A DNA stretch of 44,169 nucleotides from Opitutaceae bacterium (GTDB lineage: Bacteria > Verrucomicrobiota > Verrucomicrobiia > Opitutales > Opitutaceae), in the NCBI GenBank assembly GCA_947474995.1, contig CANJNJ010000028.1, forward strand, positions 1 to 44,169, read 5' to 3'. Shown piece after piece: positions 1 through 44,169 of the stretch (position 1 is its first letter; every line of letters starts with the position of its first letter). The notes beneath the pieces are model-generated. The model was not told where the DNA came from, did not search any database, and saw nothing but the letters and a program-made list of their open reading frames with translations. The position numbers and the translations under genes were made by a program.

Positions 1-2
1 CC

Positions 3-18
3 GCAAAACGCGTTTTGC
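3..18. repeat. Perfect 16-bp palindrome, GCAAAAC core
   Basis: The sequence GCAAAACGCGTTTTGC is a perfect palindrome at the left edge of the window. Its GCAAAA/TTTTGC arms match those of the 23-nt mini-hairpins at 4481-4503 and 7352-7374, so it is probably a variant of the same family. Its function is unknown. Confidence 0.6.
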
Positions 19-45
19 TCCGGACGGAAAGAAACGTTAGTTCTC

Positions 46-117
46 GTAGCCCTGCTCGAGAGAGCAGGGATGGCCTTCGGTCCATGGCTGAGTCCCGCTT
101 CTCTCGAAGCGGGCTAC
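46..117. repeat. Paired-hairpin (REP/BIME-like) element, GTAGCCC type
   Basis: Two 8-bp hairpins lie at 50-69 (CCCTGCTC/GAGCAGGG, loop GAGA) and 94-113 (CCCGCTTC/GAAGCGGG, loop TCTC). They are enclosed by an outer inverted repeat, GTAGCCC at the left and GGGCTAC at the right. The head-to-head layout resembles bacterial interspersed mosaic elements. It lies upstream of the first DUF1592 gene; any effect on transcription is inference. Confidence 0.7.
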
Positions 118-177
118 AACGGGGCTGTTTCTTGAGAGTCGGAGTGGGTTCCCTCTCCGAGAACGAATCCACTGAAA

Positions 178-254
178 GGTGGAACCCGATGTCCTCATCG
201 GGTTTTGAGATTGGGCGCTCTCACGTCAGCCCGTTGGGGACAACGGGCTCCACC
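178..254. repeat. Paired-hairpin element, GGTGGA...TCCACC type
   Basis: Two 9-bp hairpins lie at 183-204 (AACCCGATG/CATCGGGTT, loop TCCT) and 228-249 (AGCCCGTTG/CAACGGGCT, loop GGGA). They are bounded by GGTGGA and TCCACC. This is a second paired element in tandem with 46-117, with different arms. An open frame runs through both into the downstream gene, but the in-frame ATG at 294 is the better start. Confidence 0.7.
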
Positions 255-293
255 TTCCATTGCATCGTTACGGCTTATCTCCTGCTGGCGCAA

Positions 294-3101
294 ATGAGTT
301 TGGCTTCCTTTTCACTTCAGCGCGGCCAGGCAGGCCGGGGCCGGCGCTCCGGTTTTCGACGGAGTCGCCTCGGGTCCGTGGCACTCGGCGCGGCGGCGCT
401 CGTGCTGGTTCAAACGACCGGCGGGGCGCCGCCGTTTGCTGAGGCGGGGATCTTTGCCTTCACCGATCGTTACTGCTCGAGCTGCCACAACGACGTCGAC
501 AAGGAAGGCGGGCTCGATCTCACCGCGGTGAAATTTGAGCCGACGGACGCGGCAAATTTCCTCCTGTGGGTGAAGATGCACGACCGCGTGCAGGCGGGCG
601 AGATGCCGCCGAAAGAAAAGAAGCGACCGGCGGCGGGCGAGGTGAGCCAGTTCGGGCAGACCGTCGCGGGCTCCCTGACGGCCTTTGAAGTCGAGCAGGC
701 CGCGCGCGACGGCCGGGCGACGGAACGCCGCCTCAATCGCTACGAATACGAAAACGCGTTGCGCGACCTGCTGCAGGCTCCGTGGCTGCAGGTGAAGTCC
801 CAGTTGCCGGAGGACGGCGAGGCGTACCGCTTCAACAAGCTCGGACGGGCCCTGGACGTGTCCCACGTGCACATGGCGCGTTACATGAGCGCGGCGGATT
901 ACGCGATGCGCCAGGCCATGGGGGCGCAACTGGAGCGGCCCGCGACGACGACCAAGCGATACTACGGGCGCGATATCCCGGGCATTTTCCGAAATTTCAA
1001 CCTGCACGAATTCAATTCCTATCCCGACCGGCTGACGTTCCCGGTGCTGGATTCCAAGGCGCAGGTCGACGTGCGGCAGGGCAAGTCGCCGCTGACAGTG
1101 GGCGAGGCGGATCCCGCAACGCGCAACCGCGAGGCGCTCGGCAAGGTCGCGAGCACATTCAGCGACGCCGGTGGGTACAGTTGGAGTCAGTTTCGCGCGC
1201 CGATCGCCGGCCGCTACCGGCTGCGCTTCAGCGGCTATTCGATCTGGGTCGGGCCCGGCGGCAATCGAACCCAGTGGCGGGGAACGGGGGCGGCCAAGGC
1301 TCCCGTGGATTTGCCGTTCCAGTGGTTTCGTCCCGATGTCGACGATGTTTCGCGCGGCCGGCGCGATGAGCCGATCGGCGTGTATGCCCAACTCGGCGGG
1401 GTGAAGCGCCGGATCGGCGCCTTCGATCTCAATCCGGATCCGGCGGTGGGCGAAGTCACCGCGGTGCTCAACGCCAACGAGGTCATTCAAACCGACCCTT
1501 CGCGCTTCATCCGCTTGCGCGTGACCGGAGAAAATTTTGGCAGCCGGAATCCGCTCGCGCAGACCGATGGGATGCCCGGGGTCGCGATGCAGTGGATGGA
1601 GGTCGAGGGACCGTTGTATGATGAATCAACCGGTGCGGGTTACCGTTTGCTGTTTGGGGATCTGCCGCTGAAGAAAGTGGACGCGAGCAAGTCGGGGTTG
1701 GAGCTCGATGTCGTGGCGCCCGAGGGCCGCGGCGGTCGGGGTGGGGCTCCGGGCGGTGGCGGCGGCCGCGGGTTTGCGCCGATGACCCAAGTCTCGGTCG
1801 ACGTGGTCTCGGCGGAGCCGAAAGCGGATGCCGAACGACTTTTGCGCGCGTTCATGCAGCGCGCCTACCGTCGGCCCGTCGAAGAGCAGGATGTGCAGCG
1901 CTTTTTGGCGGTGATCAACGAGGAGTTCCGGACCAACCATGGATTTGCCGAATCCATGCTCGCGGGCTACACCGCGGTGCTGGCCTCGCCTGGTTTTGTT
2001 TTCGTGCAGGAAAAGCCGGGTCGCTTGGACGACTACGCCCTGGCCACGCGACTGGCGCTCTTCCTCTGGAATTCGGAGCCGGATGAGGCGTTGCGCGGGC
2101 TGGCGGCGAAAGGCCAGCTGCATCAGCCCGCCGTGCTCAAGGCCCAGACCGAGCGCCTGCTCAACGACCCGAAAGCCCAGCGCTTCGTCGATGCGTTCAT
2201 CGACTACTGGCTCGATATCCGGAAAATGGACGACACCTCGCCGTCGAGTACGTTGTACAACGACTATGAACTCGACGATCCGCTGAAGGATGCGGCGCTC
2301 GAGGAAACGCGGCTCTTTTTCGCGGATATTGTGCGCGGGAACCTGCCGGCGCGCAGTATCGTCGATTCTGACTTCACCTATCTCAATGAACGCCTCGCCC
2401 AGCACTACGGGATCCCGGGCGTCAAAGGAGCCTTGCTGCGGCGCGTGACGCTGCCGGCGAAAAGTCCGCGCGGCGGATTGATGACGCAGGCGAGCGTGCT
2501 CAAGGTCACCGCGAACGGCACCACCACCTCTCCGGTCCTGCGCGGCGTTTGGATTACCGAGCGCATCCTTGGGCAGCCGGTCCCGCTGCCCCCGGCCGCG
2601 GTGCCGGCGATCGATCCGGATATTCGCGGTGCGGTCACGATTCGCCAGCAGCTCGAGAAGCATCGCGCCGATGAAAGTTGCGCGGCGTGCCACTCCAAGA
2701 TCGATCCCCCGGGATTCGCGCTGGAGAATTTCGACGTCATGGGCGGCTGGCGCGATCGTTATCGGGCGGAATCCGCGGACTCGGACCCGGAGGCCGGTTA
2801 TGGCATCAATGGCTGGTCTTTCGCGTTTCACTATGCGTTGCCGGTGGAGGCAAGTGGCGAACTCGGCCCCGGCCGCGCGTTCAAGGACATCCGTGAATTC
2901 AAACAACTGTTGCTAAAGGACGAGGCGGCCATCGCGCGCAACCTGGCGCGCCAGCTCACAATTTATGCGACCGCCGCGCCGGTCCGCTTCGCCGACCGAG
3001 CGGCCATCGAACACCTTGTCCAGCGGGCCAAGCCCACGGGCTACGGGGTGCGCAGCCTCGTGCACGAGATCGTCCAGAGCGATCTCTTCCTCAATAAGTA
3101 G
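294..3101 (+). CDS. DUF1592-family diheme cytochrome-type protein (copy 1)
   Basis: This is an exported multidomain protein of the planctomycete/verrucomicrobial family that normally carries PSCyt1, DUF1587, DUF1595, DUF1592, DUF1588 and DUF1585 modules in that order. Two c-type heme motifs are visible: CSSCH near residue 61 and CAACH near residue 796. The second is followed by the [13 protein letters not shown] segment typical of DUF1588. A glycine/arginine-rich linker lies near residues 480-500. I chose ATG 294 because it precedes an arginine-rich n-region and a hydrophobic signal segment ending near the first heme. The open frame extends to 15 but would translate hairpin repeats. The protein is about 935 residues. 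It is followed 28 bp later by a DUF1552 gene and is a close paralogue of the gene at 4512. The family's role is not established; envelope electron transfer or oxidation is inference. Confidence 0.85.
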
Positions 3102-3129
3102 CCACCCAAAAAATTTCGCCATCGTCCCC

Positions 3130-4479
3130 ATGAAAAAGAATTCCACCGCTCCGCTGCCGTATGCTCCCTATGTCTCGACGCGGTGTCCGGTGGAGCGCCG
3201 CCGCTTCCTCCAGGCGGCGGGTGTCGCCCTCTCGCTGCCCTTTTTGAATTCGATGCTGCCGTCGTTTGCCCGGGCGGCGGAAAACGTGTCGGCGCTGGCC
3301 CCGGGCGCCAAGCCGCGGCGCATGTTTGGCATCTGCAACAATCTCGGGCTGCTGCCGTGGAATTTCTTCCCGACCGGCGCCGGCCGCGACTACAAGCCGT
3401 CGGTCTACCTCGAGCCGCTGCAGGATCACCGCAGCGACTTCACGGTTTTCAGCGGGGTTTCGCATCCCAACGTCGACGGCGGGCATCCGGCGGACGTGGC
3501 GTTTCTGACCGCGGCGCCGCACCCGGCGAGCAGCTCGTTTCGCAACAGCATTTCACTCGACCAGTTCATGGCCGAGCGCATCGGTATCATGACCCGTTTC
3601 CCGTCGCTCACCCTGGCGGTCAACACGCGGGCGCGCAGCCTGTCGTGCACGGGCACCGGCGTGGCGATCCCGCCGGAAGAAAAAGCGGCGGAGGTGTTCA
3701 AGCAGCTGTTCCTGCAGGGCACGCCCGAGCAGATCGAAAAGCAGATCCGCAAGCTGGACACCGGGAAGAGCATTCTCGACGCCGTGGCGGGCCAGGCGAA
3801 GGATTTGCAGCGCGCGGTTCCGACCGAGGACCGCGACCGGCTGGAACAATATTTCACCAGTGTGCGCGACCTCGAGCACCGGCTCCAGGCGTCGCGCGGC
3901 TGGGAGCAAAAACCAAAGCCGGTGGTGAAGGCCCCGGTCCCGGTCGATCCGGCGAGCCCGGCGCAGTACATGGCCAAGGTGAAAGTGATGTACGACCTGG
4001 CGCGGCTGGCCTTCGAAACGGATTCGACGCGGTCGATTACCCTGATGCTGGACAGCGTGGCCACGCCCGTGCTGGAGATTCCCAATGTCCCGATCAACGA
4101 GGGGTATCACAATCTCTCCCACCACGGCAAAGCCGAGGACAAGCTTTCCCAGCTGAAGCAAATCGATCTCCTGCACATGAAGCTGCTCGCGGGGCTCTAC
4201 AAGGACCTCAAGGCGGTGCGGGAAGGCGAGGACTCGCTCTTGGATCGGACGATGGTGCTGTACGGCTCGAACTTTGGTGACGCCAACCGGCACGTGACGA
4301 CCAACATGCCGATGCTGTTCGCGGGTGGCGGGTTCAAGCACGGGCAGCACCTCGAGTTTGATGCGACGTACAACTATCCGCTGCCGAACCTGTTTGTCTC
4401 GATGCTCCAGCGGATGGGAATCGAGCAGGACAAATTTGCCTCGTCGACGGGGACGATGCGCGGCTTGGAAATGACCTGA
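3130..4479 (+). CDS. DUF1552 domain protein, Tat-exported
   Basis: This 449-residue protein matches the DUF1552 family, which is almost always encoded beside DUF1592 cytochromes in Planctomycetota, Verrucomicrobiota and Acidobacteriota. The N-terminus has a twin-arginine motif (RRRFLQAAG near residue 23) and a hydrophobic stretch ending in ARA, so it probably crosses the membrane folded, perhaps with a cofactor. ATG 3130 is chosen because it places this signal correctly; the open frame upstream has no signal. It sits between two DUF1592 paralogues with gaps of about 30 bp, which implies one transcript. Its molecular function is unknown. Conserved phrases such as LDQFMAER and YHNLSHHGK are typical of the family. 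Confidence 0.85.
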
Positions 4480-4480
4480 G

Positions 4481-4503
4481 GGGATTTTGCGGTGCAAAAT
4501 CCC
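4481..4503. repeat. 23-nt mini-hairpin between coupled genes
   Basis: GGGATTTTGC-GGT-GCAAAATCCC is a perfect 10-bp stem with a 3-nt loop. It occupies nearly all of the gap between the DUF1552 stop and the next gene's start. The architecture is the same as at 7352-7374 and 33358-33380. It could tune translation of the downstream gene, but it lacks a T-tract and is not a classical terminator. Confidence 0.7.
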
Positions 4504-4511
4504 TATTGACC

Positions 4512-7253
4512 ATGACCATGCCCATTCTTTTGCCGCGGTTTGTCCTTGGGGTGCTGGCTTCTTCCTTCGTACTCGCGGCGCGCGGCGCGACGGCGTTTCC
4601 CGAGGCGGAGGCGTTCGCGTTTACCGATCGCTACTGTTCCAGCTGCCACAACGATGTGGATAAGGAAGGTGGCCTGGACCTCACCAGCATGAAGTTTGTC
4701 GCCGGGGACGCGGCCAACTTTCTGACCTGGGTCAAAGTGCACGATCGCGTGCAGGCGGGAGAAATGCCGCCGAAGGAAAAGAAACGCCCGGTCGCCGCCG
4801 AGGCGGGCTCTTTCTTGAAAGGCCTCGCGGCCTCGCTCGCGGGCTACGATCAGGACAAGGCCGCCCGCGATGGCCGGGCGACGGAGCGCCGGCTCAATCG
4901 CTACGAATACGAGAACGCGCTGCGCGATCTTTTGTCGGCTCCCTGGCTGCAGGTGAAGGCCCAGCTGCCCGAGGACGGGGAGGCGTTTCGCTTCAACAAG
5001 ATCAGCCGGGCCCTGGACGTTTCCCATGTGCACATGGCGCGCTACATGAGCGCGGCGGATTACGCGCTGCGCCAGGCGATGAGCGCGCAGCTGGATCATC
5101 CGCCGCGCGTGACCAAGCGCTATTTTGCCCGCGACGAACCGGCGCTGGGCCGCAACTTTCAATTGCAGGAGTTCAACACCTCGCCGGAGCGCACGAACTT
5201 TCCCGTGCTCGACAGCCACGGCCAGCCGGATGTCCGCGCCGGGCGGGCGCCCTTGACGGTGGGCAACGCCGAACCCGCGGTGCGGGACCGGGAGGCGATC
5301 GGCAAAGTGGCGAGCACGTTCGCCGATTTTGGCGGCTACAGCTGGACCCAGTTTCGGGCGCCGATCGCGGCCCGCTATCGCGTGCGGTTTGCGGGCTACA
5401 CCATCTGGGTGGGCAACGGCGCCGCCCGCACGATGTGGAAGGGGACCGGGGCGAACAAGGCGCCGGTTGATTTGCCGTTTCAGTGGTTTCGACCCAACAC
5501 GGACGACGTTTCACCGGGGCGGCGGGATGAGCCGATGGGGGTCTACGCGCTTTCCGGCGGACTCAAACGACGCATCTCCGCGTTCGACTTCAAACCCGAG
5601 CCAGCGGTCAGCGAAATTGAGGTGATGCTCATGGCGAATGAAGTCATCCAGACCGATCCGTCCCGGTTGTACCGGAGCCGGACGACGGGCGAACTGTACG
5701 GCGTCCGGAATCCCCTGGCCCAAATCGATGGCATGCCCGGAGTAGCCGTGCAATGGATCGAGGTCGACGGGCCGATCTACGACGACGCCACCGGCGCTGG
5801 GTACCGCCTGCTGTTTGGTGATCTGCCTCTGAAGAAACTCGAAAGCGGCCAGATCGGGGTGGACCTCGATGTGGTCGCGCCGGCGCCGCGCGGAGGCCCG
5901 CGTGGGGGTGCGGGCGGCCGGGGTGGCCCGCCGCTGGCCCAAGTGGCGGTGGAGGTGGTCTCCAGCAATCCGACGGTGGACGCCGAGCGGCTGTTGCGGA
6001 ATTTCATGCCGCGCGCGTATCGCCGCCCGGTGGCCGAGGCGGAGGTGCAGCGCTTCCTCGGGGTCATCCAGGAACAGCTCAAGGCCGGCCACAATTTTGC
6101 CGAGTCCATGGTTTCGGGTTACACCGCGGTGCTGTCGTCGCCGGGCTTTATTTTTCTCGAGGAGAAGCCCGGCCGTCTGGACGACTACGCGATCGCGACC
6201 CGGCTGGCTTTCTTCCTGTGGAATTCCGAGCCGGACGAAACCTTGCGGGCGGCGGCGGCGAAGGGCGAGTTGCACCGGCCCGAGATCCTCCGCGCACAGA
6301 CCGAGCGGCTCCTCGGTGACCCGAAAGCGCGGCGGTTCACGGACGCCTTCATCGACTACTGGCTCGATCTCCGGAAAATGGACGACACGTCGCCCTCGAG
6401 CACGCTCTACAACGATTATGAGCTCGATGATCCGCTGAAGGATGCGGCGCTCGACGAGACCCAGCTCTTCTTCGCGGAACTGGTGCGGGCGGACCTGCCC
6501 GCCCGCAACATCGTCGATTCCAATTTCACCTTTCTCAACGAGCGGCTCGCGCGCCACTACGGCGTGGCCGGAGTCAAGGGCGCGTTGATGCGCCGCGTGA
6601 CGCTGCCTGCCAACAGTCCGCGCGGCGGGCTGATGACGCAGGCCAGCGTCCTGAAGGTCACGGCCAACGGCACCACCACGTCGCCCGTCTTGCGCGGCGT
6701 GTGGATTGGCGAACGCATCATGGGTCTGCCCGTGCCACCGCCGCCGGCGGCGGTGCCGGCGATCGATCCGGATATCCGCGGCGCGGTCACGATTCGGCAG
6801 CAGTTGGAAAAGCACCGGGCCGACGAAAGCTGCGCCGCGTGCCATGCGAAACTGGATCCGCCGGGATTTGCGCTGGAGAGCTTCGACGTGATGGGGGGGT
6901 GGCGCGATCGCTATCGCGCCGAATCGCCGGACGTGGAGCCGGAAATTGGCTATGGCATCAACGGCTGGCCGTTCATGTTTCACTATGCGCTGCCGGTCGA
7001 AACGAGCGGTCAGTTGCCCGACGGTCGGACCTTCAAGGATGTGCGCGACTTCAAGCAGCTCCTGCTCAAGGACGAGGTGAGCATCGCGCGAAATCTCGCC
7101 AAGCAGCTGGTGGTGTTCGCGACCGCCGCGCCCGTGCGATTTGGCGATCGGGCTCAACTCGAAAAAATCCTGCAGGGCGCCAGTCGCAACGGTTACGGCG
7201 TGCGCAGCCTCGTGCATCAGATTGTGCAGAGTGAGCTCTTCCTGAACAAGTGA
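4512..7253 (+). CDS. DUF1592-family diheme cytochrome-type protein (copy 2)
   Basis: This is a paralogue of the protein at 294-3101, very similar over its whole length, with the same order of modules. Heme motifs are CSSCH at about residue 42 and CAACH at about residue 774, again followed by a [13 protein letters not shown] segment. It starts with a short signal peptide ending before the first heme. ATG 4512 is preferred, but ATG 4518 and TTG 4506 in the same frame are possible. The glycine-rich linker is present in a shorter form. Gap length and strand suggest one operon with the DUF1552 gene and copy 1. Tandem duplication around DUF1552 is the simplest explanation. Substrate and partner are unknown. 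Confidence 0.85.
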   Translation: MTMPILLPRFVLGVLASSFVLAARGATAFPEAEAFAFTDRYCSSCHNDVDKEGGLDLTSMKFVAGDAANFLTWVKVHDRVQAGEMPPKEKKRPVAAEAGSFLKGLAASLAGYDQDKAARDGRATERRLNRYEYENALRDLLSAPWLQVKAQLPEDGEAFRFNKISRALDVSHVHMARYMSAADYALRQAMSAQLDHPPRVTKRYFARDEPALGRNFQLQEFNTSPERTNFPVLDSHGQPDVRAGRAPLTVGNAEPAVRDREAIGKVASTFADFGGYSWTQFRAPIAARYRVRFAGYTIWVGNGAARTMWKGTGANKAPVDLPFQWFRPNTDDVSPGRRDEPMGVYALSGGLKRRISAFDFKPEPAVSEIEVMLMANEVIQTDPSRLYRSRTTGELYGVRNPLAQIDGMPGVAVQWIEVDGPIYDDATGAGYRLLFGDLPLKKLESGQIGVDLDVVAPAPRGGPRGGAGGRGGPPLAQVAVEVVSSNPTVDAERLLRNFMPRAYRRPVAEAEVQRFLGVIQEQLKAGHNFAESMVSGYTAVLSSPGFIFLEEKPGRLDDYAIATRLAFFLWNSEPDETLRAAAAKGELHRPEILRAQTERLLGDPKARRFTDAFIDYWLDLRKMDDTSPSSTLYNDYELDDPLKDAALDETQLFFAELVRADLPARNIVDSNFTFLNERLARHYGVAGVKGALMRRVTLPANSPRGGLMTQASVLKVTANGTTTSPVLRGVWIGERIMGLPVPPPPAAVPAIDPDIRGAVTIRQQLEKHRADESCAACHAKLDPPGFALESFDVMGGWRDRYRAESPDVEPEIGYGINGWPFMFHYALPVETSGQLPDGRTFKDVRDFKQLLLKDEVSIARNLAKQLVVFATAAPVRFGDRAQLEKILQGASRNGYGVRSLVHQIVQSELFLNK

Positions 7254-7351
7254 GGGCCCGCATCCTTTCTTTCCCGCGGGGTCATGCCCCTGGCGCGGAG
7301 CGGCCCTTGGACCCGCGGCATCCCGGCTTGGCCGTGTCATGCGGGCCGAAG

Positions 7352-7374
7352 GCAAAACCGCGGGGCGGTTTTGC
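7352..7374. repeat. 23-nt mini-hairpin
   Basis: GCAAAACCGC-GGG-GCGGTTTTGC is a perfect 10-bp stem with a 3-nt loop, 45 bp upstream of the SUMF1-domain gene. It has the same size and TTTTGC core as 4481-4503. Confidence 0.7.
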
Positions 7375-7418
7375 GGAGGGACGGCATTTCGTCTCCTGAG
7401 AAATTAATCGAGCAACCC

Positions 7419-8285
7419 ATGGGTCTACAATCACTCACCAGCGTCCGGGCTCTTGTGGCCGGTCCAAAATTGAAACTCCAGTCACTCGCTGTCGGAGCGG
7501 TTCTGGTCGTCACGACGAGCCTGTCGCTGCTTTTCGCGGGCGAAGCGGCCGCCGGCGCGCCGCCGAAACCCGGCGAGCAATGGACCATTCCCAATTTGGA
7601 ATTGGCGCTCGCGCCAATTCCCGCGGGGACGTTCGCCATGGGGAGTCCCGAAGCCGAAAAGGGGCGTGATCCGGGCGAAGGCCCGCAAACCAAGGTCACG
7701 TTCACGAAAGGCTTCTGGCTGGGGGCGACCGAGGTCACGCAGAAGCAGTGGGAGTCCCTGATGGAGGGCAACCCGAGCCAATTCAAGAAGGACGATAATC
7801 CGGTCGAAAAAATTTCCTGGTCGGAGGCGGTGGCGTATTGCGAAAAACTCACCAGTCGCGAGAAGGCCGCGGGTCGGCTACCTGCCGGGTATGTCTACGC
7901 GCTGCCCACCGAGGCCCAGTGGGAATACGCGTGTCGCGCGGGTTCGACGGGCGAGTTTTACGGCAAGCTGGCCGACATTGGCTGGTATTTCAAAAACACC
8001 GAGGGATTGACGACCAAGCCGGTCGCCCAGAAGCAGGCGAATGCGTGGGGTCTCTTCGACACGCATGGCAATGTGTGGGAATGGTGCGCCGATTGTTATG
8101 GCAAGTACCCGGGCGGTGCGGTCACCGATCCCAAAAGTGCGGCGACGGGCCTCCTGCGCGTCGCCCGCGGTGGCGGCTGGGGTGACTCGCCGACGGATTG
8201 CCGGGCGGCTTTCCGGGTCGGCTACAAGCCCGAGATGCGCGGGAACAGCATTGGCTTCCGCGTGGCGTTGCGCCCGGCGCCGTAG
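7419..8285 (+). CDS. SUMF1/FGE-sulfatase-domain secreted protein
   Basis: This 288-residue protein has a Sec-type signal (hydrophobic segment ending near AAAGAP) followed by a full formylglycine-generating-enzyme-like domain. Visible family motifs are PAGTFAMGSP, GATEVTQ, LPTEAQWEYACRAG, GNVWEWCAD and the terminal GNSIGFRVAL. In true formylglycine-generating enzymes two cysteines in the segment after RVxxGGS bind copper and act in catalysis. Here that segment reads RVARGGGWGDSPTDC, keeping only the second cysteine, so sulfatase activation is unlikely. No sulfatase gene is seen nearby. ATG 7419 is chosen because it gives the signal peptide. Its role in the envelope is unknown. Confidence 0.85.
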   Translation: MGLQSLTSVRALVAGPKLKLQSLAVGAVLVVTTSLSLLFAGEAAAGAPPKPGEQWTIPNLELALAPIPAGTFAMGSPEAEKGRDPGEGPQTKVTFTKGFWLGATEVTQKQWESLMEGNPSQFKKDDNPVEKISWSEAVAYCEKLTSREKAAGRLPAGYVYALPTEAQWEYACRAGSTGEFYGKLADIGWYFKNTEGLTTKPVAQKQANAWGLFDTHGNVWEWCADCYGKYPGGAVTDPKSAATGLLRVARGGGWGDSPTDCRAAFRVGYKPEMRGNSIGFRVALRPAP

Positions 8286-8310
8286 CCCAAAGCGCCGGAT
8301 GCGCACGTTC

Positions 8311-8383
8311 GTAGTTCCGGCCTTCAGGCGGAAGGATTGCTGGCCGTCGTAAACACAGCGGTTCCGCCTGAAGGCGGAACTAC
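8311..8383. repeat. REP-A element, copy 1
   Basis: GTAGTTCCGGCCTTCAGGCG at the left and CGCCTGAAGGCGGAACTAC at the right form an outer inverted repeat, and each arm holds its own small hairpin (CCTTCAGG / CCTGAAGG). It lies between two convergent genes. Other copies are at 11727, 15581, 41241 and 42581. Confidence 0.85.
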
Positions 8384-8445
8384 TAACCGCGGCCGGGGCA
8401 AAGCGCGCGCTTGGCTAAGCGTGAACGGGGCCGCGGCGCGAACTT

Positions 8446-9399
8446 CTAGCTCTTCTTCACCCACGGCAACGCATCCAAGTCGACGTTGCCGCCCGTGACG
8501 ATGATCCCGACGCGCTTCGATGTGACGTCGACCTTGCCCTCCAGAATCGCCGCGTAGGGCACGGCGGCCGAGGGCTCGATCACGATTTTCATGGTTTCCC
8601 AGATCGTGCGCATGGCTGCGATGATCGACGCTTCCTCCACGGTGACGATGTCATCCACGTATTGGCGAATCACGGCGAAATTGGGCGCGCCCACATTGGT
8701 GCGCAGGCCGTCCGCAATCGTGTTCGTTGTGGCCAGCGGGACGAGGTGGCCGGCGCGAAAGGATTGGGCGGCATCGCTGGCGCCGGCGGGCTCGACCGCG
8801 ATGACTTTAATCTGCGGCCGGATGCTCTTGGCGGCCATGGCCGTGCCGCTGAGCAGGCCGCCGCCGCCGACGGGGCACAGAATCAAGTCGAGACCGGGCT
8901 CGTCCTCCAGCAATTCGATCGCCGCCGTGCCCTGGCCGGCCATGACGAGTTCGTTTTCAAACGGGTGGATTAACGTGGCGCCGGTCGCGGCGATGATGCG
9001 GGCGCAGGCGGCTTCACGGGCGGCTTGGGTGGGTTCGCACAGCTCGATCCGGCCGCCGTAACCCTCCACCGCCCGAATCTTCACCTTGGAGGAATTCGCG
9101 GGCATGACGATGTACGCCGGGATGCCGCGAAGTTTGGCGGCGCGGGCGATGGCCGCGGCGTGATTGCCGGAGGAGTGGGTGGCCACACCGCGGCGGGCGG
9201 CGGCGTCGGAGAGCGCGAACACGGCGTTGGCGGCGCCGCGGGCTTTGAAGGCCCCGACCTTTTGCAGGTTCTCGCATTTGAAGACCAGCGAACCGCCGCA
9301 CGCCGCGTCGAGCCGCGCGCTCGTCAGGACGGGTGTGCGGTGGATGTGCGGTCGGATGCGCTCGTGGGCGGCGCGGATGCTGAAGAGATCGAGGGCCAT
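8446..9399 (-). CDS. Threonine/serine ammonia-lyase (PLP fold type II)
   Basis: This 317-residue enzyme deaminates L-threonine or L-serine to a 2-oxo acid and ammonia in the cytoplasm; serine racemase is the alternative within the same family. It has the PLP-lysine motif GAFKARGAAN (Lys52), the SSGNHAAA substrate loop near 76-83 and the tetraglycine phosphate loop GGGGLLSG at 178-185. The regulatory ACT domain of biosynthetic IlvA is absent, so this looks like the short catabolic/racemase type. The start at 9399 (MALDLFSI) fits the family better than an upstream in-frame ATG at 9432. It is divergent from gloA with 47 bp between start codons. Confidence 0.9.
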   Translation of the reverse strand: MALDLFSIRAAHERIRPHIHRTPVLTSARLDAACGGSLVFKCENLQKVGAFKARGAANAVFALSDAAARRGVATHSSGNHAAAIARAAKLRGIPAYIVMPANSSKVKIRAVEGYGGRIELCEPTQAAREAACARIIAATGATLIHPFENELVMAGQGTAAIELLEDEPGLDLILCPVGGGGLLSGTAMAAKSIRPQIKVIAVEPAGASDAAQSFRAGHLVPLATTNTIADGLRTNVGAPNFAVIRQYVDDIVTVEEASIIAAMRTIWETMKIVIEPSAAVPYAAILEGKVDVTSKRVGIIVTGGNVDLDALPWVKKS

Positions 9400-9446
9400 T
9401 GCCGTGCAGCTTGCACGGCGGCGGGACGGCATGCAAACTCGGGCGC

Positions 9447-9827
9447 ATGGTCAAAAAACTTCTTCACACCCGGATGCGGGTGAATGACATCGAGCGCACC
9501 GTTAAGTTCTACGAGCAGGCGCTGGAACTCAAAGTCGCGCGCCGGAGTGTCTCGCCCCGCGGCGCCCAGATCGTGTTTCTCGCGACGCCCAACAGCGACG
9601 AGGAAATCGAAATCTGCCAGCTGCCGAACAGCCCGAGCGTGCAGGTGCAGCCGGACTTGATGCACCTCGCGTTCGAGGTCGAGGACCTCGCCGCCTTTAC
9701 GGCCAGGCTGGAGAAGAAGGGCTACAAGCTGAGCGACGGTCCGACCCCGACCAGCAGCGGATCGACCATCGCCTTCATCGACGCGCCGGAGGGCTACGAG
9801 GTGGAGTTGATTCAGGTGAAGAAGTAG
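9447..9827 (+). CDS. gloA: Lactoylglutathione lyase (glyoxalase I), VOC family
   Basis: This 126-residue protein closely follows the GloA pattern. It begins KLLHTRMRV and contains the four metal ligands expected for Ni-type glyoxalase I: His7, Glu55, His73 and Glu120. It isomerises the hemithioacetal of methylglyoxal to an S-lactoyl thiol. The length is normal for a single-domain enzyme. ATG 9447 is selected over an in-frame ATG at 9399 because His7 then falls at the family position. It is divergently transcribed from the dehydratase gene. Whether the thiol is glutathione in this organism cannot be told from the sequence. Confidence 0.85.
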   Translation: MVKKLLHTRMRVNDIERTVKFYEQALELKVARRSVSPRGAQIVFLATPNSDEEIEICQLPNSPSVQVQPDLMHLAFEVEDLAAFTARLEKKGYKLSDGPTPTSSGSTIAFIDAPEGYEVELIQVKK

Positions 9828-9901
9828 GCCGTTCGACGAGGGCGGCCGGACGTGAAAAGCCCGAGCGCCTCCCTCCAAGTTGGAGCGTTTTCCTTCACCC
9901 C

Positions 9902-10665
9902 GTGAGCCCGTCCGAAAACGCCGTCAGCCCCGGGGTGGGGCATCGGGCGTGGTTGGACGGGATCGCGTTCGTCTTTGGCCTCGGACTGGCCTGGGGACTG
10001 CGATGGAACACCACGGATTTGGTGTGGAGCCTCTGGCTTTCCAGCGTGGTGGTGGGCTACGCGACGACCGTCTGGTCGATCTTCGGACCGTTGGTTTTCT
10101 TCGGCTCAAAGGCGTGTGCCGAGCGCGGGCTCCTGGTGGGAACGCCGAAGCGGCCGGCGGTGCTGGGGGTGGCGGCCATGTTCCTCGGCGGACTATTCCT
10201 GCTCGCGTTCTTCACCGTGCATTTCGGGATGTTTCATTTCGTCCACGCGGTTTTTTTGCAGGGATTTTTTCCGGTGAAGGGAGAACCGGTGGTGACCGGG
10301 ACGCCGCCGGCCTCGCTCTATTGCGAGGTCTTCCAGCGCTATTGGGTATTCCTGCCGGCCGCCTTCCTCGCCGAGCGGCGGGCCTTGCGCTTTAATCCGG
10401 CGCCGGTGGCGGAACCGCCGGATACCTCGGTCAAGGCCGCCGCTATGGCGGCGCGGAAAGCGCGCAACGCGAAGAAAAGCAACCTGACCGGGATGATGGC
10501 ACCCTACAAGAACGTGATCCGGATGCATCTCCTGATCTTTTTTTCGCCGCGGCGCATTTCGCCAAACTCGAAAACTTCGCGGTGTAGGCGGTGGTGTAGG
10601 CGGTTTATTTTTTCCCGTGGCGGTTGCTGCGCAAGGAACCGGCCGTGGCTGCGAGTGGCGCGTAG
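9902..10665 (+). pseudogene. DUF6498-like membrane protein, frameshifted with two amber codons
   Basis: A GTG-started frame encodes about 210 residues with several hydrophobic helices (e.g. WLSSVVVGYATTVWSIFGPL and FLGGLFLLAFFTVHFG), resembling DUF6498 integral membrane proteins of unknown function. At the T7 run 10538-10544 the frame is lost. Adding one T restores hydrophobic, membrane-protein-like sequence (FFFAAAHFAKLENFAV). Two in-frame TAG codons (10585-10587 and 10597-10599) then lie where tyrosine would be natural, followed by AVYFFPWRLLRKEP and a normal TAG at 10663. Without correction the frame continues into low-quality sequence and the repeat at 10685. The family assignment is moderate; the lesions are directly visible. 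Confidence 0.65.
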
Positions 10666-10684
10666 AACATGGGAAGGGAGGGGA

Positions 10685-10753
10685 AATTCAGAAGCCAGGA
10701 AGCCACGGACCACGGCCATTAGTATGAACTCATGGCTTCCTGGCTTCTGAATT
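10685..10753. repeat. 21-bp perfect inverted repeat (EARKP repeat)
   Basis: The arms are 10685-10705 and 10733-10753, exact reverse complements containing AATTCAGAAGCCAGGAAGCC, with a 27-nt spacer. On the minus strand the right arm encodes NSEARKP and ends the DNA glycosylase frame. On the plus strand both arms sit in the run-through of the broken DUF6498-like gene. Confidence 0.85.
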
Positions 10754-11671
10754 CTCCGGGACCTTCTGAATGCTACTCGTGAGTGGCGGAGGCCCGCGGC
10801 GTTGTTCGCGGCGCTCCCAGGCGAAGAGAAATTGCTGGGCGAGACCGGCGAGGTCGCCGAAGTGGGCGCGGCCGAATTGGGTGACTTGGGCGGGCTTCCA
10901 GCCGTCGAGGCCGTAGCGCAGGGCCATCGTCCGCAAAATCCAAACGTCGACCGGGAATGCCTCGAGGCGGCCCGCGCCGAAAAGCAGGACGCAGTCCGCC
11001 ACTTTTTCGCCGACGCCCGGTAGCTCGCAAAGACGCGCCTTGGCTTCGGCGTAGGGCAGCGCGGCGGTTTCCTCCAGCCAGCCGGGATGCGCGGCGATGT
11101 AACGCGCCGTCTCGGCGATGTAGCGGGCGCGAAAACCCAGCAGGCACGCCTTCAGGTCCGCCGCCGGGATCGTCGCGAGTTCGTCCCAGGTTGGCAGCCG
11201 GAAGATGCCCGGCGCGATCTCCGCGCCGTGGCGCGTGGCGAGGAGCCCGACCATTTGCTTGATCTGCACAATCTGCTTCGTGGCGCTGCACAGAAAGCCG
11301 AGCAGGGTCTCGCCGAAAGGTTGGCGCAGAATGCGCAATCCCGGGAAAGCGGCGAGGCACCGGGCAAGATGCGGATCACTGCGCCAGGGCAGAGTGTCGG
11401 TCAGCGTCGCGGCATCGGGCTCCAGCGCGAGGTACGTGCGCAGGGCTTCGGGCATTCGAGGCGCCAGGGCGGTCGGCGACGACCACTCGAGGCGGCTGCC
11501 CTCACCGAGGCGCAACCGCACGACGTTGTCGGCCCACACGCCGGTCCACACGTCGCCGGCGCGATGCCAGCGAAACGCCTGGCCGCCATCGATCAGTTCG
11601 GCGAAAACGGCGGCGTCGAAGGGGAGAGCGCCCGACAGGGGTTGCCAGTTGGACCAAATGGGGAGGGTCAT
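10730..11671 (-). CDS. ogg: OGG1-type 8-oxoguanine DNA glycosylase/AP lyase
   Basis: This is a base-excision repair enzyme that removes 8-oxoguanine from DNA. The N-terminal OGG_N-like domain contains GGQAFRW near residue 29. The helix-hairpin-helix/GPD domain contains LPGVGEKVADCVLLF with the catalytic Lys223, followed by FPVDVWI with the catalytic Asp242, the same arrangement as eukaryotic OGG1. GFRARY near 179 is also family-typical. About 293 residues are family-like. The last 20 or so, ending NSEARKP, come from an intergenic inverted repeat that supplies the TGA stop. The start at 11671 (MTLPIWSNWQ) gives the normal N-terminus. It is transcribed in the same direction as the next two minus-strand genes. 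Confidence 0.88.
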   Translation of the reverse strand: MTLPIWSNWQPLSGALPFDAAVFAELIDGGQAFRWHRAGDVWTGVWADNVVRLRLGEGSRLEWSSPTALAPRMPEALRTYLALEPDAATLTDTLPWRSDPHLARCLAAFPGLRILRQPFGETLLGFLCSATKQIVQIKQMVGLLATRHGAEIAPGIFRLPTWDELATIPAADLKACLLGFRARYIAETARYIAAHPGWLEETAALPYAEAKARLCELPGVGEKVADCVLLFGAGRLEAFPVDVWILRTMALRYGLDGWKPAQVTQFGRAHFGDLAGLAQQFLFAWERREQRRGPPPLTSSIQKVPENSEARKP

Positions 11672-11726
11672 GACGTCGCGGTGGAGCAGGGGTCAGGACT
11701 TGCGGACGAGACTCCTTGCCGGGTTG

Positions 11727-11785
11727 GTCGTCCCGCCTTCCGGCGGTGCCTGGCGCGCCTGGCTTCCGCCTAAAGGCGGAACGAC
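11727..11785. repeat. REP-A element, copy 2
   Basis: GTCGTCCCGCCTTCCGGCGG at the left and CCGCCTAAAGGCGGAACGAC at the right form the paired hairpin. It lies in the 179-bp gap between two minus-strand genes. Confidence 0.8.
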
Positions 11786-11850
11786 GAACAAAGGGCCCCG
11801 TTTCACGTCGCCAAACAGGTGCGTCTTGCGCGGTGAATGGTTGCGCAAGG

Positions 11851-12324
11851 TCACTTCGCCGGCTTCTCCCACAGAAAGCTTTTTTGTTCCACGAGCACGG
11901 TGCCGTTGGCGGCCAGCAAGGTGAGCTTCCAGGCGACGGGGGGGGCCTTCTTGCCTTCGGGGTAATCGGCGCCCGTGAGTCCGAGTTGGAAAACGGTTTC
12001 GTTGGCCGGCAGCGCCGCGGCGAACGTGAAGGTTTTCGGCGCGAGCGTGGAGGCCTGAATGACGGTGAGTTCGAACCGCGCCTCGGGCTGGGGCGCCCGG
12101 GTTTTGACCCGGACCAGGAAATAGTAGCCGGCGCGCGCGTCGGCGTGCGTCCGCAGCATGACCTGTTTCCCGTTGTCTTCTTCGCCGCCAAAATACTCGG
12201 CGATGCGCTCGAACGAGACGGCGTCGCGCCAGCCCGGCCACACCCGGACGAACTCGACGTCCGCGGCGCGCGCGGCTGCGAGCGACGGCAGCAGGAGCAG
12301 AAGGGCAAGGCGGACAAGACGCAT
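11851..12324 (-). CDS. Small secreted protein of unknown function
   Basis: This 157-residue protein starts with a clear signal peptide (MRLVRLALLLLL followed by an alanine-rich cleavage region). The mature part is probably mostly beta structure: it contains FVRVWPGWRDAVSFERIAEYFGG (residues seen as two adjoining segments), GYYFLVRVKT, and a C-terminal WKLTLLAANG segment. I do not recognise a named family. The start at 12324 is chosen because it opens the signal peptide; an in-frame ATG 63 bp upstream would add a non-signal tail. Neighbours give no functional hint beyond shared orientation with the OppA-like gene upstream. It may be an envelope or matrix protein. Confidence 0.7.
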   Translation of the reverse strand: MRLVRLALLLLLPSLAAARAADVEFVRVWPGWRDAVSFERIAEYFGGEEDNGKQVMLRTHADARAGYYFLVRVKTRAPQPEARFELTVIQASTLAPKTFTFAAALPANETVFQLGLTGADYPEGKKAPPVAWKLTLLAANGTVLVEQKSFLWEKPAK

Positions 12325-12374
12325 GAGTGAAACGTGGGCGACGCAGCCGGGCGCCGCAAGACTCCACCCTCCGG

Positions 12375-12402
12375 CATCTGTGCCCATCTGTGAAATCTGT
12401 GG
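12375..12402. repeat. Word-type repeat, ATCTGTG family
   Basis: Three near-repeats of ATCTGTG follow each other (CATCTGTGCC, CATCTGTGAA, ATCTGTGG). The reverse complement reads CCACAGATTTCACAGATGGG, a kind of low-complexity intergenic word repeat seen in many environmental bacterial genomes (general knowledge). It lies between two minus-strand genes. Confidence 0.6.
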
Positions 12403-12457
12403 CCAAAAAATTCCCTCTCCTTTGGTTGCGGCTACGCCGCGGTAGGAAATATGCGGG

Positions 12458-14077
12458 TTAAGGTTCCAGTCGGACGAGTTGGTACCGATGAATGCCGAGG
12501 GGCGAGGGCTCCCAATTTTTGACGGCGGGATGAATCAGATAGGTGCGGGCGGAGAAAACCAGCGGGGCGATGGCGGCATCGTCGAGCAGGACCTTTTCCG
12601 CCTTTTGCAGCAGCGCCAACCGGGCCGAGGGATCCGCCGTGACCGCGGACTGGTCGAGCAGAGTGTCGTAGGCCTGGCTCGCCCAACCGGTAAAGTTTTG
12701 TCCGCCGCCGGCGCGAAAAATATCGAGGAACGTGGTGGGATCGGGATAATCCGCGACCCAGCCCATGATCGCGACGGTGTGCGTCAGGGTCTGTTGGTTT
12801 TGAATCCAGGTTTTCTGTTCCAACGGTTCGATGGTGAGGTGAACGCCGAGCTCCCGCTGCCACATCGCTTGGATGGCCTCGGCGGCTTTGGGCATGACGT
12901 TGTCGTTGAGGACCTGCATGGCCATGGGCGGCAAGCCTTGGCCGCCCGGAAAGCCGGCTTCGGCGAGCAACGCCCGTGCCGCGGCAAAATCAAAGGAAAG
13001 CCCGGGCGCAGGAACATAGCCGGCGACTCCGGGGGGCACGCACGATTGGGCGGGAGGAAAGGCCCCGTTGTAGACTCGTTGGGAAATGGCGGCCCGGTCC
13101 ATCCCGCGCGCGAGCGCCTGTCGCACCTTCGCGTTGTTGAGCGGCGGCTTCGTGCTGTTGAAGTTGACGTAATAGATGCTCAGCAAGGGGTCGATGCGCA
13201 GCCGTTCCGGCGACTGCTGGCGATAGCTGGGAATCTTCGAAGGCGGGAGGTTGATCGTGACATGAAGTTGTCCGGCGCGGAAATTCAGTTCTTCGACGTC
13301 GGCCTTTTCCGTCGGGTAGAACACAATCCGCTCAAGCTGATTTTGCGCGGCTCCCCAGTAGCGCGGATTTTTGGTCAGGACGATTCGCGCGTTCGGCTGC
13401 CACTCAGCGAGGACAAACGCGCCGTTGCCGATGAGACTGCCGGGCTTCGTCCAGGGCGAGCTGCGGTCATCCATCCGGCCGGCCTTTTCCACGGAGGCGC
13501 GATGCACGGGCATCCAGGTAGAATGGGCGGCGAGCATCGGCAAATAGGGTGTCGGCTGGCCGAGGGTGACGCGAAGGGTCTGGTCGTCGACCACGGTCAC
13601 CCCGACGTCGGCGAAGCTCTTCGTTTTACCCGCGTTGAAAGCCTCGGCGTTTTTGATCGGCCAGAGCATGTAGGCGTAGGTCGAGCCCAGCTCCGGAGTC
13701 AGGATCCGCTGGATCGAGTAGGCGAAGTCGCCCGCGGTCACGGGATCGCCGTTCGACCACCGGGCGTTGTTGCGCAGGTGAAAGGTGTAGACGAGACCAT
13801 CCGCGGACACGTCCCAGCGTTCGGCCACCCCCGGCACGGGATTGCCCGTCTTTTCGTCGTAGCAGGTGAGCCCCTCGTAGAGCGCCACCGCGATGTTCAT
13901 GTCGGTGGCCGCGGAGATGAGGTGGGGATCGAGTGTCGCCGGCTCGTTCTGGTTGCCAAGGTGCAGGGTATGCGTGCGGATGCCCTCGGCTACGGGCGTC
14001 TCTCGCTTGGCGCAGCCGGAGGCGGCCAGGCCCATCGCCAGCAGGACGAAAAGAGAAACCAGGGAGCGTCGGGGCAT
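12458..14077 (-). CDS. oppA: Peptide ABC transporter substrate-binding lipoprotein (OppA-like)
   Basis: This 539-residue extracytoplasmic solute-binding protein belongs to family 5 (SBP_bac_5). The N-terminus is a lipoprotein signal with lipobox LAASGC, so it is anchored on the periplasmic face. Family features include EPATLDPHL near the start of the mature part, the LYEGLT segment, NNARWSNGDPVTAGDF, and a late MGWVADYPDPTTFLD. It most resembles oligopeptide-binding OppA/MppA. The start at 14077 (MPRRSLVSLF) opens the signal; the longer upstream frame is not credible. No permease or ATPase genes of an Opp system are adjacent, so it is an orphan component or works with a transporter elsewhere. 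Confidence 0.88.
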   Translation of the reverse strand: MPRRSLVSLFVLLAMGLAASGCAKRETPVAEGIRTHTLHLGNQNEPATLDPHLISAATDMNIAVALYEGLTCYDEKTGNPVPGVAERWDVSADGLVYTFHLRNNARWSNGDPVTAGDFAYSIQRILTPELGSTYAYMLWPIKNAEAFNAGKTKSFADVGVTVVDDQTLRVTLGQPTPYLPMLAAHSTWMPVHRASVEKAGRMDDRSSPWTKPGSLIGNGAFVLAEWQPNARIVLTKNPRYWGAAQNQLERIVFYPTEKADVEELNFRAGQLHVTINLPPSKIPSYRQQSPERLRIDPLLSIYYVNFNSTKPPLNNAKVRQALARGMDRAAISQRVYNGAFPPAQSCVPPGVAGYVPAPGLSFDFAAARALLAEAGFPGGQGLPPMAMQVLNDNVMPKAAEAIQAMWQRELGVHLTIEPLEQKTWIQNQQTLTHTVAIMGWVADYPDPTTFLDIFRAGGGQNFTGWASQAYDTLLDQSAVTADPSARLALLQKAEKVLLDDAAIAPLVFSARTYLIHPAVKNWEPSPLGIHRYQLVRLEP

Positions 14078-14269
14078 CTCGTCAGCCAAACCCAAGCGCT
14101 CGCACACGCAAAAACTTTCTCGGATGGCACGGACGATCGCGTGCGGCTCGGCGCGGAGTTGCGCGGGCCTTGCGGACGCCCCGGGGCGACGGTTGGCGCT
14201 TGCGCGATTCTGGCCGGGCGGCCAGTTTTCGCCCGTTTTCCCCCTCTGCCGCCACCGTCCGACCCCGAC

Positions 14270-15463
14270 ATGCGTACCCTCACCCTCCTCACCGTTCTGG
14301 TCCTTGCTGCGCAATTTTCCGTCGGGGCCGCGCGCGCCGGGGAATCCAAGGCGCCCGCGCTGGCGGCCAATCCCCTGATGAAAGACACGCTCGCCTACGT
14401 CGGCACCTATACGCGCGGCAAGAGCCAGGGCATTTACCTTTATCGGGTGCAAACCGGCCCGGCCGGCGCCACGTTTGTCCCGCTCGGTTTAGCCGCCGAA
14501 ACCGCGAGTCCCTCGTTTCTCGCCGTCGATGCGAAGCGCCGGCTGCTCTTCGCGGTGAACGAAGTTTCCCAGTACGAGGGCAAGGCTTCGGGCTCGGTGA
14601 GCGCGTTCTCGATCGATCCGGCGACGGGGAAGTTGACGCTGATCAATCAGCGGTCGTCGATTGGCGCGGGCCCCTGCCACGTGTTGCTGACGCCGGATGG
14701 AGGCAGCCTGATTGTCGCCAACTACGGCAGCGGCAGCGTCATCGTCCTCCGGGTGGAAGCGAACGGACGCCTCGGCGAGACCACGGCCTTTGTGCAGCAC
14801 GCGGGTAAGAGTGTAAACCCCCAGCGCCAGACCGGCCCGCATGCGCACAGCATCACGATGGATCCGGCGGGACGGAATGTTTTCGTCTGCGACCTCGGGC
14901 TGGACCAGGTCCTGACCTATCGGTTCGACGCGCAAAAAGGCACGCTCACGGCGGCCGAACCCGCGTTCACGTCCATCAAGGCCGGGTCCGGGCCGCGGCA
15001 CATGGCCTTTCGACCCGACGGCAAGTTCGCCTACGTCATCAACGAAATGAGCTCCACCATCGTGGCGTTCGCCTATGATGCCGCGTCCGGCCGACTCACG
15101 GAACAGCAGACCGTCTCGACACTGCCGGCTGGTTTCGAGGGCAAGAGCTCCACGGCGGAAATCGCGATGCACGCCTCGGGCAAGTTTCTCTACGGCTCGA
15201 ACCGCGGCCACGAAAGCGTGGCGCTCTTCGCGGTCGATCCCGCCAAGGGCACGCTGAGTTACGTCGCGCATCAGAACAGCGGCGGGAAAACACCGCGCAA
15301 CTTCAGCCTCGATCCCACGGGGAAGTTCATGGCGATCGCCAATCAGGACACGGATAACATTTTAATTTGCGGCATCGATGCCGCGACGGGCCGGCTGCAG
15401 CCCGCGGCGGCGACCATCGAGGCGCCGATGCCGGTGTGTGTGGTGTTTCTGACCCCGCAGTAG
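14270..15463 (+). CDS. Secreted lactonase-family beta-propeller protein
   Basis: This 397-residue protein has a signal peptide (about 1-23, ending ARA) and a seven-bladed propeller of the lactonase/6-phosphogluconolactonase family (PF10282). Motifs include YVGTYTRGKSQGIY at the start of the propeller, GPCHVLLTPDG, the HAHSITMDP segment, GPRHMAFRPDGKFAYVINE and a final NFSLDPTGKFMAIANQDT. Export argues against a role in the cytosolic pentose-phosphate pathway; hydrolysis of an extracellular sugar lactone is more likely (inference). ATG 14270 is chosen because it opens the signal. It is divergent from oppA across 192 bp in which I see no clear promoter. Confidence 0.85.
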   Translation: MRTLTLLTVLVLAAQFSVGAARAGESKAPALAANPLMKDTLAYVGTYTRGKSQGIYLYRVQTGPAGATFVPLGLAAETASPSFLAVDAKRRLLFAVNEVSQYEGKASGSVSAFSIDPATGKLTLINQRSSIGAGPCHVLLTPDGGSLIVANYGSGSVIVLRVEANGRLGETTAFVQHAGKSVNPQRQTGPHAHSITMDPAGRNVFVCDLGLDQVLTYRFDAQKGTLTAAEPAFTSIKAGSGPRHMAFRPDGKFAYVINEMSSTIVAFAYDAASGRLTEQQTVSTLPAGFEGKSSTAEIAMHASGKFLYGSNRGHESVALFAVDPAKGTLSYVAHQNSGGKTPRNFSLDPTGKFMAIANQDTDNILICGIDAATGRLQPAAATIEAPMPVCVVFLTPQ

Positions 15464-15778
15464 CGGCCCCGAGGCGGGGCAAATCCCAAAAAGCCAAAAC
15501 TCCAAACGCCAAAGAAATAACCAGCCGCAAATTCCAATTTTGAACGCGGAGGGGCGGATCACGTTTGAACGCCTTTGTTCGTAGTCCCGGCTTTAGCCGG
15601 ATCAAATGATCTCGGAGCCGCCTGAAGGCGGAACTACCAACATCGGCCAGATCCATCCACAACGGTGTACGCTTAATAATCCAACGTGTCCCCGACTTTG
15701 GCTATCGAAGTTTTTTTGGTTTTTGGACTTTTGGCGTTTGGGATTTTTTGACCGCACCCGGAAAATTTAATCACGATC
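15464..15778. repeat. Intergenic repeat block: CCAAACGCCAAA words plus REP-A copy 3
   Basis: This gene-free stretch holds CAAA-rich words at 15481-15522 (AAAGCCAAAACTCCAAACGCC) and a roughly reverse-complementary set at 15711-15749 (TTTTGGCGTTTGGGATTTTT). Between them is REP-A copy 3 at 15581-15637. The two word arrays could pair into a long imperfect stem. No gene is evident. Confidence 0.65.
15581..15637. repeat. REP-A element, copy 3
   Basis: GTAGTCCCGGCTTTAGCCGG at the left and GCCGCCTGAAGGCGGAACTAC (split here as GCCGCCTGAAGG and CGGAACTAC) at the right form the paired hairpin. The left arm has drifted from the other copies. Confidence 0.75.
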
Positions 15779-16792
15779 ATGAACCGCAGAAATTTCCTCA
15801 CCGCCACCACCGCGCTCACGGCGCTCGCCTCCGTACCCCGCCTGCTGGCCGAGTTTGAGCCGAGCCAGCGCTACCCCGATCCGCGCGTCAAGTCGCTGGA
15901 CCCGAGCTTCGACAAGTACCGCGTGGTGCAGGCCAAGGTGGAGAAGATTGCCTCGGGGCTGCGCTGGGCGGAGGGACCTGTGTGGTTTGGCGACGGACGC
16001 TATTTGCTGTGGAGCGATCTACCGAACAACCGGATCATGAAGTGGGAGGAGGAGACGGGCGCGGTCAGCGTGTTTCGCAAGCCGTCCCACAACACCAACG
16101 GCAACACGCGGGACCGGCAGGGGCGGCTGCTGAGCTGCGAGCACGACACGCGCCGGGTGGTGCGCACGGAGTACGACGGCACGATCACGGTCATCGCCGA
16201 TCGCTACGACGGGAAGCGGCTGAATTCGCCGAACGATATTGTGTGCAAGTCGGATGGCTCGATCTGGTTCACCGATCCGCCGTTTGGGGTGCTCGGTTTC
16301 TACGAGGGGCATCCGGCGCCCTTGGAGTTGCCGACGAATGTTTACCGCTGGGATCCGAAGACGACCCAACTGTCCGTCGTGAGCGGGGAGATCAACCGGC
16401 CCAACGGGCTGACGTTTTCGCCGGACGAGACGAAGCTCTACGTCATCGAAGCCGGATCGAACCCGCGGCTCATCCATGTCTTCGACGTGGTGAACGGCGG
16501 TACGGCGTTGTCGGGCAAGCGGGTGTTCATCACAGCCGAGCCTGGCGGCACGCCGGATGGGTTTCGCGTCGATGTCGACGGCAACCTGTGGTGCGGCTGG
16601 GGCATGGGCAGCGAGGCGCTCGACGGCGTGTGCATTTTCAATCCGGCGGGAAAATTGATCGGACGGATCGAACTGCCCGAGCGCTGCGCGAACGTTTGTT
16701 TCGGCGGCGCCCATCGCAACCGACTCTTCATGGCTTCGAGCACGTCGGTGTATTCGCTGTTCGTGAACACTCAGGGTACGGCGGGTGGGTGA
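15779..16792 (+). CDS. SMP-30/gluconolactonase-like propeller protein, Tat-exported
   Basis: This 337-residue protein has a twin-arginine leader (MNRRNFLTATTAL) and a six-bladed propeller of the SMP-30/gluconolactonase/LRE family. Typical motifs are WAEGPVWF, LLWSDLPNNRI, NGNTRDRQGRLLSCEH, LNSPNDIVCKSDGSIWFTDP and PNGLTFSPDE; Glu in AEGP, Asn in SPND and Asp in FSPDE are the usual metal ligands. It likely hydrolyses a sugar lactone in the periplasm, a step related to that of the propeller protein upstream, although the two folds differ. There is no Shine-Dalgarno upstream of ATG 15779, but the leader supports the start. Confidence 0.9.
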   Translation: MNRRNFLTATTALTALASVPRLLAEFEPSQRYPDPRVKSLDPSFDKYRVVQAKVEKIASGLRWAEGPVWFGDGRYLLWSDLPNNRIMKWEEETGAVSVFRKPSHNTNGNTRDRQGRLLSCEHDTRRVVRTEYDGTITVIADRYDGKRLNSPNDIVCKSDGSIWFTDPPFGVLGFYEGHPAPLELPTNVYRWDPKTTQLSVVSGEINRPNGLTFSPDETKLYVIEAGSNPRLIHVFDVVNGGTALSGKRVFITAEPGGTPDGFRVDVDGNLWCGWGMGSEALDGVCIFNPAGKLIGRIELPERCANVCFGGAHRNRLFMASSTSVYSLFVNTQGTAGG

Positions 16793-17120
16793 CCGCCGGG
16801 AGCGCGGGCGTCCTCGACCGCGTTTGGAACGAGCGACCGGAAACGGTCGCGCTCCCGCTAAGCCGGACTCGTGCCGTTGCAAGTTGAGAGGTGAAAGTTG
16901 AAAGCGATGAATGCCGGGCCGAAATCGCTCTTTTGGGGCTGGGTTCGAGGTAAATTGATCCGTGACTCCCCTTTCGCGCTCTACCCCGCAGTTAACTTTT
17001 TGCCTGCTCTGGCTTTCAACCTCCAACTCTCAACGGAATTTTTCCGGCTAAGGCCCTTAATGCACTCGCTCAGCCGGCTCTCCATCGCCTATCTCTGCCT
17101 GCCTCAAAATAGAAGTTCCA
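16793..17120. repeat. Intergenic repeat block with GTTGAGAG inverted words
   Basis: This gene-free stretch carries a paired hairpin at 16798-16857 (GGGAGCGC at the left, GCGACCGGAAACGGTCGC and GCGCTCCC at the right). It also has a 22-nt near-inverted repeat, GTTGAGAGGTGAAAGTTGAAAG at 16883-16904 (given here only as its ends GTTGAGAG and GTTGAAAG), against CTTTCAAC...CTCTCAAC at 17013-17034. A short open frame from 16898 crosses these repeats and is not a credible gene. Confidence 0.65.
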
Positions 17121-18278
17121 ATGAAAATCCCAGTCCTTGTTACCCTCTGTGTTGCTCTGGTCGCGTCGTCCGGTCTGGCCCAACCGCCGGCGGCAAATCC
17201 TGCCGCGGGTAAAGCGGGCCGGGGCGCCACTGCGCCTCGCATCATTTCCCCCGAAGTCGGAGCCGACTTCCGCGTGACGTTTCGTCTCCTTGCCCCCAAG
17301 GCCAGCGAAGTGGTGCTGACAGGCGAGTTTCTCAAAGCGGATCAGCATCTGACAAAAAACGAGGCCGGCCTGTGGAGCATCACGGTCGGTCCGGTGGAGC
17401 CCGAGACGTATCACTACAATTTTGTCGTCGATGGCGTGAAGGTCCTCGATCCAGGCAACGCGAGCCTCAAGATGGGTTCGACCGCCCAGACGCTCGCCAA
17501 TTCCCTCGAGGTGCGCGGAACGCAGCCGTTCTTCTACGATGCCCAGCCGGTGCCGCACGGCGAAATGCGGACGAATTGGTACGAGTCGAAGTCGTTGGGA
17601 TTCGTGCGGCGCGCCACGGTCTACGTCCCGGCCGAGTACGACCAGAATCCCCAGAAGCGTTATCCGGTGCTTTACCTCCTGCACGGGGCGAACAACGATG
17701 AAACCACGTGGACGCGGCAGGGGCGGGCCAACCTGATTCTCGACAACTTGATCGCGGCGGGGAAGTCGCGGCCGTTCATCGTCGTCATGCCCTTCGGCTA
17801 CGGCGTCAAGGATCCCATGAATCCGGGCGGGGCCAATAACAACGAACTCTTCAGCCAGGACCTGCGCGGGGATCTGATTCCGATGATCGAGGCGAAATAT
17901 CGTACCCTCGCGGATCGGGATCATCGCGGGCTGATCGGGCTTTCCATGGGCGGCGGCCAGGCGCTGACCATCGGGCTCAATCACCTCGAACTCTTCAGCT
18001 ACGTGGGCGGTTTCAGCGCCGCGATCCGGCAGCCGGAAACCTTCCCCGCGACGTTCGCCAGCCTGGTGAAGGAGGCCGGGGCCTCGAACCAAAAGTTGCA
18101 CCTGCTCTGGTTCGGGTGTGGCACGGAGGACAGTCTCTTCGAGCCGGCGAAGGAGTTCTCGAAATTCCTTACCGCCCAAAAAATCAAGCACACCTTCCGG
18201 GAAACACCCGGGGCGCACACCTACATGGTCTGGCGCCGCTACCTGAACGAAGTCGCGCCCCAGTTGTTCCGCGAGTAG
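17121..18278 (+). CDS. CE1-type esterase with N-terminal glycan-binding-like domain
   Basis: This 385-residue secreted hydrolase has a signal peptide at about 1-20, an early-set/CBM48-like domain at about 45-130 (FRVTFRLLAPKASEVVLTGE, then ETYHYNFVVDG), and an alpha/beta-hydrolase esterase domain at about 150-385 (PF00756 type). The catalytic triad is visible as Ser275 in GLSMGGG, Asp337 in GTEDSLF and His366 in GAHTYMVWR. The architecture matches acetyl-xylan and feruloyl esterases (carbohydrate esterase family 1). It would release ester groups from plant polysaccharide outside the cell. Its gene follows two exported lactonase-type proteins, which fits sugar-polymer use. Confidence 0.88.
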   Translation: MKIPVLVTLCVALVASSGLAQPPAANPAAGKAGRGATAPRIISPEVGADFRVTFRLLAPKASEVVLTGEFLKADQHLTKNEAGLWSITVGPVEPETYHYNFVVDGVKVLDPGNASLKMGSTAQTLANSLEVRGTQPFFYDAQPVPHGEMRTNWYESKSLGFVRRATVYVPAEYDQNPQKRYPVLYLLHGANNDETTWTRQGRANLILDNLIAAGKSRPFIVVMPFGYGVKDPMNPGGANNNELFSQDLRGDLIPMIEAKYRTLADRDHRGLIGLSMGGGQALTIGLNHLELFSYVGGFSAAIRQPETFPATFASLVKEAGASNQKLHLLWFGCGTEDSLFEPAKEFSKFLTAQKIKHTFRETPGAHTYMVWRRYLNEVAPQLFRE

Positions 18279-18399
18279 ATGGCGACGGCGGCGACGGAAG
18301 GGAACTGAACGATGGCCGTGACGGGTGGGCGGGGCACTCCGTGCGCCGCCGGACCGCGCGCGGTGCGGTGGCGAGGATAGGTTTCGACCTTAAAACCGT

Positions 18400-18423
18400 C
18401 GTCAGCCGGAAGACCGGCGCTAC
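18400..18423. repeat. REP-B element (GGTCTTCCGGC type)
   Basis: On the minus strand this reads GTAGCGCCGGTCTTCCGGCT. The initial TAG is also the stop codon of the adenylate cyclase gene. Related sequences lie at 34901-34924 and 41142-41165. Confidence 0.55.
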
Positions 18424-20135
18424 TCCACGGCAAATATCTCTACGGGCTCGGCGCGGCCTTTGACCGCGACGGTGCCGAGCGCCCGGGTGGAAATTTTCCC
18501 GGGCTCGCGCCGGGCTGCCAGCGTGGCGGCGCTCGTGATGATGTTCGTGCGATACTCGGCCGTGCGCGTCAGCGATTGCAGCCGGGAGGCCACGTTCACG
18601 CCGTCGCCGATCACGGAATAATTCAAACGCCGGTGCGAGCCGATGTTGCCGGCGACGACGCGAGCGGTGTTCACGCCCACGCCAATCGCAAGCGGCGGGC
18701 GGCCCTCGGCGGCGAGTTCGGCGTTGAGCGCGACCAGGGCGCGCTCCATCGCGAGTGCCGCGGCGAGGGCACGGTCGGCCGCGTCTCCTTGCGACACGGG
18801 TGCACCAAAGAGCGCCATGATTGCGTCGCCGATGAATTTGTCGATCACGCCGCCCTGTTCCTCGATCGCGGCGCTCATCCGATCGAGATAGCGATTGAGC
18901 AGCGCGAGCAAATCGCGCGGCGCGAGTTTTTCGCTGAGCGTTGTGAACCCGCGCAGATCGGCGAACAGGATGGTGACTTCGCGTTCCTCGCCGCCGAGAG
19001 CGGCGCCGTCGCGCATGAGCTGGGCCGCGACCTCGGGCGAGACGTTTTTGTCGAGGAGGTCGCGCACCTGATCCCGCTCGGCCAGTCCGGCGGACATGGA
19101 GTTCATCGCGCTGGCGAGTTGTCCCAGTTCGTCCGTCCGGTCGAAAGCCAGGCGTATCGCATAGTCGCCGCCGGCGATGACCTTCGTGTGTTCGGCCAGG
19201 TGCAAAACCGGCTGACTCACGCCTCGGGCAATCCAAAGTGCCGCCAGCGCGGCGACGGCGAGGGCGGCCAGCGAAATTAGGAGAATCTGGCTTTCGAGTT
19301 CCCGGGCCGCGGCCAGTTCGGCGCTGAGCGGGCGCTGCAGGACGACGGTGATGGGATCGTCGCCGAGCATGTCGGCCGATTTGAACAGCGTCACGTACTG
19401 CTCCCCGGGGAGGTCGAGCGTGCGGATGCGTTGCCGCGACTTGGGGTTGTCCGCGGCCGCCTGCGCGACGGCTTGGGCCAGGGGAGCAGGGAGGGTCGAG
19501 GCGAGCACCCGGGGATGCGGCGGAGCATCGGTTGAAACAAAGGTCACCTCGAGATGCGTGGGGTCCTTAATCTTCTGCGCGAAGTCCCGGTCGATGGGAA
19601 AGGCCAGGCCGAACCACGCGGCGATTTCCGGATAAGGCGCGTAGAGGGGAACGACGACCAGCACGTGCAGGGCATTGTTCAGGTAGGCAAAGCCACTGTC
19701 CTCGGCGGGATCCTTGTCCTTCGCGAGGCCGATGAGGTAGCGGAAGGGACCAACGTTTTCATTTTCCATCGCGGCATCGCTGTTGGCGCGCAACTGGCCG
19801 TCGGGATCGAGCAAGGCGATGACCGGGGCCCGAACCCGGCGGGTGTAGCTTTCGAGGAGCGAGCTGAGCGTGGCCGGATCGGAATCGAGCGATTGCTTGA
19901 TCGCGTAGTCGCTGCTCATCACCCGGGCGCTGCCGGCGAGATATTCGATGCGCTGGCGAACCGTTTCGTCAAAGATACCAGCGCCGATTTCGAGGTTGGC
20001 CTCGCTGTGGGCGAGGGCGTTGGAGCGATTGGCGCGCGAGACGAAGAAATAGGTCAGCGCGAGCGCGGCGAACAGCAGCCCGAGCAAGAGGGCCAGCAGC
20101 CGGGTACTGAAGCGGCGGAAGCGGAACCGGGACAC
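18420..20135 (-). CDS. Membrane dCache-HAMP class III adenylate cyclase
   Basis: This 571-residue receptor cyclase has TM1 at about 11-33, a periplasmic double-Cache-like sensor at about 35-280 (VIALLDPDGQLRANSD and FGLAFPIDRDF are typical), TM2 at about 283-303, a HAMP at about 304-357, and a class III cyclase catalytic domain at about 383-571. Catalytic residues are intact: metal-binding Asp393 (FADLRGF) and Asp437 (FIGDA), adenine-selecting Lys433, and transition-state Asn514 and Arg518 in VNVASR. It should make cAMP in the cytoplasm in response to a periplasmic signal. It is the last gene of a tight operon, 6 bp after the cupredoxin gene, which suggests a shared input. No CRP-like target is in the window. 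Confidence 0.9.
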   Translation of the reverse strand: MSRFRFRRFSTRLLALLLGLLFAALALTYFFVSRANRSNALAHSEANLEIGAGIFDETVRQRIEYLAGSARVMSSDYAIKQSLDSDPATLSSLLESYTRRVRAPVIALLDPDGQLRANSDAAMENENVGPFRYLIGLAKDKDPAEDSGFAYLNNALHVLVVVPLYAPYPEIAAWFGLAFPIDRDFAQKIKDPTHLEVTFVSTDAPPHPRVLASTLPAPLAQAVAQAAADNPKSRQRIRTLDLPGEQYVTLFKSADMLGDDPITVVLQRPLSAELAAARELESQILLISLAALAVAALAALWIARGVSQPVLHLAEHTKVIAGGDYAIRLAFDRTDELGQLASAMNSMSAGLAERDQVRDLLDKNVSPEVAAQLMRDGAALGGEEREVTILFADLRGFTTLSEKLAPRDLLALLNRYLDRMSAAIEEQGGVIDKFIGDAIMALFGAPVSQGDAADRALAAALAMERALVALNAELAAEGRPPLAIGVGVNTARVVAGNIGSHRRLNYSVIGDGVNVASRLQSLTRTAEYRTNIITSAATLAARREPGKISTRALGTVAVKGRAEPVEIFAVE

Positions 20136-20141
20136 GGCGGG

Positions 20142-20834
20142 CTATTTGTAACCGCCACCCTTGGCGTCAGGCGTTCGACGGATGCGTCGGTCGCGCCCGA
20201 GTTCCAGCGTCACGGCGGTGGGCGCCGCGGGACCCTCGGTGACCGTGATTTCGCGCGTCACGGGCTTGTCGAGGCGCGGCTGCCAAATCTCGACCCGGTA
20301 GCGACCGGGAGGCGCGCGGCCGATGCTGGCGGTGCCGTCAGCCGCGCTCTTCGCGAACCAGGGCGTGTCCAGCACGACGACGTAGGCGAGCATCCAGTCG
20401 TGGATGTTGCAGCCGACGGCGATGACCCCGGGTCGATCAAACACAATGGGCTCCTTCGCCTCACCGACGTAGAGGGGCAGTTCGAATTTTTTGATCTTCG
20501 AACTCGAGTAGACCTGATGTTTGACCGTGTCGCGGTTCGGAAAATGGACCGCGCTCCCGACCTGCACCGCGGTCACGTAGGGGATGAATTCCTGTTTCTG
20601 TTGCGAGATGACGGCGGCTTCTGCGGGGGCAACGGATTTGGCCGCCGCGTCTAGGGGCAGCAATGAAACCACGGCATCTGCCACCGGCTGGTTTTTCTGG
20701 TCGATGAATTTGAAAGCGACCTCGGCGCCAGCGGCGAATGGGGCGAACACCAGGGCGGCGAGCACGAGGACCATCGCGCGCTGGTCGGGTGGACGGCCGA
20801 GCTCCGCCGAGGCCGAGAGGGATCCGGAAAACAT
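20142..20834 (-). CDS. Periplasmic cupredoxin-like protein ('methylamine utilization' type)
   Basis: This exported protein of up to 230 residues has a beta-sandwich/plastocyanin-like fold. A type-1 copper site is suggested by His106 (VKHQVYS) and the C-terminal cluster Cys142-x2-His145-x2-Met148 (GCNIHDWM). The segment PPGRYRVEIWQP resembles carboxypeptidase-regulatory/TonB-plug-like repeats. Databases often name this family 'methylamine utilization protein', but no methylamine dehydrogenase genes are present here. Two starts are possible: 20834, 5 bp after the barrel gene, and 20774, directly at the signal hydrophobic core; I keep the former because it leaves an arginine in the n-region. It lies between an outer-membrane barrel gene and a receptor cyclase gene. 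Confidence 0.8.
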   Translation of the reverse strand: MFSGSLSASAELGRPPDQRAMVLVLAALVFAPFAAGAEVAFKFIDQKNQPVADAVVSLLPLDAAAKSVAPAEAAVISQQKQEFIPYVTAVQVGSAVHFPNRDTVKHQVYSSSKIKKFELPLYVGEAKEPIVFDRPGVIAVGCNIHDWMLAYVVVLDTPWFAKSAADGTASIGRAPPGRYRVEIWQPRLDKPVTREITVTEGPAAPTAVTLELGRDRRIRRTPDAKGGGYK

Positions 20835-20839
20835 CCCGG

Positions 20840-21688
20840 CTAGTATTGGTGCACCAGCACGAGGGAGACAAGGTGGTTCACGTAGCTCAACGAACCGCGA
20901 TTGGTCGTGAGCATTTCGAAACTGAAGAGGAGCGCGGAATTTTGGTCCAGCGCGTGGGTCACGCCGGCTTTGAGTCCAACGGTGTGGGCGGCGATCGAGT
21001 AAGCCACGCGCGAGTCGCCGAAGGTGTCGACGGCGAGGCGGTGGGACGCGAGCCCGACCAGGTCCGGTCGCGGCGGTCGGCCATAGGAGACGATGTCCCC
21101 GTCGCGATAACTGGCGCGAAACGTGAGACGGGTAACGTCGGTGAGGTCGCGATCGATTTCGAGGGCGGTCGTGCCGGCCGAACGATCAAACACCGCGCCT
21201 TGGGCATAGAATTGGGAAAACTCCTGGATGAGCGTGGCGCGCCACTCGTCCGTGAGGCGCTGGCGGAGCGCCGCCGTCACGCCGGTCGCCGTGCCGCGCC
21301 GGCCGGACTCCCGGGCGGCGACGGCATCGCCGGCGGCCTCCACGGAAAACACCGGGGCGTATGCGCCCAAGCCAAACTTGTGGCGCCATTCGACGCGCGC
21401 GCCGGCCAGACCCGTGGTGAGACCGTCAAAGCGCGGCCACCATTCGGCGCCCAGATGGGCGGTGAGAAAAAAGGAGTCGTCCCGCCCCACGCCGTAGCGC
21501 TGGGAAGCGAGGAAATCGGCGCCGGTCTGCAGTGCGCCAATCCGGTCTGAGGCGGCATTCGCGTTGGTGGCGTTGTCCTGCCACGTGGCCGTCATCGTCA
21601 GATTGGGCGCCCAATTGTCGGCGCGCGCGGAGAAAGCCGGCGCAAAAAACCAGGCGGCCGCGACCAAATGGGCGGAAGACAATTTCAC
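20840..21688 (-). CDS. Outer-membrane beta-barrel protein, unknown family
   Basis: This 282-residue protein has a signal peptide (about 1-24, ending ARAD) and then alternating amphipathic strands rich in aromatic girdles. Examples are NLTMTATWQDNATN, DSFFLTAHLGAEWWPRF, ARVEWRHKFGLG, RLTFRASYRDGD and a closing VNHLVSLVLVHQY ending in an aromatic residue, as expected for a barrel. There are no cysteines. It overlaps the preceding tesA-like gene by 4 bp (ATGA), indicating translational coupling. The next gene begins 5 bp downstream. A role as a porin or a partner of the cupredoxin is inference. Confidence 0.78.
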   Translation of the reverse strand: MKLSSAHLVAAAWFFAPAFSARADNWAPNLTMTATWQDNATNANAASDRIGALQTGADFLASQRYGVGRDDSFFLTAHLGAEWWPRFDGLTTGLAGARVEWRHKFGLGAYAPVFSVEAAGDAVAARESGRRGTATGVTAALRQRLTDEWRATLIQEFSQFYAQGAVFDRSAGTTALEIDRDLTDVTRLTFRASYRDGDIVSYGRPPRPDLVGLASHRLAVDTFGDSRVAYSIAAHTVGLKAGVTHALDQNSALLFSFEMLTTNRGSLSYVNHLVSLVLVHQY

Positions 21689-22362
21689 AGGAGCGGGCGG
21701 AGGGCCTTCCAGACCGTTTCGGCGACGAGGGCGTGGCCTTCCACCGTGGGGTGAATGCGATCGGGCTGGTTCAATGTGGCGCTTCCGCCGACGCCCTCCA
21801 GGAGGAAAGGAATGAGGGCCGCCTGGTGCTTTGCGGCGACGGCCGGAAAAATATTCTCAAACGCGGCGGCGAAATCGGGGCCCATTTCCCGGGGCATCTT
21901 CATGCCGGCCACGACCAATTTAGCCGCGGGATATTTGGCGTGAACGCGCTCGAGAATTGTTTCCAGATTGGTCCGCGCAACGTCGGGCCTGATCCCGCGG
22001 AGGCCGTCGTTGCCGCCCAGCGCGACCACAAAGATGGCGGCGGGCTGGCGCAGGATCCAATCGACCCGCCGCGCGCCGCCGGACGTCGTCTCCCCACTGA
22101 GTCCGGCGTTGACGACGCGCCAGGGAAGCCCGGCGGCGGAAAGCTTCGCTTGGATCAGCGCGGGGTAAGCCTGAGTCGACGGATCGCCGAGGCCGTAGCC
22201 GGCGGTCAGGCTGTCGCCAAAGAACACGATGGTCTGGGGCTCGGCGGCGCCAAGCGGCGGGACGAACGCCACCAAACCGGCCAGGAGCAGCGCCGAAACC
22301 GGGCGGCCGAATCGCGAGAAAAGACCGGCCCACGAGGCCCGATTTGCCCAGGGAATCACCAT
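21685..22362 (-). CDS. tesA: GDSL/SGNH arylesterase, TesA-like
   Basis: This 225-residue exported esterase/thioesterase is of the multifunctional TesA type. The N-terminus is a signal (hydrophobic 22-38, then AAEP). SGNH blocks are all present: Ser51 in FFGDSLTAGYG, Gly in NAGLSGETT, Asn118 in LGGNDG, and the Asp201/His204 pair in PDRIHP. The start at 22362 (MVIPWANRAS) is chosen because an upstream in-frame ATG adds a non-signal tail. It is divergent from the YbbA-like ATPase gene with 46 bp between starts, the same tesA/ybbA/ybbP neighbourhood known from Escherichia coli. It is the first gene of the four-gene minus-strand operon. Confidence 0.88.
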   Translation of the reverse strand: MVIPWANRASWAGLFSRFGRPVSALLLAGLVAFVPPLGAAEPQTIVFFGDSLTAGYGLGDPSTQAYPALIQAKLSAAGLPWRVVNAGLSGETTSGGARRVDWILRQPAAIFVVALGGNDGLRGIRPDVARTNLETILERVHAKYPAAKLVVAGMKMPREMGPDFAAAFENIFPAVAAKHQAALIPFLLEGVGGSATLNQPDRIHPTVEGHALVAETVWKALRPLL

Positions 22363-22408
22363 CGCGAGCTTCCTTTCGGGTGAATCGTGTGTTTCGTGGA
22401 CATACAAA

Positions 22409-23137
22409 ATGAGTGGTCAAACCATGTTGAAAGTCGAGCTGCTGACCAAGACGTACGCAGCCGCCGGTGGACGTACCCTGACCGTATTGCGGGAAGTAAG
22501 TTTCGCTCTTGGGGCGGGAGCGAGCCTGGCCATCGTCGGGCCCAGTGGGAGCGGCAAGACGACGCTCCTCGGTCTTTGCGCCGGATTGGACCGGCCGACG
22601 AGTGGCCAGGTCGTGCTGGCCGGAGAGTCGCTGGGCGCGTTGGACGAGGACGCGCGCGCCTTGGTCAGGAACGCGCACGTCGGATTCGTTTTTCAGAATT
22701 TCCAACTCGTGCCGACCTTGACCGCGTTGGAAAACGTGATGGTCCCGCTGGAATTGCGGGGCGAAGGCGGGGTCAGCGTGGAAACCGACGCCAAGGCCCT
22801 GCTGGCGCGGGTGGGCCTGGCGGAGCGGTGCGATCACTATCCCGTGCAGCTTTCCGGCGGCGAGCAGCAGCGCGTGGCGCTGGCCCGGGCGTTCATGAAC
22901 CGGCCCAAGATTTTGTTCTGCGACGAGCCGACGGGGAATCTCGACGACGACACCGCGGCCGCGATGGTGGAATTGATTTTCGAAATAAACCGCGAGCGGG
23001 GGACCACCCTGGTGCTGGTGACCCACAATCTCGAACTGGCCGGCCGCTGCCAGCGGATCATCCGGCTGAAGGGTGGGGCGGTGGTGAGCGATGAAACCGC
23101 CGCGCCTCGCGCGGCGGCTGTGACGAGTGACAGGTGA
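22409..23137 (+). CDS. ABC transporter ATP-binding protein, YbbA/LolD-like
   Basis: This 242-residue ATPase has Walker A GPSGSGKT (44-51), a Q-loop in FVFQNFQLVP, signature LSGGEQQR, Walker [13 protein letters not shown] and H-loop VTHN. It is of the MacB/LolD subgroup that works with FtsX-type permeases. It is predicted to power the permease encoded next (75-bp gap). The start may be 22409 or ATG 22424. Its last residues, VTSDR and stop, are encoded by a GAGTGAC-type intergenic repeat, so the natural C-terminus may once have differed. Position opposite tesA supports the YbbA assignment. Confidence 0.88.
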   Translation: MSGQTMLKVELLTKTYAAAGGRTLTVLREVSFALGAGASLAIVGPSGSGKTTLLGLCAGLDRPTSGQVVLAGESLGALDEDARALVRNAHVGFVFQNFQLVPTLTALENVMVPLELRGEGGVSVETDAKALLARVGLAERCDHYPVQLSGGEQQRVALARAFMNRPKILFCDEPTGNLDDDTAAAMVELIFEINRERGTTLVLVTHNLELAGRCQRIIRLKGGAVVSDETAAPRAAAVTSDR

Positions 23138-23210
23138 CGAGTGGCGAGACCCCAACCACGATTGCGCGTACCGCCAATTCTCATCACTGGTCACTCGCCA
23201 CTCATCACTC
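23121..23210. repeat. GAGTGAC word repeats forming an inverted pair
   Basis: TGACGAGTGACAGGTGACGA plus GTGGCGAG at 23121-23148 and the roughly complementary CTCGCCACTCATCAC at 23194-23208 can pair into a hairpin that ends 3-5 bp before the permease start. The left arm is partly coding for the preceding ATPase. Related words occur at 25821-25860. Confidence 0.65.
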
Positions 23211-23212
23211 CG

Positions 23213-25798
23213 ATGACCTTCATCTTCAAAATGGCCTGGCGCGATTCGCGCGCTTCGCGGCGGCGGCTCGGGCTGTTTTCGCTGTCGGTCGTCCTGGGGA
23301 TCGCGGCCCTCGTCGCCATTGGATCGCTCGGCGCCAATCTCGAGCGCGCCATCAACGATCAGGCGAAGGAGTTGCTGGGCGCGGACTTGATCGTCACCAG
23401 CCGGCTGGCGCCAAGCGAGCCGGTGCGAAATTACCTCGAGGGACTGGGCGGCGAGGTGGCCCGGGAAATCAGTTTCTCGTCGATGCTCCTGTTCCCCAGC
23501 GGCGACGGGGCCACGCGACTCGTCAACGTGCGCGCCATCGAGGGGGATTTTCCGTTTTTCGGCACGCTGGAAACCGAGCCGGCCTCGGCTGTCGCCCGCT
23601 TGCGCGCGGGGGGCGACGTGGCCGTCATCGAGGAGACGCTCCTGCGCCAGTACCACACGAAGGTCGGCGAGACGGTGAAGCTGGGCAGCACGCTCTACAC
23701 GGTCGTGGGCGCGCTGAAGAAATTGCCCGGGGAGTCGTCGGCCGTCAGCGCCACCGTGGCGCCGCGGGCACTCGTGCCGCGGGCCTCGCTCGAGACGGCC
23801 GGGCTGGGGGAGAACAACACCCTTGTCCGCCATCGCACGATGCTCAAGTTGCCGGCGGATCGACCGCCCGCAGCGGTGGAGCGTGAGATGCGGCAGCAAT
23901 TTCGCGGCGAGCGTCTGGGCTACGACACCGTGGCCGAGCGGAAACGCGATCTCGGGCGCGCCTTGGAAAACATCGAGGGCTTCCTGAGCCTCGTCGGCTT
24001 CATCGCGCTTTTTCTCGGCGCCATCGGCGTGGCGAGCGCGATTCACGTCTATGTGCAGCAGAAGATCACCACGGTGGCCGTGTTGCGCTGTCTCGGGGCG
24101 AGCGCGCGGCAGGCCTTCGCGGTCTACCTGGTGCAGGGACTCGCCTTGGGCGTCTTCGGCGCGATCCTCGGCGCCGCGCTCGGGGTCGCGGTGCAGTCCT
24201 TGTTGCCGCCGCTGCTGCGGGATGTGCTGCCGATTGACGTCACGTTTTTCATCGCCTGGCCGCAGGTGCTCGGCGGCATGGTGGCGGGTTTGGTGATTTG
24301 CCTGCTGTTCACCGTGCTGCCTTTGCTCGCCGTCCGGCGGGTTTCCCCCTTGGTTGCCTTGCGTTCCGCCTACGCTGAGGGGCCGCCACCGCCGGATCCG
24401 TGGCGCATTGCGATCGGCGTGTTCATCGTGGTGGCCGTGACGGCGTTCTCGATCTGGCGTACACAGCGATTGCGGGACGGGCTTGGTTTCGCGGGGATGC
24501 TCATCGGCGGTTTTCTGGTGCTCGCCGGGCTCGCGACGGTTGTCTCTTGGGCCGCGCGCAAGTGGTCGGGCCGGAGTCTTCCTTATGTCGTCCGCCAGGG
24601 CGTGGCCAATCTCCATCGGCCGAACAATCGCACCGTGCTGCTGCTCGTGTCGCTCGGTCTCGGCACTTTCCTGATGCTGACGCTGTTTCTCGCGCGCACG
24701 ACCTTGTTGGGCGAGATCGCACTCACCAGCGGCACGGATCGGCCCAATCTGCTGTTCTTCGACATCCAGGACGATCAGATCGACGGGCTCGCCAAAATCA
24801 GCGCGCAACAGGGTGCGCCCGTGTTGATTCAGGCCCCGATTGTGACGATGAAGATCGCCTCGGTGCGGGGGCGCAAGGTGGAGGAACTGCTGCGCGGAGC
24901 GGACCGCCGTCCCTGGCAGGAAGCGCGGGACGAAAAAGGCGGCCGGCCGGAGGGCGCCGAGCGGATTGCGGCCTGGACCTTGCGGCGCGAATATCGCTCG
25001 ACGTACCGCGGAAAATTGGAGAGTTCGGAAAAAGTCTTGAGCGGGGCCTTTGTCGGCCGGGTGACGCCCGGCACCGCGGTCGTCCCGATTTCGATCGAGC
25101 AGAGCTTGTTCCGCGACATGGCGCTGAGCCTCGGCGATGAAATCGAATGGGACGTCCAGGGCGTGCCCATCCGGACGAAAGTCGTGAGCGTTCGCGCGGT
25201 GGAATGGCGGCGGCTCGAACCAAACTTCTTTGTGGTCTTTCCCGAAGGGGTGCTGGAGGCGGCGCCGAAGTTTCACGTGGCCGCCGTGCGCGCGGATTCG
25301 AGCGAGCAATCGGCCGCGGTCCAGCGCGCCGTGGTCGAGACCTACCCAGGGGTGACGGCGATCGACCTCGCGCTGGTGATGCAGACCGTCGACGGGATCT
25401 TCTCGAAGGTGGCCTTTGTGATCCAGTTCATGGCGCTCTTCACGGTTATCACCGGCGTTATCGTGCTCGCCGGCGCGGTGCTGACGGGGCGGTTTCAACG
25501 GATTCGGGAAACGGTCCTGCTCCGCACGCTGGGGGCGACCCGCCGGCAGCTCCTCCAGATTCAGTTTGTGGAATACGCCATTCTCGGGTCGCTCGCCTCG
25601 ATGGTCGGCTGCGGGTTGGCGGTCGCGGGCAATGCCTTGCTGGCGAAATTCATTTTCCGGATTACGCCGTCCGTCTCGATTCCGGTGGTGGTGGCGGGTG
25701 GGCTGGCGGTCTGCGCCGTCACGATCGCGACCGGGTTGCTGTCAAGCCGAGGCATCACCCAGCACCCGCCATTGGAAGTGCTGCGACAGGAGACGTGA
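23213..25798 (+). CDS. FtsX-family ABC permease, YbbP-like
   Basis: This 861-residue inner-membrane permease has two FtsX-type halves. TM1 is at about 17-38, a large periplasmic domain follows, and helices cluster near 258-290, 310-345, 355-385, 400-420, 428-450 and 470-495. A second periplasmic domain (about 500-720) is followed by three terminal helices. The conserved ATLRCLGAS-type coupling helix appears as VAVLRCLGASARQ and LLRTLGATRRQ. The size and duplicated layout match YbbP-like permeases, which are often linked to lipid or lipoprotein release. It works with the ATPase immediately upstream. ATG 23213 (MTFIFKMAWRDSRAS) is the family start. Confidence 0.88.
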   Translation: MTFIFKMAWRDSRASRRRLGLFSLSVVLGIAALVAIGSLGANLERAINDQAKELLGADLIVTSRLAPSEPVRNYLEGLGGEVAREISFSSMLLFPSGDGATRLVNVRAIEGDFPFFGTLETEPASAVARLRAGGDVAVIEETLLRQYHTKVGETVKLGSTLYTVVGALKKLPGESSAVSATVAPRALVPRASLETAGLGENNTLVRHRTMLKLPADRPPAAVEREMRQQFRGERLGYDTVAERKRDLGRALENIEGFLSLVGFIALFLGAIGVASAIHVYVQQKITTVAVLRCLGASARQAFAVYLVQGLALGVFGAILGAALGVAVQSLLPPLLRDVLPIDVTFFIAWPQVLGGMVAGLVICLLFTVLPLLAVRRVSPLVALRSAYAEGPPPPDPWRIAIGVFIVVAVTAFSIWRTQRLRDGLGFAGMLIGGFLVLAGLATVVSWAARKWSGRSLPYVVRQGVANLHRPNNRTVLLLVSLGLGTFLMLTLFLARTTLLGEIALTSGTDRPNLLFFDIQDDQIDGLAKISAQQGAPVLIQAPIVTMKIASVRGRKVEELLRGADRRPWQEARDEKGGRPEGAERIAAWTLRREYRSTYRGKLESSEKVLSGAFVGRVTPGTAVVPISIEQSLFRDMALSLGDEIEWDVQGVPIRTKVVSVRAVEWRRLEPNFFVVFPEGVLEAAPKFHVAAVRADSSEQSAAVQRAVVETYPGVTAIDLALVMQTVDGIFSKVAFVIQFMALFTVITGVIVLAGAVLTGRFQRIRETVLLRTLGATRRQLLQIQFVEYAILGSLASMVGCGLAVAGNALLAKFIFRITPSVSIPVVVAGGLAVCAVTIATGLLSSRGITQHPPLEVLRQET

Positions 25799-25820
25799 GG
25801 CTGGCGGGAACCGCCGGCTA

Positions 25821-25902
25821 AAGTGACCAGGGGCGAGTGAGAGGTGACCGGGGTGAGCTGCGCGTTTAGATCGCGGAGCTTGTTACTTGGAACTTGTTAC
25901 TT
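25821..25902. repeat. Word-type repeats (GAGTGAC and CTTGTTACTT)
   Basis: GTGACCAGGGGCGAGTGAGA and related words at 25821-25858 are followed by a direct repeat of CTTGTTACTT at 25879-25888 and 25893-25902. They fill the gap between the permease and slyD. Confidence 0.55.
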
Positions 25903-25961
25903 CCCTCTTTTACCTCTTGGAGTTGGGTCCCTCTTCCTTGTCGAAATCTTCCGCCTTTTTC

Positions 25962-26435
25962 ATGCCTCGCGTTGTCACCTTCCACTACACCTTGCGCGAT
26001 CCGAGTGGCCGCGTGATTGACTCCTCGGCGGGTGGCGAGCCGGTGGTTTACCTCGAAGGCGGCGGCCAGATTATCGAGGGGCTCGACGAACAGTTGCGGT
26101 CGGCCGTGTCAGGGGAGAAGAAGCGCGTGGAGGTGCCGGCGGCCAAGGCCTATGGCGAACGCGATCCCGCCCAGGTGCAACGGGTCAAACGGGCCCTGCT
26201 GCCGGTCGAGGGGGAGTTGCAGGTGGGCGATCAATTTCAAACCGACACGGACCGCTCTGCGCCGATTGTGACCGTGGCGGCCATCGAGGGCGACGAGGTG
26301 CTGCTGGACGCCAATCACTCGTTGGCGGGCGTCGACCTCACCTTCGAGGTCGAGATCGTGGCGGCGCGGCCCGCGACGGTTGAGGAACTCGCCCACGGCC
26401 ACGCCCACGGGCCCGGTGGCTGTGGGCCCGCGTAA
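25962..26435 (+). CDS. slyD: FKBP-type peptidyl-prolyl isomerase, SlyD-like
   Basis: This 157-residue cytoplasmic prolyl isomerase/chaperone has an FKBP domain split by an IF (insert-in-flap) domain, as in SlyD. Motifs include FHYTLRDPSGRVID at the N-terminus, AYGERDP in the flap, and DEVLLDANHSLAGVDLTFEV late in the protein. The tail HGHAHGPGGCG is a short His/Cys-rich metal-binding tail, which in SlyD binds nickel and other metals. ATG 25962 (MPRVVTFHY) is the family start; the upstream in-frame ATG adds an unrelated segment. The next gene starts 20 bp after its stop, so co-transcription is likely. Confidence 0.9.
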   Translation: MPRVVTFHYTLRDPSGRVIDSSAGGEPVVYLEGGGQIIEGLDEQLRSAVSGEKKRVEVPAAKAYGERDPAQVQRVKRALLPVEGELQVGDQFQTDTDRSAPIVTVAAIEGDEVLLDANHSLAGVDLTFEVEIVAARPATVEELAHGHAHGPGGCGPA

Positions 26436-26455
26436 CCGCCGCGATGATTTAGGCC

Positions 26456-27190
26456 ATGAAATCCCTCGGCATCGACATTGGCGGGTCCGCCCTGAAGGGC
26501 GCACCCGTCGACACGCAAACGGGTCACCTGCTCGCGGAGCGGTATCGCATTGCGACGCCGGAACCGCTTTCGCCGGTCCGCATGGCGCAGGCGGTGGCGG
26601 AAATGTGCGCGCATTTCCGCTGGCGCGGACCGGTCGGAATTGGATTTCCCGGGGTGGTGCAGGGCCCGCGGATTTGTTCGTCGGCGAACCTGCATCGAGG
26701 CTTCATTGGCTGCGACGGCGTGAAGCTCTTCTCCAAGGCGGTGGGCCGGAAGGTGGGATTGATCAATGACGCAGCGGCCGCTGGCGGCGCAGAGATGAGA
26801 TTCGGCGCGGGCCGTGGCTTCCACGGCAAGACGCTGCTGCTGACGCTCGGCACGGGCGTGGGCTCCGCGCTGGCGTACCAAGGGGTCGTGGTGCCAATGG
26901 AGCTGGGCCATTTGCAGTGGAAAGGTCGAGCCGCTGAGAAGCGCGTCGCCGCCTCGGTGCGGGAGAAAAAAGACCTTTCCTGGCCCGAGTGGGGTGGGCG
27001 CTTGAACGAGTATCTGGATTTGGTCGAACGGATCTTGTGGCCGGAACGGATCATCATCGGCGGCGGTGTCAGCGCGAAGTTTGAAAAATTCTCGCGCTTC
27101 GTGAAACCGAAGGCGCGGCTGGTGCCGGCGCGGTTGTTGAATCACGCCGGCATCGTGGGGGCGGCGCTCGCGGCGGAGACCCGCGCCTGA
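26456..27190 (+). CDS. ROK-family glucokinase (polyphosphate-glucokinase-like)
   Basis: This 244-residue sugar kinase of the ROK/actin-ATPase fold has phosphate-1 motif [11 protein letters not shown], catalytic Asp in [12 protein letters not shown], and phosphate-2 motif [13 protein letters not shown]-terminal [11 protein letters not shown] adenosine motif is also present. Short length and sequence style are most like PPGK, which phosphorylates glucose using polyphosphate or ATP. The usual ROK zinc CxCGxxGC motif is absent, consistent with the PPGK branch. It stands 20 bp after slyD and 31 bp before the flavoprotein gene. The phosphate donor cannot be decided from the sequence. Confidence 0.82.
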
Positions 27191-27221
27191 TTGCACGGGT
27201 GGGCGTCGCGCAAGCCCCGGC

Positions 27222-28226
27222 ATGAGCGCCGACCTTCTCATCGTGGGTCAAGGTTTGGCCGGGACCCTGCTCGCCTGGGAGTTGGAGCGGGCCGGTCGGT
27301 CGTTTACGATGGTGGACGCCGGCCCGGCCGGTGCGGCGAGCAGTGTGGCCGCCGGCATCATCAATCCCGTTACCGGCCGTCGCTTGGTGAAGAGCTGGCG
27401 AGTCGACACGCTGCTGCCCGTCGCGCGCGACACCTATCGTGAACTCGAGTCGGCCCTCGGAGTAAAACTGTGGCACGAAATGCGGGTGCGCCGGCTGTTT
27501 GCCGATGAACGGGAGCGACGCACGTTTGCGGACAAACAATCGCGAGCCGAGTTGCTGCCCTACGCCGGTGGGACGACGTCGGACGATGACGGATTTTGGA
27601 TCGAGGGCGGTGCGCGCGTCGATCTGCCGGTGCTCCTGGCCGCCGCGCGGGAACGGTGGCGGACCCAAGGGCGGCTGCGGCCCGGGACGATGGCCGTCGC
27701 GGCGGAGGCGGGGTGCCACGAGTTGGTGATCGATTGCTCTGGAATGGCCGCGACGCGCGGGGGCGAATTTGGCTTTGTGCCGTGGGAGTTTTCGAGGGGC
27801 GAACTGCTGTCGATTGCGGTCGAAGGGCTCGCGCCGGGCGCGATTATCAATCGGGGGCATTGGGTCCTGCCGGTGTCTCCTGGCGCGGCGTTGGTCGGCG
27901 CGACGCATGAGCCCGGCGTGCTGACGGCCGAGACGACGGCGGCGGGGCGTGCGGCCTTGGAAGCCAGTGCCCGGACGCTGTTGGATCGGCCGTTTCAGGT
28001 TACGGGCCAGCGGGCCGGGATTCGCGTGAACCTGCCGGACAAACATCCGGTGGTGGGTCGGCACCCGGGTAATCGGCGACTCGGGTTGATCAACGGCTTG
28101 GGCGCAAAGGGAGCTTTGGTGGCCCCAACGCTCGCGCGGCAGTGGGTCCGGCATTTGGTGGACGGCGCAGAGTTCGAGCCGGAATTGGCCGTGGGGCGGT
28201 GGACCGGGAAGAACGTCCGGCCCTGA
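27222..28226 (+). CDS. FAD-dependent oxidoreductase, DAO family
   Basis: This 334-residue protein has an N-terminal Rossmann motif (LLIVGQGLAGTLLAWELERAG) and a DAO-family fold. SSVAAGIINPVTGRRLVKSW is typical of glycine/D-amino-acid-oxidase-like enzymes of Bacteroidota and Verrucomicrobiota. A late block RAGIRVNLPDKHPVVGRHP followed by GLINGLGAKGALVAP corresponds to the second FAD-contact region. No signal peptide is visible, so it is cytoplasmic. Probable reaction is oxidation of an amine or amino acid; the substrate is unknown. It is probably the last gene of the slyD-kinase operon. Confidence 0.8.
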   Translation: MSADLLIVGQGLAGTLLAWELERAGRSFTMVDAGPAGAASSVAAGIINPVTGRRLVKSWRVDTLLPVARDTYRELESALGVKLWHEMRVRRLFADERERRTFADKQSRAELLPYAGGTTSDDDGFWIEGGARVDLPVLLAAARERWRTQGRLRPGTMAVAAEAGCHELVIDCSGMAATRGGEFGFVPWEFSRGELLSIAVEGLAPGAIINRGHWVLPVSPGAALVGATHEPGVLTAETTAAGRAALEASARTLLDRPFQVTGQRAGIRVNLPDKHPVVGRHPGNRRLGLINGLGAKGALVAPTLARQWVRHLVDGAEFEPELAVGRWTGKNVRP

Positions 28227-28709
28227 CCGGGCGACTCCTGCCGGAGGTCGGTTTTAGTCCGACCACAACGCGGCGAGGGCGCCACGTCCCCAGGAGGGGC
28301 GCCGTTTGGGAGCCGACCAGAGTTCATGATCGCCTCCAGTGACTATTCCGCGCCTGCGATGGGCAGGTCATTTTGCCCGGCGCATGGCTTTGTCTTCGGG
28401 TGAAGCAAGGACGGGTGTAACTTTTGGCCCTGAACGGTGTATTTGATGCATGCGAGCACTTCCGTTTGCCTTCCCTCCGACCACTGTCCTGGGGCGTTTC
28501 GCCGCTGAATGGGTGCGGTGGTCGCAAGCGGGTTCACTCTTCCGCCGGCGGCCGTTTTGTCCGCCAGCGTCAGTTGTTATCCGTTCTGTGATGTGGCCGG
28601 GTCGTTGGGGCCCGGCCACTTCCCCTGGTGCGAAGGGCTAACAGGTCGCTTGCCTAGAACCCTGAGATAAACTCCCATGCTCGCCTCTCTCACTCTGCAA
28701 ACGACTTCG
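28227..28709. other. Long gene-free leader before the efflux operon
   Basis: About 450-480 bp contain no credible gene. I see a palindrome-rich segment near 28280-28310 and a 9-bp hairpin at 28593-28619 (GTGGCCGGG, loop TCGTTGGGG, CCCGGCCAC). No T-tract follows. It could be a structured 5' UTR or a small-RNA locus, but I recognise no RNA family and no clear promoter. Confidence 0.4.
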
Positions 28710-30083
28710 ATGAATCCTGCCTCAGTTGTGCCTCCTCCGGCGGCGACGCGCGTTACCGCCGGTCCGCCCAAGAAATCGAAACTGCTCTGGTATGCGCTGG
28801 CGGGCATCATCCTGATCGCGGGGGTCGGAACCGGATTCTACTTTAAGAAGAAGCGGGAGGCGGAGGTGATTGCGGTAACCACCGAAAAGGCGATTGTGAA
28901 GACGATCACCCAGATCGTGACGGCCACCGGCAAAGTGCAGCCTGAGATGGAGGTGAAGATCTCGCCCGAGGTGGCGGGTGAACTCATCGCGCTGGGCGTG
29001 AAGGAGGGAGATGCCGTCAAGAAAGGCGCCTTACTGGTGAAAATTAAGCCGGACTTTTACCAAGCGCAGTTCGAGCAGGCGGAAGCCAACCTGACGGCGA
29101 CGAAGGCCAGTGCCGTGCTGGCGAAGGCGCAACTGTCCAAGGCCGAGGATGATTTCCGGCGCAGCGGCGACCTGTTCGCCAAGAAGCTGATTTCGGAATC
29201 CGATCAGGCGGGTTACAAGACGGCGCTCGAGGTGACCCAAGCCAACTACGACAATGCCCTCGCGCAAATCCGCCGGACTGAGGGCTCGCTGAGCCAGGCC
29301 AAGGATCAACTTTCCAAGACCATCATCTTTGCGCCAATGAATGGCACGGTCAGCTCGCTGACCAGCGAAGTGGGCGAGCGGGTCGTCGGCACTGGCACCT
29401 ATGCCGGCACCGAAATCATGCGGGTGGCCGACCTGTCGAACATGGAGCTGCGCGTCCAGGTCAACGAAAACGACATCGTCAACGTGAAGATCGGTGACCA
29501 CGCCCTCATCAATATCGATGCCTACCCGGGGCGGAAGTTCGGCGGTACCGTGACGGAGATTAGTTCCTCGGCGCAGACGGCCGGGGGCAACTCCCAGCAG
29601 ACGGCCGACGTCAGCAATTTTCTCGTGAAAATCCGCGTGGCCGAGCGCGACGTACAGCTCCGACCGGGGATGAGCGCGACCACGGATATCGAGACCCAAA
29701 CGGTCGAGAACGTGATCGCGGTTCCGATTCAAAGTGTCACGGTCCGGGCCGAAGGTGGCCTGAGTTCCGAGGCGTTTCAGAAGAAAAAAGCCAAGGACGC
29801 GGAAAACAAATCGGGCGCGAGCCTCGATGTCGCCGCCGAGCGCGAAGCGGCCCGGCGCGATCGCGAAAAACTGCAGCGGGTCATTTTCATCAAGGTGGGC
29901 GATAGAGTGAAGATGCAGAAAGTGGAAACCGGCATCGCGGACAACACGCACATCCAGGTGAAGAGCGGGGTGAAGCCCGGCGACGAAGTGGTGGCGGGCA
30001 GCTATGCCGCCATCAGCCGCAAGTTAAAAGACGACAAGCAGGTCCGGATCGAGGAGCCGAAAAAGGAAGTGGACGAGAAATAG
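28710..30083 (+). CDS. Periplasmic adaptor of ABC efflux pump (MacA/HlyD-like)
   Basis: This membrane-fusion protein of about 457 residues has a single N-terminal TM helix (about 24-44, [15 protein letters not shown]). A beta-barrel/lipoyl half-motif ([22 protein letters not shown]) and a coiled-coil alpha hairpin (about 115-200, rich in Ala/Lys/Gln) follow. The returning lipoyl half is [20 protein letters not shown], then a beta-barrel domain and a charged segment (about 350-395). It links an inner-membrane MacB-like transporter to an outer-membrane channel. The start may be 28677 or ATG 28710; the latter is family-like. It is the first gene of a four-gene operon, 22 bp before the ATPase gene. 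Confidence 0.88.
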
Positions 30084-30105
30084 CCGCGTCCCCACCGGCG
30101 CCATC

Positions 30106-30846
30106 ATGATTGCTCCCGTTTCACCCGTCGCCGCCCATTCCCGGATCGTTCGGCCGCCCGGACCGATCGTCATCGAGATCGAGGGCGTGACCAAGCTCTA
30201 CAAAATGGGGGAGGAGACCATCCATGCCCTGCGGGGAATTTCCCTGCAGATCCGGCGCAACGAATATCTCGCCGTGATGGGCCCGTCGGGCTCGGGTAAA
30301 TCGACGTTGATGAACATGCTGGGCTGCCTGGACACCCCGACGGCCGGGCGGTACGCGTTCACGGGTAAAAACGTCGCGCACATGATCGACGACGAACTGG
30401 CGGAGATTCGCAACCGCGAGATTGGGTTTGTCTTTCAGACGTTCAACCTGCTGCCGCGTTCCGATGCGCTGCACAATGTCGAGCTGCCGTTGGTTTACGC
30501 GGGCGTCGCGCCGCACGCGCGGCGGGAGCGGGCGCTGCAGGCGCTCGAGAATGTCGGCTTGGGCGATCGGGTTCATCACCGGCCCAACGAACTTTCGGGC
30601 GGCCAGCGCCAGCGTGTCGCGATTGCGCGCGCGCTCGTGAACAACCCTTCCATCCTGCTCGCCGACGAACCGACGGGCAACCTCGACTCCAAGACGGGGG
30701 TGGAAATCATGGCCCTCTTCGAGCAACTTTACGCCGCCGGACACACGATCATCGTCGTGACCCACGAAGAGGATATCGCGCGCCATGCGCGGCGCGTGGT
30801 CCGCTTGCGCGACGGCCTGATCGAGAGCGACGGCCCGCTCGAGTAG
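30106..30846 (+). CDS. ABC transporter ATPase, MacB/LolD-like
   Basis: This 246-residue ATPase has Walker A GPSGSGKS (59-66), Q-loop [10 protein letters not shown], signature LSGGQRQR, Walker [14 protein letters not shown] and H-loop VTHEE. An N-terminal extension of about 20 residues precedes the core. The two downstream permeases lack ATPase domains, so this subunit probably serves both. It is 22 bp after the adaptor gene and 11 bp before the first permease gene, all on one strand. It powers a tripartite pump for export of a peptide, antibiotic or lipid-like substrate; the substrate is unknown. Confidence 0.9.
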
Positions 30847-30857
30847 GACCAAATCCG

Positions 30858-32108
30858 ATGACGCGCGTCGTCTACGAGTTTACCGAGTCCCTGCGAATTG
30901 CCTTCGCGCAAATCGCGGCGAACAAACTGCGCTCCGTGCTTACGGCCTTGGGCGTCGTCATCGGGATCGTGGCGGTCACGCTGATGGGCACGGCCATCAA
31001 CGGCATCAACGTCGGTTTCCAAAACAGTCTCGCGATGCTCGGCGAGGATGTGCTCTACGTCCAAAAGTGGCCCTGGCGGAAGGTGGATGATTGGTGGAAT
31101 TACCAGAATCGTCCGCCGATGCGGGTGGAGATGGCGGATGCGCTCAATCGGGTCATCGAATCCACGCCCAACAGTCTGCTGGAGTTTGCCGTGCCCGTGG
31201 CCGGTCGCGGCGGCTCGGTCAAGGCCGGACCCAACAGCGTGGGCGGCGTCAATATCATCGGCTCGACGGTGGATTACGCGCGGATCGTCACGGCCGAGGT
31301 CTCCGATGGCCGGTTGTTTAGCGAGGTGGAGGCGAGCGCCGGCCGGCCGGTCTGCGTCCTTGGCTCGGCCGTGGCGGAGACGCTCTTTCCCGGCCGGCCC
31401 GCCCTCGACCAGTGGGTCGAAATCCGGGGCCAGAAACTTTTGGTGATCGGCGTGCTGGCCAAGCAGGGGGAATTTCTCGGGCTGTTCAGTTTCGACCGGC
31501 AGGTCGTGGTGCCGCTCAACGCGCTGCGCAAATTCTACGGGGCGCGGATCGGCATCGAGCTGCGGGTGAAAGTGAAGGACAAGACCAAGCTGGCGGCGGC
31601 GAGCGACGAACTGGTCGGAGCGATGCGCCGCGTGCGGGGCCAGCTGCCGGGCGAACGCGATAATTTTTCCATCAATCAGCAGGAGGCGTTCAAGGCCCAG
31701 TTGGATCCGATCAAGTCGGGCATCGCCGTCGCCGGACTTTTCATCACCGGACTCGCGCTCTTCGTGGGCGCCATCGGGATCATGAATATCACGTTCGTCA
31801 GCGTAAAGGAGCGGACCAAGGAAATCGGCACGCGCAAGGCCCTCGGCGCCCGGCGCCGGACGATTCTCCTGCAGTTCCTCATCGAGGCGGTGTCGATCTG
31901 CCTGATCGGCGGGGTGGTCGGCCTGGCGATCACCTTTGGCACCTGCCTCGCCATCCAGCAGTCGATGCCTTCGCTGCCCGTGGAATTTTCCGTCTCCCTG
32001 ATTATCGTCAGCATGGTCGTGTCGATTGCCACCGGGATCGCCTCGGGCTTTGCGCCGGCCTGGGGGGCCTCGCGCCTCGATCCGGTCGTGGCCCTGCGGT
32101 ACGAATAA
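30858..32108 (+). CDS. MacB-type ABC permease, first of two
   Basis: This 416-residue inner-membrane permease has MacB_PCD and FtsX layout. One N-terminal TM (about 25-48) and a large periplasmic domain (about 50-290) are followed by three C-terminal helices (about 290-320, 345-375, 380-405). The cytoplasmic coupling segment KERTKEIGTRKALGARRRTIL is characteristic. It differs clearly from the following permease, so the two probably form a heterodimer with the shared ATPase. A gap of 9 bp separates them. The terminal motif RLDPVVALRYE is typical of the family. Confidence 0.88.
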   Translation: MTRVVYEFTESLRIAFAQIAANKLRSVLTALGVVIGIVAVTLMGTAINGINVGFQNSLAMLGEDVLYVQKWPWRKVDDWWNYQNRPPMRVEMADALNRVIESTPNSLLEFAVPVAGRGGSVKAGPNSVGGVNIIGSTVDYARIVTAEVSDGRLFSEVEASAGRPVCVLGSAVAETLFPGRPALDQWVEIRGQKLLVIGVLAKQGEFLGLFSFDRQVVVPLNALRKFYGARIGIELRVKVKDKTKLAAASDELVGAMRRVRGQLPGERDNFSINQQEAFKAQLDPIKSGIAVAGLFITGLALFVGAIGIMNITFVSVKERTKEIGTRKALGARRRTILLQFLIEAVSICLIGGVVGLAITFGTCLAIQQSMPSLPVEFSVSLIIVSMVVSIATGIASGFAPAWGASRLDPVVALRYE

Positions 32109-32117
32109 ATCCCCGCC

Positions 32118-33356
<1,239 letters not shown>

Positions 33357-33359
<3 letters not shown>

Positions 33360-33381
33360 GTTTTGGCTCCGCCAAAACCTA
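33357..33381. repeat. Mini-hairpin carrying the stop codons of two convergent genes
   Basis: TAGGTTTTGGC-TCC-GCCAAAACCTA has an 11-bp perfect stem. Its left TAG ends the plus-strand permease. The right CTA is the TAG stop of the minus-strand kinase-like gene. Size and TTTTG core match the 23-nt hairpins at 4481 and 7352. It may act as a bidirectional mRNA end, although it has no long T-tract. Confidence 0.8.
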
Positions 33382-34602
33382 GCCGCGCCGAATCTCTGAG
33401 CCTTGGAACCGGATTTGGATGCGATAAACCTTCTTGGTCCGGCACTTGATATGGCCGGTGGCGAGGTCGAATTTCTCGGGAATCTCGATTTTGTGAATAT
33501 CGACGGCCGCATGGTAGCCGCGCTCTGAGAACACATCGATCAGCATGGCCAGCGCGAGCGGGTCATCGAGAACGGCATCTTCGGTATTGATGTGCGCCAC
33601 GCCGGAAATCGCGTGGCGGAGCACAATCGGAATCATTTTCTTTTCGATGAAGAGCGTGACCTGGGCGAACAACGCACTGTGCTCAAGTTCATAGGCGTCC
33701 AGCCGGCGGACCAGATCCTGGCGCGCGTGGACGATGATGACGCTGGCCACGGGCACGCCGCGCAGCCGGTCGACCGTCCGCGAATCGAGTTCCAGGGTGC
33801 TTTGGTATTCCAGTTCGTGCAGGATGTTGCGCTCCACCTCCGCGATCGGGCCCTGCGCGTTGATGAAATGGTAATGGAAGATTTCCTTGAGGGACTGGAG
33901 GGCCTCCCACGTCTGCTCCTTGAACACGCGGTAGCGCCGCCGCGCGAGATTTTCGTCGTGATCCGTCGGACGATCCTCGAGCAACGCACCGACAGCGGAC
34001 CGCATCACCTCTTCGTTGTGCAGCCGGGTTTCCTGTCCGCGTCGAAGCTGGCGGGCGATCGATTCCTTTTCGTCGACGAAAAGGACCATGATGTGAATCG
34101 TGGGCTGCCGAAAATGGATGCTGAGGGGAGTCTGGTAGAACTCCCGGCGCAGCGCGTGCATCCGATCGACGAGCAATTTCAAACACTCCACCTGTACCTT
34201 GGTGCGCGGAAATCCGTCGAGGATGGCACCATCGCGGTATTCGGGCCGGAGCAGTTCCCGCAGGAGCAATCGCACAACCTCCCGATCGCCGACCATGTTG
34301 CCCGCGTTTTTCAGGGCCCGCGCGTCGGAGGAATCGAGCAGCGCGCTGATGACGATGGGCGGGCAAGTCAGCCCGCGGGTATTCGTGATAAAGGCGGTAT
34401 TGGTGCCCTTGCCGGCGCCCGGCGCACCACCGAGGAGGATGATTTCCTTCGGAAAACGCAGGTTATCCCGGCCAAATTCCTCTTCGAGGCTTCTCCAGCC
34501 GGCTTCGAAAATCAGTTGGGCGTCCTTGATTTCGAGGTCAGTGGTCTTTCCCGCTGGCCCGCTGGGCGGAACGGCAGGGGGCAGGGCGGTCGGCGTGGAC
34601 AT
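33379..34602 (-). CDS. Adenylate-kinase-like nucleoside monophosphate kinase with long C-terminal extension
   Basis: This 407-residue protein, nearly twice the usual Adk length, has an N-terminal tail rich in Pro/Ala and then a kinase core. Walker A is GGAPGAGKGT at 58-67, and the Adk signature DGFPRT at 129-134. An arginine-rich lid-like stretch (LRRGQETR, then NLARRRYRVF) follows. The last 170 or so residues do not belong to a standard Adk; they contain alternating helices and a VYRIQIRF end segment. It likely transfers phosphate between nucleotides in the cytoplasm, but the extra domain may change substrate or location. A possible promoter, TATAGT on the minus strand at 34651-34656, lies upstream. 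Confidence 0.78.
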   Translation of the reverse strand: MSTPTALPPAVPPSGPAGKTTDLEIKDAQLIFEAGWRSLEEEFGRDNLRFPKEIILLGGAPGAGKGTNTAFITNTRGLTCPPIVISALLDSSDARALKNAGNMVGDREVVRLLLRELLRPEYRDGAILDGFPRTKVQVECLKLLVDRMHALRREFYQTPLSIHFRQPTIHIMVLFVDEKESIARQLRRGQETRLHNEEVMRSAVGALLEDRPTDHDENLARRRYRVFKEQTWEALQSLKEIFHYHFINAQGPIAEVERNILHELEYQSTLELDSRTVDRLRGVPVASVIIVHARQDLVRRLDAYELEHSALFAQVTLFIEKKMIPIVLRHAISGVAHINTEDAVLDDPLALAMLIDVFSERGYHAAVDIHKIEIPEKFDLATGHIKCRTKKVYRIQIRFQGSEIRRG

Positions 34603-34650
34603 GTCGGATTTGAGGGGAAGAGGGTAGAGTGGTTAGCGGACCAATTCGAT

Positions 34651-34679
34651 ACTATACCTGCAGTCATTATTCCTTACAG
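34651..34679 (-). promoter_or_regulatory. Weak candidate promoter for the kinase-like gene
   Basis: On the minus strand a -10-like TATAGT (34651-34656) lies 17 bp from a poor -35-like CTGTAA (34674-34679), about 49 bp before the start codon. The locally AT-rich sequence supports it, but the -35 match is only partial. Confidence 0.3.
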
Positions 34680-34900
34680 CTAATTGAGGGAGAAGGGATC
34701 GTGCCGTGTCGAATTTGCCCCGTTTCGGGCGGTGGAACCTGGCTTGGAAAGGGTGGTCGGACGTGCCTGCACTCTGAGTCGGCCTAGCCGACCGGAAGGC
34801 AAAGTTACAGCTGGACCTGGCGGGGTCGCGCCAGCGCCCCCGCCTTGTTTTTACGCAGCAGACCGCGTGGGGGCCCTTTCTCTTCATGGCGACGATTCCA

Positions 34901-34924
34901 AGCCCCGGTTGGAGACCGGCGTTG
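34901..34924. repeat. REP-B element next to the U32 stop codon
   Basis: On the minus strand CAACGCCGGTCTCCAACCGG begins immediately after the TAG stop of the U32 gene. The inverted CCGGT...ACCGG core matches the copies at 18400 and 41142. Confidence 0.6.
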
Positions 34925-37579
<2,655 letters not shown>

Positions 37580-37615
37580 GGATGGGAGAACGGGTGAAAA
37601 TGCGAACGCGTAAAC

Positions 37616-38890
37616 CTAGCCGACGGCTTCGGTCGCCGTCGCCACCGCCGGTTTTCTTTGTGACGGCTTTGCGACGTGTGGGGCCGCAGTGCGCAACTGG
37701 GCGGCGAACAGCACGGTGAGGAGAAAGAAACAGATGGCCACGTAGCCGAGTTGGGGAAATCCCACCAGGCGCCCGGAAGGATCGCTGACGACCATGAGGC
37801 CAGCCAACACGTTGGCAAATCCGGCGGCAGCCTGTTGGATGGAACTGTTGACGCTCATGAAGCCACCGCGATAGCGGGCCTCGACGGCACTGGTGATCAT
37901 GGCCATCGCCGGCGTGAAGCGCCCGGACATCGTGACCATGAACAGCGCCATCATGGTGCCGGCGAGCGCGATGGAACTCGGCCCCAGTCGCGTGACAAAC
38001 AGGACCACGACGATGGCTGCACCCGACATCCAGGCCAGCAGACGGAATCGGTCCACGTGGTCACTCAGCCAGCCCACGATGGGGGTGCTGATGAAGGTGG
38101 CTGCGCCGCCGATGGCGTAGGCGATGGGGAGTTGCACTTTTTCGTCGAGCCCGACGTTGGCGATGAAGGAGGGCGCTAGAAACGGAATCACGGAACTCCC
38201 GGCCATCACGAGCATCGCTCCGACCGCAAATGCCCGCAGGTGCAGCCGGCGCGAAATGATTTCACGCATTTGCCGGATAGGCTCGTGGTCGTGGACCGCC
38301 GTCCGGATGTGGGGCAACGCCAAGGACGCCAACGCGAGGTTCGCCGCCGCGCAGCCGGCGAGCAGGTAAAACGCGGCATGCCAGCCGAACTTGCCCGCGA
38401 GCACCAAGCCGAGGGGGACCCCCAGCACGGATGCAACCGGAAAGGCGGCGACGACAAAACTCATGGCCCGGCCGCGCCGCTCGGGCGGAATGATATCGCC
38501 GACCATCGCGATCACCATCGCACTCGCCAGGCCTCCGAATGCGCCGGCGGCAAAGCGGGCCGCGAGCAACCAGTGGTGGGTTGGCGCCAGGCCGCACGCG
38601 AGAGTGGCGAGACCGAAACCGGCGTAGAGCGTAATCAGCGCGCGCTTCCGGTCGAAGCGATCCAGGACGAAACCGCCGGCGAGTCCGCTCAGCGCGGCCG
38701 CGAAGCTGTAGGTGGCTACAATCAGGGTGAATTGCGCGGGCTTGATGCTGAAGCTACGCATCAGCTGCGCGCCCAGCGGCATGATGATCATGTAGTCCAG
38801 GATATGCGTGAACTGCACGGCCCCGAGCACGAGCAAGGTGGCTCGTTCTCGGCCCGGAGTGAGCGCATGATGCTGGCTGCCTTGGGACAT
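37616..38890 (-). CDS. MFS transporter (DHA1-like drug efflux)
   Basis: This 424-residue inner-membrane protein has 12 predicted helices. The major-facilitator loop between TM2 and TM3 reads GGFVLDRFDRKRAL, and the antiporter-type helix 5 motif is FPVASVLGVPLGLVLAG. This suggests the DHA1 drug:H+ antiporter group. N-terminal FTHILDYMIIMPLGAQLM is typical of verrucomicrobial and bacteroidete members. The start at 38890 (MSQGSQHHALTP) is chosen over an in-frame ATG at 38938, which lies inside the lysR gene. It follows lysR by 44 bp on the same strand, so it may be regulated by it. The substrate is unknown. Confidence 0.87.
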   Translation of the reverse strand: MSQGSQHHALTPGRERATLLVLGAVQFTHILDYMIIMPLGAQLMRSFSIKPAQFTLIVATYSFAAALSGLAGGFVLDRFDRKRALITLYAGFGLATLACGLAPTHHWLLAARFAAGAFGGLASAMVIAMVGDIIPPERRGRAMSFVVAAFPVASVLGVPLGLVLAGKFGWHAAFYLLAGCAAANLALASLALPHIRTAVHDHEPIRQMREIISRRLHLRAFAVGAMLVMAGSSVIPFLAPSFIANVGLDEKVQLPIAYAIGGAATFISTPIVGWLSDHVDRFRLLAWMSGAAIVVVLFVTRLGPSSIALAGTMMALFMVTMSGRFTPAMAMITSAVEARYRGGFMSVNSSIQQAAAGFANVLAGLMVVSDPSGRLVGFPQLGYVAICFFLLTVLFAAQLRTAAPHVAKPSQRKPAVATATEAVG

Positions 38891-38934
38891 GAAGGGTTGA
38901 GCGTTGGGTTTTTTTGCTAAAGCGCAACCGTAGG

Positions 38935-39843
38935 TCACGGCGCGGTGCTGATCGCTTTTTCCCGCTGCCGAACTTCCTCGCGCAACAGGCTGAGGAACTG
39001 TTCGGCGCCGCGACTTTGGTAGCGCTGCAAGTGCCGGATGATCGCCAATTCGCGGGTCGGCGAGGTGCCCGTCAGACGGAGGTAAATCAGCGAATCGCCG
39101 TCGTCGGCCACCCGTGCCAGCTCAGGAAGGATGGAAATTCCCAGGCCCATCGAAACCACGAGCTTGAGGGTGGCGACTTGGGCGCAGCGAAATCCGATCT
39201 TGGGCTGAAAGTTGTGGTCGCCAAAGAAGTGCCGGATTTGAACCGCTAGCGTGCTGGAATCACCTAGGGAAACGAAGGTCTCTTCGGCGAGATCGCCAAT
39301 GTTGATCTCGGTGCGTGAGGCGATGGGATGCTTCTTGCCGACCACGAGCAGCAGAGCCTCGGTCAACAGCGGCTCAACGGAAACTCGATGGTCCTTTACG
39401 GGCAGGGGCACGACGGCGAGGTCGAGCTCGCCCTCGATAACTGCGCTGACCAACTGATTGCGGAAATCCTCCCGCGCATCGACCACGAGATTGGGGAACA
39501 GCTCCCGGCACCGGGCGATGAAGGGCGTAATGAGGTAGGGCATTACCGTCTGGACGGCCCCGACCGTAATTTTTCTCCCCAAACCGGGATGGTCGCTCAG
39601 CTCTTTGGCCGCATTTTCGACTTCGAACAGGATTCGGCGGGCTCGTTCAAGGAACGTGACCCCGGCCTCCGTGAGCACTGCTTTTCGCCCAAGACGATGA
39701 AACAACTTGTGACCGACCTCGCGCTCTAAATTTATTATTTGTTGGCTAAGAGACGGTTGGCTTATCTTAACCCGCTCTGAAGCGCGGGTGAAATTACCCG
39801 TCTCCGCCACGGCGACGAAGTAGCGGAGTTGGTGTAGTTCCAT
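38935..39843 (-). CDS. LysR-type regulator, OxyR-like but lacking redox cysteines
   Basis: This 302-residue LTTR has an N-terminal winged HTH (MELHQLRYFVAVAETGNFTRA in two runs; SQPSLSQQI recognition helix) and an effector domain that aligns without gaps with OxyR around its redox site. Thr99 matches OxyR Thr100 (GAVQTVMPYL). However, the residues matching Cys199 and Cys208 are Thr198 and Phe207 (GDSSTLAVQIRHFF). The only cysteines I see are Cys112 and Cys220 (FRC). An OxyR-type operator overlaps its start codon. It may be a redox-blind or differently sensing OxyR relative controlling the divergent small gene, itself and the MFS gene. The start at 39843 is canonical for LTTRs. Confidence 0.88.
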   Translation of the reverse strand: MELHQLRYFVAVAETGNFTRASERVKISQPSLSQQIINLEREVGHKLFHRLGRKAVLTEAGVTFLERARRILFEVENAAKELSDHPGLGRKITVGAVQTVMPYLITPFIARCRELFPNLVVDAREDFRNQLVSAVIEGELDLAVVPLPVKDHRVSVEPLLTEALLLVVGKKHPIASRTEINIGDLAEETFVSLGDSSTLAVQIRHFFGDHNFQPKIGFRCAQVATLKLVVSMGLGISILPELARVADDGDSLIYLRLTGTSPTRELAIIRHLQRYQSRGAEQFLSLLREEVRQREKAISTAP

Positions 39844-39878
39844 AGGGCATGACTATGATAACGATAGGAAATAGCGAT
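39842..39878. promoter_or_regulatory. OxyR-type operator in divergent region
   Basis: ATAG (39842-39845), CTAT (39853-39856), ATAG (39864-39867) and CGAT (39875-39878) are each separated by exactly 7 nt. This is 15 of 16 positions of the known OxyR tetrad ATAG-N7-CTAT-N7-ATAG-N7-CTAT. It begins at the regulator's start codon and ends at the edge of the -35 region of the divergent small gene, suggesting activation of the small gene and autorepression. Confidence 0.75.
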
Positions 39879-39906
39879 TTCAACTATTGAATATTGGGGG
39901 TATAAT
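39878..39906 (+). promoter_or_regulatory. Promoter of the small membrane protein gene
   Basis: A perfect -10 TATAAT lies at 39901-39906. The -35 position 17 bp upstream (39878-39883, TTTCAA) is poor, as is common for activator-dependent promoters, and it abuts the OxyR-type operator. Transcription would start near 39913, leaving about 38 nt of leader. Confidence 0.75.
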
Positions 39907-39950
39907 CTGCACGTCGACCCAAGTTGGGTTGGCACAACTAAACACCAAAC

Positions 39951-40133
39951 ATGAATAAGAACCTAATCCTTGCGGTCCTCTCCAGCGCCATCGCTGTATC
40001 CGCACTCGTGCTTTCTTTCCGTTCCCATGTAACAGCGGAGTCCGTAATCGGTTACGCCTGCGTCCTAGCGCTTCTGGGCGTGGCCGCTTTGGAATACCGC
40101 CTCAGCTGGAAACGGCTCTTTGGTCGGGCTTAA
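39951..40133 (+). CDS. 60-residue membrane protein, unknown function
   Basis: This small protein starts MNKNLILAVLSSAIAVSALVL and has two hydrophobic segments (about 4-22 and 31-48) separated by a short polar loop (SFRSHVTAES). The tail is basic (SWKRLFGRA), so it likely forms a helical hairpin in the inner membrane. It has its own clear promoter and terminator and stands alone as a transcript. It has no recognisable Shine-Dalgarno but sits at the expected distance from the promoter. No family is recognised. The divergent OxyR-like regulator and operator suggest a stress role (inference). Confidence 0.8.
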   Translation: MNKNLILAVLSSAIAVSALVLSFRSHVTAESVIGYACVLALLGVAALEYRLSWKRLFGRA

Positions 40134-40166
40134 TCCCGATCTGAAGAGGCAATAAACCCAAAACAG

Positions 40167-40203
40167 GGGGCCCGGAGTAATCCGGGCCCCTTTTCATTTT
40201 TAA
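40167..40203 (+). terminator. Rho-independent terminator
   Basis: GGGGCCCGGA (40167-40176), loop GTAA, TCCGGGCCCC (40181-40190) form a perfect 10-bp GC stem, followed by TTTTCATTTTTAA. It lies 34 bp after the small gene's stop and is the clearest terminator in the window. Confidence 0.92.
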
Positions 40204-40259
40204 AGTCCGTCGATGGTTTCGGTTCCGAACGGTCCAACGTGGAAACCGAGTCAGCCCGT

Positions 40260-41060
40260 CTATCGGTTATCGCCGTCAATCATTCGTCCGAGTCCGCCGA
40301 GAACTGAGCCTTCTTCGCGTCCGCCGCGTCCGGTTTGAGGTGCCGCGGCGATGATGCGACCGGCGAGTCGGGAAAAGGGCAGTGACTGCAGCCAGATCTT
40401 TCCTGGTCCGCGCAGCGTGGCGAAGAAAAGTCCCTCGCCGCCGAAGAGGGCGGTCTTTATCCCGCCGACATATTGAATATCGTAGTCGATGGTCGGCTGA
40501 AATCCCACGATGCAGCCGGTATCAACGCGGAGGATTTCGCCCGGTCCCAGGGTGCGTTCGTAAAGCGTTCCGCCGGCGTGAATGAACGTCCAGCCATCGC
40601 CCGTGAGGCGCTGCATGATAAAGCCCTCGCCGCCAAACAGGCCGACCCCGAGCCGCTTTTGAAAAGCGATCCCGATGCTCACGCCCTTGGCCGCGCAGAG
40701 AAAGGAATCCTTCTGCGCGATGAGCTCGCCGCCGAGCTCACGCAAATTCAGCGGAATGATTTTTCCGGGAAATGGCGCGCCGAACGCCACGCGCTTTTTC
40801 CCCGCGCCCTGGTTCTGAAAGACGGTCATGAAGAGCGACTCTCCGGTGAGCAGGCGTTTGCCCGCGCCGAGGAGTGCGCCCATCAAACCGCTCGCGGCCG
40901 GTGCGCCGGCCCCAAAAACGGTCTCCATCGCAATGCCGTCGTCCATGAACATCATGGCGCCAGCTTCGGCCACGACGGCCTCCATGGGATCCAGTTCGAT
41001 TTCGACGAACTGCATGTCGTCGCCGTGAATTTCGTAATCAACTTCGTGCATCTGGTTCAT
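40260..41060 (-). CDS. AIM24/TIGR00266-family protein
   Basis: This 266-residue protein has the double-stranded beta-helix-like AIM24 fold. Characteristic motifs are [20 protein letters not shown] near the N-terminus, [47 protein letters not shown], and the mirrored [20 protein letters not shown] segment near the C-terminus. No signal peptide or TM segment is obvious. The family is widespread in bacteria and includes the mitochondrial AIM24 protein; its molecular role in bacteria is not established. It is a single-gene unit on the minus strand, followed by repeats. A glycine-rich tail with GRGGREEG ends the protein. Confidence 0.88.
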
Positions 41061-41141
41061 AGAAGGGGCAGATTAATGCGTGGCGGCTGGTGCGCAATGC
41101 GCCCGCGAGGCGAAAGTCGGGCGACGTTTCCACAAATTGGA

Positions 41142-41165
41142 GTAGCCGCCGGTCTCCGCCCGGCG
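41142..41165. repeat. REP-B element
   Basis: GTAGCCGCCGGTCTCCGCCC followed by GGCG resembles the copies at 18400 and 34901. It lies between the AIM24-family gene and the nucleotide pyrophosphatase-like gene, near REP-A copy 4. Confidence 0.55.
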
Positions 41166-41240
41166 TTGGCCGGCAAATCCCGGCGCCGCGCCCAGCCGGG
41201 TGACGCGCCGGCCGGCTCAAGCCGCCAGCCTTTCGTTTTG

Positions 41241-41315
41241 CTCGTCCCGCCTTCAGGCGTAATCCGCCTGACCGGTCGACCGGCCAAATTTTCCGCCTGA
41301 AGGCGGAACCACGAG
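41241..41315. repeat. REP-A element, copy 4
   Basis: CTCGTCCCGCCTTCAGGCG at the left and CGCCTGAAGGCGGAACCACG plus AG at the right form the outer inverted repeat. It ends 6 bp from the stop codon of the pyrophosphatase gene. Together with copy 5 it brackets that gene. Confidence 0.82.
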
Positions 41316-41321
41316 CAGCGC

Positions 41322-42674
41322 CTATCGCAGCACGGCCTTCACCAAACGATTGTCGCCGTCATTGGGCGCTGGCTTTAATCCGACCGCGGCACACAGCAGA
41401 TTGTAGACGTGAATATTCTCCACCGGCGCGAAGACGCTGCCGTCGTTTTTGAAAGCCGGTCCGTTGGCGATAAACATCCCGCGCATCGAAATGAAAGCGT
41501 TGTCGTAGCCGTGATCCCCTTTGAGGCGATAATCGCGCGTCGACATAAACCGGCTGCGCTGCTGGATGCGCCAGCCTTCATCGGGCAGAATCCAGACCGG
41601 GGGAATCCGCGGGCCCGGGATAACGTGCAGGCGGGCGGGGAGATCCTCAGCCCGATAGACCTGATAATGGGAGGAAAGCGCGGTAAGTTTCTGCAGAAGG
41701 GCGACCACGTCATCGTCCAGTGGCCGCAGGCCCGCGATCGGACCATCGAAATCGATCTGCACCGTGGTGAGATCCAGGTAGTCGTCCAAAATGGTCGTCT
41801 GCGCCTGGCCGTCGGTTTCCGCCATCCCATGGTCGGAAAGGACAATCAAATTGAGCGGTACGTTTTCGGCCTTGGCCCGATCCATGATGGCCCCAACGCG
41901 CCCATCCAGCAGCTTGATGGCCTCGGTGACCTCCGGCGAACCGGGCCCGTGATAATGGCCCGCCACGTTGGTTTCCTCGAAGTAGAACGCGATCACCGCC
42001 GGACGCTGCTCGGGCGGTTGGTGCAGCCAGCCCATGAGTTCGTTGAGGCGCGCCTCGAAGGGTATGCTGTAGTCGTAGTTCTTCCAGTAGGTCGGCCGTA
42101 CTCCCTTGATTTCCGCCTCCGCGCCGACCCAGAAATAACAGGCGCTTTTGAATCCCTGCTTTGCGGCCGTCACCCAGATGGGCTCGCCTCCAAACCACCG
42201 CCCGTCGCGGACGGCCAGGGGCACGCGATAGTTGAAAAACTCCCCGCGCTCCGCATCGAAGAAACCGTTGCCCACAAGGCCGTGGTGCGACGGATAAAGA
42301 CCGGTGGCGATGGAGTAGTGGGAAGCGAACGTCTGTGTGGGAAAGACCGGAATCAGGGCGCGGGCGGAGACGCCCTCGCGCATGAGTTGGCGAAGATGCG
42401 GCGTCTCGGCGGGATGGGTTGCGATGTAGTCCCAGCGAAACGCATCGAGTGAAATGAGCAGCAGGGGCGCGGCCGCGGGTCGATCAACGGGCGCGGCGCT
42501 AATTCCGAGAAACGCCAAGCACACCGCAATAAGGCCGATCCGCAGTGCTCCCCACCGTGCGAAGATGACCTGTTTCGTTGGTAGTTCCGCCTTCAGGCGG
42601 AAGGATTGAGCCGCCCGGATTCCGCCTAAAGGCGGGACTACCAGCGCGCCACTGTTTTTTGGAAAGGGATTCAT
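41322..42674 (-). CDS. Type I phosphodiesterase/nucleotide pyrophosphatase-like protein
   Basis: This 450-residue enzyme of the alkaline phosphatase superfamily resembles ectonucleotide pyrophosphatase/phosphodiesterase. The metal-binding Asp is in LLLISLDAFRWDY, the nucleophile Thr in FPTQTFASHYS, further metal ligands in VLSDHGM and KGDHGYDN. It would cleave phosphodiester or pyrophosphate bonds outside the cytoplasm; a hydrophobic segment (LRIGLIAVCLAFLG) near residues 44-57 acts as signal or anchor. ATG 42674 overlaps the Smr gene's stop (ATGA), so translation is coupled. Residues about 11-32 (VVPPLGGI, then FRLKAELPTK) are encoded by REP-A copy 5, inserted in frame before the signal. Confidence 0.83.
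   Translation of the reverse strand: MNPFPKNSGALVVPPLGGIRAAQSFRLKAELPTKQVIFARWGALRIGLIAVCLAFLGISAAPVDRPAAAPLLLISLDAFRWDYIATHPAETPHLRQLMREGVSARALIPVFPTQTFASHYSIATGLYPSHHGLVGNGFFDAERGEFFNYRVPLAVRDGRWFGGEPIWVTAAKQGFKSACYFWVGAEAEIKGVRPTYWKNYDYSIPFEARLNELMGWLHQPPEQRPAVIAFYFEETNVAGHYHGPGSPEVTEAIKLLDGRVGAIMDRAKAENVPLNLIVLSDHGMAETDGQAQTTILDDYLDLTTVQIDFDGPIAGLRPLDDDVVALLQKLTALSSHYQVYRAEDLPARLHVIPGPRIPPVWILPDEGWRIQQRSRFMSTRDYRLKGDHGYDNAFISMRGMFIANGPAFKNDGSVFAPVENIHVYNLLCAAVGLKPAPNDGDNRLVKAVLR
42581..42642. repeat. REP-A element, copy 5, inside a coding sequence
   Basis: GTAGTTCCGCCTTCAGGCGG and CCGCCTAAAGGCGGGACTAC form the two arms. The element keeps the frame of the pyrophosphatase gene and encodes its N-terminal region. 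It shares the extended TTCAGGCGGAAGGATTG segment with copy 1. Confidence 0.85.
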
Positions 42675-42973
42675 TTCCTTAACGCGACAATCGTCGCGCC
42701 CCACGACCCCGAGTGCTCATCCCCGGAACGGTAGGAGGCGACCAGGGGCGATCGCTGGAGCAGGACGTGAACCGTGGTGCGCAACGTGCCGGTTCCTTTT
42801 CCGTGGACAATTCGCACCTGATGCAGACCCCGGGCCGCGCACTCGCCCAGATAGGCCGGGATCAATTCGCCGAGGTCTTGGGGTCGAAACGTATGCAAAT
42901 CCAACTCGCCGGTGATCGGGACCTGCACCGGTTCTTTGTCACCGGTTTCGGGGATCAGCGGGCGGTGCTTCAC
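42671..42973 (-). CDS. Smr-domain protein
   Basis: This 100-residue protein consists of little more than an Smr (small MutS-related) domain. LDLHTFRP provides the conserved LDLHG-like motif, and VRIVHGKGTGTLR the HGxGxG motif. Smr domains cut nucleic acids: stand-alone forms act on branched DNA or on mRNA in ribosome rescue. It overlaps the upstream tatA gene by 4 bp and the downstream pyrophosphatase gene by 4 bp (ATGA at both ends). The family context does not explain the gene order. The protein is cytoplasmic. Confidence 0.85.
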   Translation of the reverse strand: MKHRPLIPETGDKEPVQVPITGELDLHTFRPQDLGELIPAYLGECAARGLHQVRIVHGKGTGTLRTTVHVLLQRSPLVASYRSGDEHSGSWGATIVALRK

Positions 42974-43509
42974 GACGGCGGATCCGGACGCTTGGTTTCC
43001 GTTGCGGCAATCGGCGGCGTCACGGGAGCCGCTGACGGTGACTCAACGGGGGGCGCGGACGCAGCGGGCGTGGGCGTCGGCGCTTGGGAAGCCAATTCTC
43101 CGTATTCGTCGGCGTTGGCCGAGGCAAAGGGGCCGGGGATCAAAGGCGGCGTCGGAATGGATTCCGTCGACCCGGCTTCGGCCTGCGCCTGCGGCACCGG
43201 ATCGACCGTCGTCGCGAGCGCAGCCGTGGTCGGGTCCGAAGACCCCGCGGGCAGCAGCGAGGGAGTCTCAGGCGGCGGAAGATACGCGGACGCCGTTTTC
43301 TTGCGCTCGTCTTCCTCCAGGGCGCGCTTGAATTCCTCCTCCACTCCCGAAGCGGCTTTCTTGAATTCGCGCATCGTCTTGCCGAGTCCCCTGGCGAACT
43401 CCGGCAGCTTCTGCCCGCCGAACATCACCAGGATGATGACAAACACCAGCATCATCTCCGGACCACCAAGTCCCTCGATAAATGCCAACGATACGGGAAT
43501 GAGTGCCAT
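42970..43509 (-). CDS. tatA: Sec-independent translocase subunit TatA/E-like
   Basis: This 179-residue protein starts with a membrane helix (PEMMLVFVIILVMFGG), then the TatA amphipathic helix (KLPEFARGLGKTMREFKKA). A long Pro/Ala/Thr-rich tail (about 75-179) is unusual, since TatA is typically 60-90 residues. TatA forms the protein-conducting component of the Tat system; TatB is the alternative, although the FGGQKLPE motif is TatA-type. Tat substrates are present in the same window (the DUF1552 and SMP-30 proteins). No tatC is adjacent. It is coupled (ATGA overlap) to the Smr gene. Confidence 0.85.
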   Translation of the reverse strand: MALIPVSLAFIEGLGGPEMMLVFVIILVMFGGQKLPEFARGLGKTMREFKKAASGVEEEFKRALEEDERKKTASAYLPPPETPSLLPAGSSDPTTAALATTVDPVPQAQAEAGSTESIPTPPLIPGPFASANADEYGELASQAPTPTPAASAPPVESPSAAPVTPPIAATETKRPDPPS

Positions 43510-43560
43510 GGTGGAAAATGTGACCTATTTGGGCGGAATTGGCAGGGCAAATCGCTGGGC

Positions 43561-44169
43561 TTAGCGAACACTGACACTGACGACGAATTTTTTCGTCTCG
43601 CCCGGCGCCACGTGATGGAGGCCGACCTTGTGCTCCGCTGCGTTGGGCGGCCCCATCCAGGGCTCCACGCAATAAAACGGTGAGTCCTCGGCCAGGGTCC
43701 AGGTGACAAATGTCGCTTCCGGTGGCGGCACTTTATCGTGGCCGAGTCGGACCGTGATATCGCCGGGCCGGCCCTTTTCGCCAAAGACTACTTCGTTGCT
43801 GCGCAGGCCCATGTGCAACGCGTCGACCAAGGCCTTGTTGGCCATATTTTCCTCGGCCTGCAGTTGCGGGCCGGCGATGAGCGCACCCGTGGGATCCTGG
43901 CGCATGCGCTTGGTCGCAGGAATTCGAATCAAATAGTCGCCGCGGGTGGTGCCTTCGTTCCACGGCAGCGTGAAATAGAAATGGTGCCCGGCGCTCCACG
44001 GCAGTGGTTCGCGGCCGAGATTCTGCAGCGCGAACTCGCAGCTGAGGCCGAAGGGCTCGAAGCGATACGTGACCGTGAATTCGTAATCGAAGGGATAGCT
44101 CGCCTTGGCTTCGGCGCCGGGGAGGAATTGCGCGACAAAACCGCGCGCGTCCTGGTGCGTGACCTTGAA
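43561..44169 (-). CDS. Aldose 1-epimerase/mutarotase-family protein (5' end outside window)
   Basis: The frame is open from the right edge to the TAA at 43561-43563, so about 202 C-terminal residues are present. WSAGHHFYFTLPW and the EPWMGPPN segment resemble galactose-mutarotase-like proteins (aldose epimerase superfamily). It would interconvert sugar anomers. It is cytoplasmic by type, but the N-terminus is missing. It precedes tatA by 51 bp on the same strand and may head that operon. Confidence 0.8.
   Translation of the reverse strand, partial: FKVTHQDARGFVAQFLPGAEAKASYPFDYEFTVTYRFEPFGLSCEFALQNLGREPLPWSAGHHFYFTLPWNEGTTRGDYLIRIPATKRMRQDPTGALIAGPQLQAEENMANKALVDALHMGLRSNEVVFGEKGRPGDITVRLGHDKVPPPEATFVTWTLAEDSPFYCVEPWMGPPNAAEHKVGLHHVAPGETKKFVVSVSVR

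Follow-up and report, generated by a model that had tools for sequence, protein, structure and literature searches.

A secreted type-1 cupredoxin and a dCache membrane receptor are encoded as a pair in bacteria of five phyla, and the genomic pairing is strongly supported. The cupredoxin and the sensor part of the receptor stay constant, and the cytoplasmic output varies among class III cyclase, GGDEF-EAL and histidine kinase. We regard it as very likely that the two proteins work together. The reading we favor, and consider somewhat probable, is that the cupredoxin serves as a periplasmic input subunit, or co-sensor, of membrane receptors whose outputs can be exchanged, and that what it reports is probably the state of copper or redox. 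The pairing with differing outputs suggests an undescribed way to read envelope copper or redox conditions.

The locus and its gene products

The window, by which we mean the whole 44,169-nucleotide stretch analysed, is contig CANJNJ010000028.1 of an Opitutaceae bacterium. An earlier note, made from the sequence alone, had described a 4-gene operon for TesA, an outer-membrane barrel, a type-1 copper protein and a receptor adenylate cyclase with a periplasmic dCache sensor. ORFs, Pfam and structural models confirm these identities, with all 4 genes on the minus strand and the cyclase of class III with a HAMP domain, and the gaps of −4, 5 and 6 bp given for them are reproduced by the ORF coordinates (Table 1). 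By our reading of the sequence and alignment, the signal peptide of the cupredoxin fits a start at Met21 better, which would make the gap between barrel and cupredoxin 65 bp. The tesA gene has a second ATG at 22362 besides its ORF start at 22407, the ABC ATPase ORF spans 22229-23137 with its ATG at 22409, and the permease ORF spans 23141-25798. A scan for promoters and terminators gave nothing useful.

Table 1. Genes at the cupredoxin locus of the window and the basis of each assignment
Feature	Position	Strand	Basis
Receptor, TM-dCache_3-TM-HAMP-class III adenylate cyclase (predicted), 571 aa	18420..20135	-	ORF, Pfam, hydrophobic segments, PDB sequence match, relatives
Secreted type-1 cupredoxin, 230 aa, start probably 20774	20142..20834	-	ORF, model, structure matches, ligands
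12-strand outer-membrane beta-barrel, signal peptide, terminal Tyr, 282 aa	20840..21688	-	ORF, model, structure matches
TesA-like SGNH hydrolase, co-directional, judged outside the sensory module	21685..22407	-	ORF, Pfam, neighbourhood comparisons
Divergent ABC ATPase and permease, placed like YbbA/YbbP	22409..25798	+	ORFs, kept beside tesA in relatives, E. coli order

The receptor is predicted to be a class III adenylate cyclase, with Pfam matches to Guanylate_cyc (PF00211, E = 8.5e-23), HAMP (E = 1.3e-12) and dCache_3 (PF14827, E = 1e-7, 32.3 bits against a cut-off of 25.7). Hydrophobic segments lie at residues 14-32 and 284-302, and the dCache sensor that had been proposed is accordingly seen flanked by 2 transmembrane helices and followed by HAMP. 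By sequence, the sensor domain has no match at E<=1 to solved structures, and its fold call rests on Pfam. The cyclase domain does align with solved cyclases in the PDB. Its catalytic site is intact, as had been stated, with Asp393, Lys433, Asp437, Asn514 and Arg518 invariant across 15 alignment rows; we take the 2 aspartates to be the metal ligands, Lys433 to be the adenine-specifying residue, and Asn514 and Arg518 to be the transition-state residues.

The cupredoxin has only sub-cut-off Pfam matches, the best being CarboxypepD_reg at 27.7 bits against a cut-off of 32.3. Its AlphaFold2 model (pLDDT 90.4) matches amicyanin, plastocyanin and NirK with Z about 11-12 and rmsd 1.7-2.5 over 83-90 residues. 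The His-Cys-x2-His-x2-Met ligands that had been read from the sequence, His106, Cys142, His145 and Met148, fall on the corresponding positions of type-1 copper proteins, and the window cupredoxin presumably binds copper there. The 4 ligands are retained in 43 of 43 Opitutales paralogs, which were picked without the ligand pattern, and in 81 of 81 main-clade rows, 80 of which were retrieved with patterns that include the ligands. From the model, the cupredoxin domain appears to be nested inside a transthyretin/carboxypeptidase-regulatory-like domain.

Pairing of cupredoxin and receptor across genomes

Among 80 loci retained by cupredoxin similarity alone, 77 have the same type of TM-dCache-TM sensor near the cupredoxin, within 150 bp in 64 loci and at 905-1373 bp in the other 13, three of those on the opposite strand. 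The earlier note would have given up its reading had the gene set proved restricted to close strains; on this point the reading is clearly upheld, since the pair, often accompanied by the barrel, occurs in Verrucomicrobiota, Nitrospirota, Rokuibacteriota, Rifleibacteriota and Pseudomonadota. In a sample of 299 Pseudomonadota genomes, which includes its own centre G059, a known carrier of the pair, the cupredoxin occurs in 37, the sensor in 33 and both in 32 (Fisher p = 1e-36), with the reservation that the sensor profile was built from receptors adjacent to the cupredoxin, a choice that in part predetermines its confinement to genomes with the cupredoxin. The dCache_3 domain in general is found in 117 of these genomes, 85 of them without the cupredoxin. 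At the gene level, 29 of 39 cupredoxin genes have a sensor gene no more than 4 kb away and 10 do not; both genes are present far apart in 4 genomes, and 5 of the 37 cupredoxin genomes have no sensor. When all ORFs around the 10 sensor-less genes were inspected, one was found flanked by histidine kinases, and 9 had no recognised receptor alongside.

Differing outputs

As the earlier note had guessed, Pfam on the relatives shows both adenylate cyclase and GGDEF outputs, and it adds histidine kinases as well. Pfam covered 9 receptors and, in the window's own genome, 2 kinases; the outputs of 7 degenerate GGDEF proteins and of the frameshifted L064 were called by eye. A sensor tree of 58 of 75 rows (L070, L116 and L131 dropped as partial, Opitutae thinned) needs 4 output changes, against a mean of 20.8 when shuffled; the well-supported branches alone force fewer than 4.

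The Opitutales paralogs, from which one short match of 35 residues (G016:C29) was left out, extend this picture. Out of the 43, a histidine kinase is the neighbour in 36 cases and a class III cyclase in 1, the kinases other than the 2 from the window's genome having been identified as phmmer matches to those 2. L155 is counted as a histidine kinase case, the kinase being evident in its neighbourhood; its kinase and cupredoxin ORFs overlap, which is why the cupredoxin tree (39 of 81 main rows plus the 43 paralogs) labels it "none". Three cupredoxins linked to molybdopterin oxidoreductase and 2 others have no adjoining receptor, so the cupredoxin family is not exclusively sensory.

The barrel and other neighbours

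The barrel model has 12 long strands (pLDDT 95.5) and matches EstA, NalP, OmpG and FapF. The window barrel ends in Tyr, and overall 16 of 18 alignment rows end in Tyr or Phe, the remaining 2 rows being cut short. The window barrel matches no Pfam family at E<=1, and its relatives match MtrB_PioB and OMP_b-brl below the cut-off. The suggestion that it is the outer-membrane partner stands to the extent that a barrel is common beside the cupredoxin-receptor pair, being present at 51 of 80 cupredoxin loci, but 29 loci have none. Nine genomes chosen for a barrel-less locus have no barrel elsewhere either, and we reject the barrel as an indispensable component. A 25.8-bit match of the barrel to one chain of 6r2q, the MtrCAB structure, was considered insufficient for proposing an MtrB-like electron conduit.

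All-against-all clustering of the flanks of 52 receptor-type loci, with large antisense-frame families set aside by eye, returns the cupredoxin (52), receptor (50), barrel (26), ABC ATPase (9), globin (8) and a SnoaL-like family (8). DUF3034 is found in 24 of the 299 Pseudomonadota genomes, 23 of which also carry the cupredoxin, and a globin lies <600 bp from DUF3034 in 22 of 22 genomes checked. That DUF3034 may be a barrel is our guess from its C-terminal aromatic residue; homology to the window barrel is not claimed, the profile comparison giving a probability of 6.7%. We count the DUF3034/globin and molybdopterin oxidoreductase neighbours, as redox-flavoured company, for the co-sensor reading.

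Proposed mechanism and alternatives

In the mechanism we propose, the cupredoxin would be secreted, load copper at its His-Cys-His-Met site, and dock on the dCache domain of the receptor in one metal or redox state. The resulting change in the dCache domain would be relayed via the second transmembrane helix and HAMP to the cytoplasmic output, which in the window would be the class III adenylate cyclase setting cAMP, and in relatives the same cupredoxin-dCache pair would drive GGDEF-EAL or histidine kinase outputs. The outer-membrane barrel would most likely admit the relevant solute or oxidant to the periplasm. Direct contact of cupredoxin and receptor, which we hold to be moderately probable, and the direction of the cupredoxin's effect on the receptor are what we infer; redox state as the signal is put forward tentatively.

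Where the copper site might instead report copper availability, as apo versus holo protein, a rather unlikely alternative to redox state, the invariance of the type-1 ligands would fit, and the gene logic is the same as for metal-binding periplasmic partners of kinases. Against it, no copper gene family is among the recurrent flank families, a weak point since the clustering was general and not copper-targeted, and the recurrent neighbour at part of the Pseudomonadota loci is the globin. Electron carriage is the classical cupredoxin role, and the cupredoxin could play it for an envelope oxidoreductase, with the receptor, encoded in the same operon, regulating that respiratory pathway and making no contact with the cupredoxin. 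Related cupredoxins do adjoin molybdopterin oxidoreductase (L056, L177, L178) and, by our reading of the sequences, cytochrome c oxidase (L176) and MauG-like (L188) genes, but no redox enzyme family recurs widely in the flanks of the 52 receptor-type loci, and a cyclase or GGDEF-EAL protein, unlike a response regulator, does not control a neighbour in cis; we consider this arrangement unlikely.

Two further readings assign the sensing elsewhere. The apparent host of the nested cupredoxin has a fold often used for binding, and might itself bind a ligand or the barrel, with copper merely stabilising the protein; that is quite unlikely in view of the 4 ligands invariant over the 43 paralogs and the many other invariant residues that surround the copper site in the alignments. 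It is highly improbable that all 4 genes including tesA form one pathway in which the cyclase senses lysophospholipid or acyl release. TesA (Lipase_GDSL_2, E = 8.2e-29) is encoded with a 4-bp overlap on the barrel gene, and tesA is upstream in 11 of 12 unbroken gene sets among relatives, but in one relative the set lacks tesA, in another tesA and the barrel have no cupredoxin or cyclase nearby, and tesA is at 0 of 51 loci outside Opitutae. The divergent ABC ATPase/permease is kept beside tesA in relatives, and in E. coli tesA is likewise beside and divergent from ybbA-ybbP, so its presence at the locus is traced to an older tesA/ybbA-ybbP neighbourhood. Hence TesA, which had been described as a linked part of the 4-gene set, is rejected as a member of the sensory module.

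Relation to known systems

Periplasmic partners that feed membrane receptors are already known, and blue copper proteins are regarded as electron carriers. Amicyanin, pseudoazurin and the C-terminal cupredoxin of NirK have the same fold and His-Cys-x2-His-x2-Met site as the window cupredoxin, which differs in being apparently nested in a transthyretin-like domain and in being encoded with receptors; amicyanin and pseudoazurin pass electrons to enzymes. YfiR is a redox-sensitive extracytoplasmic partner of a diguanylate cyclase. PrrC/SenC is a copper-binding Sco protein encoded with the redox-responsive kinase system PrrB-PrrA, Sco proteins having the thioredoxin fold and not the cupredoxin fold.

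NspS-MbaA of Vibrio cholerae and Sinorhizobium meliloti, as described in the excerpts available, is alike in that a periplasmic protein works with a membrane c-di-GMP receptor. The partner here is also encoded with its receptor (the 77 of 80 loci), with contact and output change proposed by us; NspS is a polyamine-binding periplasmic binding protein where ours is a type-1 cupredoxin, and the outputs here, unlike c-di-GMP receptor MbaA, include adenylate cyclase and histidine kinases. HmsC-HmsD is alike too, in that the partner of the membrane cyclase is soluble and reads periplasmic redox state, but in the relevant section HmsC is listed with disulfide reduction, unlike the copper site here (PMC8846402). 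A term search of that review finds no mention of copper, cupredoxin or methylamine. Sco (SenC, PrrC) is treated as a copper chaperone in oxidase assembly in the part of PMC7558416 available.

The earlier note knew of no described system with this composition, and we likewise find no description of the cupredoxin-receptor system in the open-licence PMC literature. In the accessible portions of a Sinorhizobium paper the sole cupredoxin passage concerns a multicopper oxidase, and a Bordetella c-di-GMP review has no mention of the terms sought. "Methylamine utilization protein" and "diguanylate cyclase" are mentioned together, in the extracts found, without being linked (MauE/MauD of Methylacidiphilum; Leptospira expression tables).

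It is possible, though doubtful, that these loci represent an unrecognised multi-phylum class of envelope sensor, with a nested type-1 copper protein as common input, whose redox state, fed via the barrel or the DUF3034/globin pair, would be read by dCache receptors with adenylate cyclase, c-di-GMP or histidine kinase outputs, 3 such systems being in this genome. If true, such a class would do with copper what haem and disulfides do in other redox sensors. The constant cupredoxin with changing outputs would make envelope copper or redox sensing directly testable, and would supply candidate signals for many dCache cyclases, GGDEF-EAL proteins and histidine kinases that are still orphans. It would also suggest a function for the family annotated "methylamine utilization protein", the name that such cupredoxins carry beside EAL proteins on Caballeronia and Comamonas plasmids as an annotation label and not as an experimentally based function.

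The window genes

The four genes stand in the close order proposed in the earlier note, and ORF positions confirm the gaps between them (see table).

Window genes and individual loci discussed in the text
Feature	Coordinates	Strand	Reading	Evidence
Four-gene set	22407-18420	-	Genes 1 to 4; gaps of -4, 5, and 6 bp	ORF calling
Gene 1		-	TesA-like SGNH hydrolase	Pfam Lipase_GDSL_2
Gene 2		-	Secreted protein, 282 aa, barrel	Zero Pfam families in scan of the window protein; AlphaFold2 model
Gene 3		-	Secreted protein, 230 aa, cupredoxin	Pfam only below cut-off, CarboxypepD_reg best; AlphaFold2 model
Gene 4		-	Membrane protein, 571 aa, receptor cyclase	Pfam dCache_3, HAMP, Guanylate_cyc
L054 (own genome, C47)	6304-10909		Consecutive genes for an OmpR-type response regulator, a cupredoxin paralog, and a histidine kinase, then a 415-aa protein	No Pfam match for the 415-aa protein
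L055 (own genome, C77)	523-8439		Consecutive genes for a porin-like protein, a cupredoxin paralog, a hybrid histidine kinase, and a TonB-dependent receptor	No Pfam barrel match for the 457-aa porin-like protein
L056 (own genome, C178)	6645-8839		Cupredoxin relative adjoining a sulfite-oxidase-like molybdopterin enzyme; no receptor adjoining
L189 (G187)	2937-5411		Sensor without cupredoxin; receptor divergent from a 769-aa gene, putatively a TonB-type receptor
L190	2749-8347		One cupredoxin gene between 2 GGDEF-EAL receptors sharing the sensor type

For gene 2, the AlphaFold2 model (alignment A7, 48 rows) has 12 strands with a pLDDT of 95.5, and EstA, NalP, OmpG, and FapF are among its top Foldseek matches, so the predicted structure agrees with the outer-membrane barrel suggested before. 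The gene 3 model (A6, 52 rows, pLDDT 90.4) matches plastocyanin, amicyanin, and NirK over residues ~69-156, with Z = 11-12 and rmsd 1.7-2.5 over 83-90 residues. Its second match is the transthyretin-like domain of carboxypeptidase D (Z = 11.6), and because only 79 residues align across a span running from residue 37 to 213, the model suggests that a transthyretin-like domain hosts the cupredoxin as an insertion. When the protein is aligned by profile with type-1 copper proteins, His106, Cys142, His145, and Met148 fall at the ligand positions, upholding the ligand set first read from sequence. In our reading, Met21 (20774) would make a start codon with a better signal-peptide fit, the gap then being 65 bp. 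The cyclase is likewise as first described, with a dCache sensor identified by Pfam and a catalytic site whose expected residues are retained in 15 rows, and solved cyclases align with its domain.

Pairing of cupredoxin and sensor

The pair that stays constant across outputs is the cupredoxin and the dCache sensor. Scanning the cupredoxin alignment against 84,980 genomes gives at least 571 relatives, of which the best 80 loci were kept, picked by cupredoxin alone with search patterns that include the ligand residues. The window-type TM-dCache-TM sensor, as a profile of residues 1-300, matches a neighbor in 77 of these best 80 of at least 571, the misses being L118, L136, and L066, the last of which ends 70 bp past the cupredoxin. 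In 64 of the 80, no more than 150 bp separate the sensor gene from the cupredoxin, and in the other 13 the distance is 905-1373 bp, 3 of these sensors being on the opposite strand (L090, L092, and L097). Among the same best 80, a barrel lies within 3 kb in 51 (25 of 29 in Opitutae, 26 of 51 elsewhere), and the carriers belong to Verrucomicrobiota, Nitrospirota, Nitrospinota, Rokuibacteriota, Methylomirabilota, Rifleibacteriota, and Pseudomonadota, so that conservation reaches well beyond close strains. The co-occurrence proposed in the earlier note thus stands for cupredoxin, sensor, and often barrel, with GGDEF-EAL and histidine kinase outputs besides adenylate cyclase, and does not stand for TesA. 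A secreted-protein family, SnoaL-like in the 2 scanned (L118 and L125), precedes the cupredoxin in 8 Pseudomonadota loci (L105, L107, L108, L118, L125, L129, L131, and L135).

A Pseudomonadota sample of 299 genomes was drawn evenly around G059, a known carrier included in the counts, with cut-offs of E ≤ 1e-20 for the cupredoxin and E ≤ 1e-10 for the sensor. The cupredoxin is found in 37 genomes, the sensor in 33, and both in 32 (Fisher p 1e-36), a test that is partly circular from sensor to cupredoxin, the sensor branch being defined from cupredoxin neighbors, and less affected from cupredoxin to sensor (32 of 37). Of the 39 cupredoxin genes, 29 have a sensor within 4 kb; these are spread over 28 of the 32 genomes carrying both. 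Histidine kinases flank one of the ten others (in G120), and no receptor was recognized alongside the remaining nine among all ORFs of the fetched loci. The tie is limited to one receptor branch, because dCache_3 at large occurs in 117 of the 299 genomes and 85 of those are without the cupredoxin. G187 is the only one of the 33 sensor genomes lacking it.

Outputs behind the sensor

The outputs are a class III cyclase, GGDEF-EAL, HisKA-HATPase (L096), and PAS-HisKA-HATPase-REC (L092); motif, profile, and our own reading divide 75 receptor rows into 43 cyclases, 28 GGDEF-EAL, 2 kinases, and 2 partial rows without a label. A sensor tree of 58 rows needs 4 output changes against a shuffle mean of 20.8, while its well-supported branches alone force no more than one change per output type. 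Since three output types on the sensor tree require at least 2 changes, the pairing of cupredoxin and sensor outlasted two or more swaps of output; more than two are likely, if not firmly so.

TesA and close relatives

Near home, the survey took in 57 genomes, from the genome of the window itself outward through its genus and family to its order. Barrel, cupredoxin, and cyclase share one contig in the own genome and in 12 more; in one of these sets (L044), the contig end cuts the cyclase. G005 has the three split across 2 contigs; in G016, a contig opens with the end of a cupredoxin gene and the cyclase, and the search showed no barrel. Of the 12 relatives' sets, 11 have TesA upstream, mostly with the divergent ABC genes adjoining it. 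L048 is a three-gene set without TesA, L043 has TesA and barrel with neither cupredoxin nor cyclase nearby, and L052 is a lone cyclase relative. Among the best 80 of at least 571, TesA occurs at 20 of the 29 loci from Opitutae and at none of the 51 from elsewhere. Given the exceptions in relatives, and because E. coli tesA is also divergent from ybbA-ybbP, its position is explained by an older neighborhood, and its proposed membership in the system is withdrawn. In L041, L042, L046, and L047, 2 tandem barrels lie upstream of the cupredoxin; they come from different subfamilies and are 24-50% identical to the window barrel.

Possible mechanism and known systems

In the simplest mechanism, the cupredoxin would bind the dCache domain while in a particular redox or copper state, the receptor would relay this via HAMP to whichever output it carries, and the signal would be supplied through the barrel. 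The data show gene content, the predicted folds, the ligands, and the association of the genes; contact between the proteins, copper, the direction of the effect, and the signal are inferred. NspS-MbaA has the same partner-receptor logic with a polyamine-binding protein as partner. The logic proposed here resembles that of such known systems, but with another kind of partner, a cupredoxin. Passages of a 2022 review of c-di-GMP sensing (PMC8846402) give oxygen and redox inputs via disulfide, heme, flavin, and hemerythrin-iron, and a term search of its text has 0 matches for copper, cupredoxin, or methylamine. The cupredoxin-receptor pair is not described in the titles and abstract starts matched by searches of open-license PMC articles or in passages of PMC8407117, PMC8846402, PMC7558416, PMC2474590, and PMC8055020, and PMC12805831 has no match; an account may exist elsewhere, in subscription journals or preprints.

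Neighbors and paralogs

DUF3034 is found in 24 of the 299 Pseudomonadota genomes, 23 of these with cupredoxin, and 19 of those 23 DUF3034 genes have the cupredoxin or the sensor no more than 4 kb away. A PF01152 globin lies at most 600 bp from DUF3034 in 22 of 22 DUF3034 genomes searched for it, and since having a globin at all is common (31 of the 33 sensor genomes), the evidence is this nearness. Some of these globins start with a lipoprotein-like signal. In Pseudomonadota, adjoining genes for DUF3034 and a truncated globin recur in company with the cupredoxin or with the GGDEF-EAL receptor that goes with it, as at L190, L193, L183, and L137. On 2 annotated plasmids, the cupredoxin bears the name "methylamine utilization protein", and the receptor is labeled "EAL domain-containing protein".

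The own genome has 3 more cupredoxins (L054, L055, and L056), L054 being a second cupredoxin-receptor system, and 40 further paralog loci were fetched from relatives by cupredoxin similarity alone. Of these 43, with L155 counted as a kinase, a histidine kinase is next to 36 (23 of the L054 type and 13 of the L055 type), the molybdopterin enzyme next to 3, and a class III cyclase next to 1; 2 have none of these and 1 is cut by a contig end. The heme and molybdenum neighbors may point to redox over copper resistance. L177 and L178 resemble L056 in arrangement. All 13 L055-type paralogs have a porin-like protein upstream (phmmer match to that of L055); if this protein, which we read as a porin, is one, the order barrel, cupredoxin, receptor is found with 2 different barrels. 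The four ligands are kept in 43 of 43 paralogs.
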